The notes under the pieces: model-generated
The model's database searches: none
Told to the model about the DNA's origin: nothing
The model's input: the letters and a program-made list of their open reading frames with translations, nothing else
Position numbers and translations under genes: made by a program
In this document: positions 1-64,000 of the stretch, piece after piece
Layout of the letters: every line of letters starts with the position of its first letter
Numbering within the stretch: the stretch's first letter is position 1
Assembly: GCF_900091465.1 (NCBI RefSeq)
Contig: NZ_FMHV01000002.1
Span: 3,968,001-4,032,000 of the forward strand
DNA from: Micromonospora rhizosphaerae
GTDB lineage: Bacteria; Actinomycetota; Actinomycetes; Mycobacteriales; Micromonosporaceae
Direction of reading: 5' to 3'
Length of the DNA: 64,000 bases

Positions 1-33
1 GGAGGCCCGTGGCGCGACCCGCCACGGGCCTCC
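1..33 (+). terminator. Perfect GC-rich hairpin at window edge, likely terminator of the upstream gene
   Basis: Positions 1-14 and 20-33 are perfect reverse complements (14-bp stem, 5-nt loop). No T-tract follows, as is common in high-GC actinobacteria. The gene it would terminate lies outside the window. In actinobacteria the proteasomal ATPase gene (mpa/arc) usually precedes dop, so that is the expected neighbour (inference). It could also act as a bidirectional stop. Confidence 0.5.
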
Positions 34-165
34 GCGCGTCCGCGCCCGCCGGCCCCCGCGCCGCCACACCGTGGACCCACGGGCCGGCACGCCACCTTCC
101 CGCGTGACGGCGACTACGCTCGACCTGTCGAGGGGACCGGGACGGCGAGCGGAGCGGGCAGGTCG

Positions 166-1683
166 ATGAGCGTAAGACGGATCATGGGCACCGAGGTCGA
201 GTACGGCATCTCCGTGCCCGGCCAGGCCGGGGCCAACCCGATGGTCACCTCATCCCAGGTGGTCAACGCCTACGGGGCGCGCCCGGAGCTCAACCGGGGC
301 GGCCGGGCCCGCTGGGACTACGAGGAGGAGTCACCGCTGCGCGACGCGCGGGGGTTCACCTACTCCGGGGCGGCCTACGACCCGGCCGAGGCGCTCGCCG
401 ACGAGGACCTGGGGCTGGCCAACGTCATACTCACCAACGGCGCCCGCCTCTACGTCGACCACGCCCACCCGGAGTACTCCACGCCGGAGGTCACCAACCC
501 GCTGGACCTGGTGCGCTGGGACAAGGCGGGGGAGCGGGTGATGGCCGAGGCGGCCCGCCGGGCCGCCACCATCCCGGGCACCCACCCGATCCACCTCTAC
601 AAGAACAACACCGACAACAAGGGCGCCAGCTACGGCGCCCACGAGAACTACCTGATGCGGCGGCAGACCCCGTTCGCCGACATCGTGGCGTACCTCACGC
701 CGTTCTTCGTCACCCGGCAGGTGGTCTGCGGCGCCGGCCGGGTCGGCATCGGCCAGGACGGCGCCCAGAGCGGCTTCCAGATCTCCCAGCGCGCCGACTT
801 CTTCGAGGTCGAGGTGGGGCTGGAGACGACCCTCAAGCGGCCGATCATCAACACCCGGGACGAGCCGCACGCGGACGCCGACAAGTACCGCCGGCTGCAC
901 GTCATCATCGGCGACGCCAACCTGTCGGAGATCTCGACCTATCTGAAGGTCGGCACCACCGCGCTGATCCTCACCATGATCGAGGAGAAGGCGCTCGGCC
1001 CGGACCTCGGCATCGCCGACCCGGTCAGCGAGCTGCGCGCGGTCAGCCACGACCCGTCGCTGAAGCACCTGATGCGGCTGCGCGACGGGCGGCGGCTCAC
1101 CGCACTCGACGTCCAGTGGGCGTACTTCGAGCGGGTGAAGTCCTTCGTGGACGACCGGTACGGCTCCGACGCCGACGAGCAGACCCTGGATGTGCTGGAC
1201 CGCTGGGAGAGCGTGCTGGACCGGCTCGGCCGCGACGCGTTCCTCTGCGCGGACGAGCTGGACTGGGTGGCCAAGCTGCGGCTGCTGGAGGGTTACCGGG
1301 AGCGGGAGAAGCTCGGCTGGGGTGCGCACAAGCTCCAACTGGTCGACCTGCAGTACTCCGACGTGCGCCCGGAGAAGGGGCTCTACCACCGGCTGGTCTC
1401 CCGCGGGTCGATGAAGACCCTGCTCACCGACGAGCAGACCCGCAGCGCGATGACCGAGCCGCCGGAGGACACCCGCGCCTACTTCCGCGGTCGCTGCCTG
1501 GCCGAGTACGCCTCCGAGGTCGTCGCCGCCAGCTGGGACTCGGTCATCTTCGACGTGGGCCGGGAGTCGCTGGTCCGGGTGCCGATGATGGAGCCGGAGC
1601 GGGGCACCCGCAAGCACGTCGGGGCGCTCTTCGACCGGTGCGAGAGCGCCAAGGATCTGCTGGAAACCCTGACCGGGGGCTGA
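166..1683 (+). CDS. dop: Dop, depupylase/deamidase of Pup
   Basis: Dop removes Pup from pupylated proteins and, where Pup ends in Gln, deamidates that residue. It shares the carboxylate-amine ligase fold with PafA. The 505-residue length is normal. The start region carries MGTEVEYG, with Glu10 as the expected Mg/ATP-site glutamate. The family-specific 'Dop loop' insertion (about residues 38-80) is present, which separates it from Paf[13 protein letters not shown] supplies the catalytic Asp98. A GGAG at 151-154 and AGG just before the ATG support this start. Because the Pup encoded next ends in Glu, its relevant activity here is probably depupylation rather than deamidation (inference). It is followed by a hairpin and then pup. 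Confidence 0.96.
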
Positions 1684-1699
1684 GCCCCGGCGTACGGGG

Positions 1700-1740
1700 A
1701 GCCCGTCGTGTGCCGCAAGCCGGGCGCGCGGCGGGCTTTT
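1700..1740 (+). terminator. Hairpin plus T-run between dop and pup
   Basis: Arms at 1700-1708 and 1729-1737 pair over 9 bp with one G-U, followed by TTTT up to 1740. The position directly after the dop stop suggests that dop transcription ends here at least partly. The 109-bp gap and a strong Shine-Dalgarno (GGAGGAGG, 1779-1786) before pup are consistent with pup having its own promoter (inference). Confidence 0.4.
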
Positions 1741-1792
1741 CGTCACTCTGGCGAGGTAAGTTCATCGCAGGCGATCGTGGAGGAGGCACCAG

Positions 1793-2005
1793 ATGGCTAC
1801 GCAAGAAGGCGGCCAGACCCAGGCCGGCAAGTCCCACCAGGCCGAGGAGATCGAGGACGTCACCGCCCAGGCCAACCCCGAGGTTGCCGAGCGCCACGCC
1901 GAGATCACCGAGGACGTCGACGACCTGCTCGACGAAATCGACTCCGTCCTCGAGGAGAACGCAGAAGAGTTCGTGAGGGGCTATGTCCAGAAAGGGGGAG
2001 AGTGA
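1793..2005 (+). CDS. pup: Pup, prokaryotic ubiquitin-like protein
   Basis: Pup is the intrinsically disordered tag ligated to substrate lysines by PafA and recognised by the Mpa/ARC ATPase through its helical part. This 70-residue protein has the acidic coiled-coil-forming stretch (about residues 36-62, rich in Asp, Glu, Leu and Ile) and the invariant C-terminal Gly-Gly. The last residue is Glu, not Gln (codon GAG at 2000-2002, TGA at 2003-2005), so it should be directly usable by PafA without deamidation. A GGAGGAGG Shine-Dalgarno sits 6 nt before the ATG. The next gene starts 7 bp after the stop, which implies an operon with the nuclease-like gene and prcBA. Confidence 0.97.
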
Positions 2006-2011
2006 TATCGT

Positions 2012-2678
2012 ATGTCCGATTTGCCCAGCGGATCGGACAAGAAGTGCCCCCAATGTGAGCGGCTGTTGCCCGCCACGGAATTCCACCGTAATCGGCGGCG
2101 CGCGGACGGGCTCGCTTACTACTGCAAGGCCTGCGCGGCGGCGCGCTCTGAGGCGAGCCGCCGCAAACGCGGGATCGGCGTGCAGAAGAAGCCCTCGGTT
2201 CCAGTTCCCGACGGCCTGAAATGGTGCCCAGACTGCGATCAGGTCAAGCCGCTCGACGAATTTCCGCGCACCAAGAAAACCAGTGGGCGGCACAGTTACT
2301 GCAAGCCCTGCCACAACGCGCGGGGCAGGCAGACGGCGCAGCGGCTCTACGGCGGCACCCGTGAGTACCACCTCCGGCGGCGGTACGGGATCGGGGAGAA
2401 GGAGGTCCGGGAGCTTCTCGCCGAGCAGGGCGGTCTGCGCGGTCTGCGGGGACCCCGATCCGGAACATGTGGACCACGATCATCGCACCGGATGGGTGCG
2501 CGGGATACTCTGCTTCAACTGCAACGGTGGTCTTGGCCAGTTCCGTGACAGTCCCGAGCGGCTGGCCAGGGCGATCACGTACCTGAGAGGAACCACGTGG
2601 CAGCGGGTTTTGATCCATCCGGGCGTCTACCAGATGTCTTCACCAACGCGGGGACGTCTTCCTTCACAGCGTTCCTGA
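2012..2678 (+). pseudogene. Endonuclease VII-like HNH protein with zinc-ribbon repeats, disrupted by a frameshift
   Basis: The first frame (ATG 2012, 7 bp after pup) encodes two tandem zinc-ribbon-like units. Each has Cys-x2-Cys, then about 20 residues, then Cys-x2-Cys (about residues 12-41 and 72-98). At about 2425-2435 the coding similarity moves one base forward. The new frame carries a full HNH/endonuclease VII core: VCAVCGDPDPEHVDHDH, then RGILCFNCNGGLG, with two CxxC zinc pairs and the His-Asp-His active-site motif. Deleting one G in the GCAGGGCGGTC stretch would restore a protein of about 221 residues ending at 2678. Read as it stands, the first frame stops at 2548 without the catalytic core. 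The repaired 3' end overlaps prcB by 82 bp. It could be a sequencing error, a real pseudogene, or a programmed +1 shift; the family resembles recombination endonuclease VII (Holliday-junction resolving type). Confidence 0.65.
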
Positions 2679-3436
2679 GCAAGGTGGCCCCCGAGATGCT
2701 GCCCGGCCGACGACCGCTGCCGCCCGGCATGGCTGCCGACATGGCGCCGCACGCGACGACCATCGTGGCCATCTCGGCCGCCGGTGGCGTGGTGATGGCC
2801 GGCGACCGGCGCGCCACGATGGGTAACCTGATCGCCCAGCGGGACATCGAGAAGGTGCACCCGGCCGACGCGTACTCGCTGGTCGGCATCGCGGGCACCG
2901 CCGGCATCGGCATCGAGCTGATGCGACTGTTCCAGGTGGAGCTGGAGCACTACGAGAAGATCGAGGGCGCGATGCTCTCGCTGGACGGCAAGGCCAACCG
3001 GCTGGCCTCGATGATCCGGGGCAACATCGGCGCGGCGATGCAGGGGCTCGCGGTGATCCCGCTCTTCGCCGGCTTCGACCTGGCCGCCAGCGACCCGGCG
3101 AAGGCCGGTCGGATCTTCAGCTTCGACGTCACCGGCGGCCCGTACGAGGAGACCGGTTACGACGCGATCGGCTCCGGCTCGCTCTTCGCCAAGTCCGCGC
3201 TGAAGAAGCGCTTCCGCACCGGCCTGTCGATCGACGACGCGGTCCGGCTCGGGGTCGAGGCGCTCTACGACGCGGCCGACGACGACACCGCGACCGGCGG
3301 CCCGGACCTCACCCGCCGGATCTACCCGGTGGTGATGATCGCGACGGCGGAGGGCACCCACCGGCTCACCGACGCCGAGACGGCGACGATCGCCGAGAGC
3401 GTCGTCTCCGGCCGGATGGAGAACCCGGGCGGCTGA
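2597..3436 (+). CDS. prcB: Proteasome beta subunit PrcB
   Basis: This is the catalytic N-terminal-threonine subunit of the 20S core particle. The GTG start at 2597 is chosen because GAGAGG (2585-2590) lies 6 nt upstream. It gives a 53-residue propeptide that is cleaved autocatalytically before Thr54 in [10 protein letters not shown], matching the mycobacterial arrangement. [12 protein letters not shown] and the later [13 protein letters not shown] stretch are typical beta-subunit motifs. The total is 279 residues. The gene overlaps the 3' part of the endonuclease-like gene and is followed 61 bp later by prcA, with a strong Shine-Dalgarno between them. Mature beta subunits form the two inner rings. 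Confidence 0.96.
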
Positions 3437-3497
3437 TCCCGCTCCCACCTCACCTGTCAGCAGTCCGCAGCACAGCGCCCGAAGGAGAACAGCCGCC

Positions 3498-4331
3498 GTG
3501 GCCATGCAGTTCTACGCCTCGCCCGAGCAGATCATGCGCGACCGCTCCGAGCTGGCCCGCAAGGGCATCGCCCGGGGGCGCAGCGCGGTGGTCCTGAGCT
3601 ACGAGGGCGGGGTGCTCTTCGTCGCGGAGAACCTCTCCACCACTCTGCACAAGGTCAGCGAGATCTACGACCGGATCGGCTTCGCCGCGGTGGGCCGGTA
3701 CAACGAGTTCGAGAACCTGCGCCGGGCCGGGGTGCGGATGGCCGACCTGAACGGCCTGAGCTACGACCGGCGGGACGTCAACGGCCTGGCGCTGGCGAAC
3801 GCGTACGCGCAGACGCTCGGGGCCATCTTCACCGAGCAGTCGAAGCCGTTCGAGGTGGAGATCTGCGTGGCCGAGGTGGCCGCGACGCCGGAGGACGACG
3901 CGCTCTACCGGGTGACGTACGACGGCTCGGTCAATGACGAGCCGGGCCGGATGGCGATGGGTGGCCAGGCGGAGGCGGTCAGCGGGGTGCTCAAGTCGCA
4001 GCACCGGGCCGACATGTCGCTCGGCGAAGCGGTCCGGGTGGCCGTGCAGGCGTTGGGCAGCGTCGGCGGGGAGGGCGGCGCGTCCCGGACGATCGCCGCC
4101 GACCAGCTGGAGGTGGCGGTCCTGGACCGGCGCCGGGTGGGGCGGACGTTCCGGCGGGTCACCGGGGCGGCGCTGACCGCGCTGCTCGAGGGGGACACTT
4201 CCGCGGGCGCCGCGCCGGCGCCGGGGCGGGCGAAGACCCCGACGGCGCCGACCGAGGAGGCGAAGAAGCCGAGCACTTCGGCCGGCTCGGCGGACCTGGA
4301 GGGCCAGGAGACCGAGCAGCCCGAGGCGTAG
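3498..4331 (+). CDS. prcA: Proteasome alpha subunit PrcA
   Basis: The alpha subunits form the outer gating rings of the 20S proteasome and dock the ATPase. The 277-residue protein has the family N-terminus ([20 protein letters not shown]), [17 protein letters not shown] and [13 protein letters not shown]. The GTG at 3498 is preferred over ATG 3504 because AAGGAG (3482-3487) is 10 nt before the GTG. The C-terminus (about residues 230-277) is a low-complexity Ala/Pro/Thr/Glu tail, longer than in mycobacteria and probably disordered. The stop lies 3 bp from the stop of the convergent dehydratase gene. Confidence 0.96.
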
Positions 4332-4334
4332 CCG

Positions 4335-5312
4335 TCAGCGGTGCGGCTTGAGCGGCTCCCACCATGCGCGGTTCTCGCGGTACCAGGCGACGGTGGCGGC
4401 CAGCCCCTTGTCCAGGTCGACGGTGGGGGACCAGGCCAGCTCCCGGCGGCTGGTGGTGATGTCCAGCGAGTAGCGCCGGTCGTGGCCCTTGCGGTCGGCG
4501 ACCGGCCGAACCCGTTCCCAGCCGGCCCCGCAGGCGGCAAGCAGGCGGCCGGTCAGTTCCCGGTTGGTCAGCTCGGCGCCGCCGCCCAGGTGGTAGATGC
4601 CGCCGGGGCGGCCGTTGTTCTGGGCGAGCGCGATGCCGTGGCAGTGGTCGTCGACGTGCAGCCAGTCCCGGATGTTCCCGCCGTCGCCGTAGAGCGGCAC
4701 GTCGTGCCCCTCGAGCAGGTTGGTGACGAAGAGCGGGACCAGCTTCTCCGGGTACTGGTAGGGGCCGTAGGTGTTGGCGCCGCGGGTGATCACGACGTCC
4801 AGGCCGTGGGTGCGGTGGTAGGCCAGGGCGAGCAGGTCCGCGCCGGCCTTCGAGGCTGAGTACGGCGAACTGGGGGCGAGCGGCGCCCGTTCGGTCCACG
4901 AGCCGGTCGTGATGGAGCCGTAGACCTCGTCGGTGGAGATGTGCACGAAGCGACGGGTGCCGTGCCGCAGGGCGGCGTCGAGCAGGGTCTGGGTGCCCAG
5001 CACGTTGGTGGTGACGAAGGCGGCAGGGCCGGTGATGGACCGGTCCACGTGCGACTCGGCGGCGAAGTGCACCACGAGGTCGTGGCCGGCGACCGTGGCG
5101 TCGACGAGCGGGGCGTCGCAGATGTCGCCGCGGACGATTCGCAGCCGGGGGTCGGGCCGGACCGGGGCGAGGCTGCCCGCGGTGCCGGCGTAGGTGAACT
5201 TGTCCAGCACTGTGACCGCGGTCACCTCGATGCCGGGCTCGGCGCCGAGGAGCAGTCGCCGCACGTACGCCGACCCGATGAAGCCGGCGCCGCCGGTGAC
5301 CAGGATCCTCAC
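4335..5312 (-). CDS. rmlB: dTDP-glucose 4,6-dehydratase-like NAD-dependent enzyme
   Basis: This is an extended short-chain dehydrogenase of about 325 residues. RmlB converts dTDP-glucose to dTDP-4-keto-6-deoxyglucose for deoxysugar synthesis (rhamnose and others). Seen directly: GGAGFIG nucleotide-binding motif (residues 7-13), HFAAESHVDRS, HISTDEVYG with the Thr-Asp-Glu triad typical of RmlB, YSASKAGAD (YxxxK), and NTYGPYQYPEKL. The GTG at 5312 places the start just before the beta-strand of the Rossmann fold; the open frame runs further upstream but has no other plausible start. It sits inverted inside the proteasome locus without other sugar genes, so the substrate is not settled by context. 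It could serve another nucleotide sugar. Confidence 0.85.
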   Translation of the reverse strand: MRILVTGGAGFIGSAYVRRLLLGAEPGIEVTAVTVLDKFTYAGTAGSLAPVRPDPRLRIVRGDICDAPLVDATVAGHDLVVHFAAESHVDRSITGPAAFVTTNVLGTQTLLDAALRHGTRRFVHISTDEVYGSITTGSWTERAPLAPSSPYSASKAGADLLALAYHRTHGLDVVITRGANTYGPYQYPEKLVPLFVTNLLEGHDVPLYGDGGNIRDWLHVDDHCHGIALAQNNGRPGGIYHLGGGAELTNRELTGRLLAACGAGWERVRPVADRKGHDRRYSLDITTSRRELAWSPTVDLDKGLAATVAWYRENRAWWEPLKPHR

Positions 5313-5431
5313 GGCAGGCAACGTACCCCGTCCATGGGCCTGCGATGGCTGCCGGGAGCGCTGACCGGCGCCGATACCGCCCGCGCGGGTTCCGCCGCGC
5401 TGAGCGCTGCCCATCCGGGGCCTCGGGCGGC

Positions 5432-5437
5432 TAATGT
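5432..5437 (+). promoter_or_regulatory. Candidate -10 box for a leaderless pafA transcript
   Basis: TAATGT ends 6 nt before the pafA ATG (5444), and no Shine-Dalgarno precedes that ATG. This spacing would place the transcription start at or next to the start codon, as in many actinobacterial leaderless genes. No convincing -35 element is visible. Confidence 0.35.
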
Positions 5438-5443
5438 CACACC

Positions 5444-6802
5444 ATGGAGCGGCGAATCTTCGGCCTCGAGACCGAGTACGGCGTCACCTGCACCTACCGG
5501 GGCCAGCGCCGGCTGTCCCCGGACGAGGTCGCGCGGTACCTGTTCCGGCGGGTGGTGTCGTGGGGGCGGTCGAGCAACGTGTTCCTGCGCAACGGCGCCC
5601 GCCTCTACCTCGACGTGGGTTCCCACCCGGAGTACGCCACCCCCGAGTGCGACTCGGTGGTGGACCTGGTCGCCCACGACCGGGCCGGTGAGCGGATTCT
5701 GGAGGGGCTGCTCGTCGACGCGGAGAAGCGGCTGCACGACGAGGGCATCGCGGGCGAGATCTACCTGTTCAAGAACAACACCGACTCGGCCGGCAACTCG
5801 TACGGCTGCCACGAGAACTACCTGGTCTCCCGGCACGGCGAGTTCGGCCGGCTCGCCGACGTGCTGATTCCGTTCCTGGTGACCCGGCAGTTGATCTGCG
5901 GCGCGGGCAAGGTGCTGCAGACCCCGCGGGGGGCGGTCTACTGCCTGTCCCAGCGGGCCGAGCACATCTGGGAGGGCGTCTCCTCGGCGACCACCCGCAG
6001 TCGGCCGATCATCAACACCCGGGACGAGCCGCACGCCGACGCCGAGCGCTACCGGCGGCTGCACGTGATCGTCGGCGACTCGAACATGAACGAGGTCACC
6101 ACGCTGTTGAAGGTGGGCAGCGCCGACATCGTGCTGCGGATGATCGAGGCCGGGGTGGTGATGCGGGACCTGTCGCTGGAGAACCCGATCCGGGCGATCC
6201 GCGAGGTGTCGCACGACATCACCGGTCGGCGCAAGGTGCGGCTGGCCTCCGGCAAGGAGGTCAGCGCGCTGGAGATCCAGCAGGAGTATCTGGCCAAGGC
6301 GACCGAGTTCGTCGAGCGGCGCGGCGGCGATCAGACCGCCAAGCGGGTGGTGGAGCTCTGGGGGCGGGTGCTGCGCGCGGTGGAGACCGGCGATCTGGAC
6401 CCGGTGGCCCGGGAGATCGACTGGGTGACCAAGCTGCGGCTGATCGAGCGCTACCAGCGCAAGCACGACCTGCCGCTGTCGCACCCCCGGGTGGCGCAGA
6501 TGGACCTGGCCTACCACGACCTGCGGCGTGGTCGGGGCCTCTACGGGCTGCTGGAGCGCCGCGGCGAGGTGGACCGGGTGGCGACCGATCCGGAGATCTT
6601 CGAGGCGAAGGAGACCCCGCCGCAGACCACCCGGGCCCGGCTGCGTGGCGAGTTCATCCGGCACGCGCAGGAGAAGCGGCGGGACTTCACCGTCGACTGG
6701 GTGCACCTGAAGCTCAACGACCAGGCGCAGCGCACCGTGCTCTGCAAGGATCCGTTCCGGGCGTACGACGAGCGGGTGGAGCGGCTGATCGCCAGCATGT
6801 GA
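5444..6802 (+). CDS. pafA: PafA, Pup-protein ligase
   Basis: PafA phosphorylates the C-terminal Glu of Pup with ATP and ligates it to substrate lysines. The 452-residue length is standard. [16 protein letters not shown] carries Glu9, and [13 protein letters not shown] carries the catalytic Asp57. The Dop-loop insertion is absent, which marks it as ligase rather than depupylase. [17 protein letters not shown] and [18 protein letters not shown] are shared with Dop. There is no Shine-Dalgarno, so it is probably leaderless. It is divergent from the dehydratase gene (131 bp apart) and followed by a strong hairpin. Confidence 0.97.
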
Positions 6803-6812
6803 CGTCGGGGTC

Positions 6813-6841
6813 GGCGGCCGGTGCTCGCGGCACCGGCCGCC
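6813..6841 (+). terminator. 12-bp hairpin after pafA
   Basis: Positions 6813-6824 and 6830-6841 are perfect reverse complements with a 5-nt loop, beginning 10 bp after the pafA stop. There is no T-run. The next gene starts at 6867, so it would separate pafA from the small membrane protein gene or only attenuate transcription. Confidence 0.4.
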
Positions 6842-6866
6842 CGGCCACCGGTACGCTGGCGACGCG

Positions 6867-7064
6867 ATGAACACCTCCGAACCCTCCGACCGCGATCGCG
6901 GCGGCACCGAGAAGCTGAACTGGATCGACCGCCGCCGGGAGAAGATCCGCGCGGAGATCGAGCGCAATCGCCGCGGCGAGTACAACGTGCCGACGTGGGT
7001 GCTGGCGGCTGCGCTGATCCTGATCGTCGGCGCCTGGCTGGCGTTGATCTTCTTCGCCGGCTGA
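6867..7064 (+). CDS. Small single-pass membrane protein
   Basis: This 65-residue protein has a charged N-terminal half (about residues 1-40, with DRRREKIRAEIERNRRGEY predicted helical) followed by one hydrophobic segment (about residues 43-63, VPTWVLAAALILIVGAWLAL) that fills the C-terminus. The N-terminus is expected in the cytoplasm (N-in, inferred from the charge distribution). I do not recognise a named family. It follows pafA on the same strand and is convergent with the DUF3866 gene. Codon use matches its neighbours, which supports a real gene. Confidence 0.7.
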   Translation: MNTSEPSDRDRGGTEKLNWIDRRREKIRAEIERNRRGEYNVPTWVLAAALILIVGAWLALIFFAG

Positions 7065-7162
7065 CCGTTTCCCTGCACCTGCCACCGGCCGTGACGAGGG
7101 GCTCGATTCGGTCCGGTCGCGCGGTGCGGGTTCGGGTGACCGATGGAGCGGCGAGCAGCCGG

Positions 7163-8248
7163 TCAACCGGCGAGGCGGACCGCGTGCCGGCCGGCGGCCG
7201 CGGCGGCGAGGAAGTATGCGTGGTCGGCGTCCAGTCCGCGTCCCATGGTGGAGAGCGGGACGGCGCTGGCGCGCAGCGCCGCGTCCAGACCGGCGGTGGG
7301 CACGGTGACGATCCGGTGCCGGTCGGCCAGCGGGGCGAGCGCCGCGTCGACCTGGTCGGCGAGGGCGCGGTCCAGGCCGTCGGGCACGACCAGGTCCGCC
7401 GCGGCGAGCGCCACCCGGCCGTACGCGGTGAGGCTGTGGTGGGAGACGCCCCGGTGCCGGGGGCGGGGGTCGGCGGCGGAGATCCGCAGTGAGCCGACCG
7501 CCCGGCCGCCGAGGGTGGCGACGGCGTTGACCGCCTCGCCGACCGCGACGCCGGAGAAGCCCCACCGGGTGCCGGTGCCCAGATTGCCCGGCCCCTGGGC
7601 GACGATCGCGACGTCGGCGCGCAGCACGTGCCGGGCGGCGAGCAGCCCGCTGTGCAGGGTGCTGGCCTCGAGGTCCCCACCGAAGGCCTGACCGACGCTG
7701 ACCGTGCCGGCGAGGCGGTCGGCCAGCCCGGCGAGGGTGCGGGAGAACCAGGCCGGCAGCGCCCCGCCATCGGTGAGCAGGTACGCCACCCGGGCGTCCG
7801 GGGCATCGGCATGGATGCCGGCGAGGACGGCCGGCAGGGCGGAGTGCAGGTCGGCGGTGACCACCGGCATTCCGTCCAGGCTCTCGGCGCCGGCCAGCAG
7901 CTCGTGGTGCGGGGAGGCCTCCTCGTCCACGCCGAGCAGGATGGGTTGCAGCGGGGTGTAGCGGGCCTTGACCAGGTGGCCGGCCTCCCGGGTGTCGGCG
8001 GCCTGCGGCGGGTCCGGCGGCAGCCGGTCCGGCAGCGCCACGACCAGGGCGTACCCGCCGGTGCCGAGGCCCATCAGCAGGGCGCCGGCGTTGAGCAGCA
8101 CCCGGTCGCCCGGTTCGGGGTGGCCGACCAGCTCGGGGTAGGCCAGGGCCCGCATGGTGGCGCCGTCGGGCAACTCGACGTCGAGTTCGGTCGCGCCGGC
8201 CCACCGCCGTCGCACCGCCGTCACCGTTCCCGACCGCCATCGCACCAT
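7163..8248 (-). CDS. DUF3866 family protein
   Basis: This 361-residue cytoplasmic protein has no signal peptide or membrane span. The N-terminal part (about residues 1-75) looks like a small beta domain (WRSGTVTAVRRRWAGATELDVELPD shortened here), and the rest has alternating alpha/beta character with Gly-rich turns (GPGNLGTGTRWGFSG, about residue 220). The overall pattern matches the actinobacterial DUF3866 family, which often lies near pafA; its function is unknown. It lies downstream of the CDF transporter gene on the same strand with 104 bp between them, so they may be cotranscribed. Confidence 0.8.
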   Translation of the reverse strand: MVRWRSGTVTAVRRRWAGATELDVELPDGATMRALAYPELVGHPEPGDRVLLNAGALLMGLGTGGYALVVALPDRLPPDPPQAADTREAGHLVKARYTPLQPILLGVDEEASPHHELLAGAESLDGMPVVTADLHSALPAVLAGIHADAPDARVAYLLTDGGALPAWFSRTLAGLADRLAGTVSVGQAFGGDLEASTLHSGLLAARHVLRADVAIVAQGPGNLGTGTRWGFSGVAVGEAVNAVATLGGRAVGSLRISAADPRPRHRGVSHHSLTAYGRVALAAADLVVPDGLDRALADQVDAALAPLADRHRIVTVPTAGLDAALRASAVPLSTMGRGLDADHAYFLAAAAAGRHAVRLAG

Positions 8249-8352
8249 GTCCGGGACGGTATCCGCGCCCGCCGCGGCGCCCGCCCCCGGGTCCGTCGAC
8301 GGCGCGGCGGGTCGAAACCGTCCGGTGCGGCCGGCCGTTCGGTCGACCCCTC

Positions 8353-9309
8353 CTAATGGCGTCGCGCCCGGCCGCCCGCGCCCGGCAGGGACCGGGTCGG
8401 GTCGAGGAAGACGTACCCGATCTCCGGGTAGCGCTCCGTGAGCCGGCGTTCGGCCTCCTCCGCGGCGGCCTCGATGTCCGCGCCGGTGGCGTCGTTGTGG
8501 AAGTCGACCTTGGCGGCGACCAGGATCTCGTCCGGGCCGAGCAGCATGGTCATCAGCGTGTCGATCCGGTCCACCGTCGGCAGGGCGGCCAGCTCGCTTT
8601 CGATCTCCCGGTGCAGGCGTTCCGAGACGGCCCGGCCGACCAGCAGCGAGACGTTGCTCTTGGCCAGGATCGTGGCGACCACCAGCAGCAGCACGCCGAT
8701 GAGGATCGAGGCGAGGCCGTCGTAGAGCTCGTCGCCGGTGAGCTGGGACAGGCCGAGGCCGACGCCGGCGAGGAGCAGGCCGATCAGGGCGGCGGTGTCT
8801 TCCAGGAAGACCGCCTTGACGGTGGTGTCGGCGGTCAGCCGGAGGAACGTGTGCGGGGCGGTGCGCCAGCGGCGGGACTCGCGGCGTACCTGCTGCACGG
8901 CCCGGGCCAGGGAGACCGATTCGATCGCGAAGGAGATCACCAGCACGATGTACGACACCAGGTAGTCGCCGGTGTGCTCGTGCACGAGGATGGTGGTGAC
9001 GCCGTGGGTGATGGCGAAGCCGGCGCCGACCACGAAGGTGAACAGCGCGGCGAGGAACGCCCAGACGTAGCTCTCCTTGCCGTAGCCGAACGGGTGTCGA
9101 GGGTCGGCCGGCCGCGCTCCCCGGCGCAGCGCCAGGTAGAGCAGCACCTCGGTGGTGGTGTCGGCGACCGAGTGGGCGGCCTCGGAGAGCATCGCCGCCG
9201 AGCCGGAGATCAGCCCGGCGACCAGCTTGGCGACCCCGATGGCGAGGTTCGCCGAACCGGCGATGACGACCGTGCGGACGCTCTCGGCCTTGATTTCGGC
9301 TTCCGACAT
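8353..9309 (-). CDS. Cation diffusion facilitator (CDF) family transporter
   Basis: CDF proteins export divalent metals such as Zn, Fe or Mn by proton antiport at the cytoplasmic membrane. This 318-residue protein has about six hydrophobic segments in the first 215 residues. SEAAHSVADTTTE (His-x3-Asp, TM2) and FLEDTAALIG (TM5 Asp) are the transport-site motifs. RHPFGYGKE is the conserved loop after TM2. The C-terminal 90 residues form the usual cytoplasmic metal-sensing domain. The TM5 site reads xxxED rather than HxxxD, so the metal cannot be assigned; many relatives with this form are poorly characterised. It starts 148 bp from the divergent pafB. Confidence 0.88.
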   Translation of the reverse strand: MSEAEIKAESVRTVVIAGSANLAIGVAKLVAGLISGSAAMLSEAAHSVADTTTEVLLYLALRRGARPADPRHPFGYGKESYVWAFLAALFTFVVGAGFAITHGVTTILVHEHTGDYLVSYIVLVISFAIESVSLARAVQQVRRESRRWRTAPHTFLRLTADTTVKAVFLEDTAALIGLLLAGVGLGLSQLTGDELYDGLASILIGVLLLVVATILAKSNVSLLVGRAVSERLHREIESELAALPTVDRIDTLMTMLLGPDEILVAAKVDFHNDATGADIEAAAEEAERRLTERYPEIGYVFLDPTRSLPGAGGRARRH

Positions 9310-9445
9310 GGGCTCACCCTAAGGCGGGTGTCGGCCCGGCCGCCGGTCAAGCGGATCGACGTTTCCGGGTGTGGGGTTGCTCGCTCCCGGGCGGACATGA
9401 CGCGCCGCGCCCGTGCGGGGTGCACGTCCGGCTCGCGCGGGCTGC

Positions 9446-9451
9446 TAGCGT
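9446..9451 (+). promoter_or_regulatory. Candidate -10 box for leaderless pafBC transcript
   Basis: TAGCGT lies 6 nt before the pafB GTG (9458), and no Shine-Dalgarno is present. This arrangement suggests leaderless transcription of the pafBC operon. A -35 element is not evident. Confidence 0.35.
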
Positions 9452-9457
9452 TCACAC

Positions 9458-10456
9458 GTGTCGCGGAGCCGTACCGAACGCCTGGTCAACCTGGTGATCT
9501 GCCTGCTCTCCACGCGACGGTTCCTGACCGCCGCGCAGATCGCCGCGACCGTGCCCGGTTACGAGCACGATCCGGACGACGCCAAGGACCACGAGGCGTT
9601 CCAGCGCAAGTTCGAACGGGACAAGGCCGAGCTGCGGGAGCTCGGGGTGCCGTTGGAGACGGGTACGGCGAGCGCCTTCGACACCGAGCCCGGCTACCGG
9701 ATCGCGCGCCGCGAGTACGCCCTGCCGGACATTCCCCTCGAACCGGACGAGGCCGCCGCCGTCGGCATCGCGGCGCGGCTCTGGCAGCACGCTGGTCTGG
9801 CCGCGGCCGCCTCCTCCGGGCTGGCCAAGCTCCGCGCGGCCGGGGTCGACGTGGATCCGCAGGCCACCCTGGGCCTGGAGCCGATGGTGACGGTCGACCC
9901 GGCGTTCGCCCCGCTGACCGCCGCCGCCCGCGACCGGCGGGAGGTCGGCTTCGACTACCGGGTGCCGGACCGGGACGCCCCGACCCGCCGGCGGGTGCAG
10001 CCGTGGGGCGTGGTCTGCTGGCGCGGCCGGTGGTACGTGGTCGGCCACGATCTGGACCGCGAGGCGACCCGCTGCTTCCGGCTCTCCCGGGTGGTGGGCG
10101 CGGTCCGGGTGACCAGCCAGCCGGGGGCGTACGAGCCGCCGGCCGGGGTCGACCTGATCAGTCACGTCGCCCGCTGGTCCGGGCCGGTGGAGCGGACCGG
10201 GCGGGCCACCGTGCTGGTCGCCCCGGGCCGGGCCGCCGGGCTGCGCCGTTGGGCGGTGGACAGCACCAGCGGCCCCGACGGGGACCGGCTGGTCCTGCCG
10301 TACGCGGATCCGGAGTACCTCGCCGGTCACCTCGTCGGGTACGGCCCGGACGTGCGGGTGCTGGAGCCACCGGAGGTGCGCGAGGCGGTCATCCAGCGGC
10401 TGAAGGAGATCGCGACCCGGCACGACGAGCTGGCGGTGGCCGGAGGTGCCCGGTGA
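9458..10456 (+). CDS. pafB: PafB, WYL-domain transcriptional regulator subunit
   Basis: PafB and PafC form the transcription factor that drives the LexA-independent mycobacterial/actinobacterial DNA-damage response; the WYL domain is the presumed ligand sensor. This 332-residue protein has an N-terminal winged helix-turn-helix (about residues 1-70, with RLVNLVICLLSTRRFLTAAQ). The WYL domain occupies about residues 145-235 (VGFDYRVP, then WGVVCWRGRWYVVGHDLDR), followed by a C-terminal WCX-like extension. It ends in a GTGA overlap with pafC, so the two are translationally coupled. Confidence 0.95.
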   Translation: MSRSRTERLVNLVICLLSTRRFLTAAQIAATVPGYEHDPDDAKDHEAFQRKFERDKAELRELGVPLETGTASAFDTEPGYRIARREYALPDIPLEPDEAAAVGIAARLWQHAGLAAAASSGLAKLRAAGVDVDPQATLGLEPMVTVDPAFAPLTAAARDRREVGFDYRVPDRDAPTRRRVQPWGVVCWRGRWYVVGHDLDREATRCFRLSRVVGAVRVTSQPGAYEPPAGVDLISHVARWSGPVERTGRATVLVAPGRAAGLRRWAVDSTSGPDGDRLVLPYADPEYLAGHLVGYGPDVRVLEPPEVREAVIQRLKEIATRHDELAVAGGAR

Positions 10457-11475
10457 CCCGGCCGGCGGCCCGCGCCGGCCGCGCCTCGGCGGACCGGCTG
10501 GCCCGGCTGCTCAACCTGGTGCCCTACCTGCTGGCCCGGCCCGGCATCGAGATCGCCGAGGCGGCCGACGATCTGGGGGTCACCGAGCGCCAGCTACGCG
10601 AGGACCTGGAGCTGCTCTGGGTGTGCGGGCTGCCCGGGTACGGCCCGGGTGACCTGATCGACATGGCCTTCGACGGCGACCGGGTGACCATCACCTACGA
10701 CGCCGGCATCGACCGGCCGCTGCGGCTCACCCCGGACGAGGCCCTCGCCCTGGTGGTGGCGCTGCGGATGCTCGCCGAGACGCCCGGGGTGGCCAACCGG
10801 GAGGCCGTCGAGCGCGCCCTCGCCAAGATCGAGAACGCCGCCGGTGACCTGGTCGGGGCGCCGGTGGAGGTGCGGCTGCCCGGGGACACCGAGCGGGTGC
10901 AGGAGCTGCGCGCGGCGGTGGAGCGCGCTCGGGCGCTGCGGATCACCTACTACACGGCGGCCCGGGACGAGACCACCGAGCGGACCATCGACCCGCTGCG
11001 GATGCTGATGGTCGGCGGCCGGGCGTACGTGGAGGCGTGGTGCCGCCGCGCGGAGGCGGTCCGGCTGTTCCGGGCCGACCGGATCGACGCGCTGACCGAG
11101 CTGGACGAGCCGGCCGTGGTGCCGCCGCAGGCCCGCCCGCACGACCTCAGCGACGGGGTGTTCCGGCCCTCGCCGGATCTGCCGCTGATCACCCTGCGGA
11201 TCGGGCGCGGCGAGCGGTGGATCACCGAGTACTACCCGTGCGAGCGGGTCGAGGAGGGCGACGGCGACCAGTGGCTGGTCTCGCTGCGGGTCACCGACCT
11301 CGGCTGGGCCCGCCGGTTCGTGCTCGGGCTGGGCCCGGACGTCACGGTGGTCGCCCCGGCGGAGCTGGCCGAGCAGGTCCGCGCCCAGGCGGTCGCCGCG
11401 CTGGAGGCGTACGCGACGCCGGTGGGTGGCGCCGCGCCGTCGCCGGATCCGGCGGTGCCCGCCGTCACCCAGTAG
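10453..11475 (+). CDS. pafC: PafC, WYL-domain transcriptional regulator subunit
   Basis: This is the partner of PafB in the damage-response activator. It has 340 residues with the same HTH-WYL-WCX order: HTH about residues 10-70 (RLARLLNLVPYLLARPGIEI), WYL about residues 155-235 (RITYYTAA, DPLRMLMVGGRAYVEAWC). The GTG at 10453 overlaps the pafB stop (GTGA), with GGAGG at 10442-10446. Proteasome genes are targets or neighbours of this regulator in other actinobacteria, which fits the location. Codon use is the same as in pafB. Confidence 0.95.
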   Translation: MTRPAARAGRASADRLARLLNLVPYLLARPGIEIAEAADDLGVTERQLREDLELLWVCGLPGYGPGDLIDMAFDGDRVTITYDAGIDRPLRLTPDEALALVVALRMLAETPGVANREAVERALAKIENAAGDLVGAPVEVRLPGDTERVQELRAAVERARALRITYYTAARDETTERTIDPLRMLMVGGRAYVEAWCRRAEAVRLFRADRIDALTELDEPAVVPPQARPHDLSDGVFRPSPDLPLITLRIGRGERWITEYYPCERVEEGDGDQWLVSLRVTDLGWARRFVLGLGPDVTVVAPAELAEQVRAQAVAALEAYATPVGGAAPSPDPAVPAVTQ

Positions 11476-11485
11476 GCTGACCGCC

Positions 11486-11734
11486 GTGGTGAAGTGGATC
11501 GTGCTGGCGGTGGTGCTGTTCGCGCTCCTCGTGCTGGCCCTGGCGGTCCGGCCGGTGCTGGCGCGGCTGCCCCGGCTGCGCCGGGCGGCGGTGGCGCTGC
11601 AGCGTCGCCAGACCGAGGCGGAGGCACTGCGGTCCACCGCCGAGGTGCTCCAGCAGCGCGCCGTGACGCTCCAGGCCCAGGCCGCCATCACCCAGGAGCG
11701 GCTCGAGCTGATCAAGGCCAAGCGGGGCAAGTGA
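11486..11734 (+). CDS. Small membrane-anchored coiled-coil protein
   Basis: This 82-residue protein begins with one transmembrane segment (about residues 4-24, IVLAVVLFALLVLALAV). A basic stretch follows (RLPRLRRA), then a long amphipathic helix (about residues 36-78) rich in Gln, Ala, Glu and Leu that should form a coiled coil. The GTG at 11486 is 10 bp after the pafC stop. It is not a recognised family. The position between pafC and tatA and its topology recall TatB-like proteins, but it lacks the Phe-Gly hinge, so that identity is not supported. Confidence 0.65.
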   Translation: MVKWIVLAVVLFALLVLALAVRPVLARLPRLRRAAVALQRRQTEAEALRSTAEVLQQRAVTLQAQAAITQERLELIKAKRGK

Positions 11735-11950
11735 TCGATCGGCGTCGGTCCCGGGCACGATAGCTGCGCGTTCGGCGCCCGTTGCGCGCACGAACGCGCC
11801 GGCGCAGACGGTTGACGGGACACTCCGGGTTGGTCGAGACTTCACCGGCCAGGTCCGCACCAGCAGGCCCGGCGGGGTGGCAACCGGCCGCGGCGCACGT
11901 ACGATGGGCTGCGACCGCCCCTCAACGACACAGAGCGACTGGAGCTTCCC

Positions 11951-12241
11951 ATGGGTGCCCTCAAGCCATGGCACATCGCCGTACTCGTGGTCGTGCTGAT
12001 CCTGCTCTTCGGCGCGAAGCGGCTCCCCGACGCGGCCCGCTCGCTGGGCCGCTCGCTGCGGATCATCAAGGCCGAGACCAAGAGCCTGCACGACGACGAC
12101 CGTGACCTGGCCGAGAAGGCCGACGCGCAGGCCGGCTACCAGCCGCTCCCGCCGCACGCCGGTCAGCAGCCGCCGCAGCAGCAGCAGTACGCGCAGCCGC
12201 AGCAGCCGGTCGACCCGGTGCAGCGCGTCCGCGACAACTGA
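11951..12241 (+). CDS. tatA: TatA, twin-arginine translocase pore subunit
   Basis: TatA assembles into the channel that exports folded proteins with twin-arginine signals. This 96-residue protein has a short N-terminal membrane helix (WHIAVLVVVLILL, residues 7-19). The Phe-Gly hinge is next (LLFGAKRLPDAARSLG), then an amphipathic helix and a Gln/Pro-rich disordered tail. GGAG at 11940-11943 precedes the ATG. tatC follows 17 bp later. A probable Tat client is encoded in this window at 52.1 kb. The 216 bp before the gene hold no visible gene. Confidence 0.95.
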   Translation: MGALKPWHIAVLVVVLILLFGAKRLPDAARSLGRSLRIIKAETKSLHDDDRDLAEKADAQAGYQPLPPHAGQQPPQQQQYAQPQQPVDPVQRVRDN

Positions 12242-12258
12242 CCAGGGGGCCCACCACC

Positions 12259-13212
12259 GTGGCCTTCGGGTTGAAGAAGCGCGGCCCGAGCAACTTCGAG
12301 CGGGCCGCCGACGGCTCGATGACGCTCATGGAGCACGTCCGTGAGCTGCGGACCCGCCTGTTCCGCGCCTCACTGGCGATCGTGGCCGGGTTGATCGCCG
12401 GATTCTGGCTGGCCCAGCCGGCGTTCGACCTGCTCAAGCAGCCGTATTGCCGGCTGCCCGAGGCCATGGACGAGTTCGGCCGGTGCCAGCAGTTCCTCCA
12501 GCTGTCGCCGGCGGACGGGTTCATCCTCAAGCTGAAGCTGGCGCTCTGGATCGGCCTGATCATCGGCGCGCCGGTCTGGCTCTACCAGCTCTGGGCGTTC
12601 ATCGCGCCGGGCCTGCACCGGCACGAGCGCAAGTGGGCGTACGTCTTCGTCTCGATCGCCGCGCCGCTGTTCGCGGGCGGTGCGGTGCTGGCCTACTTCG
12701 TCGTGGACAAGGGGCTGGCGTTCCTGATGGAGTCCGGGGTGACCGGGCTGTCCAGCCAGCTGGAGGTCACCCGCTACATCTCGTTCGTCACCAACATGAT
12801 CCTGCTGTTCGGGGTGGCGTTCGAGTTCCCGCTCATCCTGCTGATGCTCAACTTCACCGGGGTGGCGAGCGGGAAGCGGCTGCTGAGCTGGTGGCGAGCG
12901 GTGGTCTTCATTTCGTTCGTGTTCGCCGCCATCGCCACGCCGGACCCCGGACCGTTCGGGATGACCCTGCTGGCCAGCGCGCTCTCCCTGCTCTACTTCG
13001 TCGCGGTCGGGGTGGCCTTCCTCAACGACAGGCGGCGGGGACGTGGCAAGGAGGTCTACTCGGATCTCAACGACGACGAGGTGTCGCCGCTGGACCTGAC
13101 GCCCGAGCCGGTCGAGGCGGGGCAGCGGATCGAGACGGTCAGCCCGATCGGGGCACCGGAATCCATCGCCGCGCCCGCGCCGATCGAGCGCCGCTACGAC
13201 GACATGACCTGA
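12259..13212 (+). CDS. tatC: TatC, twin-arginine signal receptor
   Basis: TatC is the six-span membrane protein that binds twin-arginine signal peptides. The 317-residue protein shows MEHVRELRTRL at the cytoplasmic N-terminus. LKLALWIGLIIGAPVWLYQLW, FIAPGLHRHERKW (the conserved FxxPGL..E..) and FEFPLILLMLNF follow, and there are six hydrophobic segments in total. The C-terminal 60 residues form an acidic, Pro-rich cytoplasmic tail. The GTG start at 12259 has AGGGGG about 10 nt upstream. tatAC is closed by a strong hairpin. Confidence 0.95.
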   Translation: MAFGLKKRGPSNFERAADGSMTLMEHVRELRTRLFRASLAIVAGLIAGFWLAQPAFDLLKQPYCRLPEAMDEFGRCQQFLQLSPADGFILKLKLALWIGLIIGAPVWLYQLWAFIAPGLHRHERKWAYVFVSIAAPLFAGGAVLAYFVVDKGLAFLMESGVTGLSSQLEVTRYISFVTNMILLFGVAFEFPLILLMLNFTGVASGKRLLSWWRAVVFISFVFAAIATPDPGPFGMTLLASALSLLYFVAVGVAFLNDRRRGRGKEVYSDLNDDEVSPLDLTPEPVEAGQRIETVSPIGAPESIAAPAPIERRYDDMT

Positions 13213-13237
13213 CCGGATCCCCCGACAGCATCGAGCG

Positions 13238-13263
13238 AAACGCCGCCCCGGTGGGCGGCGTTT
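13238..13263 (+). terminator. tatAC terminator hairpin
   Basis: AAACGCCGCCC (13238-13248) pairs perfectly with GGGCGGCGTTT (13253-13263), giving an 11-bp stem with a 4-nt loop. The A-run in the 5' arm and T-run in the 3' arm make it look like a bidirectional intrinsic terminator. It lies between tatC and the convergent binding-protein gene. Confidence 0.65.
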
Positions 13264-13346
13264 CCGTTGGCGGCGGCACGGGGGCGGGCACGGCCGCAGG
13301 GTCCCGTGCCGATCCGAAGCCCAGCCCGATCATCGCGGCGACGGTG

Positions 13347-14231
13347 TCAGGCCACCCGGCGGACGCTGCCGGCCGGTGGGGCGGACACGGCGTCCGGGTG
13401 CAGAATCGCCGCGATCGCCTCGACACCGTCGACCAGCCGCGGACCCGCGCGCACGATCAGGGCGTCCGCGTCGACGGCCCAGACCTCCGCGCCGGGGAAC
13501 CGGGGGCCCACCGTCGCCGCCTGCTCGACCGCGCCGTCGAGGTGGAAGCCGCACGGGGTGACCAGCACGACGTCCGGTGCGGCGTCCCGCAGCGCCGCCC
13601 AGGTGGTGGGTGCGGAACGGGCGCCGGGATGGGTGGCCACCGGTTCGCCACCGGCGGCGCGTACCAGGTCCGGGATCCAGTGGCCGGCGCCGAACGGCGG
13701 ATCCACCCACTCCACCACCGCGACCCGGCGCCGGGGCCGGCCGGCCACCGCCGCCGACACCGCCGCGAGCCGGGCCCGCAGGCCGTCCACCAGGGCCTCC
13801 GCCCGATCCGGTACGCGAGCCGCCGCGCCCACCGCGAGGATCGTGCCGAGCACCTCGTCCAGCGTGTACGGGTCCAGCGACAGCACGTCGGCCCGGGCGC
13901 CCAGGTAGGCCACGGCGTCGGACACCCGCTCGGAAGGCAGAGCGCAGACCCGGCACAGGTCCTGGGTCAGGATCAGGTCGGGATCGAGCTCGGCCAGCGC
14001 GTTGGCGTGCAGGGTGTAGAGGTCGGCGCCGGCGGCCAGCTGCCGCTTGACGTACGCGTCGATCTCGCCGGGGCTCATGCCCCGGGTGTCCCGGCCGCCG
14101 ACGACGATGGCCGTGCCGGCCCGGTCGGCCTCCGGCAGCTCGCACTCGAACGTGACGCCGACCAGGGCGTCGCCGAGGCCGAGGGCGTAGACGATCTCCG
14201 TGGCGGACGGCAGCAGCGAGACGACATGCAT
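13347..14231 (-). CDS. Cobalamin-binding (BtuF-like) periplasmic-binding-fold protein without signal peptide
   Basis: This 294-residue protein has the class III binding-protein fold. MHVVSLLPSATEIVYALGL is the typical first strand and helix, DPDLILTQDLCRVC lies in the middle, and WVDPPFGAGHWIPDLVRAAGG in the C-terminal lobe. BtuF-like proteins deliver corrinoids or ferric chelates to ABC importers. This one starts directly at the fold, with neither a lipoprotein nor a Sec signal, and no permease or ATPase lies next to it. A cytoplasmic binding or enzymatic role is therefore more likely than uptake (inference). Confidence 0.8.
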   Translation of the reverse strand: MHVVSLLPSATEIVYALGLGDALVGVTFECELPEADRAGTAIVVGGRDTRGMSPGEIDAYVKRQLAAGADLYTLHANALAELDPDLILTQDLCRVCALPSERVSDAVAYLGARADVLSLDPYTLDEVLGTILAVGAAARVPDRAEALVDGLRARLAAVSAAVAGRPRRRVAVVEWVDPPFGAGHWIPDLVRAAGGEPVATHPGARSAPTTWAALRDAAPDVVLVTPCGFHLDGAVEQAATVGPRFPGAEVWAVDADALIVRAGPRLVDGVEAIAAILHPDAVSAPPAGSVRRVA

Positions 14232-14446
14232 CCCGCCATCCTGCCCGTCCCCGGTACGCCGGGGAACCGCCCCCGTCCCCGCAGTTCCCCCGATCCGGAC
14301 GTCCTGGCCGTGACCCGGCGATAGGCTGGGGCGGCGCCTGGGGAACGCCGGACGCGCCGGGCGTCGCGGCGCACCGGTCGCCGAGGTCCACCGGTCGACC
14401 GTCCGGAAGCGCCCACTCCGACGGCGATCTCGCGGGAGGCGGTGCG

Positions 14447-14824
14447 ATGTCGGATCCCATCGGGGCCCTCTTCGACGGGCTCGCCCGCCGGGCGCCCGAA
14501 CGCCTGCTGCCCAAGACCCGCGGCACCATCCGCTTCGAGCTGGAGGGGGACGACGGGGTCGACGTGTGGCACCTGACCATCGCCGACGCCCGGGTCTCGG
14601 TGTCCCGGGAGGCGCGGGAGGCGGACACGGTCATCCGCACCGACCTTGCCTTCTTCGCCCGCATGGCGCGGGGCGAAGCGAAGCCGCTGCCCGCGTGGCT
14701 GCGGAACGACATCACCACCGAGGGGCAGTTCCGTTTCATCGTCCTGCTCGAACGGCTCTTCGCCGCGCCCCCGGGCGCGCGCCATCCCCGGCTGTCAGCC
14801 GGTGGCCGTCGGGAGTCGGGATGA
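14447..14824 (+). CDS. SCP2 sterol-carrier-like small protein
   Basis: This 125-residue cytoplasmic protein matches the SCP2 pattern: an amphipathic N-terminal helix, then beta-strands TIRFELEG and VWHLTIAD. A polar stretch VIRTDLAFFARMARGEAKP and the final ITTEGQF segment follow. SCP2-like domains bind lipids or hydrophobic ligands. GGGAGG lies about 8 nt before the ATG at 14447. It overlaps the debranching enzyme start by 4 nt (ATGA), which indicates tight coexpression and perhaps a functional link that is not obvious from either family. Confidence 0.8.
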   Translation: MSDPIGALFDGLARRAPERLLPKTRGTIRFELEGDDGVDVWHLTIADARVSVSREAREADTVIRTDLAFFARMARGEAKPLPAWLRNDITTEGQFRFIVLLERLFAAPPGARHPRLSAGGRRESG

Positions 14825-16872
14825 GGACTCTCGTCCGGGTGCTGGACGGAAACGTCTTCGTGCTCAGCGACGAGAACGGCGACATCGAGGCGAGCATCGC
14901 CAACCCGTCCGGCTTCTTCGACTTCGACACTCGGTTTCTGTCGCTGTGGCGGCTGAGTCTCAACGGGGACCGGCTGCACGCGCTCTCCATCGCCGAACGG
15001 GACTACCTCACGCTGCGCTTCTTCCTGGTGCCGGGAGAGCCGACGCACTACCTGGACGCCAAGGCCTCGGTCGTCCGGGAGCGAAACATCGCCAGCGGCG
15101 CCTTCGAGGAGCAGCTGACCGTCCTCAACCACGACCAGGGGCCGGTGGAGTTCACCGTACGGCTGGACATCGCCAGCGACTTCATGCCGATCCTGGCGGT
15201 CAGCCAGGAGCGACAGCCGACGGGACGGCTCTATCGGCGCGTCGAGGACGGGCGCCTGCGGCTCGGCTACCGGCGGGAGAAGTTCCAGCGGGAGACGTTG
15301 ATCTCCACCAGCGAGCCGGCGGCCGTCGACGAGCACGGGCTGACGTACACGGTCCGGGTGGAGCCGAAGGGGAAATGGAGCACCACGCTGCGGGTCCAGT
15401 CGCTGGTGCTGCGGCCGGACGGCCAGGACGTCCGGGACCGGCTGCACCGTCGCCGCCGCCGGACGGCGGCGGAGCGGCAAAGCGACCTCGCGGCCTGGCT
15501 GGACCGGGCGCCGCGGCTGAGTTGCGACTGGGTCGCAATGACCACGACCTACCAGCGGAGCCTGGTGGACCTGGCCAGCCTCCGGTATTCACCGCTGACC
15601 CTACCGGACGAGGCGATGCCCGCCGCCGGTCTGCCCTGGGCCGCCACCATCACCGGCCGGGACAGCATCCTCGCCAGCTTCCAGGCGCTGCCCTTCGCCC
15701 CGGAGTTGGCCGTCGCCACCCTGCGGATGCTCGGCATCGACCAGGGGTCGGTGCTCGACGACTTCCGGGACGAGGAGCCGGGCAAGATCCTGCGCGAGTT
15801 CCGGTACGGCGAGCTGGTGGCCTTCGAGGAGCTACCCCAGTCGCCCTACTACGGCAGCGCCGACGTCACCCCGCTGTACGTGATCCTGCTCGACGAGCAC
15901 GAGCGGTGGACCGGGGACGCCAGCCTGGTCCGGCAGTTCGAGGACGAGGCTCGGGGGGCGCTGCGCTGGATCGACGAGTACGGCGACATCCTGGGCAACG
16001 GCTACGTCTGGTACCAGCGCCGTAACGAGCGCTCCGGGCTGGAGAACCAGGGCTGGAAGGAATCGGCGGGGGCGATCTGCTATTCCGACGGTCGCCTGCC
16101 CGGACTGCCCCGGGCCACCTGCGAGCTGCAGGGCTACGCCTACGACGCGAAGATCCGCGGCGCCCGGCTGGCCCGCGAGTTCTGGGGCGACCCGGCGTAC
16201 GCGGACCGGCTGGAGCGGGAGGCGGCCGCGCTCAAGGAGCGGTTCAACCAGGACTTCTGGATCGCCGGCGGCGGGTACTACGCGCTCGCCCTCGACGCCG
16301 ACGGCCGGCAGGTCGACGCGCTCGCGTCCAACATGGGCCATCTGCTGTGGAGCGGCATCGTCGACGAGTCCCGGGCCGAGCAGGTCGTCGCGCACCTGCT
16401 CGGCCCCCGGCTCTTCTCCGGCTGGGGCATTCGGACCCTGGCCGAGGGGGAGGCCAGCTACAACCCGCTCGGCTATCACGTCGGCACGGTCTGGCCGTTC
16501 GACAACGCGGTGATCGCCTGGGGGCTGCGCCGGTACGGTTTCACCGCGGAGGCCGGGCGGATCGCCGAGGGCATCATCGACGCGTCGTACTACTTCGACG
16601 GGCGGTTGCCGGAGGCGTTCGCGGGCTATCACCGGGAACGGACCCGGTTCCCGGTGCGCTACCCGGCCGCGAACAGCCCCCAGGCGCTCGCCACCGGCGC
16701 GCCGTTCCTGCTGCTACGCGCCCTGCTCGGGTTGGAGCCGGCGGGGGAGCACCTGCTGATGTCGCCGCGGCTGCCGGCCCGGTTCGGCCGGATGGAGCTG
16801 CTCGACGTCCCCGGGCGGTGGGGTCGGATGGACGTGATCGGCAGCGGCCGGGCCCACATGCACCGCGGCTGA
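14821..16872 (+). CDS. Glycogen debranching enzyme-type protein (amylo-alpha-1,6-glucosidase family)
   Basis: This 683-residue cytoplasmic protein has two parts. About residues 1-230 are an N-terminal beta-sandwich (GDIEASIANPSGFFDFDTR, DYLTLRFFLVPGEP) of the bacterial debranching-enzyme type. About residues 245-680 form a six-hairpin (alpha/alpha)6 barrel with LPWAATITGRDS, EIS-like acidic loops, and YNPLGYHVGTVWPFDNAV. Family members hydrolyse alpha-1,6 or related glucosidic bonds in glycogen-like polymers. The start overlaps the SCP2-like gene. No glycogen genes adjoin, so the substrate is uncertain. Confidence 0.88.
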   Translation: MRTLVRVLDGNVFVLSDENGDIEASIANPSGFFDFDTRFLSLWRLSLNGDRLHALSIAERDYLTLRFFLVPGEPTHYLDAKASVVRERNIASGAFEEQLTVLNHDQGPVEFTVRLDIASDFMPILAVSQERQPTGRLYRRVEDGRLRLGYRREKFQRETLISTSEPAAVDEHGLTYTVRVEPKGKWSTTLRVQSLVLRPDGQDVRDRLHRRRRRTAAERQSDLAAWLDRAPRLSCDWVAMTTTYQRSLVDLASLRYSPLTLPDEAMPAAGLPWAATITGRDSILASFQALPFAPELAVATLRMLGIDQGSVLDDFRDEEPGKILREFRYGELVAFEELPQSPYYGSADVTPLYVILLDEHERWTGDASLVRQFEDEARGALRWIDEYGDILGNGYVWYQRRNERSGLENQGWKESAGAICYSDGRLPGLPRATCELQGYAYDAKIRGARLAREFWGDPAYADRLEREAAALKERFNQDFWIAGGGYYALALDADGRQVDALASNMGHLLWSGIVDESRAEQVVAHLLGPRLFSGWGIRTLAEGEASYNPLGYHVGTVWPFDNAVIAWGLRRYGFTAEAGRIAEGIIDASYYFDGRLPEAFAGYHRERTRFPVRYPAANSPQALATGAPFLLLRALLGLEPAGEHLLMSPRLPARFGRMELLDVPGRWGRMDVIGSGRAHMHRG

Positions 16873-16925
16873 CCGGGCCGGCCGCTTGCGTGACGGTGAG
16901 CCAGGCCACGCCGGGACGGCGGCGG

Positions 16926-16954
16926 GTTGTCGGTGCCGGCGCGCCGGTCTAGCG
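16926..16954 (+). promoter_or_regulatory. Candidate promoter upstream of the alcohol dehydrogenase
   Basis: TTGTCG (16926-16931) and TAGCGT (16949-16954) are separated by 17 bp, a canonical housekeeping-sigma arrangement. It lies about 100 bp before the ATG at 17059. The 5' leader would be about 97 nt. Confidence 0.35.
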
Positions 16955-17058
16955 TTCGCCGGGGCGGTCCCCGTCGTTCGTCAGTGCCTCATGAGCTTGC
17001 GGCCGGGTCGGCCGCCGCCCTCGATCCCACCCACCCCGCCGTCGGAGGACATCCGCTC

Positions 17059-18102
17059 ATGCGCGCCACCGTGATCTACGGACCGAACGACATCCGGGTC
17101 GAGCAGGTGCCGGACGCCGCCGTCCGTACCCCCACCGACGCCGTTGTACGCGTCGTTCTCGCCTGCATCTGCGGCAGCGACCTGTGGGCGTACCGGGGGG
17201 TGGCCAAGCGCCAGCCCGGGCAGCGGATCGGCCACGAGTTCCTGGGCGTGGTCGAGGCGACCGGGTCCGGGGTGACCTCGGTCAAGGTGGGCGACCTGGT
17301 GGTGGCCCCGTTCGTGTGGTCCGACGGCGTCTGTGATTTCTGTCGTGCGGGGCTGCAGACCTCCTGCCCGCACGGCGGGTTCTGGGGCGAGCCGGGCTCC
17401 GACGGCGGTCAGGGTGAGGCGGTCCGCGTCCCGTACGCCGACGGCACCCTGGTCAAGCTTCCCGCCGAGGCGGCCGGCGACGAGCGGCTGCTCACCGCGA
17501 TGCTGGCCCTGTCCGACGTGATGTCCACCGGCCACCACGCCGCCCTGGCCGCCCGGGTCCGCCCCGGTGCCACCGTCGCGGTGGTCGGCGACGGCGCGGT
17601 CGGGCTCTGCGGGGTGCTCGCCGCCAGGCGGCTCGGCGCGGAGCAGATCATCGCCCTCGGCCGGCACACCGACCGCACCGACATCGCCCGCGCCTTCGGC
17701 GCCACGGACGTGGTGGCCGAGCGGGGCGATGCCGCGATCGCCGCGGTCAAGGAGCTGACCAAGGGGCAGGGCGCGCAGGCGGTGCTGGAGGCCGTCGGCA
17801 CCGAGGAGTCGATGCGTACCGCTATCTCGATCGCCCGCGACGGCGGCGCGGTGGGTTATGTCGGGGTGCCGCACGGCGGCAGCGCCGGCGTCGACATCGG
17901 CCAGATGTTCGGCCGCAACGTCGCGCTCGGCGGCGGCGTGGCACCGGCCCGCGCGTACATCCCGGAGCTGCTCGCCGACGTCCTCGACGGCACCATCGAC
18001 CCGTCCCCGGTCTTCGACCGCAGCGTAAGCCTGGAGCAGGTGCCCGACGGCTACCGGGCGATGGACGAGCGCACCGCGCTGAAGGTCCGGATCACCTTCT
18101 GA
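17059..18102 (+). CDS. Zinc-dependent alcohol dehydrogenase (MDR family)
   Basis: This 347-residue NAD(P)-dependent dehydrogenase has catalytic zinc ligands in ACICGSDLWAYRG (Cys38) and RIGHEFLG (His59, Glu60). A structural-zinc-like cluster lies at Cys92, Cys95 and Cys103; the first of the usual four Cys is missing and Asp89 sits nearby. VAVVGDGAVGLCGVLAA is the Rossmann motif. GGAGG (17044-17048) supports the ATG at 17059. Neighbours do not reveal the substrate. Its 3' end overlaps the end of a convergent broken gene by 11 bp. Confidence 0.9.
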   Translation: MRATVIYGPNDIRVEQVPDAAVRTPTDAVVRVVLACICGSDLWAYRGVAKRQPGQRIGHEFLGVVEATGSGVTSVKVGDLVVAPFVWSDGVCDFCRAGLQTSCPHGGFWGEPGSDGGQGEAVRVPYADGTLVKLPAEAAGDERLLTAMLALSDVMSTGHHAALAARVRPGATVAVVGDGAVGLCGVLAARRLGAEQIIALGRHTDRTDIARAFGATDVVAERGDAAIAAVKELTKGQGAQAVLEAVGTEESMRTAISIARDGGAVGYVGVPHGGSAGVDIGQMFGRNVALGGGVAPARAYIPELLADVLDGTIDPSPVFDRSVSLEQVPDGYRAMDERTALKVRITF

Positions 18103-18417
18103 TTCCGGACTTGCGGTACGAGCGGGTGTGCCGAGCGGGCCAGCCGAGGAAGCGGTCGAACATATCGGCGGCGCTGTGTGACGTGCTGGGGTTGAGCTTG
18201 TGCAGGTCGTCGATCCGTCCTGGAGCAGACCAGCCAGGTAGATGAACAGGCTGACCAAGCTTCCGTCGTAGTCGGCGAGGAGAGCGAGTTTCGCCCGTCC
18301 GCAGGGCCAAGGATGGCCGCACGTACGGCAGAGCCAGATCGGGCGGAGCGGTAAATGATTGTCGGACGGCGAGCTGAGGTGGCCCCGTACTGCGGGAGGC
18401 TTTCGACTGTGCCTCAT
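18092..18417 (-). pseudogene. Small 'flavin reductase'-like conserved protein, frameshifted
   Basis: Starting at ATG 18417 (minus strand) the protein carries HLPLRPIWLCRTCGHPWPCG and LALLADYDGSLVSLFIYLA. This pattern is found in a short actinobacterial protein family often mislabelled flavin reductase and often placed beside HTH regulators; the CxxC..WPC cluster suggests metal binding. At about 18215-18219 the reading frame shifts: similarity continues in another frame as RIDDLHKLNPSTSHSAADMF and RFLGW to a stop at 18092. One missing base (GAC-CGG read as GAC-GG) explains it. As read, the protein lacks its C-terminal third in frame. A sequencing error is possible. Confidence 0.55.
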
Positions 18418-18859
18418 GTGGACGTGCCTCTGCCGGCCTGGCGTTCGAACAACTGACGCCACACGTAGGTAAGCAGCGGCGGGTCAGGCGGCCTTCTTTC
18501 GAGCTGGGCGCGGCCGGTGTCCGAGTCACGCGTCCGTGACTCGCTGTTGGCCGCGTTGCGCGAGACGTACACCGTCATGGCCGTTCTCCTCTTGGAGCTG
18601 TCACCTGCTTGTGGTGGGCCCGCCGCGAGTCCGGCGAGCCCACCGGCGTGGGGCGGCGGCTGGGAGCAGCCCGCCGCTCACCCGCCCGCGCAGCCCTCGT
18701 GGCGGTACACGAACGGGGAGTTACCCACACGCGTCTTCAGGCTCGCCGGGGAGCGGCGCGGAGAGAATGTCCCGCCGGTGCACTTACGGTGCACTACCGT
18801 CTCGCCACCCGCCGTTACCATCGGCGGGCTGACAACTGTCCGCTCTGGGAGGACGTGCG
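18418..18859. other. 442-bp stretch without a convincing gene
   Basis: Short open frames exist on the plus strand. One at 18609-18872 overlaps the start of the HTH gene by 13 bp and is rich in Arg, with a Cys-Pro-Leu-Trp near its end. It has no recognisable domain and its frame is not favoured by codon composition along its whole length. The region may be a decayed gene plus the regulatory region of the HTH-TPR gene, including the GTGCAC repeat. Confidence 0.4.
18778..18794. promoter_or_regulatory. Paired GTGCAC repeats upstream of HTH-TPR gene
   Basis: GTGCAC occurs at 18778-18783 and 18789-18794, each a perfect 6-bp palindrome, centred 11 bp apart (one helical turn). It ends 65 bp before the regulator's GTG start. 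This spacing suits a dimeric HTH protein binding one face of the DNA, so it may be an autoregulatory operator (inference). Confidence 0.3.
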
Positions 18860-20209
18860 GTGGCCTCAGTGACGACGTGGACCGGCCGGGAGGCGAACGC
18901 GCTGCGTATGGCGTTGCGGATGAGCGTCACCTCCTTCGCCGAGCACTTGGGCGCGGCCCGACGGACGGTGGCCAAATGGAGCAGCCAGGGCGACAGGGTT
19001 CACCTGCGTGCCGACATGCAGGCGGCGCTGGACACGGTGCTGGCGCGGTCCTCACCGGACGTGCGCGAACGCTTCGAGACGCTGCTGCGTTCGGCCACCG
19101 ACCGTGCAGTTGTGGGTCCCACCGACCCATCAGGCGGCGCTTGGGAGGCCGATACTGGCGGGGACGGGAATTACGGCTCCGGTTCGGATGGTGACGTGCG
19201 GCGTAGAGATCTCCTGAGGGGCGCGACGGTTAGCGTTGCCAGCGCCCTGCCCGGCGTCACGCCGCTGCTCGACGTGCTGGTGTCACCGCAGCGCCTGGTC
19301 ATCAAGCCGCTGGCGCTGTCTGTGCGGCAGTTCGCCCGGGAAGTCGCAGCTGCGAAGAGCGAGTACCAGGCCTGCCGGTACGAGCGCGTCCTCGGCCGGC
19401 TCGTGGCACTGCTGCCGACCCTGGAGCCCACCCGAGCTGGCGCCGGAAGCGAGCAACAGGTGCGGATCGACGCCCTGGCCACCGATCTGTACCACGTCGT
19501 CGGCAGCGTCCTGCTCAAGGTCGGCGACCGGGGAATGGCATTGGTAGCGGCCGAACGAAGCGCCCGGTTCGGGGCAGCCTGCAAGGACCCGGTGGCGATG
19601 GCCGCGAGCGCGCGGATCATGACCCATGCCCTGATGAGCAACGGTCACACGGACCAGGCAATGCACCTTGCCCAGATCGCCGCCGACACCCTCGACAGGG
19701 ACACCGGTCTCGCATCGGCCGACGCGGTGGCCGTCTACGGCGCGCTCGTGCTCCGCGGAGCGATCGCCGCCGCCCGCGCCGACGACCGGGACACCGCGCA
19801 GGCGATGCTCGACGAGGCTTCCCGGGCCGCCGCCCGACTCGGCCACGACGGCAACGACCGGTGGACCGGCTTCGGTGCCACCAACGTCCAGCTGCATCGG
19901 GCCCATATCGCACTGACCCTGGGCGACGCCGGCACCGCCATCGCCCTCGCCCGCCAGGTTCCGCTGGACAAGGTCACCCTCGCCGAGCGCAAGGCGTCGC
20001 TGTTCGTCGACGTGGCACAGGCCTACACCCAGTGGGGTCGCCACGAGCACGGGCTCCAGGCGTTGCGGACCGCGTACGACGTGGCACCTGAGGAGATCCG
20101 GTGCCGGCCGGCCATCCAGCGCATCGCGAGCGACCTGGCGACTCTCGCCCGAGGTCATGTCCGCAGGGAGGTCGTCGAATTCGCCGTCCACGCCGGGATC
20201 CGGGTATGA
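18860..20209 (+). CDS. XRE-type HTH regulator with TPR-like C-terminal domain
   Basis: This 449-residue protein starts at GTG 18860 after GGGAGGA. Residues about 8-60 form an HTH (ANALRMALRMSVTSFAEHLG, then TVAKWSSQG). A linker follows, with the unusual DVRRRDLLRGATVSVASAL stretch that resembles a twin-arginine or helix motif and is common in this family. About residues 150-440 are helical TPR-like repeats (for example AALVAAERSARFGAACKDP-like units, MTHALMSNGHTDQAMHLAQ). Such proteins are frequent in Streptomyces and Micromonospora, and some sense peptides. It overlaps the flavoprotein gene by 4 nt, so they form a unit. Confidence 0.85.
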   Translation: MASVTTWTGREANALRMALRMSVTSFAEHLGAARRTVAKWSSQGDRVHLRADMQAALDTVLARSSPDVRERFETLLRSATDRAVVGPTDPSGGAWEADTGGDGNYGSGSDGDVRRRDLLRGATVSVASALPGVTPLLDVLVSPQRLVIKPLALSVRQFAREVAAAKSEYQACRYERVLGRLVALLPTLEPTRAGAGSEQQVRIDALATDLYHVVGSVLLKVGDRGMALVAAERSARFGAACKDPVAMAASARIMTHALMSNGHTDQAMHLAQIAADTLDRDTGLASADAVAVYGALVLRGAIAAARADDRDTAQAMLDEASRAAARLGHDGNDRWTGFGATNVQLHRAHIALTLGDAGTAIALARQVPLDKVTLAERKASLFVDVAQAYTQWGRHEHGLQALRTAYDVAPEEIRCRPAIQRIASDLATLARGHVRREVVEFAVHAGIRV

Positions 20210-20778
20210 CCGGGGGACATCTGCAGATCGTCGTCTGCGGCGCCGGCCCCGCCGCAGACGTGACACAGTTGCTCGCCGCCGCGAAGGAGCGGGCCTGGAC
20301 AGCGGCAGTCACCGCCACGCCGAGCGCGAGGGACTTCATCGACCCGCAGGTGATCGAGGCGATGACCGGATACCCGGCCAGGTTCACGTATCAGTCGTCT
20401 ACGAGCACGCGGCGAATCCTCCCCGCGGCGGACGCTCTCGTCATCGCGCCCGCGACGTACAACTCCGTCAACAAGATCGCCCTCGGCATCGCCGACAACT
20501 ACGCGATGACCTCGGTCGCCGAGCTCATCGGCCGCCGGATTCCGACCGTCATCGTCCCCTTCGTCAACTCCGCGCTGGCCGCCCGCGCGCCCTTCCGGCG
20601 GGCGGTCGCAGACCTCCGCCACGAGCAGGTACGGGTCCTGCTTGGCGCCGACGACGAGTGGGAACCCCATCCGCCAGGCAGTGGTCGAGACCAGCAACAG
20701 GCATTCCCGTGGGAGGCTGCCTTCGGGGTGGCTGAGCGGCTCGCCCGGAATGGACCGGCAAGTGGGGGTGGCAGCTGA
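20206..20778 (+). CDS. Flavoprotein (HFCD/phosphopantothenoylcysteine decarboxylase-like)
   Basis: This 190-residue protein has the FMN-binding homo-oligomeric flavin Cys decarboxylase fold: QIVVCGAGPAADVTQLLAAA at the start, ADALVIAPATYNSVNKIALG with the PATxNxxxK motif, and IPTVIVPFVNSALAA. In other members this fold decarboxylates peptidyl-cysteine or phosphopantothenoylcysteine. Neither a coaBC partner nor a precursor peptide is visible here. The ATG overlaps the stop of the HTH-TPR gene (ATGA). The pairing of this regulator type with a small flavoprotein recurs in actinomycetes, with unknown function. Confidence 0.85.
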   Translation: MTGGHLQIVVCGAGPAADVTQLLAAAKERAWTAAVTATPSARDFIDPQVIEAMTGYPARFTYQSSTSTRRILPAADALVIAPATYNSVNKIALGIADNYAMTSVAELIGRRIPTVIVPFVNSALAARAPFRRAVADLRHEQVRVLLGADDEWEPHPPGSGRDQQQAFPWEAAFGVAERLARNGPASGGGS

Positions 20779-20891
20779 CCGCCAGGGATCTGCCGCAGCG
20801 GCTGCTGACAGCACAACACGCCTTGCGCGAGGCTGTCGCAGCAGCATGCAGGGATGATTGATTGACCCAGGCGGTGTGGCTCTGATCCACC

Positions 20892-20903
20892 ATCGATATC
20901 GAT
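20892..20903. promoter_or_regulatory. 12-bp palindrome ATCGATATCGAT before gltX-like gene
   Basis: This is a perfect 12-bp palindrome ending 11 bp before the GTG start at 20915. It is flanked by an imperfect outer repeat (CCACC...GGGTGG). It overlaps the likely promoter or start region, since no Shine-Dalgarno is clear and GATAGGGT could serve as a -10. A repressor operator is the simplest reading. Confidence 0.3.
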
Positions 20904-20914
20904 AGGGTGGGTGG

Positions 20915-22381
20915 GTGTCTGAGCCCGCGACTCGCCTTCGGTTCGCTCCCTCCCCGACGGGCATGTTCCACGTTGGGAACGCTCGCTCGCTGCTGCTGAA
21001 TTGGCTGGTTGCCCGACAGTCGGGCGGGACGCTGGTACTCCGGATCGAGGACACCGACGCGGAGCGCTCGCGCCCGGAGTGGACCGAAGGCATCGTGCGG
21101 GCGATGGCCTGGCTGGGTGTCGGCCCTGACGAGTATGAAGGTCCGCTCTTCCAGTCGTCGTATGCGGCCGAGCACACCAAGGCGGCACAACAGTTGTTCG
21201 ATGCCGGCAAGGCGTACTACTGCGACTGCACGCGTGACGTCGTTCGGGCACGTTCGGGTAGCCAGTACGCCGGCTATGACGGCTTCTGCAGTGATCGTGC
21301 GTTGCAAGCCGCCGATGGTAGGGCGCTGCGGTTCCGGACGCCCGATGAGGGTGTGACGGTCGTCAAGGACCTGGTGCGTGGAGAGCCGACGTTCGAGAAC
21401 CGGCTTGTCGAGGACTTCGTCATCGCACGTGGTGACGGGTCCCCGGTGTTCCTGCTCGCCAACGTGGTGGATGACATCACGATGAGGATCACTCATGTGA
21501 TGCGGGCCGAGGAGCACCTGCCGAACGCGCCTAAGCAGCAGTTGCTGTGGCAGGCGCTCGGGCACCAGCCGCCCACATGGGCTCACACTCCGATCCTGGT
21601 GAACGAGAAGCGGCAGAAGCTGTCCAAGCGGCGTGACAAGGTTGCGCTGGAGATGTACCGCGATGAGGGCTACCTCGCTTCGGCCATGCGCAACTACCTG
21701 ATGCTCCTCGGTTGGGCCCCCTCTGGCGATCGGGAGATCGTGCCGTGGTCGGTGATCGAGGAGGAGTTCCGCCTCGATCACGTGAACTCAGCTCCAGCGT
21801 TCTTCGACCTCAAGAAGCTGGCTGCGTTCAACGGGGAATACATTCGTGCGCTGAGCACCGAAGAGTTCATCGACGCCTGCGGGCCGTGGCTGACAGGCCC
21901 GTTCGTAACCGAGAAGGAGAAGGCCGAGGCTGGGTTCGGCATCACGGCCCCGCCGTGGCAGCCGGACGCCTACGAGCCTGCGGTGTTCGCGAAGGTCGCT
22001 CCGTTGGCACAGACGCGTATCAGTCTGCTTGCTGAAATCGTGCCCACCGTCGACTTCCTGTTCCTCGACACTCTCGAGCTGGACGACGCTTCGTGGGCGA
22101 AGGCGAGCAAGGATGCCAAGGTGCTGCCTGACGTGATCGCCACGTTTGAGGCTCTGCCGATATGGCGGGCTGTGCCGCTGAAGGAGGCGCTGCTGTCTGT
22201 CGGTGAGGCGCACGGGCTGAAGCTGGGTAAGGCGCAGGCACCGGTGCGTGTGGCCGTCACTGGCCGGTCTGTTGGCCTGCCGCTGTTCGAGTCGCTGGAA
22301 GTGCTGGGCCGGGATCGGACTTTGGCACGGCTGCGCGCTGCGGCGGTACAAGCTGCCGTGGGAGGTTCCGGTATGCCGTGA
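20915..22381 (+). CDS. gltX: Glutamyl-tRNA synthetase (non-standard actinobacterial type)
   Basis: This class I synthetase charges tRNA-Glu with glutamate. The 488-residue protein has [19 protein letters not shown] (HIGH motif as HVGN), [15 protein letters not shown], and [13 protein letters not shown] (KMSKS motif as KLSKR). The C-terminal 150 residues are the anticodon-binding helical domain ([32 protein letters not shown]). Third codon positions are clearly less GC-biased than in neighbours. It sits in an accessory patch, away from the leuCD context common for the housekeeping gltX of actinobacteria. It may be a horizontally acquired second copy, possibly a resistant isoenzyme (inference). 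Confidence 0.88.
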
Positions 22382-22394
22382 CCGGGTCGGCCAG

Positions 22395-22420
22395 GGGTCT
22401 GCGCTGTCCGGCGCAGACCC
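22395..22420 (+). terminator. Hairpin after gltX-like gene
   Basis: GGGTCTGCGC (22395-22404) and GCGCAGACCC (22411-22420) are perfect reverse complements with a 6-nt loop, 14 bp after the stop. No T-run follows. The 160 bp beyond it, up to the GNAT gene, are more AT-rich than the rest and hold no gene that I can see. Confidence 0.5.
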
Positions 22421-22582
22421 GCTCGAGCAGGTCGCGTGTGCTGCTCCGATGATCCGCGACAGTTCCCGACCTGCAGTGAGCTAGCTTCACGGCCTTCTCC
22501 TACGTGCAGATCTCCGGGCAATCCCCATGTCGCAGCGTCTAAATTTAGCCGGGCCAGCGGAGCTCAAGAAATCAACCAGGGC

Positions 22583-23188
22583 TTAACGGGCGCGCCAGGT
22601 CTCGGTTGACATCCGCCACAAGACATGGCGCCTTTGCGGGTGACCCTCGTTCAAGAGGGGGTGATCAAAATCGTCGACAGGATCGTAGGTCATCCCGATG
22701 CGCTGCATCACGGTCTGAGATCTGATGTTGGTCGTGCTTGTGAAGGAGACGACCTCTCGGAGGCCTATCTCGTCGAAGGCGAAGCTGAGCGCCCGTCTGG
22801 CAGCCTCACTGGCATAACCGTGACCCCAACTCGACCGGCCCACGCGCCAGCCGATCTCCACCGAAGGGGTGAAGTGCGCCGCAAAACTCGGTACCGACAA
22901 GCCGGTGAATCCGATGAACTGCCCGTTTTCGGCGATCTCCAGAGCCCAGAGCCCGAATCCACGCTCGCCGAAGCCAGCCTCGATCTTGTCGATGAGGGCA
23001 TCGCTCTCATCCCGCGTCATAGTGGCGGGAAAGTGCTCCATCACCTCGGGGTCCGCGTTCATAGCGGCGAAGGGCTCGCGATCCCCGTGTTGCCAGCGAC
23101 GGAGAATGAGTCGGCCGGTCCTCAACAGCGGCGTTCGCGGCACCCGATGATCGTAGATCAAGCAGTCGGTGTTGACGGAACTCTCCAC
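22583..23188 (-). CDS. GNAT acetyltransferase (RimJ/RimL type)
   Basis: This 201-residue protein contains the RimJ-like N-terminus LLRTGRLILRRWQHGD. VEIGWRVGRSSWGHGYASEA is the acetyl-CoA pyrophosphate-binding loop (Gly-rich, with GHGYASEA), and TSTTNIRSQTVMQRIGM is the C-terminal motif with Asn and Ser typical of the family. It would acetylate an amino group of a protein or small molecule. The start is a GTG at 23188; an internal GTG 15 codons later is an alternative. It stands alone between the gltX-like gene and a broken gene. Confidence 0.85.
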   Translation of the reverse strand: MESSVNTDCLIYDHRVPRTPLLRTGRLILRRWQHGDREPFAAMNADPEVMEHFPATMTRDESDALIDKIEAGFGERGFGLWALEIAENGQFIGFTGLSVPSFAAHFTPSVEIGWRVGRSSWGHGYASEAARRALSFAFDEIGLREVVSFTSTTNIRSQTVMQRIGMTYDPVDDFDHPLLNEGHPQRRHVLWRMSTETWRAR

Positions 23189-23368
23189 CGATGCGTACCG
23201 ATCTCCTCCTCTGAGTGGTTCCTCTGTGCGCGGTCGGCCACTGGTGCTCGACGGTGAGGGGCGCGCGGTTGTGACGGAGGTCGCCGCTCACCGGGCCGTG
23301 CACGCGGTGGCGTTGGCCGACGTTCGAGGCATGGCAGAGGACGAGGGTTCCTAGCTGTTGGCGTCTCT

Positions 23369-23771
23369 ATGCGCTTGGGCGTCCTTTATGACGTCGACGG
23401 CGAGAGTCTCGCCGTGGTCAGTGGCGGGGCCCACTGGGGCGGCGGATTGTGGATCTGCGCCGATGATCTGGCCCTGCTGGGCGACCTGTACCTGCGGCGC
23501 GGCGAGTGGCTGGGCCGGCGCGTGCTGAGCGAGGAGTGGATCGAGCGGGCCTGGCGGCCGTGCGGACTGAACCCGGACTACGGCTATCTGGGGTGGCGTA
23601 ACGACTCCCGGCGGGTGCAGCCGAACGGCCCGGCCAGCGGTCGGGTGCGCCCGGGGCAACGGCGGCCGGCATCTGCTCTGGGTCGATCCCGACCGGGAGC
23701 TGGTCATCGCCTCGCACTGGGGTGACGACGTCGGCGAACTGATCGCCGAGGTGTCCGCGGCCATCCACTGA
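23369..23771 (+). pseudogene. Remnant of a serine hydrolase (class C beta-lactamase-like)
   Basis: Only the C-terminal third remains. One frame reads VSGGAHWGGGLWICADDLAL, VLSEEWIERAW and YGYLGWRND. After about 23655 similarity continues in another frame as HLLWVDPDRELVIASHWGDD and ends at TGA 23769-23771. The N-terminal part with the SxxK and YxN catalytic motifs is absent from the sequence upstream. It is therefore both truncated and frameshifted. Whole family members have about 330 residues or more. Confidence 0.65.
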
Positions 23772-23974
23772 ACGGGACGGCGGAAGCAAGCCCGCTCCAG
23801 CCCATGTCCAGGACTGCGGGTCGTGTCTCATGGAGCCCAGTCAAGGTCATTCGTTGACCGGGACGATGTGGAGGGCTGCTTCGCCGCGCTCCGGCACAGC
23901 AGCGATGCGAGGCTAGACGCGGGGCGGGGCTGACCGGGCACCGTCGCCCGCCGACGACGCTAGTGGAGGGTGCG

Positions 23975-24742
23975 ATGGTCGAGCCACGGACCAGGGCCCT
24001 TTGGCGGAGCGCACAGGCGCACGGCCGCCGGGCCAACCGGCGCAGCTACCACGATGGCGAGCGGGTCAACGGATACGTCGACGACCCGTACCACCGGATC
24101 CGCCGGACGGTCGCGGCCCGGATGGTGGCCGACGGCGTCACCAGGCCGCTGCCGGTCCTGGAGCTGGGCTGCGGACCGTGCAGCATGCTCGACCCGGCGG
24201 ACCTGCCGGGGCCACTGGTGGTGGCCGACCTGGCGGAGGCGGCCCTGGCTGACGCCCGCCGAGCCAGCGGGTCGGCTGCCCTGCCGGTCTGCCTGGACGC
24301 CACCCGGGCCCTGCCGTTTCGGGACGGCAGCTTCGCCGGGCTGCTGACCGGCGAGCTGATCGAGCACGTCTACGACCCAACGGCGCTGCTGCGTGAATGC
24401 CACCGGGTGCTGGCCCCCGAGGGCCTGCTCGTGCTCACCACCCCCAATCTGGCCACCGTCCAGGACCGGGTGGCCTTCCTCTTCGGCCGTGCCCCGCGCC
24501 AGGTCGACCCGCTGCACCCCTACCTGTGGCTGCACATTCGGCCGTTCACCGCCTCGCTGCTGCGCCGGGTGCTGCGGCGGGCCGGGTTCGACCCGCTGAC
24601 GATCCGTTCCAACCATGTCGGCTGGCGGCTCCCCAGTGGACGATGGGTCACCTCGCGGCTGCTCGCCCGGGTGGCGCCGGGGCTCGGCGGTTCGCTGATC
24701 TGCGCGGCTCGACGATCCCCCGACGACCGTCACCGAGCGTGA
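23975..24742 (+). CDS. Class I SAM-dependent methyltransferase
   Basis: This 255-residue cytoplasmic protein has SAM-binding motif I PVLELGCGPCSMLD (about residue 58), motif II/III ALPFRDGSFAGLLTGELIEH, and LRECHRVLAPEGLLVLTTPN, the standard pattern of UbiE/type 11 methyltransferases. The ATG at 23975 has GGAGGG four bases upstream. GTG 23963 is an alternative but lacks a Shine-Dalgarno. The substrate is unknown. No biosynthetic partners are adjacent. Confidence 0.85.
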   Translation: MVEPRTRALWRSAQAHGRRANRRSYHDGERVNGYVDDPYHRIRRTVAARMVADGVTRPLPVLELGCGPCSMLDPADLPGPLVVADLAEAALADARRASGSAALPVCLDATRALPFRDGSFAGLLTGELIEHVYDPTALLRECHRVLAPEGLLVLTTPNLATVQDRVAFLFGRAPRQVDPLHPYLWLHIRPFTASLLRRVLRRAGFDPLTIRSNHVGWRLPSGRWVTSRLLARVAPGLGGSLICAARRSPDDRHRA

Positions 24743-24820
24743 CGGGGCGCCCGAACGGCCCGTGATTGTGATATTGACAAAGGGCTATCATGGGGGAGCC
24801 GTCATGGAGCGGGGGATGTC

Positions 24821-25822
24821 ATGGCCCGATTTTTCACCTGGGTCGTCAACAATCTCGACGCCTTCATCGGGCTGCTCCTGGCCTTGACCGTCGCCGTCCT
24901 CGGGCTGACGAGCACGGTCAGCCAGGAGGTGGTCAACAGCGCCACTCTGCTGATCCTCGCCCTGCTCGCCCAGGCCATGCTGCGGGACCGGCTGCACCGG
25001 GGGACCGCCGAGCACCAGGTGCGGCAGGTGCTCACCGACACCCGGGACCGGCTCAGCGAGCTGGTCCCGCCGATGCGGGAGATCACCGGCCCGGACGGCG
25101 CGCTGGTCCGGGCCCGGGAGGCGATCGACAGCGTCTCCATGGTGCGGGTGCTCAACGGCACCGAGGTCGGTCAGGCGCTCGCCGACGCCCGCCGGCATAC
25201 CGACCGGTGGAACTTCAAGGGCGGCACCGGCACCTACACCAGAGCTGTCACCCTGCCGGAGTGCCTGGAACACGCCCGTCGACGCAACGCCACCCTGCAG
25301 TTCGCCATCGAGATCATCGACCCGACCGACGAGGATGTCTGCGAGCGCTACGCCCGGTTCCGGCGCAGCCTGGCGCCCGACGCGCCGGGGGAGCGGTGGA
25401 CCGTCGACCGCACCCGCAAGGAGTCCTTCGCCACCGTGCTGGCCGCCTGCTGGCACCTGCAGCGCTCCGGGCTGCTCACCATCGACGTGCGGGTCTCCTC
25501 GCAGATGACCACCTTCCGCTACGACCTCTCGTCGAGCTGCGTCATCATCACGCAGGAGAATCCGCAGACCCCGGCGCTGCGCATCGACCGCAAGGAGCTC
25601 TACTACAACCGCTACAACATCGAGCTGCAGTACAGCCGGGAGCAGAGCCGGCGGGTGCCGATCGAGGCGGCCGCGCAGGTGAAGCTCGACGACGAGCCGT
25701 CCGTGGAACAGGTCCGCCGGCTGTTCACCGCGCTCGGCCTGCCGCTGCCCCGGTCGTTCGGCGACCGCGAGGTCGCGGACATCGTGGGCAAGGCCATCCA
25801 GGCGAGGAACCCCTACGAATGA
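24821..25822 (+). CDS. Two-span membrane protein with large cytoplasmic domain, unknown function
   Basis: This 333-residue protein starts with a hydrophobic region that can form one or two spans (about residues 8-31 FTWVVNNLDAFIGLLLALTV and 34-53). A short coiled-coil-like stretch follows, then a soluble alpha/beta domain (about residues 95-260) with WNFKGGTGTYTRAVTLPEC, IEIIDPTDEDVCERYARFR and YDLSSSCVIITQENPQ. I do not recognise the domain; it has some resemblance to proteins found in actinomycetes near phosphatase genes. The stop overlaps the next ATG (ATGA). Membrane tethering plus an enzyme-like domain suggests an effector or a signal-receiving protein (inference). Confidence 0.75.
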   Translation: MARFFTWVVNNLDAFIGLLLALTVAVLGLTSTVSQEVVNSATLLILALLAQAMLRDRLHRGTAEHQVRQVLTDTRDRLSELVPPMREITGPDGALVRAREAIDSVSMVRVLNGTEVGQALADARRHTDRWNFKGGTGTYTRAVTLPECLEHARRRNATLQFAIEIIDPTDEDVCERYARFRRSLAPDAPGERWTVDRTRKESFATVLAACWHLQRSGLLTIDVRVSSQMTTFRYDLSSSCVIITQENPQTPALRIDRKELYYNRYNIELQYSREQSRRVPIEAAAQVKLDDEPSVEQVRRLFTALGLPLPRSFGDREVADIVGKAIQARNPYE

Positions 25823-26472
25823 TGACCTACGCCGAACTCGAACGGGAGATCGACCGGGGCGCGCGGCCGGAGCTGCTCCGCCAATGGGTGCTGGACGTCC
25901 TCTCCGACGTCGCCCAGGGGCGGCGCCCGCTGCGGGCCGTGCGCCACCCGCTCGGCTTCACCTGCCTGCCCGTGGACCGCAGCGGTCCCGACGGGATCTG
26001 TGTGCACGCCTGGCCGGCCGAGCCGCCGGCGGTCCGCCCCACCACCTCCGCGATGCACTCACACAGCTGGGACCTGCTCAGCCACGTGCTGGTCGGCCGG
26101 GTGCGCAACGAACTGATCGAGGTGACCGAGGCGCCCGCCGACCCGGCGTGGCGGGTGTACGAGGTGCGCAGCCGCGGCGACGTCGACGAGATGGCCGCGA
26201 CCGACCGGCTGGTGACCGCGGCGACCGCGACGGTGGAGACGCATTCGGCCGGCGACTCGTACGCGCTGCGCGCCGGCGGGTTCCACACCTCCGAGGTGGA
26301 CCACGGCGAGCCGGCGGTGACGGTCGCCCTCGGCCGGACCACTCCCGGCGGCTGCGACCTGAGTCTCGGCGCCGTGGACGGGCGCAGCCACCGGGTGCGC
26401 CGGGACCGGTGCGACCCGGCGGAGACCGCCCGGATGGCCCGGGAGATTGCTCTACTGGTGGCGTGGGGCTGA
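25819..26472 (+). CDS. Cupin-like protein of unknown function
   Basis: This 217-residue protein has no signal peptide. The central part has a beta-rich, metal-site-like pattern, MHSHSWDLLSHVLVGRVRNE, followed by HSAGDSYALRAGGFHTSEV. Several His and Glu residues are spaced as in small-molecule cupins. The N-terminal 60 residues are helical (YAELEREIDRG, LLRQWVLDVLSDV). It overlaps the membrane protein gene by 4 nt and is followed 14 bp later by the phosphatase gene, so the three form one operon. The cupin assignment rests on pattern only. Confidence 0.65.
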   Translation: MMTYAELEREIDRGARPELLRQWVLDVLSDVAQGRRPLRAVRHPLGFTCLPVDRSGPDGICVHAWPAEPPAVRPTTSAMHSHSWDLLSHVLVGRVRNELIEVTEAPADPAWRVYEVRSRGDVDEMAATDRLVTAATATVETHSAGDSYALRAGGFHTSEVDHGEPAVTVALGRTTPGGCDLSLGAVDGRSHRVRRDRCDPAETARMAREIALLVAWG

Positions 26473-26486
26473 CGGCTGGAGGAGCC

Positions 26487-27395
26487 ATGGACGTGGAGCC
26501 GAGCAGATGCGGGCCCGACCTGCGCGACGCACACCGGTTCGCCTTGGACGTCGCCCGCGACGCCGGGCAGCTGCTGCGCCGGGGCATGCGGGGCGAGGTG
26601 CAGGCCCGGGCCAAGAGCGCCTCCGGCGACCTGGTCACCGATCTGGACCTGGCCGCCGAACGGTTGATCGTCGACCGGATCCGGGCGCGCTGGCCGGAGC
26701 ACGGCGTGATCGCCGAGGAGGGCGGCGAGTACGCCGCCGATGACACCTGGGCGTGGCTGGTCGACCCGCTCGACGGCACCAACAACGTGGCGATCGGCCT
26801 GCCCGCGTACGTGGTCGGCATCGCGCTCTGCGACCGGGGCTCGCCGGTGCTGGGCGTGGTGCACGATCCGGTCGCCGGCCGTACCTGGTCGGCGGTGCGC
26901 GGGCAGGGCGCGTTCGTCCACGCCGGCCCGGGCCGCCCGGCGGGGCGGCCGCTGCGGGCGCCGCGGCGGCCGGTGCCGGCCGCGCCGGTGCTGGCCTGGA
27001 CCCAGGGTCACGAGGTACGCCGGGACGACAGCACCGCCCGCGCGTTGAAGGTGGTGCTGGACTCGACCGCCCGCCGGGTGCTGCAACTGTGGGCACCGTT
27101 GCTGTCCTGGGTGATGCTGGCCCGGGGCGACATCGACGGCATCGTCGGCTACCGCCCCGAGGCGGTCGACCTGCCCGCCGGGATGCTGCTGGCGGCGGAG
27201 GCCGGCATGGCGGTCCGCGCGCTCGACGGCGGCTGCTTCGACGACCGGTACGGTTGCCCGGCCGACCGGCGCAGCTTCGTGGCCGGCCCGCCGGAGACCA
27301 TCGACCGGCTGGTCAAGCTGGTCACCGCGGCCCAGTGGATCGAACCGGAGGTCCGCCGCCTCACCCCGATCTCCCTAGCCACGGTCGGCTGGTGA
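26487..27395 (+). CDS. Inositol monophosphatase family protein
   Basis: This 302-residue Mg-dependent phosphatase of the IMPase/CysQ/FBPase superfamily has SGDLVTDLDLAAE (about residues 46-57), VIAEEGGEY (Glu77/78), and WLVDPLDGTNN with metal-binding Asp93 and Asp96. The C-terminal metal motif is EAVDLPAGMLLAAEAG, where the usual Trp-Asp is Val-Asp. Family substrates include inositol phosphates, fructose bisphosphate and 3'-phosphoadenosine nucleotides; the sequence alone does not choose. GGAGGAG precedes the ATG at 26487. It is the last gene of the three-gene cassette. Confidence 0.88.
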   Translation: MDVEPSRCGPDLRDAHRFALDVARDAGQLLRRGMRGEVQARAKSASGDLVTDLDLAAERLIVDRIRARWPEHGVIAEEGGEYAADDTWAWLVDPLDGTNNVAIGLPAYVVGIALCDRGSPVLGVVHDPVAGRTWSAVRGQGAFVHAGPGRPAGRPLRAPRRPVPAAPVLAWTQGHEVRRDDSTARALKVVLDSTARRVLQLWAPLLSWVMLARGDIDGIVGYRPEAVDLPAGMLLAAEAGMAVRALDGGCFDDRYGCPADRRSFVAGPPETIDRLVKLVTAAQWIEPEVRRLTPISLATVGW

Positions 27396-27413
27396 CCGGT
27401 CCCTCTACCCCAG

Positions 27414-28640
27414 CTATCCAGCGAGAAGCAGGGCGGCGACGGTGGCGGTGGTGGCCAGTGCCGCAAGGGCGGCGCTGGTGGCGACGAAGCGGCCCAGCGG
27501 GACCTGTACGCCTGCGGCGCGACAGCGCTCGTACCAGATCAGGGTCGCCAGCGACGCCCACGGGGTGGCGAGCGGGCCGACGTTCGTGCCGATCAGCAGC
27601 GCCAGCAGCTGGGTGTGGTTGGCGGTGGCGATCACTGCCTCCCCGGCGACGTAGGCGGGCAGGTTGTTGACCGCATTGGCGAAGAGGGCCCCGACCGCGC
27701 CGGCCCGCAGGGCCCCCTCCGCGCCCGGGTCGCCGCCGATCAGCGCGCCCATCACCGTGTCCAGGCCGTGCCGGCCGATGGTCTGCACCACCAGGAACAG
27801 TCCGACGATGAAGACCAGCAGCCGCCATGGAATCAGCGCCGGGCGCAGGCTGGCCCGGGCCCGGACGGCGAAGCCGGCCACCAGGATCGCGGCGGCCACC
27901 CCGGAGGCGAGCCCGATCTCAACACCGGCCAGGATGCCGGCGACGAAGAGCAGGCAGGCCCCGAAGGCGGTGCGGTAGAGCATCAGGTCGGGCGGCACGT
28001 GCGGCGGCGGCGGGACGAACGGATCCGCACCGGCGCGGGCCGGCCGCCAGTACCACCACCAGAGCAGCAGCATGGTGATGGCGATCGCCACCAACTGCGG
28101 CCACCACAGCCGGGCGGCCCACGGGATCGGGTCCAGCCCGATCCGGTCGCTGGCCAGGATGTTGGTCAGGTTGGACACCGGCAGCAGGAGGCTCGCCGTG
28201 TTGGCCAGCCAGACCGTGGTCATCGCCAGCGGCGTCGGCGGCACGCCGAGCTTGCGGGCCAGGGCGATCATCACGGGGGTGAGCAGCACGGCGGTGGTGT
28301 CCAGGTTGAGCGCGATGGTGGTGACCGAGGCGAAGCCGACGCAGAGCCAGAACAGCGCCCGGTAGTTGCCCCGGGCGGTGATCGCCACCCGCGCGGCGAG
28401 GGCGTCGAAGACTCCGGCGACCGCGGTCAGCTCGGCCAGCACCACCACCGTGCCGATGAAGATCAGGATCGGTACGATCCGGCGTACGGTGGTCTCGGCC
28501 TCGGACCGCGGCAAAAGACCCGTCAGGACACAGAGGACGCCGAGCGCCGCGAGCCCGATCGCGATCCAGTCCAGTACGTGGAGCCGACCCCAGCGGGATC
28601 GGTCCGGTGCGGCGGACGGCGGCTCGCCGAGGGTCTCCAC
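27414..28640 (-). CDS. SLC13/ArsB-type permease
   Basis: This integral membrane transporter of about 408 residues has 10-12 hydrophobic segments and the ion-transporter superfamily duplication. NLDTTAVLLTPVMIALARKL lies in the first half and FANAVNNLPAYVAGEAV in the second; both are the substrate/Na-binding hairpin motifs of the ArsB/CitM/SLC13 group. The GTG at 28640 is chosen because AGGA lies about 9 nt upstream and the preceding in-frame codons are polar and overlap the divergent promoter. Substrates in this group are arsenite, sulfate or di/tricarboxylates. No ArsR or ArsC lies nearby, so arsenite export is not supported. Confidence 0.85.
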   Translation of the reverse strand: METLGEPPSAAPDRSRWGRLHVLDWIAIGLAALGVLCVLTGLLPRSEAETTVRRIVPILIFIGTVVVLAELTAVAGVFDALAARVAITARGNYRALFWLCVGFASVTTIALNLDTTAVLLTPVMIALARKLGVPPTPLAMTTVWLANTASLLLPVSNLTNILASDRIGLDPIPWAARLWWPQLVAIAITMLLLWWWYWRPARAGADPFVPPPPHVPPDLMLYRTAFGACLLFVAGILAGVEIGLASGVAAAILVAGFAVRARASLRPALIPWRLLVFIVGLFLVVQTIGRHGLDTVMGALIGGDPGAEGALRAGAVGALFANAVNNLPAYVAGEAVIATANHTQLLALLIGTNVGPLATPWASLATLIWYERCRAAGVQVPLGRFVATSAALAALATTATVAALLLAG

Positions 28641-28733
28641 GGACGATGATCCTCGCACATCGATGCCACCCAGGGCAGCGTCGACGCGGCGATTGCGGCT
28701 GCCGACGGTGCCCACAGATTGACGATCGGTGTC

Positions 28734-28739
28734 CATAAT
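28734..28739 (+). promoter_or_regulatory. Candidate -10 box for leaderless TIR-NACHT-WD40 gene
   Basis: CATAAT lies 6 nt before the GTG at 28746, and no Shine-Dalgarno is present before that GTG. This would give a leaderless mRNA. It lies in the 105-bp divergent region shared with the permease gene. Confidence 0.3.
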
Positions 28740-28745
28740 GGCCAT

Positions 28746-31700
28746 GTGTCTGCAGGCGCGCACCCCACCCGGTCCGACCGCCCGATCGACTTCTTCATCA
28801 GCTACTCGCCGGCCGACGAGCGCTGGGCGACCTGGCTCGCCTGGGAGTTCGAGGCCGCCGGCTACCGCACCATGCTCCAGGCGTGGGACTTCGTTGCCGG
28901 CACCAACTTCATCGACTTCATGGACCGGGGCGTCCGCGAGGCGGCGGTCGTGGTCGCCGTCCTCTCCGAGCGCTACCTGCATTCGACGTACGGGAAGCTG
29001 GAGTGGCAGGCCGCGCTGCGGGCCGATCCGGACGGCACCGGTAGCAAGCTGGTCACCGTACGGGTGGAGGACTGCCCGGTCGACGGCCTGCTGGCCACCA
29101 TCACCTATGTCGACCTGGTCGGGGTCACCGATCCGGCGCAGGCGCGGGCCCGGGTGCTGGACCGCATCCGGGAGGCGCTGAACGGCCGGGCGAAGCCGGT
29201 TCTGCAGCCGGCCTTCCCGCACCATCCGACCGGCCCGGCCGGGGTGCTCAGCGCGCCGACCACCGGCGTGTCCGCGCCGCGCCGGCGTGCGCCGATCAAC
29301 CCGCCGCCGTTCCCGCCCGCGGCGGCCGCCGTGCCCGAGTCCCGCAGCGCCGTGACGGTGCTCCAGGTGGCCGGGCCGCGCTTCGGCCGGGGGATGATCG
29401 AGCCGGGCGCCCCGGTCACCCCGGGCGAGCTGCAGGAACACCTGATGGGCGACCTGACCCTGCTGATGAACGACGGCGTTCCGCGGCCGGATCTGCTGGT
29501 GGTGGCGGGCAACCTGACCGAGTCGGGCAGTCCGCGGGAGTTCTCCGACGCGCTGAGCTTCCTCACCGGGCTGCGGGTGCTGCTCGGGCTGGAGCCGCAC
29601 CGGCTGGTCGTGGTCCCCGGGCCGCGGGACGTCACCATGGCGGCCAGCCGGGCGTACTTCGCCACCTGCGAGGCCGACGACGTCGACCCCCAGCCGCCGT
29701 ACTGGCCGAAGTGGCGGCACTACGCGCGGCTCTTCGACGAGCTCTACCAGGGCCTGGAGGACCGCATCTTCGACAGCGAGCAGCCGTGGACGCTGTTCGG
29801 GGTGCCGGATCTGCGGATCGTGGTCGCCGGGCTGAACTCGACCGTCGCGATCACCCACCGCGAGGAGGACCGGTACGGCATCCTCGGCGAGGCCCAGGCC
29901 ACCTGGTTCGCCCAGCGGCTGCGTCACTACCAGCAGTCCGGCTGGCTGCGGCTGGGCGCGATGGCGCACGCCCCCGGCCCACGCACCCCGTACGCCGAGG
30001 AGGGTCCGGTGGGCGACGGGGCGACGCTGCGCGACCGGGGATCGTTTCACCGGCTGGTCGCGCCGATGCTCAACCTGCTCCTCACCGACGCCGCCCCGGC
30101 CGGCGCGCCGGCCGACCCGGTGGTGCCGGTCTCCACCGCGTCGCGCGACGGCCGGGCGCAGGTGCTGCGGCTGGCCGCCGACGGGATGACCCGCTGGGTG
30201 CTCGGCCGCGACGACCGTCACGAGGTGGGCGAGCCGACGGCGGTGCGCTGGCCGCGGTCGGGGGCGACGTTCGGCGCGGCCGGCCCGGCGCAGGTGCCCG
30301 ACCCGCGGCAGCCGACCGCCGTGGAGGGCCCGACCCAGGGCGCGACGCCCCCCGACGTGCCGGCGGTCGCGCCGCCCGTGGCCGTGCAGGCGCCGGTGGT
30401 GCGGCTGCTGGACCGGCTGGCCGAGGTGTGCGAGGCCCGGCACGACCGCGTGCTGGTCCGCCGGGTCCCGGCCGTGCCGCCGCACCTGTTCGTCACCTAC
30501 CGGGCCGACGGGGTGGTCCGCCAGCAGCGGGTCGGCGCGCACGTCGGCACCCCCACCGCCGACGACGTCGACCAGTTCGCCCGCCGGGTGCACGCCACCG
30601 ACCCGGACATCCCCTCCGAGCTGGTCTACGACGGCGACCGGATCCCGCGGGGACTGGCCGAGGAGGCGCAGCGGCGCGGGGTGCGGGTGCTGCACCTGAC
30701 CGAGTTCCAGGGGCTGCTGGATCTGCGCGAGTACGTCGGCGCACAGACCGCCCGGCTTCAGGCCGACCGGCTCTACCCGCCCGAACAGTACGTGCCACAG
30801 CGCTACCGGTACCTGGTCGGCGCCGACCAGCGGGTCCGCGAGGACGTGGTGGAGGAGCTGCTCGAGCTGATTTCCGAGCCGGACGGGCGGTTCGCGCTGG
30901 TGCTCGGCGACTTCGGCCGGGGCAAGACGTTCGCGCTGCGCGAGGTGGCCCGTCGGCTGCCCACCGCCGCGCCGGACCTGATCCCGATCCTGGTGGAGCT
31001 GCGCGCCCTGGACAAGGCGCACTCGGTGGACGGGCTGGTCGCCGCGCACCTGGCCAACCACGGTGAGCAGGTCATCGACCTCAAGGCGTTCCGCTACATG
31101 CTCCGCCAGGGCCGGATCGTGCTGCTCTTCGACGGCTTCGACGAGCTGGTGGCCCGGGTGACCTACGACCGGGCGGCGGACCACCTGGAGACGCTGCTCC
31201 AGGCGGCCGAGGGGAACGCCAAGATCGTGGTGAGCAGCCGGACCCAGCACTTCAAGACCAACTCGCAGGTGCTGACCGCGCTCGGCGAGCGGGTGGGACT
31301 GCTGCCGCACCGGCGCGTACTGGCCATCGAGGACTTCACCCCCGGGCAGATCCAGACCTTCCTGCGCAACCGGTACGGCGGTGACGAGCAGGCCGCCCGG
31401 GATCGGATGGAGCTGCTGGCCGGGGTGAAGGACCTGCTCGGCCTCTCCCGCAACCCGCGGATGCTCGGCTTCATCGCCAACCTCGACGACGGGCGGCTCG
31501 CCTCGGTCGCCGGGGCGGGCGGGACGTTCAGCGCGGCGGCGCTCTACCGGGAGATCCTGGAGTCCTGGTTGGACTTCGAGGAGCGGCGGACCCAGGGGGT
31601 GCCGGGCGCGCCGGTCAACCTGCGCCACCCCGAGCTGTGGGCGGCGGTGAGCCGTCTGGCCTTCCAGCTCTGGGAGAGCGGCGAGTCCTACCTGCGGCTG

Positions 31701-34544
31701 GCTGAGCTCGCTGAGGTCGCGAGCGAGCTGGCCGGGCTGGCCGAGTCGCGGTTGTCGAGCCAGCAGGCGATGCACGCGGTGGGCGCCGGCAGCCTGCTGG
31801 TACGCACCGACGACGGGCTGTTCGGATTCATCCACACCTCGGTGATGGAGTGGCTGGTCGCCGAGGGGATCGCCGCCCAGTTCAACCGGGGGGAGGACCC
31901 CGCGGCACTGGCGGTCCGCCCACTGTCGCCGCTGACCGTGGAGTTCCTCGGGGACCTCGCCGACCCGCGGCGGTGCACCGCCTGGACGGCCCGGGTGCTC
32001 GGCGACGAGAACGCCGGCGAGACCGTCCGGGCCAATGCGCTGCGGCTCAGCGCCCGCCTGCGGCTGCCGGACCGGGCCGACCTGCGCGGCGCCTCGCTGC
32101 GCGGCGAGGACCTGTCCCACCGGGAGCTGGCCCGGGCGGACCTGACCGGCGCCGACCTGAGTGCCACCCGGCTGGTAGCGACCAACCTGACCGAGGCGCG
32201 GCTGGAACACGCGCGGCTGCGCGGGGCCCGCCTCGACCAGACCCACCTCGACGGGGTCGACCTGCGCGACGCCGACCTGGCCGGGGCCCGGCTGTTCCGG
32301 GCCGACCTGCGCGACGCCCGGATCACCGGCAGCAGCTGGCGCCGGGCGGCGCTGATCGACGTGGTCGCCGACGCGGCCCTGCTCCGCGCGCCGGAGCTGC
32401 GGGGCGCCGTGGTGGCGCCCGGCCGCCCGGTGGTGCCCGGTCTGTGGCCGTCGGCGGTCGGCGTCTCCTTCGGCTTCGAGGTGGGCCGGCTGCCCATTCC
32501 GGTGGCGTACAGCCCGGACGGGGCGGTCCTCGCCGTCGGCAGCGACGACGGTGGCGTGCTGATCTGCGACACGATGACCGGCCTGCCGGTGCGCACCCTG
32601 CAGGGGCACCGGGGGCGGGTCTACGCCGTCCGCTTCGACGCCGCGTCGCACCAGCTGGTCACCGGCGCGGCCGACCTCACCGTACGGCTGTGGGACGCCG
32701 ACCACGGCGACGTGCGGCACGTCATCGAGGACGTCTTCGCCGGCTGGGTCTGGCCGTTGCTCATCGACGGGGCCCGGGGCCGGCTGGTGGTCGGCGACGC
32801 CGCCGGCGTTGTGCGCCTCTACGACACCCGCACCGCCCGGCTGCGGCAGGAGTGGACCGGGCACGCCGCCCCGATCTGGGGCACCTCGTTCAGTCCCGAC
32901 GGCCGGCGGCTGGTCGTGGCGGACAGCGCCGGCGTGCTCAGCGGTTGGGACGTCGCCTCCGGCACCCTGGCGTTCCAGGTCCGCGAACCGGAGGTGGTCT
33001 ACCGGGTCGTGCACACCCCGGACGGGCAGTCGCTGGTCGCCGTCGGACAGCACGGCCGGGTGTGGATCCGGCGCGCCGCCGACGGCACGCTGCTGCGCCA
33101 GCCGCGCGGCCACGAGGCCGACGTGTACGCCCTGGACGTGCACCCCGACGGCCACCTGATGGCCACCGGGGACACCCACGGCGCGCTGCGCCTGTGGGAG
33201 GTGGCCACCGGCCGGCCGGTCCGGGCGCTCGCCCGCCAGCGCGGCGCGATCTACAGCGTCCGGTTCAACCGCGACGGCACCCTGCTCGCCTCGGCGGCCA
33301 GCGACGGCGCCATCCAGCTCTGGGACACCGCCGACGGCCAGCCCCGGCACGAGCTGACCCGGCACCGCGGCTCGGTCTGGCCGGTGGCCTGGCGCCCCGA
33401 CCAGCAGCAGGTGGCGACCAGCAGCAACGACGGCACCACCCGGCTGTGGGACGTGCGTACCGGGCAGTGCCAGCACACCCTGCGCGGGCACGGGCGGCGG
33501 GTCACCGCGCTCTCCTTCCGCGACGACGGCGGGGTGCTGGCCACCTGCGGCAACGACGGTGTGGTCCGGCTCTGGGAGCCGCGTACCGGCCGGTTGGTGC
33601 GGCAGCTCAGCAGCCCGGCGGACCGGCTGGTCTCGGCGGTGTTCTGTCCCGGCGAGCCGCTGCTCGCCTCGCCGAGCGGCGACGGCGGGGTGCACCTGTG
33701 GAACACCGACACCGGCGTCGACGAGCGGGAACTCAACGTGAACACCGACCACGTCTGGGCGGCCGCGTTCAGCCCGGACGGGGACGCCCTGGCCACCGCG
33801 AACGACGACGACACCGTCCGGCTGTGGTATCGCCGGACGGGCCGACACTTCGCCACCCTCACCCCGCACCGCGGCCGGGTGCGGTCCGTCGCGTTCAGCC
33901 CGGACGGCGAAACCATCGCCACCGGCTGCGACGACCGGCTGGTCCGGCTCTGGGACGCCGCCACCGCGACCTGCCGGACCACCCTCAAACAGCACACCGA
34001 CCGGGTGTACGCGGTGACCTACAACGCCGAGGGGACGCTGCTCGCCAGCGCCAGCAACGACGGCACGGCCGTGATCTGGGACGCGCTCACCGGCGAGCGG
34101 CGCACCGTGCTCACCGAGCACAGCGGCCGGCTCTGGTCCTGCGCGTTCAGTCCGAACGGCAACCTGCTGGCCACCGCCGGCGACGACCTGACCATCCGGC
34201 TGTGGGACCCGGCCACCGGACGGCTGCACGGCACCCTGTCCGCACATACCCGCCGGGTCTGGTCGGTGGCCTTCAGCCCGGACAGCAGCCTGCTGGCCAG
34301 CGCCGGGGACGACGGCACGGTCCGGCTGTGGGACGTCGCCGACCCCGAGCACGCCCAGCTGCGGACCACCCTGATCGGGCTGCCGGACGGCTGGGCGGCG
34401 GTCAGCCCGGACGGGCGGTACAAGCTCGACGGCGACCCGGGTGGCCAGTTCTGGCACGTCATCGGCACCTGCCGGTTCGAGGTGGGGGAGCTGGACCCGT
34501 ACCTGACCCAGGTACGCCGGCTGTCGGTGGACGCCCCGTTCTGA
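28746..34544 (+). CDS. Giant TIR / phosphoesterase-like / NACHT / pentapeptide / WD40 protein
   Basis: This 1,932-residue protein has no signal peptide. In order: TIR domain (about residues 12-145; IDFFISYSPADERWATWLAW, candidate catalytic Glu86 in YGKLEWQAALR). A calcineurin-phosphoesterase-like domain (about 200-490) follows. A nuclease-like domain (about 550-665) has no clear active site. The NACHT-type NTPase (about 700-1000) has Walker A GDFGRGKT, Lys727, and Walker B LLFDGFDE, Asp796/Asp799/Glu800. Pentapeptide repeats lie at about 1110-1200 (ADLTGADL, DLRDADLAGARL), then 15 WD40 repeats (about 1250-1875, mostly ending VRLWD). A conserved-looking tail DGWAAVSPDGRYKLDGDPGG closes it. TIR-STAND proteins sense phage products or other ligands through their repeats and destroy NAD; that role is inferred. 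GTG 28746 is preferred over TTG 28719 because the extra residues are not domain-like. Confidence 0.9.
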   Translation: MSAGAHPTRSDRPIDFFISYSPADERWATWLAWEFEAAGYRTMLQAWDFVAGTNFIDFMDRGVREAAVVVAVLSERYLHSTYGKLEWQAALRADPDGTGSKLVTVRVEDCPVDGLLATITYVDLVGVTDPAQARARVLDRIREALNGRAKPVLQPAFPHHPTGPAGVLSAPTTGVSAPRRRAPINPPPFPPAAAAVPESRSAVTVLQVAGPRFGRGMIEPGAPVTPGELQEHLMGDLTLLMNDGVPRPDLLVVAGNLTESGSPREFSDALSFLTGLRVLLGLEPHRLVVVPGPRDVTMAASRAYFATCEADDVDPQPPYWPKWRHYARLFDELYQGLEDRIFDSEQPWTLFGVPDLRIVVAGLNSTVAITHREEDRYGILGEAQATWFAQRLRHYQQSGWLRLGAMAHAPGPRTPYAEEGPVGDGATLRDRGSFHRLVAPMLNLLLTDAAPAGAPADPVVPVSTASRDGRAQVLRLAADGMTRWVLGRDDRHEVGEPTAVRWPRSGATFGAAGPAQVPDPRQPTAVEGPTQGATPPDVPAVAPPVAVQAPVVRLLDRLAEVCEARHDRVLVRRVPAVPPHLFVTYRADGVVRQQRVGAHVGTPTADDVDQFARRVHATDPDIPSELVYDGDRIPRGLAEEAQRRGVRVLHLTEFQGLLDLREYVGAQTARLQADRLYPPEQYVPQRYRYLVGADQRVREDVVEELLELISEPDGRFALVLGDFGRGKTFALREVARRLPTAAPDLIPILVELRALDKAHSVDGLVAAHLANHGEQVIDLKAFRYMLRQGRIVLLFDGFDELVARVTYDRAADHLETLLQAAEGNAKIVVSSRTQHFKTNSQVLTALGERVGLLPHRRVLAIEDFTPGQIQTFLRNRYGGDEQAARDRMELLAGVKDLLGLSRNPRMLGFIANLDDGRLASVAGAGGTFSAAALYREILESWLDFEERRTQGVPGAPVNLRHPELWAAVSRLAFQLWESGESYLRLAELAEVASELAGLAESRLSSQQAMHAVGAGSLLVRTDDGLFGFIHTSVMEWLVAEGIAAQFNRGEDPAALAVRPLSPLTVEFLGDLADPRRCTAWTARVLGDENAGETVRANALRLSARLRLPDRADLRGASLRGEDLSHRELARADLTGADLSATRLVATNLTEARLEHARLRGARLDQTHLDGVDLRDADLAGARLFRADLRDARITGSSWRRAALIDVVADAALLRAPELRGAVVAPGRPVVPGLWPSAVGVSFGFEVGRLPIPVAYSPDGAVLAVGSDDGGVLICDTMTGLPVRTLQGHRGRVYAVRFDAASHQLVTGAADLTVRLWDADHGDVRHVIEDVFAGWVWPLLIDGARGRLVVGDAAGVVRLYDTRTARLRQEWTGHAAPIWGTSFSPDGRRLVVADSAGVLSGWDVASGTLAFQVREPEVVYRVVHTPDGQSLVAVGQHGRVWIRRAADGTLLRQPRGHEADVYALDVHPDGHLMATGDTHGALRLWEVATGRPVRALARQRGAIYSVRFNRDGTLLASAASDGAIQLWDTADGQPRHELTRHRGSVWPVAWRPDQQQVATSSNDGTTRLWDVRTGQCQHTLRGHGRRVTALSFRDDGGVLATCGNDGVVRLWEPRTGRLVRQLSSPADRLVSAVFCPGEPLLASPSGDGGVHLWNTDTGVDERELNVNTDHVWAAAFSPDGDALATANDDDTVRLWYRRTGRHFATLTPHRGRVRSVAFSPDGETIATGCDDRLVRLWDAATATCRTTLKQHTDRVYAVTYNAEGTLLASASNDGTAVIWDALTGERRTVLTEHSGRLWSCAFSPNGNLLATAGDDLTIRLWDPATGRLHGTLSAHTRRVWSVAFSPDSSLLASAGDDGTVRLWDVADPEHAQLRTTLIGLPDGWAAVSPDGRYKLDGDPGGQFWHVIGTCRFEVGELDPYLTQVRRLSVDAPF

Positions 34545-34552
34545 CCGCCGCC

Positions 34553-36784
34553 TCACCGGCGCGGGTCACGGAGCCGGTCGACCAACTCGCAGGCCGCAGC
34601 CGCGATCCGCTCGTCCGACTCGCACGGCCAGTGTCCCTTGATGGGCGGGGGGACGCTGTCGCTGGCCGGCGGCACCACGTCCTCCGGATCCCGTAGCCGG
34701 CGGTCCACGCTCCCGGCCGGGCCCGCCACTGGCCGTTCGCCGGGCCGATTGGGGGCGAAGACCCAGCCGCCGATGGGATCGGTGTCCCGCCACAGGTTCA
34801 CCCAGCGCCACCCGATCCGGTCGCCCACCTCCCGCAGCATGTCCTCGCCGAGGAAGGCGGGAAAGAGCTGAGCGTAGAGGCGGTTCAGGGGCGAGCCGTA
34901 GGTCAGCAGCGCGATCCGCTGCCGCACCTGCGGGGGCAGTTGCAGCACCGTCGCGGCCAGCAGCACCGAGCCGTGGCTGTGCCCGGTGAGCAGCACTCCG
35001 CGGTAGTGGTCGGCCAGGTAGCAGATCCGCTTCGTCAGCTCCGGCACGGCCCGTTCCGCGTAGCAGGGTGGGGCGAACGGGTGGGCCGTCCGAGGCCAGA
35101 AGGTACCGAGGTCCCACAGCACGCCGACGTACCGGCGGAACTCCGGTGTCCGGTAGGCGAAGAGTCCGCCGATCACCAGGGCGGCGACGATGCCCACGAT
35201 GAGGTAGCTGCCCGTCGTCAGCCCGAAATTCACGAATTCGCTCGGCACGCCGAAGAGATGCTCCATGAGCGGGGCGGGTGGCCGACCCGCCAGCGCCAGC
35301 GCGCTCGCCGCCAGGCCGAGGGTGCTGGCGCTGGCGGTGAGCGCGATGGCCGCCGGTCCCAGCCGCTCGGTGAACCGCGCCCGGGCGATGACCTTCCTTA
35401 CCCGCCGCACCCGGTCGGCCGCCTGCGGCGGGGCCGCCGGAAAATCCCCGGCGACGATGGCCGCCGCGGCTCGTCGTCGCGCCGGCCCGGACAGCAGGGT
35501 CTGCGCGCCGCCGACAACCGCGGCGACCATCACCACCAGGAAGAAGACGAAGATCGCCCATTTGTACGCCAGCGGCGGGGCCGCCAGGTCGCCCGGTCGC
35601 TGCGCGGGCGGGCGCCGGTTGAGGAAGTACGCCATCCGGTAGACCAGGTCGGCGGAGAAGACCACCGCCAGCCCGACCGCCCCGGCCGCGATGGCCGGCG
35701 CCCCCATTCCGCGCAGCAGCGTCGGTCGGCGCTCCCGGCCACCGCGCTGCCGCAGCACCAGCAGGCCGAGCGCCGCCAGCACTGCCGTCTGCATGACGAA
35801 CACCCAGGCGACGATCTCGTCGTACCCCGGCAATCCGTCCGTGCGTGGCCACGGGGTCGGGTCCAGCACCACGACGCCGAGAGTCAGCACGGTCAGGCCG
35901 CACCCGGCGGCGCGCAGCGCAGACGCCGCCCGGTCCGTGGCCAGGTTGGCGCCCCCTTCGACCAGCGCGGGCGCGCCGACCATCACCGCGCAGGCGACCA
36001 GCACCGCAGCGGCGAGGGTCAGCAGGGCGATGGTCACGGCGGAAGGGCCCGTGGCCGCGCGGGCGGCGAGCAGGGTCAGGTCCAGCATGGCGAACGCGGC
36101 CGCGACGTGGACCGCCCGTAACCGCCGCACCATCGGCAGGGCGTCCCTTCCCACCAGGCTGAGGTTGATGACCTCGGGTTCACCCGTCGGCGCCCGGAAC
36201 GCGGCGTACGAGCGACCGGGGCGAGCGCCCAGCAGCCAGACCAGCCCGATGGCGGCAACCGGCACCAGGGCCAGCACCGCGAGGCGGAGCTCGACCGGGC
36301 GGCCGCCCAGCCAGGACACCCAGTTGCGCCCGGCGAGACAGCGGGCCGAGGCCATGCATTCCCAGGCGATCAGGTCCAGGGCGACGCCGACCACCGACAG
36401 TACGTACAGCAGCGTGAGGCTGAGCGCAAGGAGCCGGCACAGGACCTTCACGCCGGCGCCGGATCCCCGTCCTGCCGGATGCATCCAGATCGCCACGTTG
36501 CTCAGCATGAACGGCAGCAGGAACACCAGTGACAGGGTCCGTGTGGCGGTGCCGGACGCCAGTTCACTCCACCGGTACGCCTCCAGCACCACCCCGCCGG
36601 GTCCGCGCGTGTCCGGGTAGCCCGGTCGGGGGCGGTAGAAGCCGCCGCTGCGGTCGCCGGCCACCTGCTGAACGTGCGGCCGGTCGAGCACCTCACCCGG
36701 ACCCACTCCGGACACCCCGTGGACCCTCAGTTCCACGATGTCGTCCGACCTCCGCTGGCCGCTGGTAGAGGGTGAGGCATCCAT
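34553..36784 (-). CDS. Multi-span membrane protein with C-terminal serine-hydrolase motif
   Basis: This 743-residue protein starts at ATG 36784 with a GGGGG stretch upstream. The soluble N-terminus has VELRVHGVSGVGPGEVLDRP, the first strand of an alpha/beta-hydrolase-like fold, followed by about 10-12 transmembrane segments. The C-terminal soluble part carries VLLTGHSHGSVLLAATVLQL (GxSxG nucleophile elbow, near residue 600) and YGSPLNRLYAQLFPAFLG. It resembles uncharacterised actinobacterial membrane hydrolases, with the catalytic domain split around the membrane region. Its stop is 8 bp from the stop of the convergent giant TIR gene. Substrate unknown; lipid or ester hydrolysis at the membrane is plausible. 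Confidence 0.8.
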   Translation of the reverse strand: MDASPSTSGQRRSDDIVELRVHGVSGVGPGEVLDRPHVQQVAGDRSGGFYRPRPGYPDTRGPGGVVLEAYRWSELASGTATRTLSLVFLLPFMLSNVAIWMHPAGRGSGAGVKVLCRLLALSLTLLYVLSVVGVALDLIAWECMASARCLAGRNWVSWLGGRPVELRLAVLALVPVAAIGLVWLLGARPGRSYAAFRAPTGEPEVINLSLVGRDALPMVRRLRAVHVAAAFAMLDLTLLAARAATGPSAVTIALLTLAAAVLVACAVMVGAPALVEGGANLATDRAASALRAAGCGLTVLTLGVVVLDPTPWPRTDGLPGYDEIVAWVFVMQTAVLAALGLLVLRQRGGRERRPTLLRGMGAPAIAAGAVGLAVVFSADLVYRMAYFLNRRPPAQRPGDLAAPPLAYKWAIFVFFLVVMVAAVVGGAQTLLSGPARRRAAAAIVAGDFPAAPPQAADRVRRVRKVIARARFTERLGPAAIALTASASTLGLAASALALAGRPPAPLMEHLFGVPSEFVNFGLTTGSYLIVGIVAALVIGGLFAYRTPEFRRYVGVLWDLGTFWPRTAHPFAPPCYAERAVPELTKRICYLADHYRGVLLTGHSHGSVLLAATVLQLPPQVRQRIALLTYGSPLNRLYAQLFPAFLGEDMLREVGDRIGWRWVNLWRDTDPIGGWVFAPNRPGERPVAGPAGSVDRRLRDPEDVVPPASDSVPPPIKGHWPCESDERIAAAACELVDRLRDPRR

Positions 36785-36905
36785 CGGTCCGCGACCCCCG
36801 AACGCGGGCAGCAGTTCATGACGGGTACGGGCCGAGGGGCCGGCACCCGGCTGGCGCCGATGACTACCCGCGCAGGCGGCGGCCAACCCTGGGCCGCCAG
36901 ATTCC

Positions 36906-37394
36906 TCAGCGCGTCGGGCGGTGGGCGCCCTTGAGCCGGCGGCCCAGCTCCCGGGCGATCTCCCGGTTGGCGTCGCGCTCGGCGAGCGCCTGCCGCTTGT
37001 CGTACGACTTCTTGCCTCTGGCCAGGCCCAGCTCGACCTTGGCCCAGCCGCCGGCGAAGTACATCGACAGCGGCACCAGGGTCACGCCGCCCTCGCGCAG
37101 CTTCTCCAGGATCCGGCCGATCTCCACCCGGCGCAGCAGCAGCTTCCGGGTCCGCCGGGGCTGGTGGTTGGTCCAGGTGCCGTAGCCGTACTCGGCGATG
37201 TGCAGCCCGTACAGCATGATCTCGCCGTCCCGCTCCTGGGCGAACGCGTCGACCAGCGACACCCGGCCCTCGCGCAGCGACTTGACCTCGGTGCCGGCCA
37301 GCACGATCCCCGCCTCGTAGGTCTTGAGGATCGTGTAGTCGTGGCGCGCCTTCTTGTTGGAGGCGATGAGCTTGCGCTCCGTGTCCCTGGACAG
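36906..37394 (-). CDS. smpB: SmpB, tmRNA-binding protein, apparent CTG start
   Basis: SmpB binds tmRNA and brings it to stalled ribosomes for trans-translation. The conserved core is intact: [60 protein letters not shown], and the C-terminal [26 protein letters not shown] or TTG is absent in frame between the upstream region and GTG 37304, which lies inside the conserved core and would remove about 30 essential residues. A CTG at 37394 is preceded by GGGAGG with a 5-nt gap and gives 162 residues, the normal length. ftsEX, the usual neighbours, are absent, so a second copy is possible. A tmRNA gene was not found nearby. Confidence 0.88.
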
Positions 37395-37484
37395 GACGAC
37401 CTCCCGATGGGGTATCCGCTGGTTGACGGTGTGCAGGATACCGGCGGTGCCGGCCGGCGCCGGCGGCGACGGATGATCGTCCGG

Positions 37485-38138
37485 TCAGACCCGGCACTGC
37501 CGGGAGCGGGCGTCGCGGGCCGACGAATCCGGCGCCGCGGAGACCCGCCGCAGGGAGACCCAGGCGGTGGTGATCAGCAAGAGCGCCCCGATGTAGGTGC
37601 TCATCACGAGCAGCCCCTGCCCGGGCACGGCGACGCCGGCCGTGCCCAGTCCGATCAGCAGGTCCGAGCCGAGGAAGAGCGCTCCGCCCACCGCCGCCCG
37701 CCGGGAGACGCCGGTCGCGGCGGCGGCCATCAGGGACAGCGCCAGGCTGTAGCCGAGCACAGGCAGCCGCAGCGGTCCCAGGGCGTCCCACAGCCGCGCG
37801 TTGGCCACCGCCCAGAGCGAGAGGTAGCCGGCCACCGCCGCGAGCGACGGCCGGCGGTGCCGGAGGAACGCGCTGAGGAAGCCGAGTTGGGTACCGAGGA
37901 AGCACGCCATGCCGACCAGGAATGCGAACCGGCCCGGCAGCAGCAGAGCGACATCCCCGGCGGTCGCGAACACCAGGCCCACCGCCACCCCGTCGACCCG
38001 GCGGCGGGCGCTCCACAGGTACGCCAGCAGCAACGGCGCCAGCAGCGGCTTCGTCAGCCACTGCAGCATGGTCGAGTCCAGCGCGACGCCGATCAGCTCG
38101 ACGGTGGCGACGACGGCGAACGGCCAGAGCCGCCTCAC
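37485..38138 (-). CDS. YhhN family protein, lysoplasmalogenase-like
   Basis: This 217-residue integral membrane protein has about eight hydrophobic segments. Family motifs are TKPLLAPLLLAYLW near the N-terminus, FATAGDVALLLPGRFAFLVG with the conserved Asp, and GGALFLGSDLLIGLGTAG with a second conserved Asp. Mammalian TMEM86 relatives hydrolyse the vinyl-ether bond of lysoplasmalogens. The GTG start at 38138 overlaps the end of the sterol-desaturase-like gene by 4 nt (GTGA), so the two are coupled. Together with that oxygenase it suggests ether-lipid breakdown (inference). Confidence 0.85.
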   Translation of the reverse strand: MRRLWPFAVVATVELIGVALDSTMLQWLTKPLLAPLLLAYLWSARRRVDGVAVGLVFATAGDVALLLPGRFAFLVGMACFLGTQLGFLSAFLRHRRPSLAAVAGYLSLWAVANARLWDALGPLRLPVLGYSLALSLMAAAATGVSRRAAVGGALFLGSDLLIGLGTAGVAVPGQGLLVMSTYIGALLLITTAWVSLRRVSAAPDSSARDARSRQCRV

Positions 38139-38962
38139 CGGGCCGGCTGCCAGCCGGGCCGACCGAGGAGGTAGCCGAGCCGGTGCCGCCAGGATGTGGC
38201 CGTCCGGACGTCGGCCCAGATCGAGGCGTACTCGTGGGTGGCCACCCGCAGCGGGTTGTACGTGTTGATGTTCTTGGTCAGGCCGTAGCTGACGGCCGCG
38301 CGTTCCGGCTCGAAGGTGCCGAAGAGCCGGTCCCAGATGATCAGGATGCCGGCGTAGTTGCGGTCCAGGTACTCGGCGTTGGCGCCGTGGTGGACCCGGT
38401 GGTGCGACGGGGCGTTGAAGATCAACTCGATCGGCCGGGGCAGCACGGTGATCCGCTCGGTGTGCAGGAAGAACTGGTAGAGCAGGCTGACCGACTGCTG
38501 GAGGAAGATCATCCACGGTGGGATGCCGAGCAGCGCCAGGCCGAGCCAGAACGGCAGGGAGGTCATCGGGGTCCAGCTCTGCCGCAGCGCGGTGGAGAAG
38601 TTGAAGAAGACGCTGGAGTGGTGCACCACGTGCCCGGCCCAGAACAGCCGCACCTCGTGGTGCAGCCGGTGGAACCAGTAGTAGGCCAGGTCGTCGGCGA
38701 AGAAGAGCAGCACCCAGGTCCACCAGTCACCGGGGGAGAGGTGGATCGGCGCGACCGTCCACGCGGCGGCGTATACCCCGACGGTGAGCAGCTTCCAGGG
38801 CACCCCGATGACCTGGCTGCCGACGCCCATGGAGAGGCTGGTGGTGGTGTCGCGCAGCTCGTAGCCGCGCTCGTCGTCGTCCGGCGCGAACCGGTAGGAG
38901 AGGGCCTCGATGATGATGAGCAGCAGGAACGCCGGGACGGCGTAGAGCACGGCGGGGATCAT
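38135..38962 (-). CDS. Sterol desaturase/fatty acid hydroxylase superfamily protein
   Basis: This 275-residue di-iron membrane oxygenase has the histidine clusters HRLHHE, HVVHHSS and HHRVHHGANAEYLDRNY plus about four or five transmembrane segments. DDLAYYWFHRLHHE is the family signature. Members include sterol C5-desaturases, carotenoid hydroxylases and alkylglycerol monooxygenase. The start overlaps the GntR gene (ATGA) and the stop overlaps the YhhN gene. Association with a lysoplasmalogenase-like protein favours an ether-lipid or fatty-acyl substrate over a sterol (inference). Confidence 0.9.
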   Translation of the reverse strand: MIPAVLYAVPAFLLLIIIEALSYRFAPDDDERGYELRDTTTSLSMGVGSQVIGVPWKLLTVGVYAAAWTVAPIHLSPGDWWTWVLLFFADDLAYYWFHRLHHEVRLFWAGHVVHHSSVFFNFSTALRQSWTPMTSLPFWLGLALLGIPPWMIFLQQSVSLLYQFFLHTERITVLPRPIELIFNAPSHHRVHHGANAEYLDRNYAGILIIWDRLFGTFEPERAAVSYGLTKNINTYNPLRVATHEYASIWADVRTATSWRHRLGYLLGRPGWQPAR

Positions 38963-39684
38963 GCGCGCGCTTCCCTTCCGGACGGGGTGGTGGGGGTGGT
39001 GACCGGGGCGGCCAGCAGGGCCCGGGCGTGCCGGGCGGCGGCCGCGCCCTGGCCGGCCGCGATCGCGGCGGCGAGCCGCCGGTGACCGGCGACGTCGAGC
39101 AGTTCGGCGGCCCGACCGTCCGGCGGCACGTCGCCGACGGCCAGCGTGCCGGCCACCAGACTGTTGAAGGCCAGCAGGTAGGCCGTGTTGCCGGAGCCGC
39201 TGACGATGAGCCGCCACATCGCGATGTCGGCCTCGTTCATCCGTGGCAGGTCGGGCGCGAGTGCTCCGTACTCGTCGGCGGCCCGGACCACCGCGGCCGA
39301 GACCGCCGGGTCGCCGCGCTCGGCGCAGAGCCGGGCCGCGTCGATGCCGACGCAGGCCCGCATCTCCAGCATGTCTCGGACCAGCGTCTCCACCGGGAGT
39401 ACGTCGTCGGACTGGGTCAGCGAGAGCGCCAGGTCGAGCCCGGCGTGCACCCGCCAGTCCAGCACCCGGGTGGCGCCGCCCTGGCTGACCCGGACCAGCC
39501 CGAGTTGCTGCAGCCGGCGCAGCGCCTCCCGAATGGCGTGCCGGTTGACGGCGAAGGCCGCAGCCAGCTCCCGCTCGCCGGGCAGGGTGTCCCCGGGCCG
39601 GTAGCGGCCGCCGACGATGGCGTCGCGGAGCTGGCCGAAGACGTGGTCGGAGACCGAGGCGCGGGGGACGGGAGCGAAGGCCAT
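38959..39684 (-). CDS. FadR-subfamily GntR transcriptional regulator
   Basis: This 241-residue protein has an N-terminal winged helix (about residues 10-75; FGQLRDAIVGGRYRPGDTLP, ELAAAFAVNRHAIREALRRL). A C-terminal FadR-C/FCD-like helical effector domain follows (about 90-230). The ATG at 39684 places the HTH at the usual distance; an ATG eight codons upstream (39708) is possible. It is the first gene of an overlapping operon with the desaturase-like and YhhN genes. The FadR-type palindrome at 39720-39735 lies just upstream, so the gene is probably autoregulated with its operon in response to an acyl-type ligand. Confidence 0.88.
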   Translation of the reverse strand: MAFAPVPRASVSDHVFGQLRDAIVGGRYRPGDTLPGERELAAAFAVNRHAIREALRRLQQLGLVRVSQGGATRVLDWRVHAGLDLALSLTQSDDVLPVETLVRDMLEMRACVGIDAARLCAERGDPAVSAAVVRAADEYGALAPDLPRMNEADIAMWRLIVSGSGNTAYLLAFNSLVAGTLAVGDVPPDGRAAELLDVAGHRRLAAAIAAGQGAAAARHARALLAAPVTTPTTPSGREARA

Positions 39685-39719
39685 AGGCAGCAGTGTGGTC
39701 CCCGACACATCAACCCGTC

Positions 39720-39735
39720 AACTGGTTGGACCAGG
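39720..39735. promoter_or_regulatory. FadR-like operator
   Basis: The core CTGGTTGGACCAG (39722-39734) is a perfect palindrome of 5-bp arms around TGG. With the flanking AA it closely resembles the FadR consensus AACTGGTCGGACCAGTT known from E. coli. It lies 35 bp upstream of the GntR start at 39684 (12 bp upstream of ATG 39708) and 83 bp upstream of htpG. It could affect both, but control of the GntR operon is the simplest reading. Confidence 0.6.
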
Positions 39736-39817
39736 CTGATCTCGCCACCGTCTGCTGCCCGGGGAGACACGGCCCGTATCCTTTCCGGCGGATCCTTCTG
39801 CGGTGAGAGGAGTCGGT

Positions 39818-41719
39818 GTGAGCGACCGGGTTGAGACGTTGGAGTTTCAAGCCGAGGCCCGTCAGCTGCTCCAGCTGATGGTCCACTCGATCTACTCGAA
39901 CAAGGACATCTTCCTGCGCGAACTCATCTCGAACGCGTCGGACGCGCTGGACAAGCTGCGGCTGGAGTCGATGATCGACAAGGAGCTGGCGGCCGATGTC
40001 TCCGACCTGCACATCGAGCTCGAGGTCGACAAGGACGCCCGCACGCTGACCGTGCGGGACAACGGCATCGGCATGTCCCGCGACGAGGTCGTCCGGCTGA
40101 TCGGCACGATCGCCAAGTCGGGCACCGCCGAGCTGCTGGGCAAGCTGCGCGAGTCCTCCGACGCCGGGGCGTCGCAGGAGCTGATCGGTCAGTTCGGCGT
40201 CGGCTTCTACGCGACGTTCATGGTCGCGGACGAGGTCACCCTGCTGACCCGCCGGGCCGGGGAGAGCGGTGGCACCCGGTGGGAGTCCACCGGCGAGGGC
40301 ACCTACACGATCGAGGCCGTCGACGACGCCCCGCAGGGCACCTCGGTGACCCTCCACCTCAAGCCGGCCGACGCCGAGGACAACCTGCACGACTACACGA
40401 CCGAGTGGACGATCCGGCAGATCGTCAAGCGGTACTCCGACTTCATCGCCTGGCCGATCCGGATGACCGTCGAGCGCTCCGGTGAGGACGGCGCCACCAC
40501 CAGCGAGGTGCAGACCCTCAACTCGATGAAGGCGCTCTGGGCCCGCTCCCGGGACGAGGTCGACGAGGCCGAGTACAAGGAGTTCTACAAGCACGTCAGC
40601 CACGACTGGGCCGACCCGCTGGAGACCATCCACATGCGCGGCGAGGGCACCTTCGAGTACGAGGCGCTGCTCTTCCTGCCCTCGCACGCCCCGCTCGACA
40701 TGTTCGCGCCGCAGGGCCGCCGGGGCGTGCAGCTCTACGTCAAGCGGGTCTTCATCATGGACGACTGCGACGCGCTCATGCCCAACTACCTGCGCTTCGT
40801 CAAGGGCGTGGTGGACGCCCACGACCTGTCGCTGAACATCTCCCGGGAGATCCTCCAGCAGGACCGCCAGATCCGGGCCGTCCGCCGCCGCCTGGTCAAG
40901 AAGGTGCTGGCCACCCTCAAGGTGATGAAGACCGCCCAGGCCGAGCGCTACCGCACCTTCTGGACGGAGTTCGGCGCGGTGGTCAAGGAGGGGCTGCTCG
41001 AGGACGCCGACAACACCGAGGCCATCCTCGACCTGGTGCAGGTCGCCTCCACCCACGACCCGGCCGAGCCGACCACCCTGCGGGACTACGTCGAGCGGAT
41101 GAAGGACGGCCAGGGCGACATCTACTACGCCACCGGCGAGTCCCGGTCGATGATCGAGAACTCGCCGCACATGGAGGCGTTCCGGGCCAAGGGGTACGAG
41201 GTGCTGATCCTCACCGACCCGGTGGACGAGGTGTGGGTCGAGCGGGTCGGCCAGTTCGACGGCAAGCCGCTGCGGTCGATCGCCAAGGGCGAGGTCGACC
41301 TGGAGACCGACGAGGAGAAGGAGAAGGCCGAGGCGGAGCGGAAGGACTTCGCCGAGCTGCTGTCCTGGATGAGCGGCAAGCTGGCCGACAGCGTCAAGGA
41401 GGTGCGGCTCTCCTCCCGGCTGACCACCTCGCCCGCCTGCGTGGTCGGCGACGCGCACGACATGACGCCGACGCTGGAGAAGATGTACCGGGCGATGGGC
41501 CAGGAGGTCCCGCGGGTCAAGCGGATCCTCGAGCTCAACCCGAGCCACCCCCTGGTGACCGGGCTGCGCAAGGCCCACGAGCAGGGCGCCGAGAGTGAGT
41601 CCCTCGCGGAAACCGCCGAGCTGCTGTACGGCATGGCGCTGCTCGCCGAGGGCGGGGAGCTGGCCGACCCGTCCCGGTTCACCCGGATCCTCGCCGACCG
41701 GCTCGCCCGCACGCTGTAG
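39818..41719 (+). CDS. htpG: HtpG, Hsp90-family chaperone
   Basis: HtpG is the ATP-dependent homodimeric bacterial Hsp90. The 633-residue protein has the GHKL ATPase motifs ELISNASDALDKLR, VRDNGIGMSRDEV and LIGQFGVGFYATF in the first 130 residues. The middle domain has LYVKRVFIMDD and SLNISREILQQDR, with the conserved catalytic Arg. It ends with a dimerisation domain. GTG 39818 is chosen because GAGAGGAG (39805-39812) lies 5 nt upstream. A start 15 bp earlier would overlap that site. It is closed by a strong hairpin. Confidence 0.96.
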   Translation: MSDRVETLEFQAEARQLLQLMVHSIYSNKDIFLRELISNASDALDKLRLESMIDKELAADVSDLHIELEVDKDARTLTVRDNGIGMSRDEVVRLIGTIAKSGTAELLGKLRESSDAGASQELIGQFGVGFYATFMVADEVTLLTRRAGESGGTRWESTGEGTYTIEAVDDAPQGTSVTLHLKPADAEDNLHDYTTEWTIRQIVKRYSDFIAWPIRMTVERSGEDGATTSEVQTLNSMKALWARSRDEVDEAEYKEFYKHVSHDWADPLETIHMRGEGTFEYEALLFLPSHAPLDMFAPQGRRGVQLYVKRVFIMDDCDALMPNYLRFVKGVVDAHDLSLNISREILQQDRQIRAVRRRLVKKVLATLKVMKTAQAERYRTFWTEFGAVVKEGLLEDADNTEAILDLVQVASTHDPAEPTTLRDYVERMKDGQGDIYYATGESRSMIENSPHMEAFRAKGYEVLILTDPVDEVWVERVGQFDGKPLRSIAKGEVDLETDEEKEKAEAERKDFAELLSWMSGKLADSVKEVRLSSRLTTSPACVVGDAHDMTPTLEKMYRAMGQEVPRVKRILELNPSHPLVTGLRKAHEQGAESESLAETAELLYGMALLAEGGELADPSRFTRILADRLARTL

Positions 41720-41743
41720 GACCTCGACGCGTCGATCCCCGGT

Positions 41744-41776
41744 CCGGGCCCAGGCTCCTTCTCCGCCTGGGCCCGG
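41744..41776. terminator. Bidirectional hairpin between htpG and convergent gene
   Basis: CCGGGCCCAGGC (41744-41755) and GCCTGGGCCCGG (41765-41776) are perfect reverse complements (12 bp) with a 9-nt pyrimidine-rich loop. It sits between the htpG stop and the stop of the convergent small gene, and so can terminate both. Confidence 0.55.
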
Positions 41777-41778
41777 GA

Positions 41779-42138
41779 CTACCCGCGGGTCAGGCGTTCC
41801 AGGTGCTCCGCCTCCCTGGCCGACGGCTCGCTCCGTCCGCTCAGCCGCAGTCGCCACCGGGTCGTCGTGCCGTCGGGGCTGACCAGCTGGCCCCGCGCCA
41901 AGGCCCGGTCGATGTCCTGCCGGACGCGCTGCTCGAGGTGCGGTTCGGTGGCGAAGAGGATGCGCAAGCGCACCTCGTCGCCGATCCGCTCCGCACCGGT
42001 GTGGTGCGATGCGACTGGGCACGGCGGCTCGTGTTCCCAGTGACCGCAGAGGACGGTGGTGATGGCCGCCCCGGGTGCCCGTGTGTCGGCGTCCGGTGCC
42101 ATGTCGAGGACTGCCTGGTGGGCGTACCCCAGCCGCAT
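41779..42138 (-). CDS. Conserved hypothetical protein
   Basis: This 119-residue soluble protein has GHWEHEPPCPVASHHTGAER (a Cys/His cluster that might bind metal), then a strand-helix region VRLRILFATEPHLEQRVRQD and a strand TRWRLRLSGRSEPS. The ATG at 42138 (MRLGYAHQ) is preferred to an ATG 21 codons earlier, whose extra residues are low-complexity. I recognise the general pattern from actinobacterial hypothetical proteins but no function. It is convergent with htpG. Confidence 0.7.
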   Translation of the reverse strand: MRLGYAHQAVLDMAPDADTRAPGAAITTVLCGHWEHEPPCPVASHHTGAERIGDEVRLRILFATEPHLEQRVRQDIDRALARGQLVSPDGTTTRWRLRLSGRSEPSAREAEHLERLTRG

Positions 42139-42213
42139 CACCCCATTGTGCCCCGGCCCGCTGCTCTGACGGCCGGATCGGGGGCAGGCCCCCCGATCCA
42201 CGACGCCTGGCGG

Positions 42214-42912
42214 TCAGGGCAGCTGGGGGTAGAGCGCGGCGACCCCACCGGACAGACCGGCCCGCACCTGCCGGGAGGTGTCGTCGGCGACGATCTCGTA
42301 CCGGTCGGCCTCGATGCCGTCGACGGCGATCCGGGCGATGTCCGCCGGGTCCGACTTCGGTGCGGACACTCGGGCGGTCATGTCCGTATCCATGTAACCG
42401 ACATGGAGGCCGGCGACCCGGATCCCCCGATCGGCGAGCTGCGTCCGCAGTGCGTTGGTCATCGACCACTCGGCGGACTTGGCCGCGCTGTACGCCCCGG
42501 TCTGCGGGAAGCTGACCCAGGACAGCGCGGACAGGATGTTCAGGATGGTCCCGCCGCCGTTGGCCGCGATCGTCGGCACGAAGGCGCGTACCACCGACAG
42601 CGTGCCGAAGTAGTGGGTCTCCATCTCCAGCCGGATCTTCGCCAGGTCGCCGTCGAGCAGATCCGCCCCGGTGCTCAGGCCGGCGTTGTTGATCAGAAGG
42701 GTGACGTCGCCGGCGACCTCGGCGGCCGCGGCCACGGAGTCCGGGTCGGTGATGTCCAGCCTGACCGGTGTCACGCCCGGCAGGTCGACACTGTCGGGGT
42801 TGCGGGCACCGGCGTACACGGTGGCGCCCCGCGCCACCAGCTCGGCGGCCAGGTGGCGGCCGAATCCGCGGTTGGCGCCGGTGACGAGGGCCGTACGTCC
42901 AGCGATCTTCAT
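42214..42912 (-). CDS. Short-chain dehydrogenase/reductase
   Basis: This 232-residue classical SDR has cofactor motif TALVTGANRGFGRHLAAEL (TGxxxGxG), VTLLINNAGLS (NNAG), catalytic Ser in ILNILSALSWV, and YSAAKSAEW (YxxxK). GGAG lies just upstream of the ATG at 42912. It lies 37 bp downstream of the HxlR regulator on the same strand, so it is probably cotranscribed with it and regulated in response to a redox or electrophile signal. The substrate is unknown. Confidence 0.9.
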   Translation of the reverse strand: MKIAGRTALVTGANRGFGRHLAAELVARGATVYAGARNPDSVDLPGVTPVRLDITDPDSVAAAAEVAGDVTLLINNAGLSTGADLLDGDLAKIRLEMETHYFGTLSVVRAFVPTIAANGGGTILNILSALSWVSFPQTGAYSAAKSAEWSMTNALRTQLADRGIRVAGLHVGYMDTDMTARVSAPKSDPADIARIAVDGIEADRYEIVADDTSRQVRAGLSGGVAALYPQLP

Positions 42913-42949
42913 GTGCTGCTCCTGAGGGTGAGGGGGTACCGACGGGCGT

Positions 42950-43426
42950 TCAGCGGCGCAGCAGCCCCGGCCCGGGGCGTACGTCGATCTCGGCGGGCGG
43001 CACGTCGTGCCCGGCTTCGCAGCGCAGTCGCGCGTGCACGGCCGCGCCGCAGTCGTGGTGCTCGACGCGGACGGACGGGCCGGCCTCGTCGGCGGCCCAG
43101 GCGTCGCCCCACTGCCGCAGCGCGGTGAGCACCGGAAGCAGTTCCTGTCCCTTGCGGGTCAGGACGTACTCGTCCCGGGTGCGCTGCCCGGGCTGCCGGT
43201 AGGGCCGCCGTTCGAGCAGCCCGTCGGCGACGAGTTGCTTCAGCCGTGCGGCGGCGACCGGCTCACTGATGCCCACCCGCCGAGCGAAGTCGTCGAAGCG
43301 ACGGGTGCCGAACGACGCCTCCCGCAGCAGCAGGAGGGTGGACCGGTTCCCGACCACCTCGATGGCGCGCGCGATCGAGCAGTTGGTGGTCAGCCAGGCG
43401 TCCCGCTGATCGAGGAAGTCCGTCAT
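42950..43426 (-). CDS. HxlR family transcriptional regulator
   Basis: This 158-residue winged-helix protein starts at ATG 43426 (MTDFLDQRD). The HxlR signature is NCSIARAIEVVGNRSTLLLL with a conserved N-terminal Cys, followed by FDDFARRVGISEPVAAARLK and LVADGLLERRPYRQPGQRTR. HxlR proteins often sense aldehydes, quinones or oxidants via Cys. The C-terminus (RLRCEAGHDVPPAE) adds another Cys and His. It probably controls the downstream SDR gene. Confidence 0.88.
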   Translation of the reverse strand: MTDFLDQRDAWLTTNCSIARAIEVVGNRSTLLLLREASFGTRRFDDFARRVGISEPVAAARLKQLVADGLLERRPYRQPGQRTRDEYVLTRKGQELLPVLTALRQWGDAWAADEAGPSVRVEHHDCGAAVHARLRCEAGHDVPPAEIDVRPGPGLLRR

Positions 43427-43523
43427 GCCGACGACCGTACGCCTCTGGCTTAGGAAAACCAAAGTCAGCTAGGTCACGGCATGGCCAGGGGCGATCGGGA
43501 ATGCGGCGGGCGTCGCCCGGCCG

Positions 43524-43702
43524 TCACACCTGCCCGGCATAGTGCTCGCCCTCGACCCGGACCCCGCCGCGCCGGTCGACGGCCCACACCTCCCGGATGA
43601 CCCGGATCGCCTCGTCCAGCGCGTCCACGGCCTGGCCGCCGGCTGCTGCAGCGGCAGGTTGAGCACGTTGCCGCTCAACCTGATCCGGCTGGTCGCCGCC
43701 AC
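43524..43702 (-). pseudogene. Fragment of an LLM-class flavin/F420-dependent oxidoreductase
   Basis: One frame at the 5' end reads ATSRIRLSGNVLNLPLQQPA, a luciferase-like motif around strand 3-4. A different frame continues as AVDALDEAIRVIREVWAVD and RVEGEHYAG before a stop at 43524. The middle of the domain and the rest of the TIM barrel are missing. It is a small, internally deleted and frameshifted remnant. Confidence 0.55.
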
Positions 43703-43918
43703 CTCGCCTCGATCTCTCGCCCCATCGCCGCCGGAGGCACCGGTCTGCGAGTGATGCCGCCGGACCCGTCACCGTAGCCCGCGACAGAACGAGGTGCTGG
43801 GCGGACGGTGAATCGGCAGGACTGTTCACAGTTCCGGCCGGCCAGCGGTGTTCATCGATGTCGGGGTGGCATATGGTGCCGGTGAACGGCCTCACCATTC
43901 CTCCGAGAGGAGTGACCC

Positions 43919-45760
<1,842 letters not shown>

Positions 45761-45794
45761 GCGGGCCTGGGCACCCGACCCATGGCTGACAGGA

Positions 45795-45836
45795 GGAAGC
45801 GGTCGGTCGCCGGGAGGACGACGACCGACCGCTTCC
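45795..45836. terminator. 15-bp perfect hairpin between convergent genes
   Basis: GGAAGCGGTCGGTCG (45795-45809) and CGACCGACCGCTTCC (45822-45836) pair perfectly with a 12-nt loop, between the GH3 stop and the protease stop. It is probably a bidirectional terminator. Confidence 0.6.
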
Positions 45837-45843
45837 GCTGTGG

Positions 45844-47877
45844 TCAGCTCAGGGTGAGCGCGGTGTCATCGACGACGAAGGAGGTCTGCAGCGAGACGTC
45901 CTCCGTGCCGGTGAACTTGATGGTGGCGGTGGTGCCGGCCAGCGACGAGACGTCGAAGGACCGCTGGACGTAGCCGGTCGCGGCGTTGACGTTGGAGTAG
46001 GTGGCCAGCGTGGTGCCGCCGGCCTGGACGGTCAACCGGTCGTACACGGTGCTGCCCGACTCGGCCGTGTCGATGTGCAGCCAGAAGGTGAGGGTGGCCC
46101 GGCAGCCCGCCGGGACGGTCACCGACTGCGACAGGGTGTCGGTGTGGGTCGTGCCGTACCCGTCGAGCCACGCCTTCCACGAGCCGCTGTGCGCCGGCTG
46201 GCCGGTGGAGCTGTCGATGACGCCGGAGGTGGCGGTCCAGCTCACGTTGCCGGACTCGAAGCCGGGGTTGGCCAGCTTCTGGCCCGAGCAGGTGCCGGTG
46301 GGTGGCGGGGTGGTGCTGGTGCTGCAGGTCGGGTCGCCGGTCTGGGCCGGCACGCTGACCGCGTTCCAGGCCGCCTTGACCGTGTCGAACTCGGTGCAGC
46401 TACCCGGGTAGAGGTTCTTCGTCGCCTGCAGCGTCCAGGTGCGGTACTTCAGGTACGACGAGGCCGTCGTCTTCATCAGCATCGCGTTGTACATGATCTT
46501 CATGGCCTTCTGGATGCCGAGTCCGGTCACGGTGCTGCCGTTGCAGGTCGGGCTGGTCGGCTGGCCGTTGGTCGGGTTGCTGCCCATGGCCAGCAGGTAG
46601 AACCAGTGGTTGCCCGGGCCGGCCGCCGCGTGCACCTCGGTGCCGGGGATGCTGCTGGAGTAGCAGTTGGGGTCGCCGAGGGCCGACGGGTTGTACATGT
46701 TGCGGATCGGGCCGCTGCCCACCAGGTTGATCTTCTCGCCGACCAGGAAGTCCGGGGCGTCGTAGGTGGACGGCTCGTTGGCGAACCACTCGGTCGCGGC
46801 GCCGAAGGTGTCGGCGACGAACTCCTGGGTCCCGTTGCCCGAGATGCCACCGGGGGTATGGTCGTCGATACCGTGCCCGATCTCGTGAGCGACCACGTCG
46901 ATCGAGCCGATCCACTGGCCCGAGGTGTTCTTGCCGATCTGGACCTGCGTGCCGTCGTAGTAGGCGTTCTGGTCGTTCAGCCCGACCCGGATGGGCCAGG
47001 CGCCGCCGTTGCCGTCGGCGCCGTTGCGACCGAGCCACTGCGACAGCATCCGGTGCTCGGTCTGCGCGGCGAACAGCGCGTCGACGCAGCCGGTCTCCTT
47101 GTTGGTGGCGGTGCCGTTGCCCCAGACGTCGTCCGAGCCGGTGAACGTCGTGTTGGTGGCGGCGTCCTGGCAGCTCTGGTTGGTGACGTTCGGGTCCCTC
47201 ATCGAGTACGTGCTGCCGGAGAAGGTGGTGTTGAGCGTGAGCGGGCTGGGCCCGTTCCACGCGCCGGTGCCGGTGCCGTGCACGATGTGCTCCTGCTTGC
47301 GCAACACCGTGCCGGTGATGGCGTCCACGTCCACGGTCAGCCGACTGGGGCCCTCGGCGTCCCGGCCGGTGAGGGTGGTCTCCCACGCCAGGGCCGGCTC
47401 GCTGCCCAGGGTGTAGACGACCAGCTTGGTGCCCTCGACGGCGTTGACCGTCGGTAGTTGTGTGCGGGCGGTCTGCTCCGCCGCCGCGGCCGCCAGCTTC
47501 GGCGTGGTGGTCAGGTTGCCGATGGCCCGCTCCTGGGCGACGGAGGCGTACCTCAGCTGGCCGGTGGCGCTCGTCGCGAGGACGAAGTCACCACCGGTCA
47601 CCGGAAGGCCCTTGTAGGTGCGCTCGTAGGGCACGTACTGGGTGCCGTCGGCGGTGATGACCGGCTTCTGCACGAACGCGTCGTCGGGGCTGGCGTGCAG
47701 ATACTGCGGGCGGTTGGCGACCAGCGCGGCCGCCGAGCTGGCGGCGAGCGCGCGGGCCTGGGCGGCGTCGGGGGCGGGGCTGGGGGGCGCGGCCTGCACG
47801 GCCGCGGCGGTGCCGGCGGCGATCAGGCCGGCCGCGGCGGTGCCGGAGAGCGCGACGAGTCGGGGTGCGAGCTTCAA
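45844..47877 (-). CDS. Secreted M4-family (thermolysin-like) metalloprotease with C-terminal beta domain
   Basis: This 677-residue preproenzyme starts at a TTG (47877) preceded by AGGAG 9 nt upstream. Then come a signal peptide (about residues 1-32), an FTP/PepSY propeptide (about 50-190), and the M4 catalytic domain with HEIGH (His331-Glu332-x2-His335) and the third zinc ligand in GTQEFVADTFG. A C-terminal domain (about 540-677; LANPGFESGNVSW, SFVVDDTALTL) resembles carbohydrate-binding/P-like modules common in actinobacterial secreted proteases. It should be secreted and self-activated. It is convergent with the GH3 gene. Confidence 0.92.
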   Translation of the reverse strand: MKLAPRLVALSGTAAAGLIAAGTAAAVQAAPPSPAPDAAQARALAASSAAALVANRPQYLHASPDDAFVQKPVITADGTQYVPYERTYKGLPVTGGDFVLATSATGQLRYASVAQERAIGNLTTTPKLAAAAAEQTARTQLPTVNAVEGTKLVVYTLGSEPALAWETTLTGRDAEGPSRLTVDVDAITGTVLRKQEHIVHGTGTGAWNGPSPLTLNTTFSGSTYSMRDPNVTNQSCQDAATNTTFTGSDDVWGNGTATNKETGCVDALFAAQTEHRMLSQWLGRNGADGNGGAWPIRVGLNDQNAYYDGTQVQIGKNTSGQWIGSIDVVAHEIGHGIDDHTPGGISGNGTQEFVADTFGAATEWFANEPSTYDAPDFLVGEKINLVGSGPIRNMYNPSALGDPNCYSSSIPGTEVHAAAGPGNHWFYLLAMGSNPTNGQPTSPTCNGSTVTGLGIQKAMKIMYNAMLMKTTASSYLKYRTWTLQATKNLYPGSCTEFDTVKAAWNAVSVPAQTGDPTCSTSTTPPPTGTCSGQKLANPGFESGNVSWTATSGVIDSSTGQPAHSGSWKAWLDGYGTTHTDTLSQSVTVPAGCRATLTFWLHIDTAESGSTVYDRLTVQAGGTTLATYSNVNAATGYVQRSFDVSSLAGTTATIKFTGTEDVSLQTSFVVDDTALTLS

Positions 47878-48744
47878 GGGGGTACGCTCCTGTTCCTCGG
47901 CGACGTGCGGAGCCCGGTGGGGACGCACGCCGCGTCTGGCGCTGAGGCGGGGCGATGGTCTCCGGAGCTGCCGGCCTGCTTCGGATGGATCGACCACCGT
48001 CACGACGCACCGGGGGTCGGTGTGTCGCGGGAGCACGATCACACGGGCGGAGACGCAGATCAATGGGTGACCCGGGCAACCGTCTCGTTTCGGTCGCCTC
48101 AGCGACGCAGCGCTTCAGGAAGCCATGATCTTCGATGGCCCCTGATCAGCCCTAACGCTCTCCGCAGTGGACGGACGCCTGTCCGGGTTGTGGGCATTGC
48201 CGTAGTGTGCGGATGGCGTATCTCCGCCCTCCTCCGTACCGCCCTCGGGGAGCGTTCGTTCGGGCGATGTCGCGGGCGCACTTCCGGCCGATTGCCGACG
48301 GGCGACGGTGGTTCCCTTGATGGCCGCCGTCCCGCGGCGGGCAATCCATGACGTGCTGGCCACGCCGGCCTGAGGTCGCGGTAGGAATCTACCGCCACTT
48401 TCGTCTGCAGCGTAGAAAAGTAGTCACTGGATCAACGAAAGCTATGGACACGCTGTGGGGAAGTTAGTAGTGTCGGGCACCATCAATATGTTTCGCGGAG
48501 ATGAACTACCGGCACGGTAGCTCTCGACTGTGGCCCTTCAGGCGGCGCAACACGTCCGGAGGCCACGACCGGCCAGAGATGGCCACCCCGGGGTCAGCGC
48601 TGCAACGCGGCGACCTGGCGCTGACACGCGCCACGGCTCGACCGATGTCCGTCCGTACCCGACAACACCCCGTCAGCTCCGACGCGGAACCCTGTCCGAT
48701 CCACGTGCGATCCGGCCGCCGCTGAGATCGGACCATTCATCCAC
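47878..48744. other. Long intergenic stretch without a recognisable gene
   Basis: About 870 bp between the protease start and the leader of the next gene. Short open frames exist on both strands (for example minus 48115-48363) but have no recognisable domain, no Shine-Dalgarno in place and atypical composition. The part around 48400-48530 is richer in A and T than the surroundings and probably holds promoter elements for the cupredoxin gene. I see no RNA gene with confidence. Confidence 0.45.
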
Positions 48745-48860
48745 ATTAGACGACCGTGGCCGCCGGGCACGGCCGAGGACCCCGTGCGGCCAGGGAGGGG
48801 CCGACGGGTGGGGAACCCATGTCGTCGACGGGCCGACGCCCGTTCCGCCCGGTCTTTCCG
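48745..48860 (+). promoter_or_regulatory. Possible structured 5' leader of the cupredoxin/3-keto-disaccharide hydrolase gene
   Basis: The leader contains a hairpin with GCACGG/CCGTGC inner arms, the motif GGGGAACCCA at 48810-48819, and an ACGGGC/GCCCGT hairpin near 48837-48853. GGGGAACCCA occurs in actinobacterial c-di-AMP (ydaO-type) riboswitches that precede secreted-enzyme genes, but the companion GGGTGAAT element is not found here. The riboswitch assignment is therefore weak; it may be another structured leader. Confidence 0.2.
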
Positions 48861-48879
48861 GACCGTGAGAGAGGCATCC

Positions 48880-51800
48880 ATGAACCCACATGCACCGCGC
48901 GGTCGGCTCACGGTGAGCCGGCTCCGGAGATCGCTGGCGGCCATCGCCACGATGGCGCTGCTGCTGATCACCGGCCTGGCCGCCTCCCCGGCGAACGCGC
49001 GTCCGACCGACCTGGAACGTTCCGCGACGGCCGCGGCGAGCTCGTCGTCGACGCAATTGCAGGCCCAGGTCCTCACCTGGACCGCGGGTGACAACTTCCT
49101 GTCGTACCTGTCGGCGCCGACCACCGCCACGGCCGGGCCGGCCACTCTGGTCTTCGAGAACAGCCGGGCCACCGGCAACACCACCGGGATGCAGCACACG
49201 CTCACGTTCGAAACGGGCGACCCGAGGTACAACAGCGACGTCGACGTGAACATCCTGGCGGATCCGACGGACAGCAACGGGGGCCGCTGGACCGTTGACG
49301 TGGTGCTGTCGCCCGGCACCTACCGATACTTCTGCTCCATCCCCGGCCACGGCGGAATGACCGGGCTCCTGGTGGTCAGCGGTGGCGGGTCGGACACCAC
49401 GCCGCCCACGGTGACCGCCACGGTGTCCGGGGAGAAGGACCCCACCGGGGCGTACGTGGGCAGTGCGACGGTGACCCTGTCGGCGACGGACAGCGGCTCG
49501 GGCGTCGACCGGGTCGAATATTCCCTGGACGGGGGGCCGTTCGGCACGTACTCGGCGCCGGTGACGGTGAACCAGGCGGGTCAGCACACGGTGAGCTACC
49601 GGGCCACGGACAAGGCGGGCAACACCTCGTCGCCGCAGTCCGTCTCGTTCTCGGTCGTCGAACCGCCCCCGACGGACACCACTCCGCCCACGGTGACGGC
49701 CGCGGTGACCGGCCAGAAGGACGCCAACGGCGCGTATGTGGGCAGCGCCACGGTGACCGTCTCCGCCACGGACACCGAGTCCGGCGTGGACCGCATCGAG
49801 TACTCGCTCGACGGCGGCGCCTACGCCGCCTACTCGGCGCCGGTGACGGTGAACCAGCCCGGTCAGCACACGGTGAGCTACCGGGCCACGGACAAGGCGG
49901 GCAACACGTCCTCCCCGCAGTCGGTGTCCTTCACGGTGGTGGAGACACCGCCGGCCGACACCACCCCGCCGACGGTGACCGCGGCGGTGACGGGCCAGAA
50001 GGACGCCAACGGCAACTACGTCGGCAGCGCCACGGTGACCTTGTCCGCCACCGACAGCGGCTCGGGTGTGGATCGGATCGAGTACTCCCTCGACGGGCAG
50101 CCGTACGCCGGTTACTCGGCGCCGGTGACGGTGAACCAGCCCGGTCAGCACACGGTGAGCTACCGGGCCACGGACAAGGCGGGCAACACGTCCTCCCCGC
50201 AGTCGGTGTCCTTCACGGTGGTGGAGACGCCGCCGGCCGACACCACCCCGCCGACGGTGACCGCGGCGGTGACGGGTCAGCAGGACGCCAACGGCAACTA
50301 CGTCGGCAGCGCCACGGTGACCCTGTCCGCCACCGACACGCAGTCGGGCGTGGACCGGATCGAGTACGCGCTCGACGGCGGCGCCTACGCCGCCTACTCG
50401 GCGCCGGTGACGGTCAACCATCTGGGCCAGCACACCGTCAGCTACCGGGCGACCGACAAGGCGGGCAACACCTCCGCGCCGCAGTCGGTGTCCTTCACGG
50501 TGGTGGAGACGCCGCCGGCCGACACCACCCCGCCGACGGTGACCGCGGCGGTGACGGGTCAGCAGGACGCCAACGGCGCGTACGTCGGGAGCGCCACGGT
50601 GACGGTCTCCGCCACCGACAGCGGCTCCGGCGTCGACCGGATTGAGTACTCCCTGGACGGGCAGCCGTACGCCGCCTATTCGGCGCCGGTGACGGTCAAC
50701 CAGCCGGGCCAGCACACGGTCAGCTACCGGGCGACCGACAAGGCGGGCAACACCTCCGCGCCGCAGTCGGTGTCCTTCACGGTGGTCGAGCCACCCGCGC
50801 CGGACACCAGCCCACCGACCGCGACCGCCGCCGTGTCCGGGCAGCTTGACAACAACGGCGCGTACGTCGGAAGCGCCACCGTCATCCTGTCCGCGACGGA
50901 CGCGGGCTCGGGGGTCGACCGCATCGAGTACTCCCTCGACGCGCAGCCGTACGCCCGGTACTCGGCGCCGGTGACGGTGAACCAGCCGGGTCAGCACACG
51001 CTGAGTTACCGGGCCACCGACAAGGCCGGCAACACCTCGGGTACCGCGTCGGTCACCTTCACGGTGGTGGCGAGCGGGCCGGGCCCCGACTGCCCGGTGA
51101 AGGACACCCGGCCGACCGTGTGGCTCGGCACCGTGGACAGCGGCGTGCCCAACCGGGTCGTCGAGGGTGACTGCACGATCAACAACGTCATCGAGGACGA
51201 GCGGACCTGGCCCAACCACGGCGAGTTCGTCTCCTACGTGACCACGATCGCCGAGCACCTGCACCACCTGGGCGTCATCACCCACCACGAGCACGGCCGC
51301 CTGGTGAGCGCCGCCGGTCGCTCCGGCGTCGGCAAGCCGGACGAGAAGAACGGCTACCAGCCGCTGCTCGACAACTCGGCGGCGTCCTTCGGTCGGTGGC
51401 AGCAGGTCGGCGCGGGCGACTTCACCCGCAACGCCGACGGGTCGATCACCAGCCGGCCGGTACCGGGGCTGGGCATGCTCTGGTTCCCGGTGGCCGCGTA
51501 CGGCGATTTCTCCCTCAAGCTGCAGTGGCGCGACGACGCCACCGGCGACGGCCGGGCCAACAGCGGGGTCTTCGTCCGCTTCCCGAACGTGCACCAGCAC
51601 CCGGACGAGTCCCGCCCGGAGTGGGTGGCCATCAAGTACGGCCACGAGCTGCAGATCCTCGACCGACCCGACGGTGACCAGTACAAGAGCGGATCGGTGT
51701 ACGGCTTCGACCGGGTCGACCTGGCCGGCGCCAACGTCACCCCGAAGGGCACCTGGAACGACTACGAGATCCGCGTGGTCGGCCAGCACTACTCCGTCTT

Positions 51801-52035
51801 CCGCAACGGGGTGCTGATCAACGACTACGTCAACACCCCGGACGCGGTGTTCACCCCACCCCGGGCGGACGACCCCGGTGGCGCCGGACGGCAGAGCGCC
51901 AGCGGATACATCGGCCTGCAGAACCACGGCGCCGCCGACGTCATCAGCTTCCGCAACGTGCGGATCGCGCCACTCTCCCCGTGCTGCCCGACCGGGACGT
52001 CCTCCTCCTCCGCCAATCCCAGCACCTGCTGCTGA
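48880..52035 (+). CDS. Secreted cupredoxin / six Ig-like (OmpL47-type) repeats / 3-keto-disaccharide hydrolase domain protein
   Basis: This 1,051-residue exported protein has a signal peptide (RRSLAAIATMALLLITGLAA, cleavage near ANA). A cupredoxin domain (about residues 60-168) has type-1 copper ligands His in GMQHTLTFE and Cys, His and Met in FCSIPGHGGMTG. Six 94-residue Ig-like repeats run from 172 to about 735. A linker module (737-828) contains CTIN and NHGEFVSYV. The C-terminal domain (about 829-1035) is of the DUF1080/3-keto-disaccharide hydrolase type with WFPVAAYGDFSLKLQWRDD, NSGVFVRFP and WNDYEIRVVGQHYSVFRNG. GAGAGAGG precedes ATG 48880. It starts the cluster that continues 20 bp later. 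Confidence 0.88.
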   Translation: MNPHAPRGRLTVSRLRRSLAAIATMALLLITGLAASPANARPTDLERSATAAASSSSTQLQAQVLTWTAGDNFLSYLSAPTTATAGPATLVFENSRATGNTTGMQHTLTFETGDPRYNSDVDVNILADPTDSNGGRWTVDVVLSPGTYRYFCSIPGHGGMTGLLVVSGGGSDTTPPTVTATVSGEKDPTGAYVGSATVTLSATDSGSGVDRVEYSLDGGPFGTYSAPVTVNQAGQHTVSYRATDKAGNTSSPQSVSFSVVEPPPTDTTPPTVTAAVTGQKDANGAYVGSATVTVSATDTESGVDRIEYSLDGGAYAAYSAPVTVNQPGQHTVSYRATDKAGNTSSPQSVSFTVVETPPADTTPPTVTAAVTGQKDANGNYVGSATVTLSATDSGSGVDRIEYSLDGQPYAGYSAPVTVNQPGQHTVSYRATDKAGNTSSPQSVSFTVVETPPADTTPPTVTAAVTGQQDANGNYVGSATVTLSATDTQSGVDRIEYALDGGAYAAYSAPVTVNHLGQHTVSYRATDKAGNTSAPQSVSFTVVETPPADTTPPTVTAAVTGQQDANGAYVGSATVTVSATDSGSGVDRIEYSLDGQPYAAYSAPVTVNQPGQHTVSYRATDKAGNTSAPQSVSFTVVEPPAPDTSPPTATAAVSGQLDNNGAYVGSATVILSATDAGSGVDRIEYSLDAQPYARYSAPVTVNQPGQHTLSYRATDKAGNTSGTASVTFTVVASGPGPDCPVKDTRPTVWLGTVDSGVPNRVVEGDCTINNVIEDERTWPNHGEFVSYVTTIAEHLHHLGVITHHEHGRLVSAAGRSGVGKPDEKNGYQPLLDNSAASFGRWQQVGAGDFTRNADGSITSRPVPGLGMLWFPVAAYGDFSLKLQWRDDATGDGRANSGVFVRFPNVHQHPDESRPEWVAIKYGHELQILDRPDGDQYKSGSVYGFDRVDLAGANVTPKGTWNDYEIRVVGQHYSVFRNGVLINDYVNTPDAVFTPPRADDPGGAGRQSASGYIGLQNHGAADVISFRNVRIAPLSPCCPTGTSSSSANPSTCC
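49393..51075 (+). repeat. Six in-frame tandem repeats of 282 bp (94 residues)
   Basis: Repeat units begin at 49393, 49675, 49957, 50239, 50521 and 50803, an exact 282-bp period. Each begins DTTPPTVTA (or a near variant) and contains SGVDRIEYSLDG, YSAPVTVNQPGQHTVSYRAT and DKAGNTS. Units 2 to 5 are nearly identical over long DNA stretches, which suggests recent duplication or gene conversion. They form a rigid spacer between the copper domain and the hydrolase domain. Confidence 0.92.
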
Positions 52036-52055
52036 CCGAGGAAAGGGAACCAACC

Positions 52056-53024
52056 ATGGCAAAACACAGGATCGATCGCCGAACGCTGTTACGGGGACTC
52101 GCCGGGTCCACCGTGGCGGTCAGCGCGGCCAGCCTGACCGGGGTCGCGCCGGCCTGCGCGTCGGACGGCGAGTCGAACGGTCACCTGATCCCGCGCGGCC
52201 AGATGGGCATCCAGCTCTACAGCGTTCGCGACAAGATCGCGCAGGTCGGCTTCGCCCCGGTCTTCGAGGAGCTCTCCCGCATCGGCTACCGGGAGGTGGA
52301 GTTCGCCGGCTACACCCAGGGCGCCGCCGGCCCGATCACCCCCACTCAGATCCGGCAGCTGCTCGACGACAACGGGCTGAAGGCGGCGGGCAGCCACCGC
52401 GGGCTGGCCGACTTCCGCACCAACCTGGAGTTGGAACTCGACGTCGCCGAGACCCTCGGCATGCCGGCGATCGGCACCGCCCAGGCGCCCACCGGGAACC
52501 GCACCATCGCCGGGTACCAGGCGGCCGCCGCGGAGTTCAACGCGTGGGGCGCGGCCGCCGCGGCCCGCGGCATCAAGCTCTACCAGCACAACCACACCAT
52601 CGAGTTCAGTTTCGCCGTCGACCGGCCCGACGTGCGGCTGTACGACCTGTTCCTGGAGCTCACCGATCCGCGGTACGTGTACCTGGAGATGGACATCCTG
52701 TGGGCGTACGGCGGCGCCCGGAAGTACCCCGGCTTCCGCCCGGTCGACTATGTGAACGCCCAGCCGCACCGCTACCCGATGTTCCACGTCAAGGACGGCG
52801 TCCCGCTGCCCGACCCGCAGCAGGGCAACTCCTACCTGGACGTCGAGTTCGGTGCCGGAGTCATCCCGTTCGCCGAGTTCTTCGACGAGCTGAAGGGCCG
52901 GGGGCGCTTCGAATTCCTGTGGGAGCAGGACACCGCGCCGAACGCCCAGCCCAACCCGCCGGGGTCGCTGGGTGCCGCGGAGCGTAGCTACCAGCGCATG
53001 GTCGAGCTGCGGGGTGCCCGGTGA
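52056..53024 (+). CDS. Tat-exported TIM-barrel sugar isomerase/epimerase-like protein
   Basis: This 322-residue protein has a twin-arginine signal (DRRTLLRGLAG then hydrophobic VAVSAASLTGVAP, cleavage near ACA). The TIM barrel is of the xylose isomerase-like/AP endonuclease 2 fold: MGIQLYSVRDKI, REVEFAGYT, LYQHNHTIEF, YVYLEMDILWAYGG and MFHVKDG give the metal-binding His, Glu and Asp positions. Members act on keto sugars, and some relatives act on 3-keto-glycosides. Export as a folded protein fits tatAC in this window. It follows the cupredoxin protein gene by 20 bp and overlaps the multicopper oxidase gene by 4 nt. Confidence 0.88.
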   Translation: MAKHRIDRRTLLRGLAGSTVAVSAASLTGVAPACASDGESNGHLIPRGQMGIQLYSVRDKIAQVGFAPVFEELSRIGYREVEFAGYTQGAAGPITPTQIRQLLDDNGLKAAGSHRGLADFRTNLELELDVAETLGMPAIGTAQAPTGNRTIAGYQAAAAEFNAWGAAAAARGIKLYQHNHTIEFSFAVDRPDVRLYDLFLELTDPRYVYLEMDILWAYGGARKYPGFRPVDYVNAQPHRYPMFHVKDGVPLPDPQQGNSYLDVEFGAGVIPFAEFFDELKGRGRFEFLWEQDTAPNAQPNPPGSLGAAERSYQRMVELRGAR

Positions 53025-54214
53025 GCGCCTGGCGGCTGGTGGAGGACGGCCCGGCGCCGAAGCCCGGGTCGGCGGTCGGCCCGACGACCGGGTCCACCGG
53101 CCCGCTGGGCGGCCGGCCCGAGCGTCCGCGTACCGGCGCCCGGCGCATGCTGGTGGTGGCGGCGGTCGTGCTGCTCACTCTGGTCGGTGCCGGCGGGCTG
53201 GCGGTCGCCGGCACCGGGATGTTCGCCGAGCGGCCGGACGGCTGCGTCAAGCCCGACCGCAGCATCCAGCTGTACGCGGTGGAGCTGCCAAAGGACGGCA
53301 CCCAGATCCGGCTCGGCTACGGCCTCACCCCGGAGACGGCGTCCTACCCGGGCCCGACCATGGAGATGATGGAGGGGGAGTGCCTCGCCATCACCCTGCA
53401 CAACCAGGTCTCCGCCGAGACGCTGGCAGCGCTGCGCACCAACCCGGCCCATCCGCTCGGCGTCTCGCTGCACGTACACGGGGTGAAGTACACCCAGGAG
53501 TCTGACGGCACGGTGCAGAGCGCATCGTTCGTCCCGCCGGGTCAGTCGCGCACGTACACCTGGTACGCCGCGCCGCGCAACAACAAGACCGGGGCGCAGG
53601 GCACGGCCGGCTACTGGTGGTACCACGACCACGTGGTGGGTGGCCCGCACGGCACCCAGGGCCTCTCCGCCGGCCTCTTCGGCGGCCTGGTCGTCCGCCG
53701 TCCCGGCGACCCGAAGCCGGACCGGACCTACACGGTGGTCTTCGGTGACCGGCAGAGCATCAACCTGCGCCGGGGCGAGGCCACGGACACCTGCACGGAG
53801 GTGAACCCCCAGCCCGGCCCCACCTGCCTGGTGGCGCGCAAGGGGGAGCGGGTCGAGTTCATCGTCGTCGGCATCGGCAACGACATGCACACCTTCCACC
53901 TGCACGGGCACTCCTGGGCGGACACCCGCACGGGGATGGTGAGCAACGGCCAGCCGTTCGCCGACTCCATACCGGTCATCGACAACAAGACGCTCGGCCC
54001 CGGTGACTCCTTCGGAGTCCAGGTGGTGGCCGGCGACTCGGTCGGACCGGGGCACTGGATGCTGCACTGCCACATGCAGTTCCACTCCGACGCCGGGATG
54101 TCGACCATGCTGCACGTCCTGGACGAGAACGGGAACATGCCGCCCGGCATGGACCACCAGCACGGCGCCGCCTCGGCGCCCGCCACCGACGGCGGCGAGC
54201 ACCAGCACAACTGA
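53021..54214 (+). CDS. Membrane-anchored or secreted multicopper oxidase (two-domain/small type)
   Basis: This 397-residue protein has a signal/anchor (about residues 42-65, RRMLVVAAVVLLTLVGAGGL) after a 40-residue cytoplasmic Pro/Gly-rich stretch. All copper motifs are visible: SLHVHGVKY, YWWYHDHVVGG, HTFHLHGHSW and HWMLHCHMQFHSDAGM. It should oxidise a one-electron donor and reduce O2 to water. A His-rich tail (HQHG, HQHN) may help copper loading. The GTG start overlaps the isomerase stop (GTGA), so production is coupled. The neighbouring cupredoxin domain and sugar dehydrogenase make electron transfer from sugars plausible (inference). Confidence 0.9.
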   Translation: MSAWRLVEDGPAPKPGSAVGPTTGSTGPLGGRPERPRTGARRMLVVAAVVLLTLVGAGGLAVAGTGMFAERPDGCVKPDRSIQLYAVELPKDGTQIRLGYGLTPETASYPGPTMEMMEGECLAITLHNQVSAETLAALRTNPAHPLGVSLHVHGVKYTQESDGTVQSASFVPPGQSRTYTWYAAPRNNKTGAQGTAGYWWYHDHVVGGPHGTQGLSAGLFGGLVVRRPGDPKPDRTYTVVFGDRQSINLRRGEATDTCTEVNPQPGPTCLVARKGERVEFIVVGIGNDMHTFHLHGHSWADTRTGMVSNGQPFADSIPVIDNKTLGPGDSFGVQVVAGDSVGPGHWMLHCHMQFHSDAGMSTMLHVLDENGNMPPGMDHQHGAASAPATDGGEHQHN

Positions 54215-54223
54215 CGGGTCCGT

Positions 54224-54255
54224 GGCCGCTGGCCCTCTCCCGAGGACCAGCGGCC
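54224..54255 (+). terminator. Hairpin after multicopper oxidase gene
   Basis: GGCCGCTGG (54224-54232) and CCAGCGGCC (54247-54255) pair perfectly, extended outward by GTCCG/CGGAC with a bulge. It begins about 10 bp after the stop. The next gene in the cluster starts 158 bp further on with its own strong Shine-Dalgarno, so it may be a separate transcript or a readthrough one. Confidence 0.4.
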
Positions 54256-54412
54256 GCCGGACCGGCACCACCACCACCGACACCACCACCGACAGCGCCG
54301 CACCGGCCGCCCGAACGGGGTGGCGCGGCGGTCGCGTACAGCCTGCTCCGGTGAATGCCCCACCTCACCGGCGACCCGGAAGACCCTGTCCCTCAATCCA
54401 GGAGGAGTCGAG

Positions 54413-57400
54413 ATGGCTCAAGGACGCCATTTCCGGTTCTCCCGATGGGTCGGACGCCGCCGCGCCGACTCGACGGGATCCACCACACCCACACCGTCCA
54501 CCCCGAACGCTCCGCGTCGCGTCGGCAGCCGCCGCCGCGCCGGAGCCCTGGCGTCGAGCGCCGCGCTGGCGCTCGGCGTACTGACGCTGCCCGTCCAAGC
54601 GGTCAACCCCACGGCGGCCGCCGCCGCCGAGGCCGCCGCGGCGGTCAAGGTGCTGGTCTTCCACGGCCCGGTGGACAAGCAGGATGACCCGGTCGCCCGG
54701 GCGACCGCGACGATCAAGGGGCTGGGCGAGCAGCACGGCTTCACCGTCGACGACTCCGCCGACCCGGCAGTGTTCACCTTCGGCAACCTGGCCCGGTACC
54801 GCGGCGTAGTGTTCCTCTCCGCCAAAGGGGTGACGCTCAGCGACGCCCAGGAGGCCGCGCTCCAGGCGTACGTCAAGGGTGGCGGCGGCTTCGTCGGCGT
54901 CCACGACGCGGCGCGGGCCCAGCCGGAATCCTCCTGGTTCACCGGCCTGATCGGCGCCCGTCCCGCCAGCGGCCTGCCGAACGCGGAGAGGCCGGTCTCG
55001 GCCACGGCCAGCGCGGAGAACCCGCCGAACGAGACCGCCGCGAAGGCGATCGACGGGTCGACCAGCACCAAGTGGCTGACCTTCAACCCGACCGGGTGGC
55101 TGGCCGCCAAGCTCGCCAATCCCGTCGTCGTCTCCCGCTACGCGCTGACCTCGGCCAACGACTTCCCGGGGCGGGACCCGAAGGACTGGACCCTGCAGGG
55201 CTCCGAGGACGGCACCACCTGGACCGACCTGGACACCCGCAGCAACGAGACCTTCCCGCAGCGGTTCCAGACCAAGCAGTACAGCTTCACCAACACCAAG
55301 GCATACCAGCACTACCGGCTGAACGTCACCGCGAACAGCGGTGAGCCGCTGGTGCAGCTGGCCGAGCTGTGGCTGATCGGCCCCGACGCCGGTCCGCCCC
55401 CGGACGCCACTGTGCAGCGGGCGACCGTCGACCTCACCGACCGGCAGCACCCGGCCAACGACGGGCTGCCGCTGACCTGGACCCGCTCCGACCAGTGGAT
55501 CAACTGGGACTCGAACCCGATCGGCAAGGTGCACACCGTCGCCCAGGTCGAGGAGGGCAGCTACAACGCGGGCCTGAGCGGCAACGGCGCCTTCCACCCG
55601 ATCTCGTGGTGCCAGGACTACGACGGCGGGCGGTCGTTCTACACCGGCATGGGCCGTACCGAGGAGAGCTGGACCAGCGACAAGCAGTTCCAGGGCCACC
55701 TGGCCGGCGCCATCAAGTGGACCGCCGGCCTGGTCCGCGGTGACTGCCAGGCGACCATCGCGTCGAACTACCGGATCGAGCGGCTGACCGCCACCAACCA
55801 GCCGGGCCAGCTCGACCAGATCGGTGAGCCGCACGGTCTGACCATCGCGCCGGACGGCGGGGTGTTCTACATCGGCAAGGCGGCCTGCCCGACCGGCCCG
55901 GTCGTGAGCTGGGACGACCCCAAGGTCGGTCTCGGCTGCGGCACCATCCACCGGTGGGACCCGAAGTCCAAGCAGGTCAAGCTGCTGACCACCCTCGCCG
56001 TGATGGGCAACCGGGGCAGCGGCAGCGAACTGGTGAAGAACGAGGAAGGCCTGGTCGGCATCACCCTCGACCCGAAGTTCACGCAGAACGGCTGGGTGTA
56101 CGTCTACTGGATGCCGCACGAGTCCATCGACCGGGACCGGCGGATCGGCCAGCGGACCGTGTCCCGGTTCATTTACGACGCGGAGAAGCAGTCGATCGAC
56201 CAGAGCACCCGCAAGGACCTGCTGCACTGGGACACCCAGATCCACAGCTGCTGCCACGCCGGTGGCGGCATGACGTTCGACGAGAGCGGCAACCTCTACA
56301 TCGGCAGCGGTGACAGCAACTCCTCCGGCGGGTCGAGCGGCTACTCGGGCAACAACTGGACCCAGGACTACAAGGGGACCTCGTTCCAGGACGCCCGCCG
56401 TACCGCCGGCAACACCAACGACCTCAACGGCAAGATCCTCCGCATCCACCCGGAGGCGGACGGCACGTACACCATCCCGGCCGGGAACCTCTTCACCGGC
56501 AAGGAGGAGGGCGGCGGCAAGAGCCGCCCGGAGATCTACGTGATGGGCGTGCGCAACATCGCCCGGATCGCCTGGGACCCGGTCAACCACTGGCTGACCG
56601 CGGCCTGGGTGGGCCCGGACGCCGGCGCCCCGAGCCCGGACCTCGGCCCGGCGAAGTACGAGACCGCCACGATCATCACCTCGGCGGGCAACCAGGGCTG
56701 GCCGTACTGCATGGGCAACCGGCAGCCGTACCGGGATCGCAGCAACACCGACGCGACCCAGCTGACCGGCTGGTACGACTGCGACAACCTGAAGAACGAG
56801 TCGCCGCGTAACACCGGTCTGGTCAACATCCCGCCGGCGCGGGACAACATGATCTGGTACTCGCCGCAGGGCGGTGGCCCGGTCTTCCCGAAGCGCGCCG
56901 ACGGCAGCGGGCTGCCCACGTACGTGCAGGAGGAGTCGACGTACACCCAGCCGTACCTCAAGGGCGGCGGCCAGGCCATCATGAACGGCCCGACCTACCA
57001 GCGGGAGAAGGTCGACGTCGACAGCGGCGTCGCCTGGCCGACGTACTGGGACAACAAGTGGTTCATCGGCGACGAGTCCAACGCCAACAACCGGGTCGCC
57101 GTCACCGTGGACCCGGCCAAGGTCGCCGACCACGGCCCGCCGGCGTTCGCCGAGGACCTGCGCCAGATCATCCGTTCCGGCAGCGGCGCCACCCAGCTCC
57201 AGTCCTGGATGGACGCCAAGTTCGGCCCGGACGGCGCACTTTACCTGCTCGACTACGCCGGTGGCTTCTTCAGCCTGCACTCGAACCAGAAGCTGATCCG
57301 GATCGTGTACACCGGCGGCGAGGCCACGCCGCGGCCGAGCGACGCCGGCGTACGGGCGGTGGCGCAGAGCCAGCCGAAGACCATCGCGTTCTCCAGCGCG

Positions 57401-58474
57401 AAGGTGGGCGGCGTGGCCTGGGAGTGGGACTTCGGTGACGGCAGCGCGCCGTCGCACGAGGCCAACCCCAGGCACACCTACGCGGATTACGGCACCTACC
57501 AGGCCACGCTGAAGGTGACCTACGCCGACGGCGAGGTAGCCACCGCGAAGATCCAGGTCACCACCGGCTGTGCCGCCCCGGACACCCGGAAGACGGTACG
57601 GATGCTGGACACCGACACCGGTGTGGCCAACCACGTGGTCGGCGGCGGCTGCACCATCAACGACCTGATCGACGACGAGCGGAACTGGGAGAACCACGGC
57701 CAGTTCGTCAGCCACGTCGCCGACGTGGTCAACGACCTGCGCGCCGACGGCGTCGTGGACAACCGGGAGGCCACGAAGCTGAACACCGCGGCGGCCCAGT
57801 CGCAGATCGGCAAGGTCGCCGGGTACCGGTCCCTCTTCGACGGCACGGCGGCGTCGCTCGCAGACTGGCGGCAGGCGCCGGGCGGATCGTTCACCCTGCA
57901 GTCAGACGGATCCATCCGCAGCTCGGGCGGGCTCGGCATGCTCTGGTACGCCAAGGACGAGTTCGGCGACTTCTCGCTGCGGCTGAAGTTCCGGGACGTC
58001 TCCGTCGGCAGCACGTACGCCAACAGCGGAGTCTTCACTCGGTTCCCGGACCCGCGGACCCCGCTGGACCAGCGACCGGCCGGTAGTTGCGGCACGGTCG
58101 GGTCGGCCCGCACCTCTCAGGCGTGGGTGGCGATCTACTGCGGTCAGGAGATCCAGCTCTACGACGGGCCCACCGGTGAGCCGCAGAAGACCGGGTCGAT
58201 CTACAACTTCGACCCGAACAACCTCGAGCAGGCGCAGGTGACCCCGAAGGGTCAGTGGAACGACTACGAGGTCCGGGTCGTCGGACAGCACTACACGATC
58301 ATCCGCAACGGCGTGGTGATCAACGAGTTCGACAACACGCCGGGCAAGGCGTCGTCGCGGCAGGGTGACCCGCCGACGGATCTGCGCCAGTTCCTCAGCG
58401 GATTCATCGGATTGCAGAACCATGGCACCAACGACCTGATGGAGTTCCGCAACGTCCAGGTGCGGGAGCTGTAA
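54413..58474 (+). CDS. Secreted ThuA / discoidin / PQQ-type sugar dehydrogenase / PKD / 3-keto-disaccharide hydrolase protein
   Basis: This 1,353-residue exported enzyme has a signal with RRRAGALASSAALALGVLTL, possibly Tat. A ThuA-like domain (about residues 78-190, VKVLVFHGPVD) is interrupted by a discoidin (F5/8C) domain (about 194-325) and resumes (about 334-445, SWCQDYDGGRSFYTGMGRTE). A glucose/sorbosone dehydrogenase beta-propeller (about 455-965) carries GEPHGLTIAPDGG with the probable catalytic His, HAGGGMTFDESGNLYIGSGD and GNQGWPYCMG. A PKD domain (976-1050, WEWDFGDGSAPSHE), a linker (1053-1139) and a DUF1080/3-keto-disaccharide hydrolase-like domain (1140-1353) complete it. GGAGGAG precedes ATG 54413. 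It would oxidise and hydrolyse sugars outside the cell. Confidence 0.9.
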   Translation: MAQGRHFRFSRWVGRRRADSTGSTTPTPSTPNAPRRVGSRRRAGALASSAALALGVLTLPVQAVNPTAAAAAEAAAAVKVLVFHGPVDKQDDPVARATATIKGLGEQHGFTVDDSADPAVFTFGNLARYRGVVFLSAKGVTLSDAQEAALQAYVKGGGGFVGVHDAARAQPESSWFTGLIGARPASGLPNAERPVSATASAENPPNETAAKAIDGSTSTKWLTFNPTGWLAAKLANPVVVSRYALTSANDFPGRDPKDWTLQGSEDGTTWTDLDTRSNETFPQRFQTKQYSFTNTKAYQHYRLNVTANSGEPLVQLAELWLIGPDAGPPPDATVQRATVDLTDRQHPANDGLPLTWTRSDQWINWDSNPIGKVHTVAQVEEGSYNAGLSGNGAFHPISWCQDYDGGRSFYTGMGRTEESWTSDKQFQGHLAGAIKWTAGLVRGDCQATIASNYRIERLTATNQPGQLDQIGEPHGLTIAPDGGVFYIGKAACPTGPVVSWDDPKVGLGCGTIHRWDPKSKQVKLLTTLAVMGNRGSGSELVKNEEGLVGITLDPKFTQNGWVYVYWMPHESIDRDRRIGQRTVSRFIYDAEKQSIDQSTRKDLLHWDTQIHSCCHAGGGMTFDESGNLYIGSGDSNSSGGSSGYSGNNWTQDYKGTSFQDARRTAGNTNDLNGKILRIHPEADGTYTIPAGNLFTGKEEGGGKSRPEIYVMGVRNIARIAWDPVNHWLTAAWVGPDAGAPSPDLGPAKYETATIITSAGNQGWPYCMGNRQPYRDRSNTDATQLTGWYDCDNLKNESPRNTGLVNIPPARDNMIWYSPQGGGPVFPKRADGSGLPTYVQEESTYTQPYLKGGGQAIMNGPTYQREKVDVDSGVAWPTYWDNKWFIGDESNANNRVAVTVDPAKVADHGPPAFAEDLRQIIRSGSGATQLQSWMDAKFGPDGALYLLDYAGGFFSLHSNQKLIRIVYTGGEATPRPSDAGVRAVAQSQPKTIAFSSAKVGGVAWEWDFGDGSAPSHEANPRHTYADYGTYQATLKVTYADGEVATAKIQVTTGCAAPDTRKTVRMLDTDTGVANHVVGGGCTINDLIDDERNWENHGQFVSHVADVVNDLRADGVVDNREATKLNTAAAQSQIGKVAGYRSLFDGTAASLADWRQAPGGSFTLQSDGSIRSSGGLGMLWYAKDEFGDFSLRLKFRDVSVGSTYANSGVFTRFPDPRTPLDQRPAGSCGTVGSARTSQAWVAIYCGQEIQLYDGPTGEPQKTGSIYNFDPNNLEQAQVTPKGQWNDYEVRVVGQHYTIIRNGVVINEFDNTPGKASSRQGDPPTDLRQFLSGFIGLQNHGTNDLMEFRNVQVREL

Positions 58475-58481
58475 CAGCACC

Positions 58482-58519
58482 GGTGCCGGGTACGGGGGTC
58501 AGCCTCCGTACCCGGCACC
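58482..58519. terminator. 14-bp perfect hairpin ending the sugar-oxidation cluster
   Basis: GGTGCCGGGTACGG (58482-58495) and CCGTACCCGGCACC (58506-58519) are perfect reverse complements with a 10-nt loop, starting 7 bp after the stop. It lies between convergent genes, so it may serve both. Confidence 0.6.
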
Positions 58520-58589
58520 TCCGCGTCGGCCCCTCGGCGCAGCGGCAGGCCCAACCGGCGGCCGGCGGCGGCCGTGCGCGGGGACGGTG

Positions 58590-59201
58590 TCAGCTCGGGT
58601 CGGGGCCGCCGAGGGAGCGCCGCTGCGGGTAGAGGGTCTCGCCGCGGGCCAACATGGCGACGAACTGCGCGATCCTCCGCTGTCGTGTCTCGGCCCGCTT
58701 CGCGGTGCCGATCCGGTAGATGACGGCGTACCGGTTCTGGGCGGTGAGGATGTCGAACATCTCCCGGGCCCGGGGCTCGGCGGCCAGCGCGGCGGCGAGG
58801 TCGGCCGGTACGTCCGCGCTGGACTGTCCCGCGTAGGCGACGTCCCATCGTCCGTCGGCCTTCGCACGCTCCACCTCCGCGATCCCGGCGGGTTGCATGC
58901 GTCCCTCCGCCGTCAGCCGGGTGACGATGCCGACGTTCCGGGCGGACCAGGGACTGCGCGCCCGGCGCGGGGTGAACCGCTGGCGGTAGGTGTTGTCGTC
59001 GCGGCGGCGGACCTGACCGTCGATCCAGCCGTGGCACAGGGCCTCGTCGAGCGCCTGATCGTAGGTGAGGGTGGTCGGCGCGGGGCGGTCACGTTTCGCC
59101 AGCACCAGCCACACGCCGCCCGGGTCGGCGTGGTGCTCGCCCAGCCATGCCCGCCAGGCGGCCGCGTCCGGGACGGTCAGCTCGGGCAGCTCAGCGGGCA
59201 T
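58590..59201 (-). CDS. YdeI/OmpD-associated family protein
   Basis: This 203-residue cytoplasmic protein has the family features WRAWLGEHHADPGGVWLVLA, YDQALDEALCHGWIDGQVRR, TYRQRFTPRRARSPWSARN and the C-terminal AKRAETRQRRIAQFVAML. The family is bacteriocin-protection/YdeI-like, and its biochemical function is unknown. The ATG at 59201 lies inside the end of the CoA-transferase gene (11-bp overlap), which indicates cotranscription. Confidence 0.88.
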   Translation of the reverse strand: MPAELPELTVPDAAAWRAWLGEHHADPGGVWLVLAKRDRPAPTTLTYDQALDEALCHGWIDGQVRRRDDNTYRQRFTPRRARSPWSARNVGIVTRLTAEGRMQPAGIAEVERAKADGRWDVAYAGQSSADVPADLAAALAAEPRAREMFDILTAQNRYAVIYRIGTAKRAETRQRRIAQFVAMLARGETLYPQRRSLGGPDPS

Positions 59202-60654
59202 GACCCGGTCCGCTGCCCGCGTCGGCGTCCCGCCCGGAGTTGACCACGCCGGCGCGGGGCAGCCAGGCCGGCGGATCGCCGCCCCAGGGTGTCGGGGGCG
59301 TCGCCCACGTGCGGGGTCCACCGAGCAGCGACACCGGCGGCAGCGCGTACCGGAGCCGACCGACCGGCGCGTCCCGCTCGTCGCACCAGCGGTCCGGATC
59401 CGGTGCGGCCGCCGGACCCACCGACCGGCGCGGCGGGAGTTCGTGGAGCAGCCACCGCGCGGTGCGGGCCAGGGAGAGCTGGATCGACCATGCCCCGCCC
59501 TGCTGGTGACGCAGGGTCAGGGCCCGCAGCACCGCCGCCGCGAGGAGGTAGCCGGTGCCGTGGTCGAGGGCCTGGGCCGGCAGCGCCCCCGGCACGCCGT
59601 CGGCCCGCCGCTGCACGTCCGCGATGCCGGTGGCGGCCTGCACCAGGCTGTCGAATCCGCGCCGGCCGGCCCACGGTCCGGAGAAGCCCCACGCCGACAG
59701 CCGGGCCACCACCAGATCGGGGCGCTGGTGCCGCAGCGCCTCGGGGGATAGGCCGAACTGGTCCAGTGCCGCCGGCCGGTAGCCGGTGACCACCACGTCG
59801 GCCTCGGCGACCAGGTCGTCGAGGCGGGCCCGGTCGGCGGGCTGGCGCAGCTCCAGCAGCGCCGAGCGCTTGCCGAAGCCGGTGTCCACGTGCTGTACCT
59901 CGATCTCCGGCAGCCGAGGGGTGTCGACCCGCAGCACGTCCGCGCCGAGCAGGGCGAGGACCCGGGTCGCCACCGGACCCGCGATCACCCGGGTCAGGTC
60001 GAGCACCCGCACCCCGGCGGCGGGCAGCAGCGGATGCTCCGGTGGCGGCAGCAGCCGTCGCGGCGCGGCCGGGCCGTCGAGACGCAGTCCGACCAGGGGC
60101 TCCCGCGCGACCGCCACGGACTGCGGGTGCGCGGACCACTGCTGCGGCGTGCGTACCGCGACGGCCAGCCCGCCGGCGCCCGTCACCGCCTCCTCGACGC
60201 CGGCCGCCGTTTCCGCGCGGATCCGGTCGGCCAGCTCGGCGGTCAGGGACGCGCCGTCGGTCCGGGACGGGTCCAGCCCCAGCGCGGCCAGCAGCCGCCG
60301 CCGGTGATGCGGGTAGTTGGCGTGGGTGCGGACCCAGCCGTCGGCGGCCGGCCAGAACCGGGACAGCGGCGCGAAGCCCTCGAAGGCCCTACCGTCCACC
60401 CGCAGGTGCCGTTCGCTGGTGAACGCGGTCGCCGCGGCCTCGGCGTCCACCCGAACCGAATCGGTCACCCCGCGGGCCCGGGCCAGCTCGGTCGCGGCCA
60501 GCCCGGCGGCGGCGACGCAGGCCACCGCCAGGTCCGCGACCGGCAGGCGGGCCGGCAACATCCCCGACGGACCGCGCACGCTCAGGTCCCTGGTGTCCGC
60601 CGGATCGCCGCCCAGCGCCGTCCACGCCGACCGGACCGCATCTCCCTCATCCAC
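59191..60654 (-). CDS. CaiB/BaiF-type CoA-transferase family protein
   Basis: This 487-residue protein has two related halves. The C-terminal one is canonical family III: LLPAAGVRVLDLTRVIAGPV, LLGADVLRVDTPRLPEI, KRSALLELRQPADRARLDDL and SAWGFSGPWAGRRGFDSLVQ with the expected catalytic Asp. The N-terminal half (about 1-230) is a degenerate copy with HLRVDGRAFEGFAPLSRFW. The GTG at 60654 is chosen because the upstream residues are low-complexity. Members move CoA between carboxylates. No linked pathway genes are seen. Confidence 0.85.
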   Translation of the reverse strand: MDEGDAVRSAWTALGGDPADTRDLSVRGPSGMLPARLPVADLAVACVAAAGLAATELARARGVTDSVRVDAEAAATAFTSERHLRVDGRAFEGFAPLSRFWPAADGWVRTHANYPHHRRRLLAALGLDPSRTDGASLTAELADRIRAETAAGVEEAVTGAGGLAVAVRTPQQWSAHPQSVAVAREPLVGLRLDGPAAPRRLLPPPEHPLLPAAGVRVLDLTRVIAGPVATRVLALLGADVLRVDTPRLPEIEVQHVDTGFGKRSALLELRQPADRARLDDLVAEADVVVTGYRPAALDQFGLSPEALRHQRPDLVVARLSAWGFSGPWAGRRGFDSLVQAATGIADVQRRADGVPGALPAQALDHGTGYLLAAAVLRALTLRHQQGGAWSIQLSLARTARWLLHELPPRRSVGPAAAPDPDRWCDERDAPVGRLRYALPPVSLLGGPRTWATPPTPWGGDPPAWLPRAGVVNSGRDADAGSGPGHAR

Positions 60655-60738
60655 GGGCCGATTATTCGCCCACCGGCGAACGACCAGGCCAACTGGGTGG
60701 CGGCCGCCGCCGGCCGGGGCGGCCGCCGCCACCCACCG

Positions 60739-63057
60739 TCATCGCGGGGCCTTCGTCCGTGATGGCGACAGGCTCGGCAACGGGGTCAGCGAAGGCGACG
60801 AGGTCGGGCTCGGCTTGGGGCCGCCGGTCGGGCGGGCGCTGGTGCTGGCGCTCGGCCGTACCTCGCTCGGCGTCGGCTGCACGGTCGCGGACGGTGCCGC
60901 GGTGGTCGGCGCTGCGGTGGGCGACGGGGTGTCGCCCGGGAACTCGGGCGTGCCGAACCGGTACTTGTCCGGGTCGAGCTTGAGGGCGGCCGTGGCCTGC
61001 TCCATGAACTGCCGCCAGATCGGCCCGGGCCCGCTCGACCCGTACACCTCGTAGCTGCCGTCCTTGGTCTTCAGCGGCTTGCCGTCGGTGGTGCCGAGCC
61101 AGACCGCGGCGGCCAACGCGCCGGTGTAACCCACCATCCAGGTGTGCACGTTCTGCGTGGTGCTCTGCCCGGCCTGCCAGGTGCCGGTCTTGCCGGCGGA
61201 GTCCCATCCGTTGTCCAGCTTGGCTGCCTTGACCCGGCTCAGCGTCCAGTCCAGCTGGTTGAGCGCCTCCTCGTCCAGCTCGAGGTCGGTCCGGGTCAGC
61301 TGCTCCTGGTAGACCTTGTCTTCGCCCTTGGTCACCGATCGGACGAAGTGGGCCTCGGCGCGCTTCCCGCCGGCGGCGAAGGTCGCCATCCCGTTGGCGT
61401 GGTCCTGCACCGTGATGCCGTACTGGCCGATGCCGACCTCGGTGGAGAAGTGGCGGGCAACCTCGTCGGCGGGCTCGCCGCGCAGCTCGACCCGCTGCGG
61501 CTGCGGGTTGCCCTTCACGGTGGCCCACATCGAGTCGACCCCGGCCTGGGTGGCCATGTCGATCACCTTGGCCTTGCCCAGCTTCTCGGTCAGCTCGAAG
61601 TAGGTGACGTTGAGCGACGCGACGGTGGCCTCCCACAGCGCGCAGTCCGGCTGGCACGGCGCGTGCTCAGCGTTGCGGATCGGGCCGGCGGGGCTGTCCT
61701 TGGTACGCCCCGACTCCGGGAACTCCTTGGTCTCCGGCGAGTCGAAGTGCTGCTTCACGGAGATCTTGTCCCGGACGGCCGCGGCCAGGTCGTACACCTT
61801 GAAGGACGACCCCGGCGGGTGCTGGCCGAACCCGCGGGCCTCCCCGTTGTCGTCGTAGTACCACCCCGCGTAGTCCGCGCCCTCCCCGTTGTTGCCGCCG
61901 TAGTAGCCCAGCACCCGCCCGGTGCCGGGCTCCACCGCGACCAGCGCGGCCTGCCAGTTCTTCGGCTGCCCGCGCACCGCCTCGGGCGCGGTGTCGCGCC
62001 GGATGTCGGCGGCCGCCTCGGCGGCGTCCTGGACCCGCTTGTCGATGGAGGTGACGATCTTGTATCCGCCGTTGCGGATGAAGTCGGCCGGCTTGTCCTT
62101 GAACGCGTCGGTCTGCCGCAACTCGCTGAGCACGTGTTTGACCACCAGACCGGTCGGCCGGTCCAGGCCCGACTGGCCGGCGTTCGGGTCGATCGGCTTC
62201 ACGCCGTCCGGGTACGCCAGGTTGGCCGCCTCCTCCGCCGACAGGTAGCCCAGCTTCACCATGCCGTCGCGGATGTAGTTCCACCGGTCGATCGAGTTCT
62301 GTCGCGCCTTCGCGTTGCGCCGCGGGTCGTAGCCGGGCGAACCCTCGGGATCGTTCGGGTCGGCCTCCGGCTGCTTCACCATCGCGCAGAGCACCATCGC
62401 CTCGGCCGGGGTCAGCTGCTGGGACGCCGGGGCGTCCCGGCGCACCGTCTTGCCGAAGTACGTCTGCGCGGCGGCCTCGATGCCGTACGCGCCCCGGCCG
62501 AACGGCACGGTGTTCAGGTAGAAGCCGAGAATCTCCTCCTTGCTGTACTTGTCGTCGAGCTTCCACGCGATGACCGCCTCGCGGACCTTGCGGGAGTAGG
62601 TGACCCCCTTCAGATCGGCGGCCACCCGCGCGTACTGCTGGGTGATCGTCGACGCGCCCTGCCGCTGACCGCCGGTGATGTTCGACCAGGCGGCGCGGAG
62701 CACGCCGGTGAAGTCGACGCCCTTGTTGGTCCAGAAGGTGCGGTCCTCGGCCGCCACGATCGCCTGCTTGGCGGAGTCGTTCATCTGCTCGTACGGCACG
62801 ATCGTCCGGTTCTCCGCACCGAGCTTCGCCATCTGGGTGCGGCCGTCGGAGTAGTAGACCGTGGTCGACTCGGGCAGTTTCAGATCGGTGGGGGTGGGCA
62901 CGCTGTCGAAGTAGTAGCCCCCGGCCAGCAGCCCGGAGCCGGCCAGCAGCGTGAAGACGACCAGGACGACCAGGAGGCGTTTGCGCCGACGCTTCCGCCC
63001 GCGGGGAGGGGCGCTGGAACCGTCGGCGCCGTTGGCGTATTCACCTGTGGGATGCAC
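60739..63057 (-). CDS. Class A penicillin-binding protein (transglycosylase/transpeptidase)
   Basis: This 772-residue bifunctional peptidoglycan synthase has a cytoplasmic basic N-terminus (RGRKRRRKRLL) and one membrane anchor (about residues 28-50). The GT51 domain has the catalytic Glu in VAAEDRTFW, then STITQQYAR and NTVPFGRGAYGIEAAA. The transpeptidase domain has PGSSFKVYD (SxxK), ASLNVTYF (SxN) and DSAGKTGTWQ (KTG). The C-terminal 85 residues are a Pro/Ser/Thr-rich extracellular tail. GTG 63057 is preferred over TTG 63063 because AGGGGG sits 8 nt before the GTG and only 2 nt before the TTG. It builds septal or sidewall peptidoglycan. Confidence 0.93.
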   Translation of the reverse strand: MHPTGEYANGADGSSAPPRGRKRRRKRLLVVLVVFTLLAGSGLLAGGYYFDSVPTPTDLKLPESTTVYYSDGRTQMAKLGAENRTIVPYEQMNDSAKQAIVAAEDRTFWTNKGVDFTGVLRAAWSNITGGQRQGASTITQQYARVAADLKGVTYSRKVREAVIAWKLDDKYSKEEILGFYLNTVPFGRGAYGIEAAAQTYFGKTVRRDAPASQQLTPAEAMVLCAMVKQPEADPNDPEGSPGYDPRRNAKARQNSIDRWNYIRDGMVKLGYLSAEEAANLAYPDGVKPIDPNAGQSGLDRPTGLVVKHVLSELRQTDAFKDKPADFIRNGGYKIVTSIDKRVQDAAEAAADIRRDTAPEAVRGQPKNWQAALVAVEPGTGRVLGYYGGNNGEGADYAGWYYDDNGEARGFGQHPPGSSFKVYDLAAAVRDKISVKQHFDSPETKEFPESGRTKDSPAGPIRNAEHAPCQPDCALWEATVASLNVTYFELTEKLGKAKVIDMATQAGVDSMWATVKGNPQPQRVELRGEPADEVARHFSTEVGIGQYGITVQDHANGMATFAAGGKRAEAHFVRSVTKGEDKVYQEQLTRTDLELDEEALNQLDWTLSRVKAAKLDNGWDSAGKTGTWQAGQSTTQNVHTWMVGYTGALAAAVWLGTTDGKPLKTKDGSYEVYGSSGPGPIWRQFMEQATAALKLDPDKYRFGTPEFPGDTPSPTAAPTTAAPSATVQPTPSEVRPSASTSARPTGGPKPSPTSSPSLTPLPSLSPSRTKAPR

Positions 63058-63168
63058 CCGCAATACCCCCTGGTAGATCGGCCGAATCGTGCACGCGGTC
63101 CAGTAGACCAGTTCGACCGCTGTCGTGCCCGAGTAGCCCGACGGGAGGGGTACCGCTCTGCCCTCAGC

Positions 63169-63858
63169 TCATCTCGTGGCCCATTCGCTGACCCGGTCGT
63201 TCCTCGACCGGCCCGAGGGTCGCCGGTCGGACCAGTGCACGGCGCTGTTGCCACTCGACCGGCTGGTCCAGGACGGGGGCAGGCGCAACATCGGATGCGC
63301 GATCATCCCGCCGGGCAGCGGAACTCTGTCCAGGTCCGCGTACCCGTGCCGGCGGTAGAGGTCACCGTGGGTCTCCGTGCAGGCCTCCGCGTACGTCGGC
63401 AGGCCGAGGGTCTCCATCCAGCGCTGACTGGCCCTCAGGATGGCGTCGGCACGGTCGACGCCGTTCGGACCGGGTGGGATCGCCAGGAACGCCAGATGGT
63501 TGTGGGCCTCGGCGGGGCGTCGCGCGGACAGGGCCCGGTCGAGGAGGAGAAACCGCTCCCGGTGCTGACCGCAGGCCGCGGTGAGGCGTCCGCGGTACCG
63601 GGCCGGGAGCGGGATGGGCCGGTAACGATGGAACCAGACGGCGGCGGCGGTGCCGTCGGGGAGCAGGAACGCGTCGCCGAAAAGCAGCGCGTGTTCCGTC
63701 CAGATGCGGACCACGTCGGCCAGCACCCGTGGTCGCCGCTGCTTGTCGGGCACGAGCCAGGCGCCGAGCGCGGTGGGCGAGAAAGTGGCGGTGACGAGGT
63801 CCACGATCCGGTCGATGTCGCACCACCGGGCGCGGACAAGGGGCGTGGTGAGGCTCAT
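63169..63858 (-). CDS. GNAT family N-acetyltransferase
   Basis: This 229-residue protein begins TPLVRARWCDIDRIVDLVTA and has a GNAT-like arrangement: HNHLAFLAIPPGPNGVDRAD, with a degenerate acetyl-CoA loop (the usual Gly-rich Q/R-x2-G-x-G/A is GPNGVDRA), ILRASQRWMETLGLPTYAEA, and THGDLYRRHGYADLD as the C-terminal motif. AGGAG lies 9 nt before the ATG at 63858. About 45 residues beyond the domain are polar and probably disordered. The substrate is unknown. The last 142 bp of the window hold no visible gene. Confidence 0.8.
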   Translation of the reverse strand: MSLTTPLVRARWCDIDRIVDLVTATFSPTALGAWLVPDKQRRPRVLADVVRIWTEHALLFGDAFLLPDGTAAAVWFHRYRPIPLPARYRGRLTAACGQHRERFLLLDRALSARRPAEAHNHLAFLAIPPGPNGVDRADAILRASQRWMETLGLPTYAEACTETHGDLYRRHGYADLDRVPLPGGMIAHPMLRLPPSWTSRSSGNSAVHWSDRRPSGRSRNDRVSEWATR

Positions 63859-64000
63859 CGCGGAAAACTCCTGGTCGAGATCGGATACGTCCGGGGTGGC
63901 CGAGCGATCCGCCGCGTGGTCGGACCAGGCGGCTGTCGTAGGTCGGCGACGGGGGCCCGCGGAGGGCCGTCAGGCAGGCGGCGTGGCACGGATGCAGCAG

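What the first reader, a model, noticed from the sequence alone, without database searches (positions are those of the whole stretch)
48880..58474. Four-gene extracellular sugar-oxidation cluster with its own copper electron path
Four consecutive exported proteins combine, in one cluster, a complete type-1 copper (cupredoxin) domain, a PQQ-type sugar dehydrogenase propeller, a ThuA domain, two DUF1080/3-keto-disaccharide hydrolase domains, a Tat-exported TIM-barrel isomerase-like enzyme, and a multicopper oxidase. The families are known separately: DUF1080 for 3-keto-disaccharide hydrolysis, ThuA for 3-keto-trehalose-type sugars, MCO for O2 reduction. The inference is that sugar is oxidised by the dehydrogenase domain, electrons pass through the cupredoxin to the multicopper oxidase and oxygen, and the oxidised disaccharide is cleaved or isomerised outside the cell. 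This would be respiration-independent sugar oxidation in which the partners are tethered or coexpressed.
Basis: partly seen in the sequence, partly recalled or inferred. Interest (0 to 1): 0.8.

Follow-up and report, generated by a model that had tools for sequence, protein, structure and literature searches.

The report
Small-laccase sugar-oxidation cluster of actinomycetes
A small blue-copper laccase, a separate blue-copper electron carrier and an exported protein that looks like a sugar-oxidising and sugar-cleaving enzyme are inherited as one gene cluster in many actinobacteria, which suggests a use for laccases whose natural role is not settled.

Summary
In detail: four exported proteins in tandem (48880-58474, +) with intact copper-ligand motifs and the named domains. 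The proposed refutation, no conserved clustering, fails. In 246 genomes of the class the multicopper oxidase and the cupredoxin occur in the same 39 genomes, the dehydrogenase protein in 38 of them, and in 37 all three lie within 8 kb. Of 80 named loci fetched by the dehydrogenase alone, 74 carry all three, in six gene arrangements. The oxidase is a two-domain small laccase: in 101 genomes of one genus (taken to be Streptomyces) 61 have it, 60 the dehydrogenase, 59 both, always divergent. A characterised laccase, CjSL, was cloned with primers designed on a cluster gene. The TIM barrel is optional (16 of 80). PQQ is doubtful: pqqC is unlinked to the cluster (13 of 60 against 9 of 41), though several quinoprotein active-site residues are kept. 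Sugar to cupredoxin to laccase to O2 remains an inference, now well motivated and testable, for enzymes whose physiological role is open.

The parts
48352..48879 (+). region upstream of the cluster (promoter presumed, not tested)
   Evidence: position only; two mechanical minus-strand ORFs reach into it and were not assigned. The next gene upstream, 45844-48063 (-), is an M4 metallopeptidase
48880..52035 (+). G1: exported cupredoxin - six OmpL47/Ig-like repeats - unnamed domain - DUF1080 protein
49045..49389 (+). type-1 cupredoxin domain with H-C-H-M ligand pattern
   Evidence: pattern in 65 of 67 clustered Cup ORFs, the 2 others lacking the domain at contig ends
49390..51084 (+). six OmpL47-type repeats (fewer were hit in some relatives)
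51085..51357 (+). unnamed ~85-aa Cys domain ('k'), copy 1
   Evidence: no Pfam match; aligned with copy 2
51355..51966 (+). DUF1080 / 3-keto-disaccharide hydrolase domain 1
52056..53024 (+). G2: Tat-exported TIM barrel (PF01261), optional member of the cluster
53021..54214 (+). G3: two-domain multicopper oxidase of the small-laccase type
54413..58474 (+). G4: ThuA(F5/8C insert) - GSDH propeller - PKD - unnamed domain - DUF1080 protein
54638..55723 (+). ThuA domain interrupted by an F5/8 type C domain (about 55001-55366)
   Evidence: F5/8C hit in 80 of 80 related loci
55748..57322 (+). GSDH propeller-type dehydrogenase domain
56243..56257 (+). H-S-C-C-H motif; its last His aligns with His144 (catalytic base, recalled) of Acinetobacter sGDH
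   Evidence: H, C, C and H invariant in 43 of 43 aligned sequences
57569..57823 (+). unnamed ~85-aa Cys domain ('k'), copy 2
57821..58465 (+). DUF1080 / 3-keto-disaccharide hydrolase domain 2

Best explanation
The cluster encodes a secreted copper redox module. The ThuA-GSDH protein binds a saccharide outside the cell and oxidises it (most likely a glycoside or oligosaccharide at C3). The electrons leave one at a time through the type-1 copper of the cupredoxin protein to the T1 copper of the two-domain small laccase, which gathers four and reduces O2 to water. DUF1080, carried by the dehydrogenase protein, the cupredoxin protein or both, and in some species the TIM barrel, then cleave the oxidised sugar. 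Shown here: domains, copper-ligand motifs, and inheritance of oxidase, cupredoxin and dehydrogenase protein as a unit (export signals by eye). Inferred: substrate, C3 position, direction of electron flow, cofactor. The propeller keeps several sGDH catalytic and Ca/PQQ residues, but PQQ would mostly have to be scavenged, or the cofactor is another.
For: Co-occurrence in 246 class genomes: MCO in 39 and cupredoxin in the same 39, dehydrogenase (matches over 800 bits) in 38 of them and in no other; three genes within 8 kb in 37 of 38, the other split over contigs. 74 of 80 named loci have all three, in six orders/orientations (MCO>GSDH>Cup> 53; Cup>MCO>GSDH> 8; Cup<MCO>GSDH> 7; MCO<GSDH>Cup> 3; GSDH>Cup>MCO> 2; MCO<MCO<GSDH>Cup> 1), so linkage outlives rearrangement. 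Two oxidase subtypes, 42-43% identical in the alignment, serve the same partners. Genus taken to be Streptomyces: 59 of 101 genomes with both, 2 laccase only, 1 dehydrogenase only (its contig ends there), 39 neither. Copper patterns present in 58 of 59 oxidase ORFs and 65 of 67 cupredoxin ORFs. At least one DUF1080 in 79 of 80 loci. sGDH H144, R228, N229, G247 and P248 align to residues invariant in 43 of 43 sequences. An ORF cluster present in 12 loci has a ROK regulator as its one scanned member. PMC9007349 (passages): DUF1080 proteins act with exported C3-dehydrogenases. Recalled: quinoprotein dehydrogenase to cupredoxin transfer is known for methylamine dehydrogenase-amicyanin.
Against: No biochemistry on the dehydrogenase protein or its pairing with the cupredoxin. 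pqqC missing in most carriers examined and unlinked to the cluster. GSDH profile matched only over positions 44-237 of 332; TIGR03606 at 34.2 bits against a cut-off of 434.6; sGDH Gln76 aligns with Glu, Asp143 with Cys; no conserved Arg at the likely place of the C-terminal pair (placed by eye). Two loci lack partners although the DNA is held: L053 (neither) and L098 (no cupredoxin). Laccase-cupredoxin pairs without the dehydrogenase exist (L176). In the 20 class loci opened, 4 of 22 oxidase ORFs miss the strict pattern: two have a one-residue-shorter loop with the ligands kept, one extra copy (L162) has lost a His, and one extra ORF (L166) shows only the first-domain motifs. Species are related, so counts are not independent events.
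Confidence: 0.45

Rival explanations
1. The laccase oxidises plant phenols to radicals and quinones, and the sugar dehydrogenase protein reduces these back, with the cupredoxin as a side carrier: a bacterial counterpart of fungal laccase plus cellobiose/pyranose dehydrogenase (recalled). The cluster then serves lignocellulose attack rather than a closed sugar-to-oxygen chain.
For: CjSL, cloned with primers designed on a cluster oxidase, oxidises many phenols (PMC8236229 passages). Domains often found in carbohydrate-active proteins (F5/8C, PKD) are attached. Quinones are good acceptors of sGDH (recalled).
Against: A dedicated blue-copper protein, as tightly linked as the laccase itself (same 39 genomes), would be superfluous. 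PMC13151041 argues that a Cellvibrio two-domain oxidase is unlikely to degrade lignin polymers efficiently in vivo (passages); that is a more distant enzyme.
Confidence: 0.2
2. The GSDH propeller is not a dehydrogenase (no cofactor); ThuA, propeller and DUF1080 bind and cleave carbohydrate, while cupredoxin plus laccase oxidise something else, or themselves start the sugar oxidation.
For: No link to PQQ synthesis; partial GSDH profile; hedgehog-interacting protein, which also matches the propeller profile, is not a dehydrogenase (recalled). Cupredoxin plus two laccases occur without the dehydrogenase in L176.
Against: His170, Arg269, Asn270 and the Gly-Pro pairs are invariant in 43 of 43, which a mere scaffold need not keep. 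Organisms without PQQ synthesis can use scavenged PQQ (E. coli, recalled).
Confidence: 0.22
3. Copper handling: the cupredoxin stores or delivers copper for maturation of the secreted laccase, and the laccase is a cuprous oxidase.
For: Both are copper proteins and occur in the same genomes, nearly always side by side.
Against: The H-C-H-M pattern of electron-transfer cupredoxins is kept in 65 of 67; the idea explains neither the dehydrogenase nor DUF1080; the one shared regulator type identified nearby is of the ROK family.
Confidence: 0.07
4. The cupredoxin feeds electrons from the dehydrogenase to lytic polysaccharide monooxygenases, as fungal dehydrogenases do (recalled), the laccase being a safety valve.
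For: Analogy only; no tool result supports it.
Against: Among neighbour ORF clusters found in five or more loci, 8 were unassigned; one member each of 4 of them was scanned and none was a monooxygenase. Weak evidence: a monooxygenase could be encoded elsewhere.
Confidence: 0.05

Closest known systems
Two-domain small laccases (SLAC, CjSL; type B 2dMCO)
   Same: The cluster oxidase is of this family: the window's best solved match is a two-domain laccase at 9e-69; cluster oxidases of a named Streptomyces (L062, 1e-184), a named Amycolatopsis (L103, 5e-123) and two genomes taken to be Streptomyces (1e-196, 7e-180) match solved small laccases. CjSL was cloned with primers designed on the gene of Catenuloplanes japonicus NRRL B-16061 that is the cluster oxidase of L111.
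   Different: In the passages I read they are treated as stand-alone phenol oxidases; here they come with a cupredoxin and a ThuA-GSDH protein. The window's subtype has extra loops and 42-43% identity to the SLAC-like subtype.
Soluble quinoprotein glucose dehydrogenase / aldose dehydrogenases (GSDH, PF07995)
   Same: Propeller family and His144, Arg228, Asn229, Gly247-Pro248 equivalents.
   Different: Fused to ThuA/F5-8C/PKD/DUF1080; vicinal Cys-Cys before the His; C-terminal third not matched; no PQQ synthesis gene in most hosts examined.
LacABC / 3-keto-glycoside pathways with DUF1080 (Caulobacter, Bacteroides)
   Same: Exported DUF1080 beside a sugar dehydrogenase (PMC9007349 passages).
   Different: There the dehydrogenase is the membrane-bound LacABC; here a propeller plus copper proteins.
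Sugar-isomerase-like beta-eliminases (AtOGE; PDB 8tcd, 8tcr, 8tcs, 8tct)
   Same: G2 matches 8tcd at 5e-21 with the HNH, D and HxKD positions kept; AtOGE was a putative sugar phosphate isomerase (PMC10628242 passages).
   Different: G2 is Tat-exported and only an occasional cluster member. That 8tcd and its relatives are 3-keto-glucoside lyases is recalled, not read; AtOGE itself was not compared.
Methylamine dehydrogenase-amicyanin and alcohol dehydrogenase-azurin chains
   Same: Periplasmic quinoprotein dehydrogenase handing electrons to a type-1 cupredoxin (recalled).
   Different: Those chains end in membrane cytochromes (recalled); here the proposed end is a secreted laccase.

Membership tests
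Two-domain small laccase (type B 2dMCO) | two cupredoxin domains, with the T1 ligands in the second | tested here: met
   Cu-oxidase_3 and Cu-oxidase_2 over cut-off; HCH-x3-H-x3-GM motif in the second domain
Two-domain small laccase (type B 2dMCO) | all four copper-binding His motifs | tested here: met
   window; 58 of 59 clustered ORFs, the window's among them; 18 of 22 in a further 20 loci by the strict pattern, 20 of 22 when a one-residue-shorter loop is allowed
Two-domain small laccase (type B 2dMCO) | trimer, oxidation of 2,6-dimethoxyphenol | not testable with these tools
   CjSL is a multimer and oxidises it (PMC8236229 passages)
Type-1 cupredoxin | His-Cys-His-Met ligand set | tested here: met
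   65 of 67 ORFs, the other 2 cut; also 20 of 20 further loci, one of them (L166) only with another spacing
Type-1 cupredoxin | Pfam Copper-bind above its cut-off | tested here: inconclusive
   20.3 bits against 21.2
PQQ-dependent sugar dehydrogenase (GSDH) | PF07995 above cut-off | tested here: met
   72.1 against 25, profile positions 44-237 of 332 only
PQQ-dependent sugar dehydrogenase (GSDH) | NCBIfam TIGR03606 above cut-off | tested here: not met
   34.2 against 434.6 bits
PQQ-dependent sugar dehydrogenase (GSDH) | catalytic His, Arg, Asn and Gly-Pro of the Ca/PQQ site | tested here: met
   aligned to sGDH 144, 228, 229, 247-248; invariant in 43 of 43; the roles of the residues are recalled. 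Gln76 and Asp143 are not kept
PQQ-dependent sugar dehydrogenase (GSDH) | C-terminal PQQ-binding Arg residues | tested here: inconclusive
   the profile alignment ends before them; no conserved Arg at the likely positions 485-489, placed by eye
PQQ-dependent sugar dehydrogenase (GSDH) | PQQ supply by the host (not strictly required) | tested here: not met
   pqqC: own genome 47.6 bits against 240, in an unrelated gene neighbourhood; 11 of 50 carriers; 13 of 60 carriers against 9 of 41 others
PQQ-dependent sugar dehydrogenase (GSDH) | binding of PQQ and sugar oxidation | not testable with these tools
3-keto-disaccharide hydrolase (DUF1080) | PF06439 above cut-off | tested here: met
   115.6 and 121.8 against 26.8 bits
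3-keto-disaccharide hydrolase (DUF1080) | activity on 3-keto sugars | not testable with these tools
   PMC9007349 also names a DUF1080 protein that is an endo-xanthanase/lichenase
ThuA | PF06283 above cut-off | tested here: met
   183.8 against 33.4 bits, in two stretches
3-keto-glycoside beta-eliminase (sugar-isomerase-like) | family match and metal-site residues | tested here: inconclusive
   PF01261 41.4 against 31.1 bits; HNH/D/HxKD kept against 8tcd (that these bind the metal is recalled); activity not testable

The most novel reading that the evidence does not exclude
The actinobacterial small laccases are not primarily lignin enzymes: they are the terminal oxidases of a dedicated extracellular sugar-oxidising chain (ThuA-GSDH protein, then its own blue-copper protein, then laccase, then O2), a natural counterpart of the enzymatic sugar/O2 biofuel cell, and its dehydrogenase works with a cofactor other than self-made PQQ.
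Probability: 0.35. Interest if true: 0.88.

Novelty: new variant of a known kind. Interest (0 to 1): 0.7.

Why it matters
Small laccases have been studied since SLAC was characterised in 2004 (reference seen in PMC7036934), yet a 2026 paper still calls the physiological roles of two-domain oxidases poorly understood (PMC13151041, passages). A near one-to-one genomic partnership with a cupredoxin and a ThuA-GSDH protein gives a concrete, testable physiological partner. If the electron path is right, it is an oxygen-consuming sugar oxidation wholly outside the cell, and it gives a setting for the little-understood ThuA and DUF1080 domains. Ten searches of the held library showed me no paper that links these genes; I judged by listings (titles and abstract beginnings) and by passages of seven papers, and most subscription papers are not held.

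Tried and rejected
The own-genome pqqC-like hit was rejected as PqqC: 47.6 bits, beside Rieske- and reductase-like genes (names by eye). Known sugar-operator boxes were rare upstream (with up to 2 mismatches in 70 stretches: 1, 2, 0 and 8). The dehydrogenase counts use strong matches only; the weaker matches (310 bits and below) are taken to be other ThuA/GSDH proteins and were left out after seeing a gap between 812 and 310 bits. The ORF clusters hold 59 oxidases and 67 cupredoxin genes, fewer than the 78 and 74 loci with hits, because of the ORF filter.

Genuine misses: L053 (dehydrogenase gene, no oxidase or cupredoxin), L098 (no cupredoxin), G076 (oxidase and cupredoxin, no strong dehydrogenase), G409 and G400 (oxidase without dehydrogenase; G400 a partial hit). 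Misses that contig ends can explain: L049, L051, L090, L127, G423, and G223 (split over contigs).

Full report
What is there. Four genes on the + strand, close together (G1 48880-52035, G2 52056-53024, G3 53021-54214, G4 54413-58474), encode exported proteins (signals judged by eye). Pfam and NCBIfam scans and translations give: G1 cupredoxin - six OmpL47/Ig-like repeats - DUF1080; G2 Tat signal and PF01261 TIM barrel; G3 two-domain multicopper oxidase; G4 ThuA - GSDH propeller - PKD - DUF1080, with an F5/8 type C domain inserted inside ThuA. Both DUF1080 domains are preceded by the same kind of ~85-residue Cys-containing domain; the G1 copy has no Pfam match. The flanking genes scanned look unrelated (M4 peptidase; YdeI/OmdA-like).

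Is the grouping meaningful? I first saw pairs of DUF1080 domains a few kilobases apart in many genomes of the family. Of 20 places fetched, 17 carry cupredoxin, oxidase and dehydrogenase hits, in L034 spread over about 15 kb, so at least 18 of the 61 family genomes, the window's included, have the set. A search of named genomes with the dehydrogenase domain alone, of which the tool kept the best 80 of 581, shows the oxidase in 78, the cupredoxin in 74 and all three in 74. Of the six incomplete loci, contig ends can explain four (L049, L051, L090, L127); L053 and L098 are real misses. The 74 fall into six orders/orientations (53, 8, 7, 3, 2, 1). The genera include Micromonospora, Streptomyces, Nonomuraea, Amycolatopsis, Actinoplanes, Cellulosimicrobium, Jiangella and Kribbella.

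An independent test started from each component. In 246 genomes spread over the class, the oxidase and the cupredoxin occur in the same 39 genomes; strong dehydrogenase matches in 38 of these and in no other; 37 of 38 have all three within 8 kb. Of 49 oxidase hits, 8 are not near the dehydrogenase, and 6 of those 8 are near a cupredoxin. The two other genomes of the window's genus in the sample lack oxidase and cupredoxin, which fits gain or loss as a unit. In 101 genomes of genus g65, which I take to be Streptomyces, the oxidase is in 61 and the dehydrogenase in 60; 59 have both, on opposite strands and divergent in 59 of 59, 1005-1263 bp from match to match (the ThuA part lies in that gap); 2 oxidase only, 1 dehydrogenase only (its contig ends there), 39 neither. 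The ten loci of that genus that I opened (L150-L159) all have the cupredoxin-DUF1080 gene behind the dehydrogenase gene. Species are related, so these are not independent events; the varied gene orders are the best evidence against mere inheritance of synteny.

The oxidase is a small laccase. The best solved match of G3 is a two-domain laccase (9ix9, 9e-69). Cluster oxidases match solved small laccases best at 1e-184 (named Streptomyces, L062), 1e-196 and 7e-180 (L155, L157) and 5e-123 (named Amycolatopsis, L103, to 3t9w). [quoted passage not shown] Both primers match exactly at the two ends of the cluster oxidase gene of NRRL B-16061, locus L111. So a biochemically studied laccase corresponds to this cluster's oxidase. 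The authors could not measure its redox potential by ferricyanide titration, so that quantity is open. PMC13151041 (passages) states that physiological roles of two-domain oxidases are poorly understood. Ten library searches showed me no paper linking them to ThuA, GSDH or a cupredoxin partner (judged from listings and passages).

Copper sites. The cupredoxin ligand pattern is present in 65 of 67 clustered ORFs (the 2 others cut by contig ends) and all four oxidase motifs in 58 of 59 (loose patterns). In 20 further loci (of the 38 class genomes with the dehydrogenase) the oxidase pattern is complete in 18 of 22 ORFs; of the other four, two keep the ligands with a loop one residue shorter, an extra copy in L162 has lost a His, and an extra ORF in L166 shows only first-domain motifs. 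The cupredoxin ligands are there in 20 of 20, in L166 with another spacing. Such conservation argues for electron transfer rather than copper storage.

The dehydrogenase and PQQ. A profile of the propeller reaches sGDH (1c9u) at 4e-6; His144, Arg228, Asn229 and Gly247-Pro248 align with His170, Arg269, Asn270 and Gly300-Pro301 of the domain, invariant in 43 of 43. Gln76 aligns with Glu99 and Asp143 with Cys169; H, C, C and H of the motif HSCCH are invariant. The C-terminal part is not matched by the profile. The roles of the sGDH residues are recalled. Against PQQ: pqqC passes its cut-off in 7 of 61 family genomes and in 1 of 18 carriers; the window's genome has only a weak relative (47.6 against 240 bits) in another kind of gene neighbourhood; 11 of 50 named carriers have it (50 of the 80 loci were sent); in genus g65, 13 of 60 dehydrogenase carriers and 9 of 41 others (Fisher p = 1). 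So the dehydrogenase mostly scavenges PQQ or uses something else.

The sugar part. DUF1080 is present at least once in 79 of 80 loci: on the dehydrogenase gene, on the cupredoxin gene (L155), or on both (window). DUF1080 proteins are tied to 3-keto-sugar use in Caulobacter and Bacteroides (PMC9007349 passages), though that paper also names one that is an endo-xanthanase/lichenase. The TIM barrel (G2) is nearest to PDB 8tcd and its relatives, recalled as 3-keto-glucoside lyases; a sugar-isomerase-like enzyme does beta-eliminate a 3-keto-glycoside (PMC10628242 passages). It is found in only 16 of 80 loci. ORF clusters seen in 12 and in 5 loci have a ROK regulator and a Gfo/Idh/MocA enzyme as their one scanned member. 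A second cupredoxin plus two laccases in L176 lies beside a ROK regulator, GH3 and sugar ABC genes.

Conclusion. That the three core proteins work together is very likely (my estimate 0.95). That electrons run from a sugar through the cupredoxin to the laccase and O2 is the best single reading (0.45 for the whole statement). Diffusible phenolic acceptors (0.2), a non-redox propeller (0.22), copper handling (0.07) and feeding of monooxygenases (0.05) remain. The parts are all known kinds; the assembly is a new variant.

Noticed in passing
L150-L159, between the laccase and dehydrogenase genes: The divergent promoter region keeps GACAAAGTT in 10 of 10 loci, in most preceded by a TTTATCCACA-like stretch and followed by TTGGCG and TAGCTT-like promoter elements: a likely operator whose regulator could reveal the inducer.
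   Followed up: partly
L141, L145, L146 (window's own genome): Three further GSDH genes, two of them with ThuA hits, each lie beside a TIM-barrel gene related to G2 (30-41% identity), with no cupredoxin or laccase hit in the stretch: a broader ThuA/GSDH + TIM theme.
   Followed up: partly
L176 (G147), about 5698-16445: Cupredoxin with two small laccases but no dehydrogenase, beside a ROK regulator, a GH3 enzyme and a sugar ABC transporter.
   Followed up: partly
window 51085-51357 and 57569-57823; L172, L173: An ~85-aa domain with two Cys, no Pfam match for the copy scanned, four copies found in the genome, the other two at the C-terminal ends of other ORFs, one of them matching a propeller family.
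   Followed up: partly
window 54638-55723: A discoidin-type (F5/8C) domain is inserted inside the ThuA domain; an F5/8C hit is found in 80 of 80 named loci, while the shorter protein opened in L155 has uninterrupted ThuA.
   Followed up: partly
L050, L052, L054, L056 against L067, L068, L070-L072, L074, L075: Named Micromonospora genomes hold two versions of the cluster with different gene order and different laccase subtype, hinting at horizontal transfer or old paralogy.
   Followed up: no
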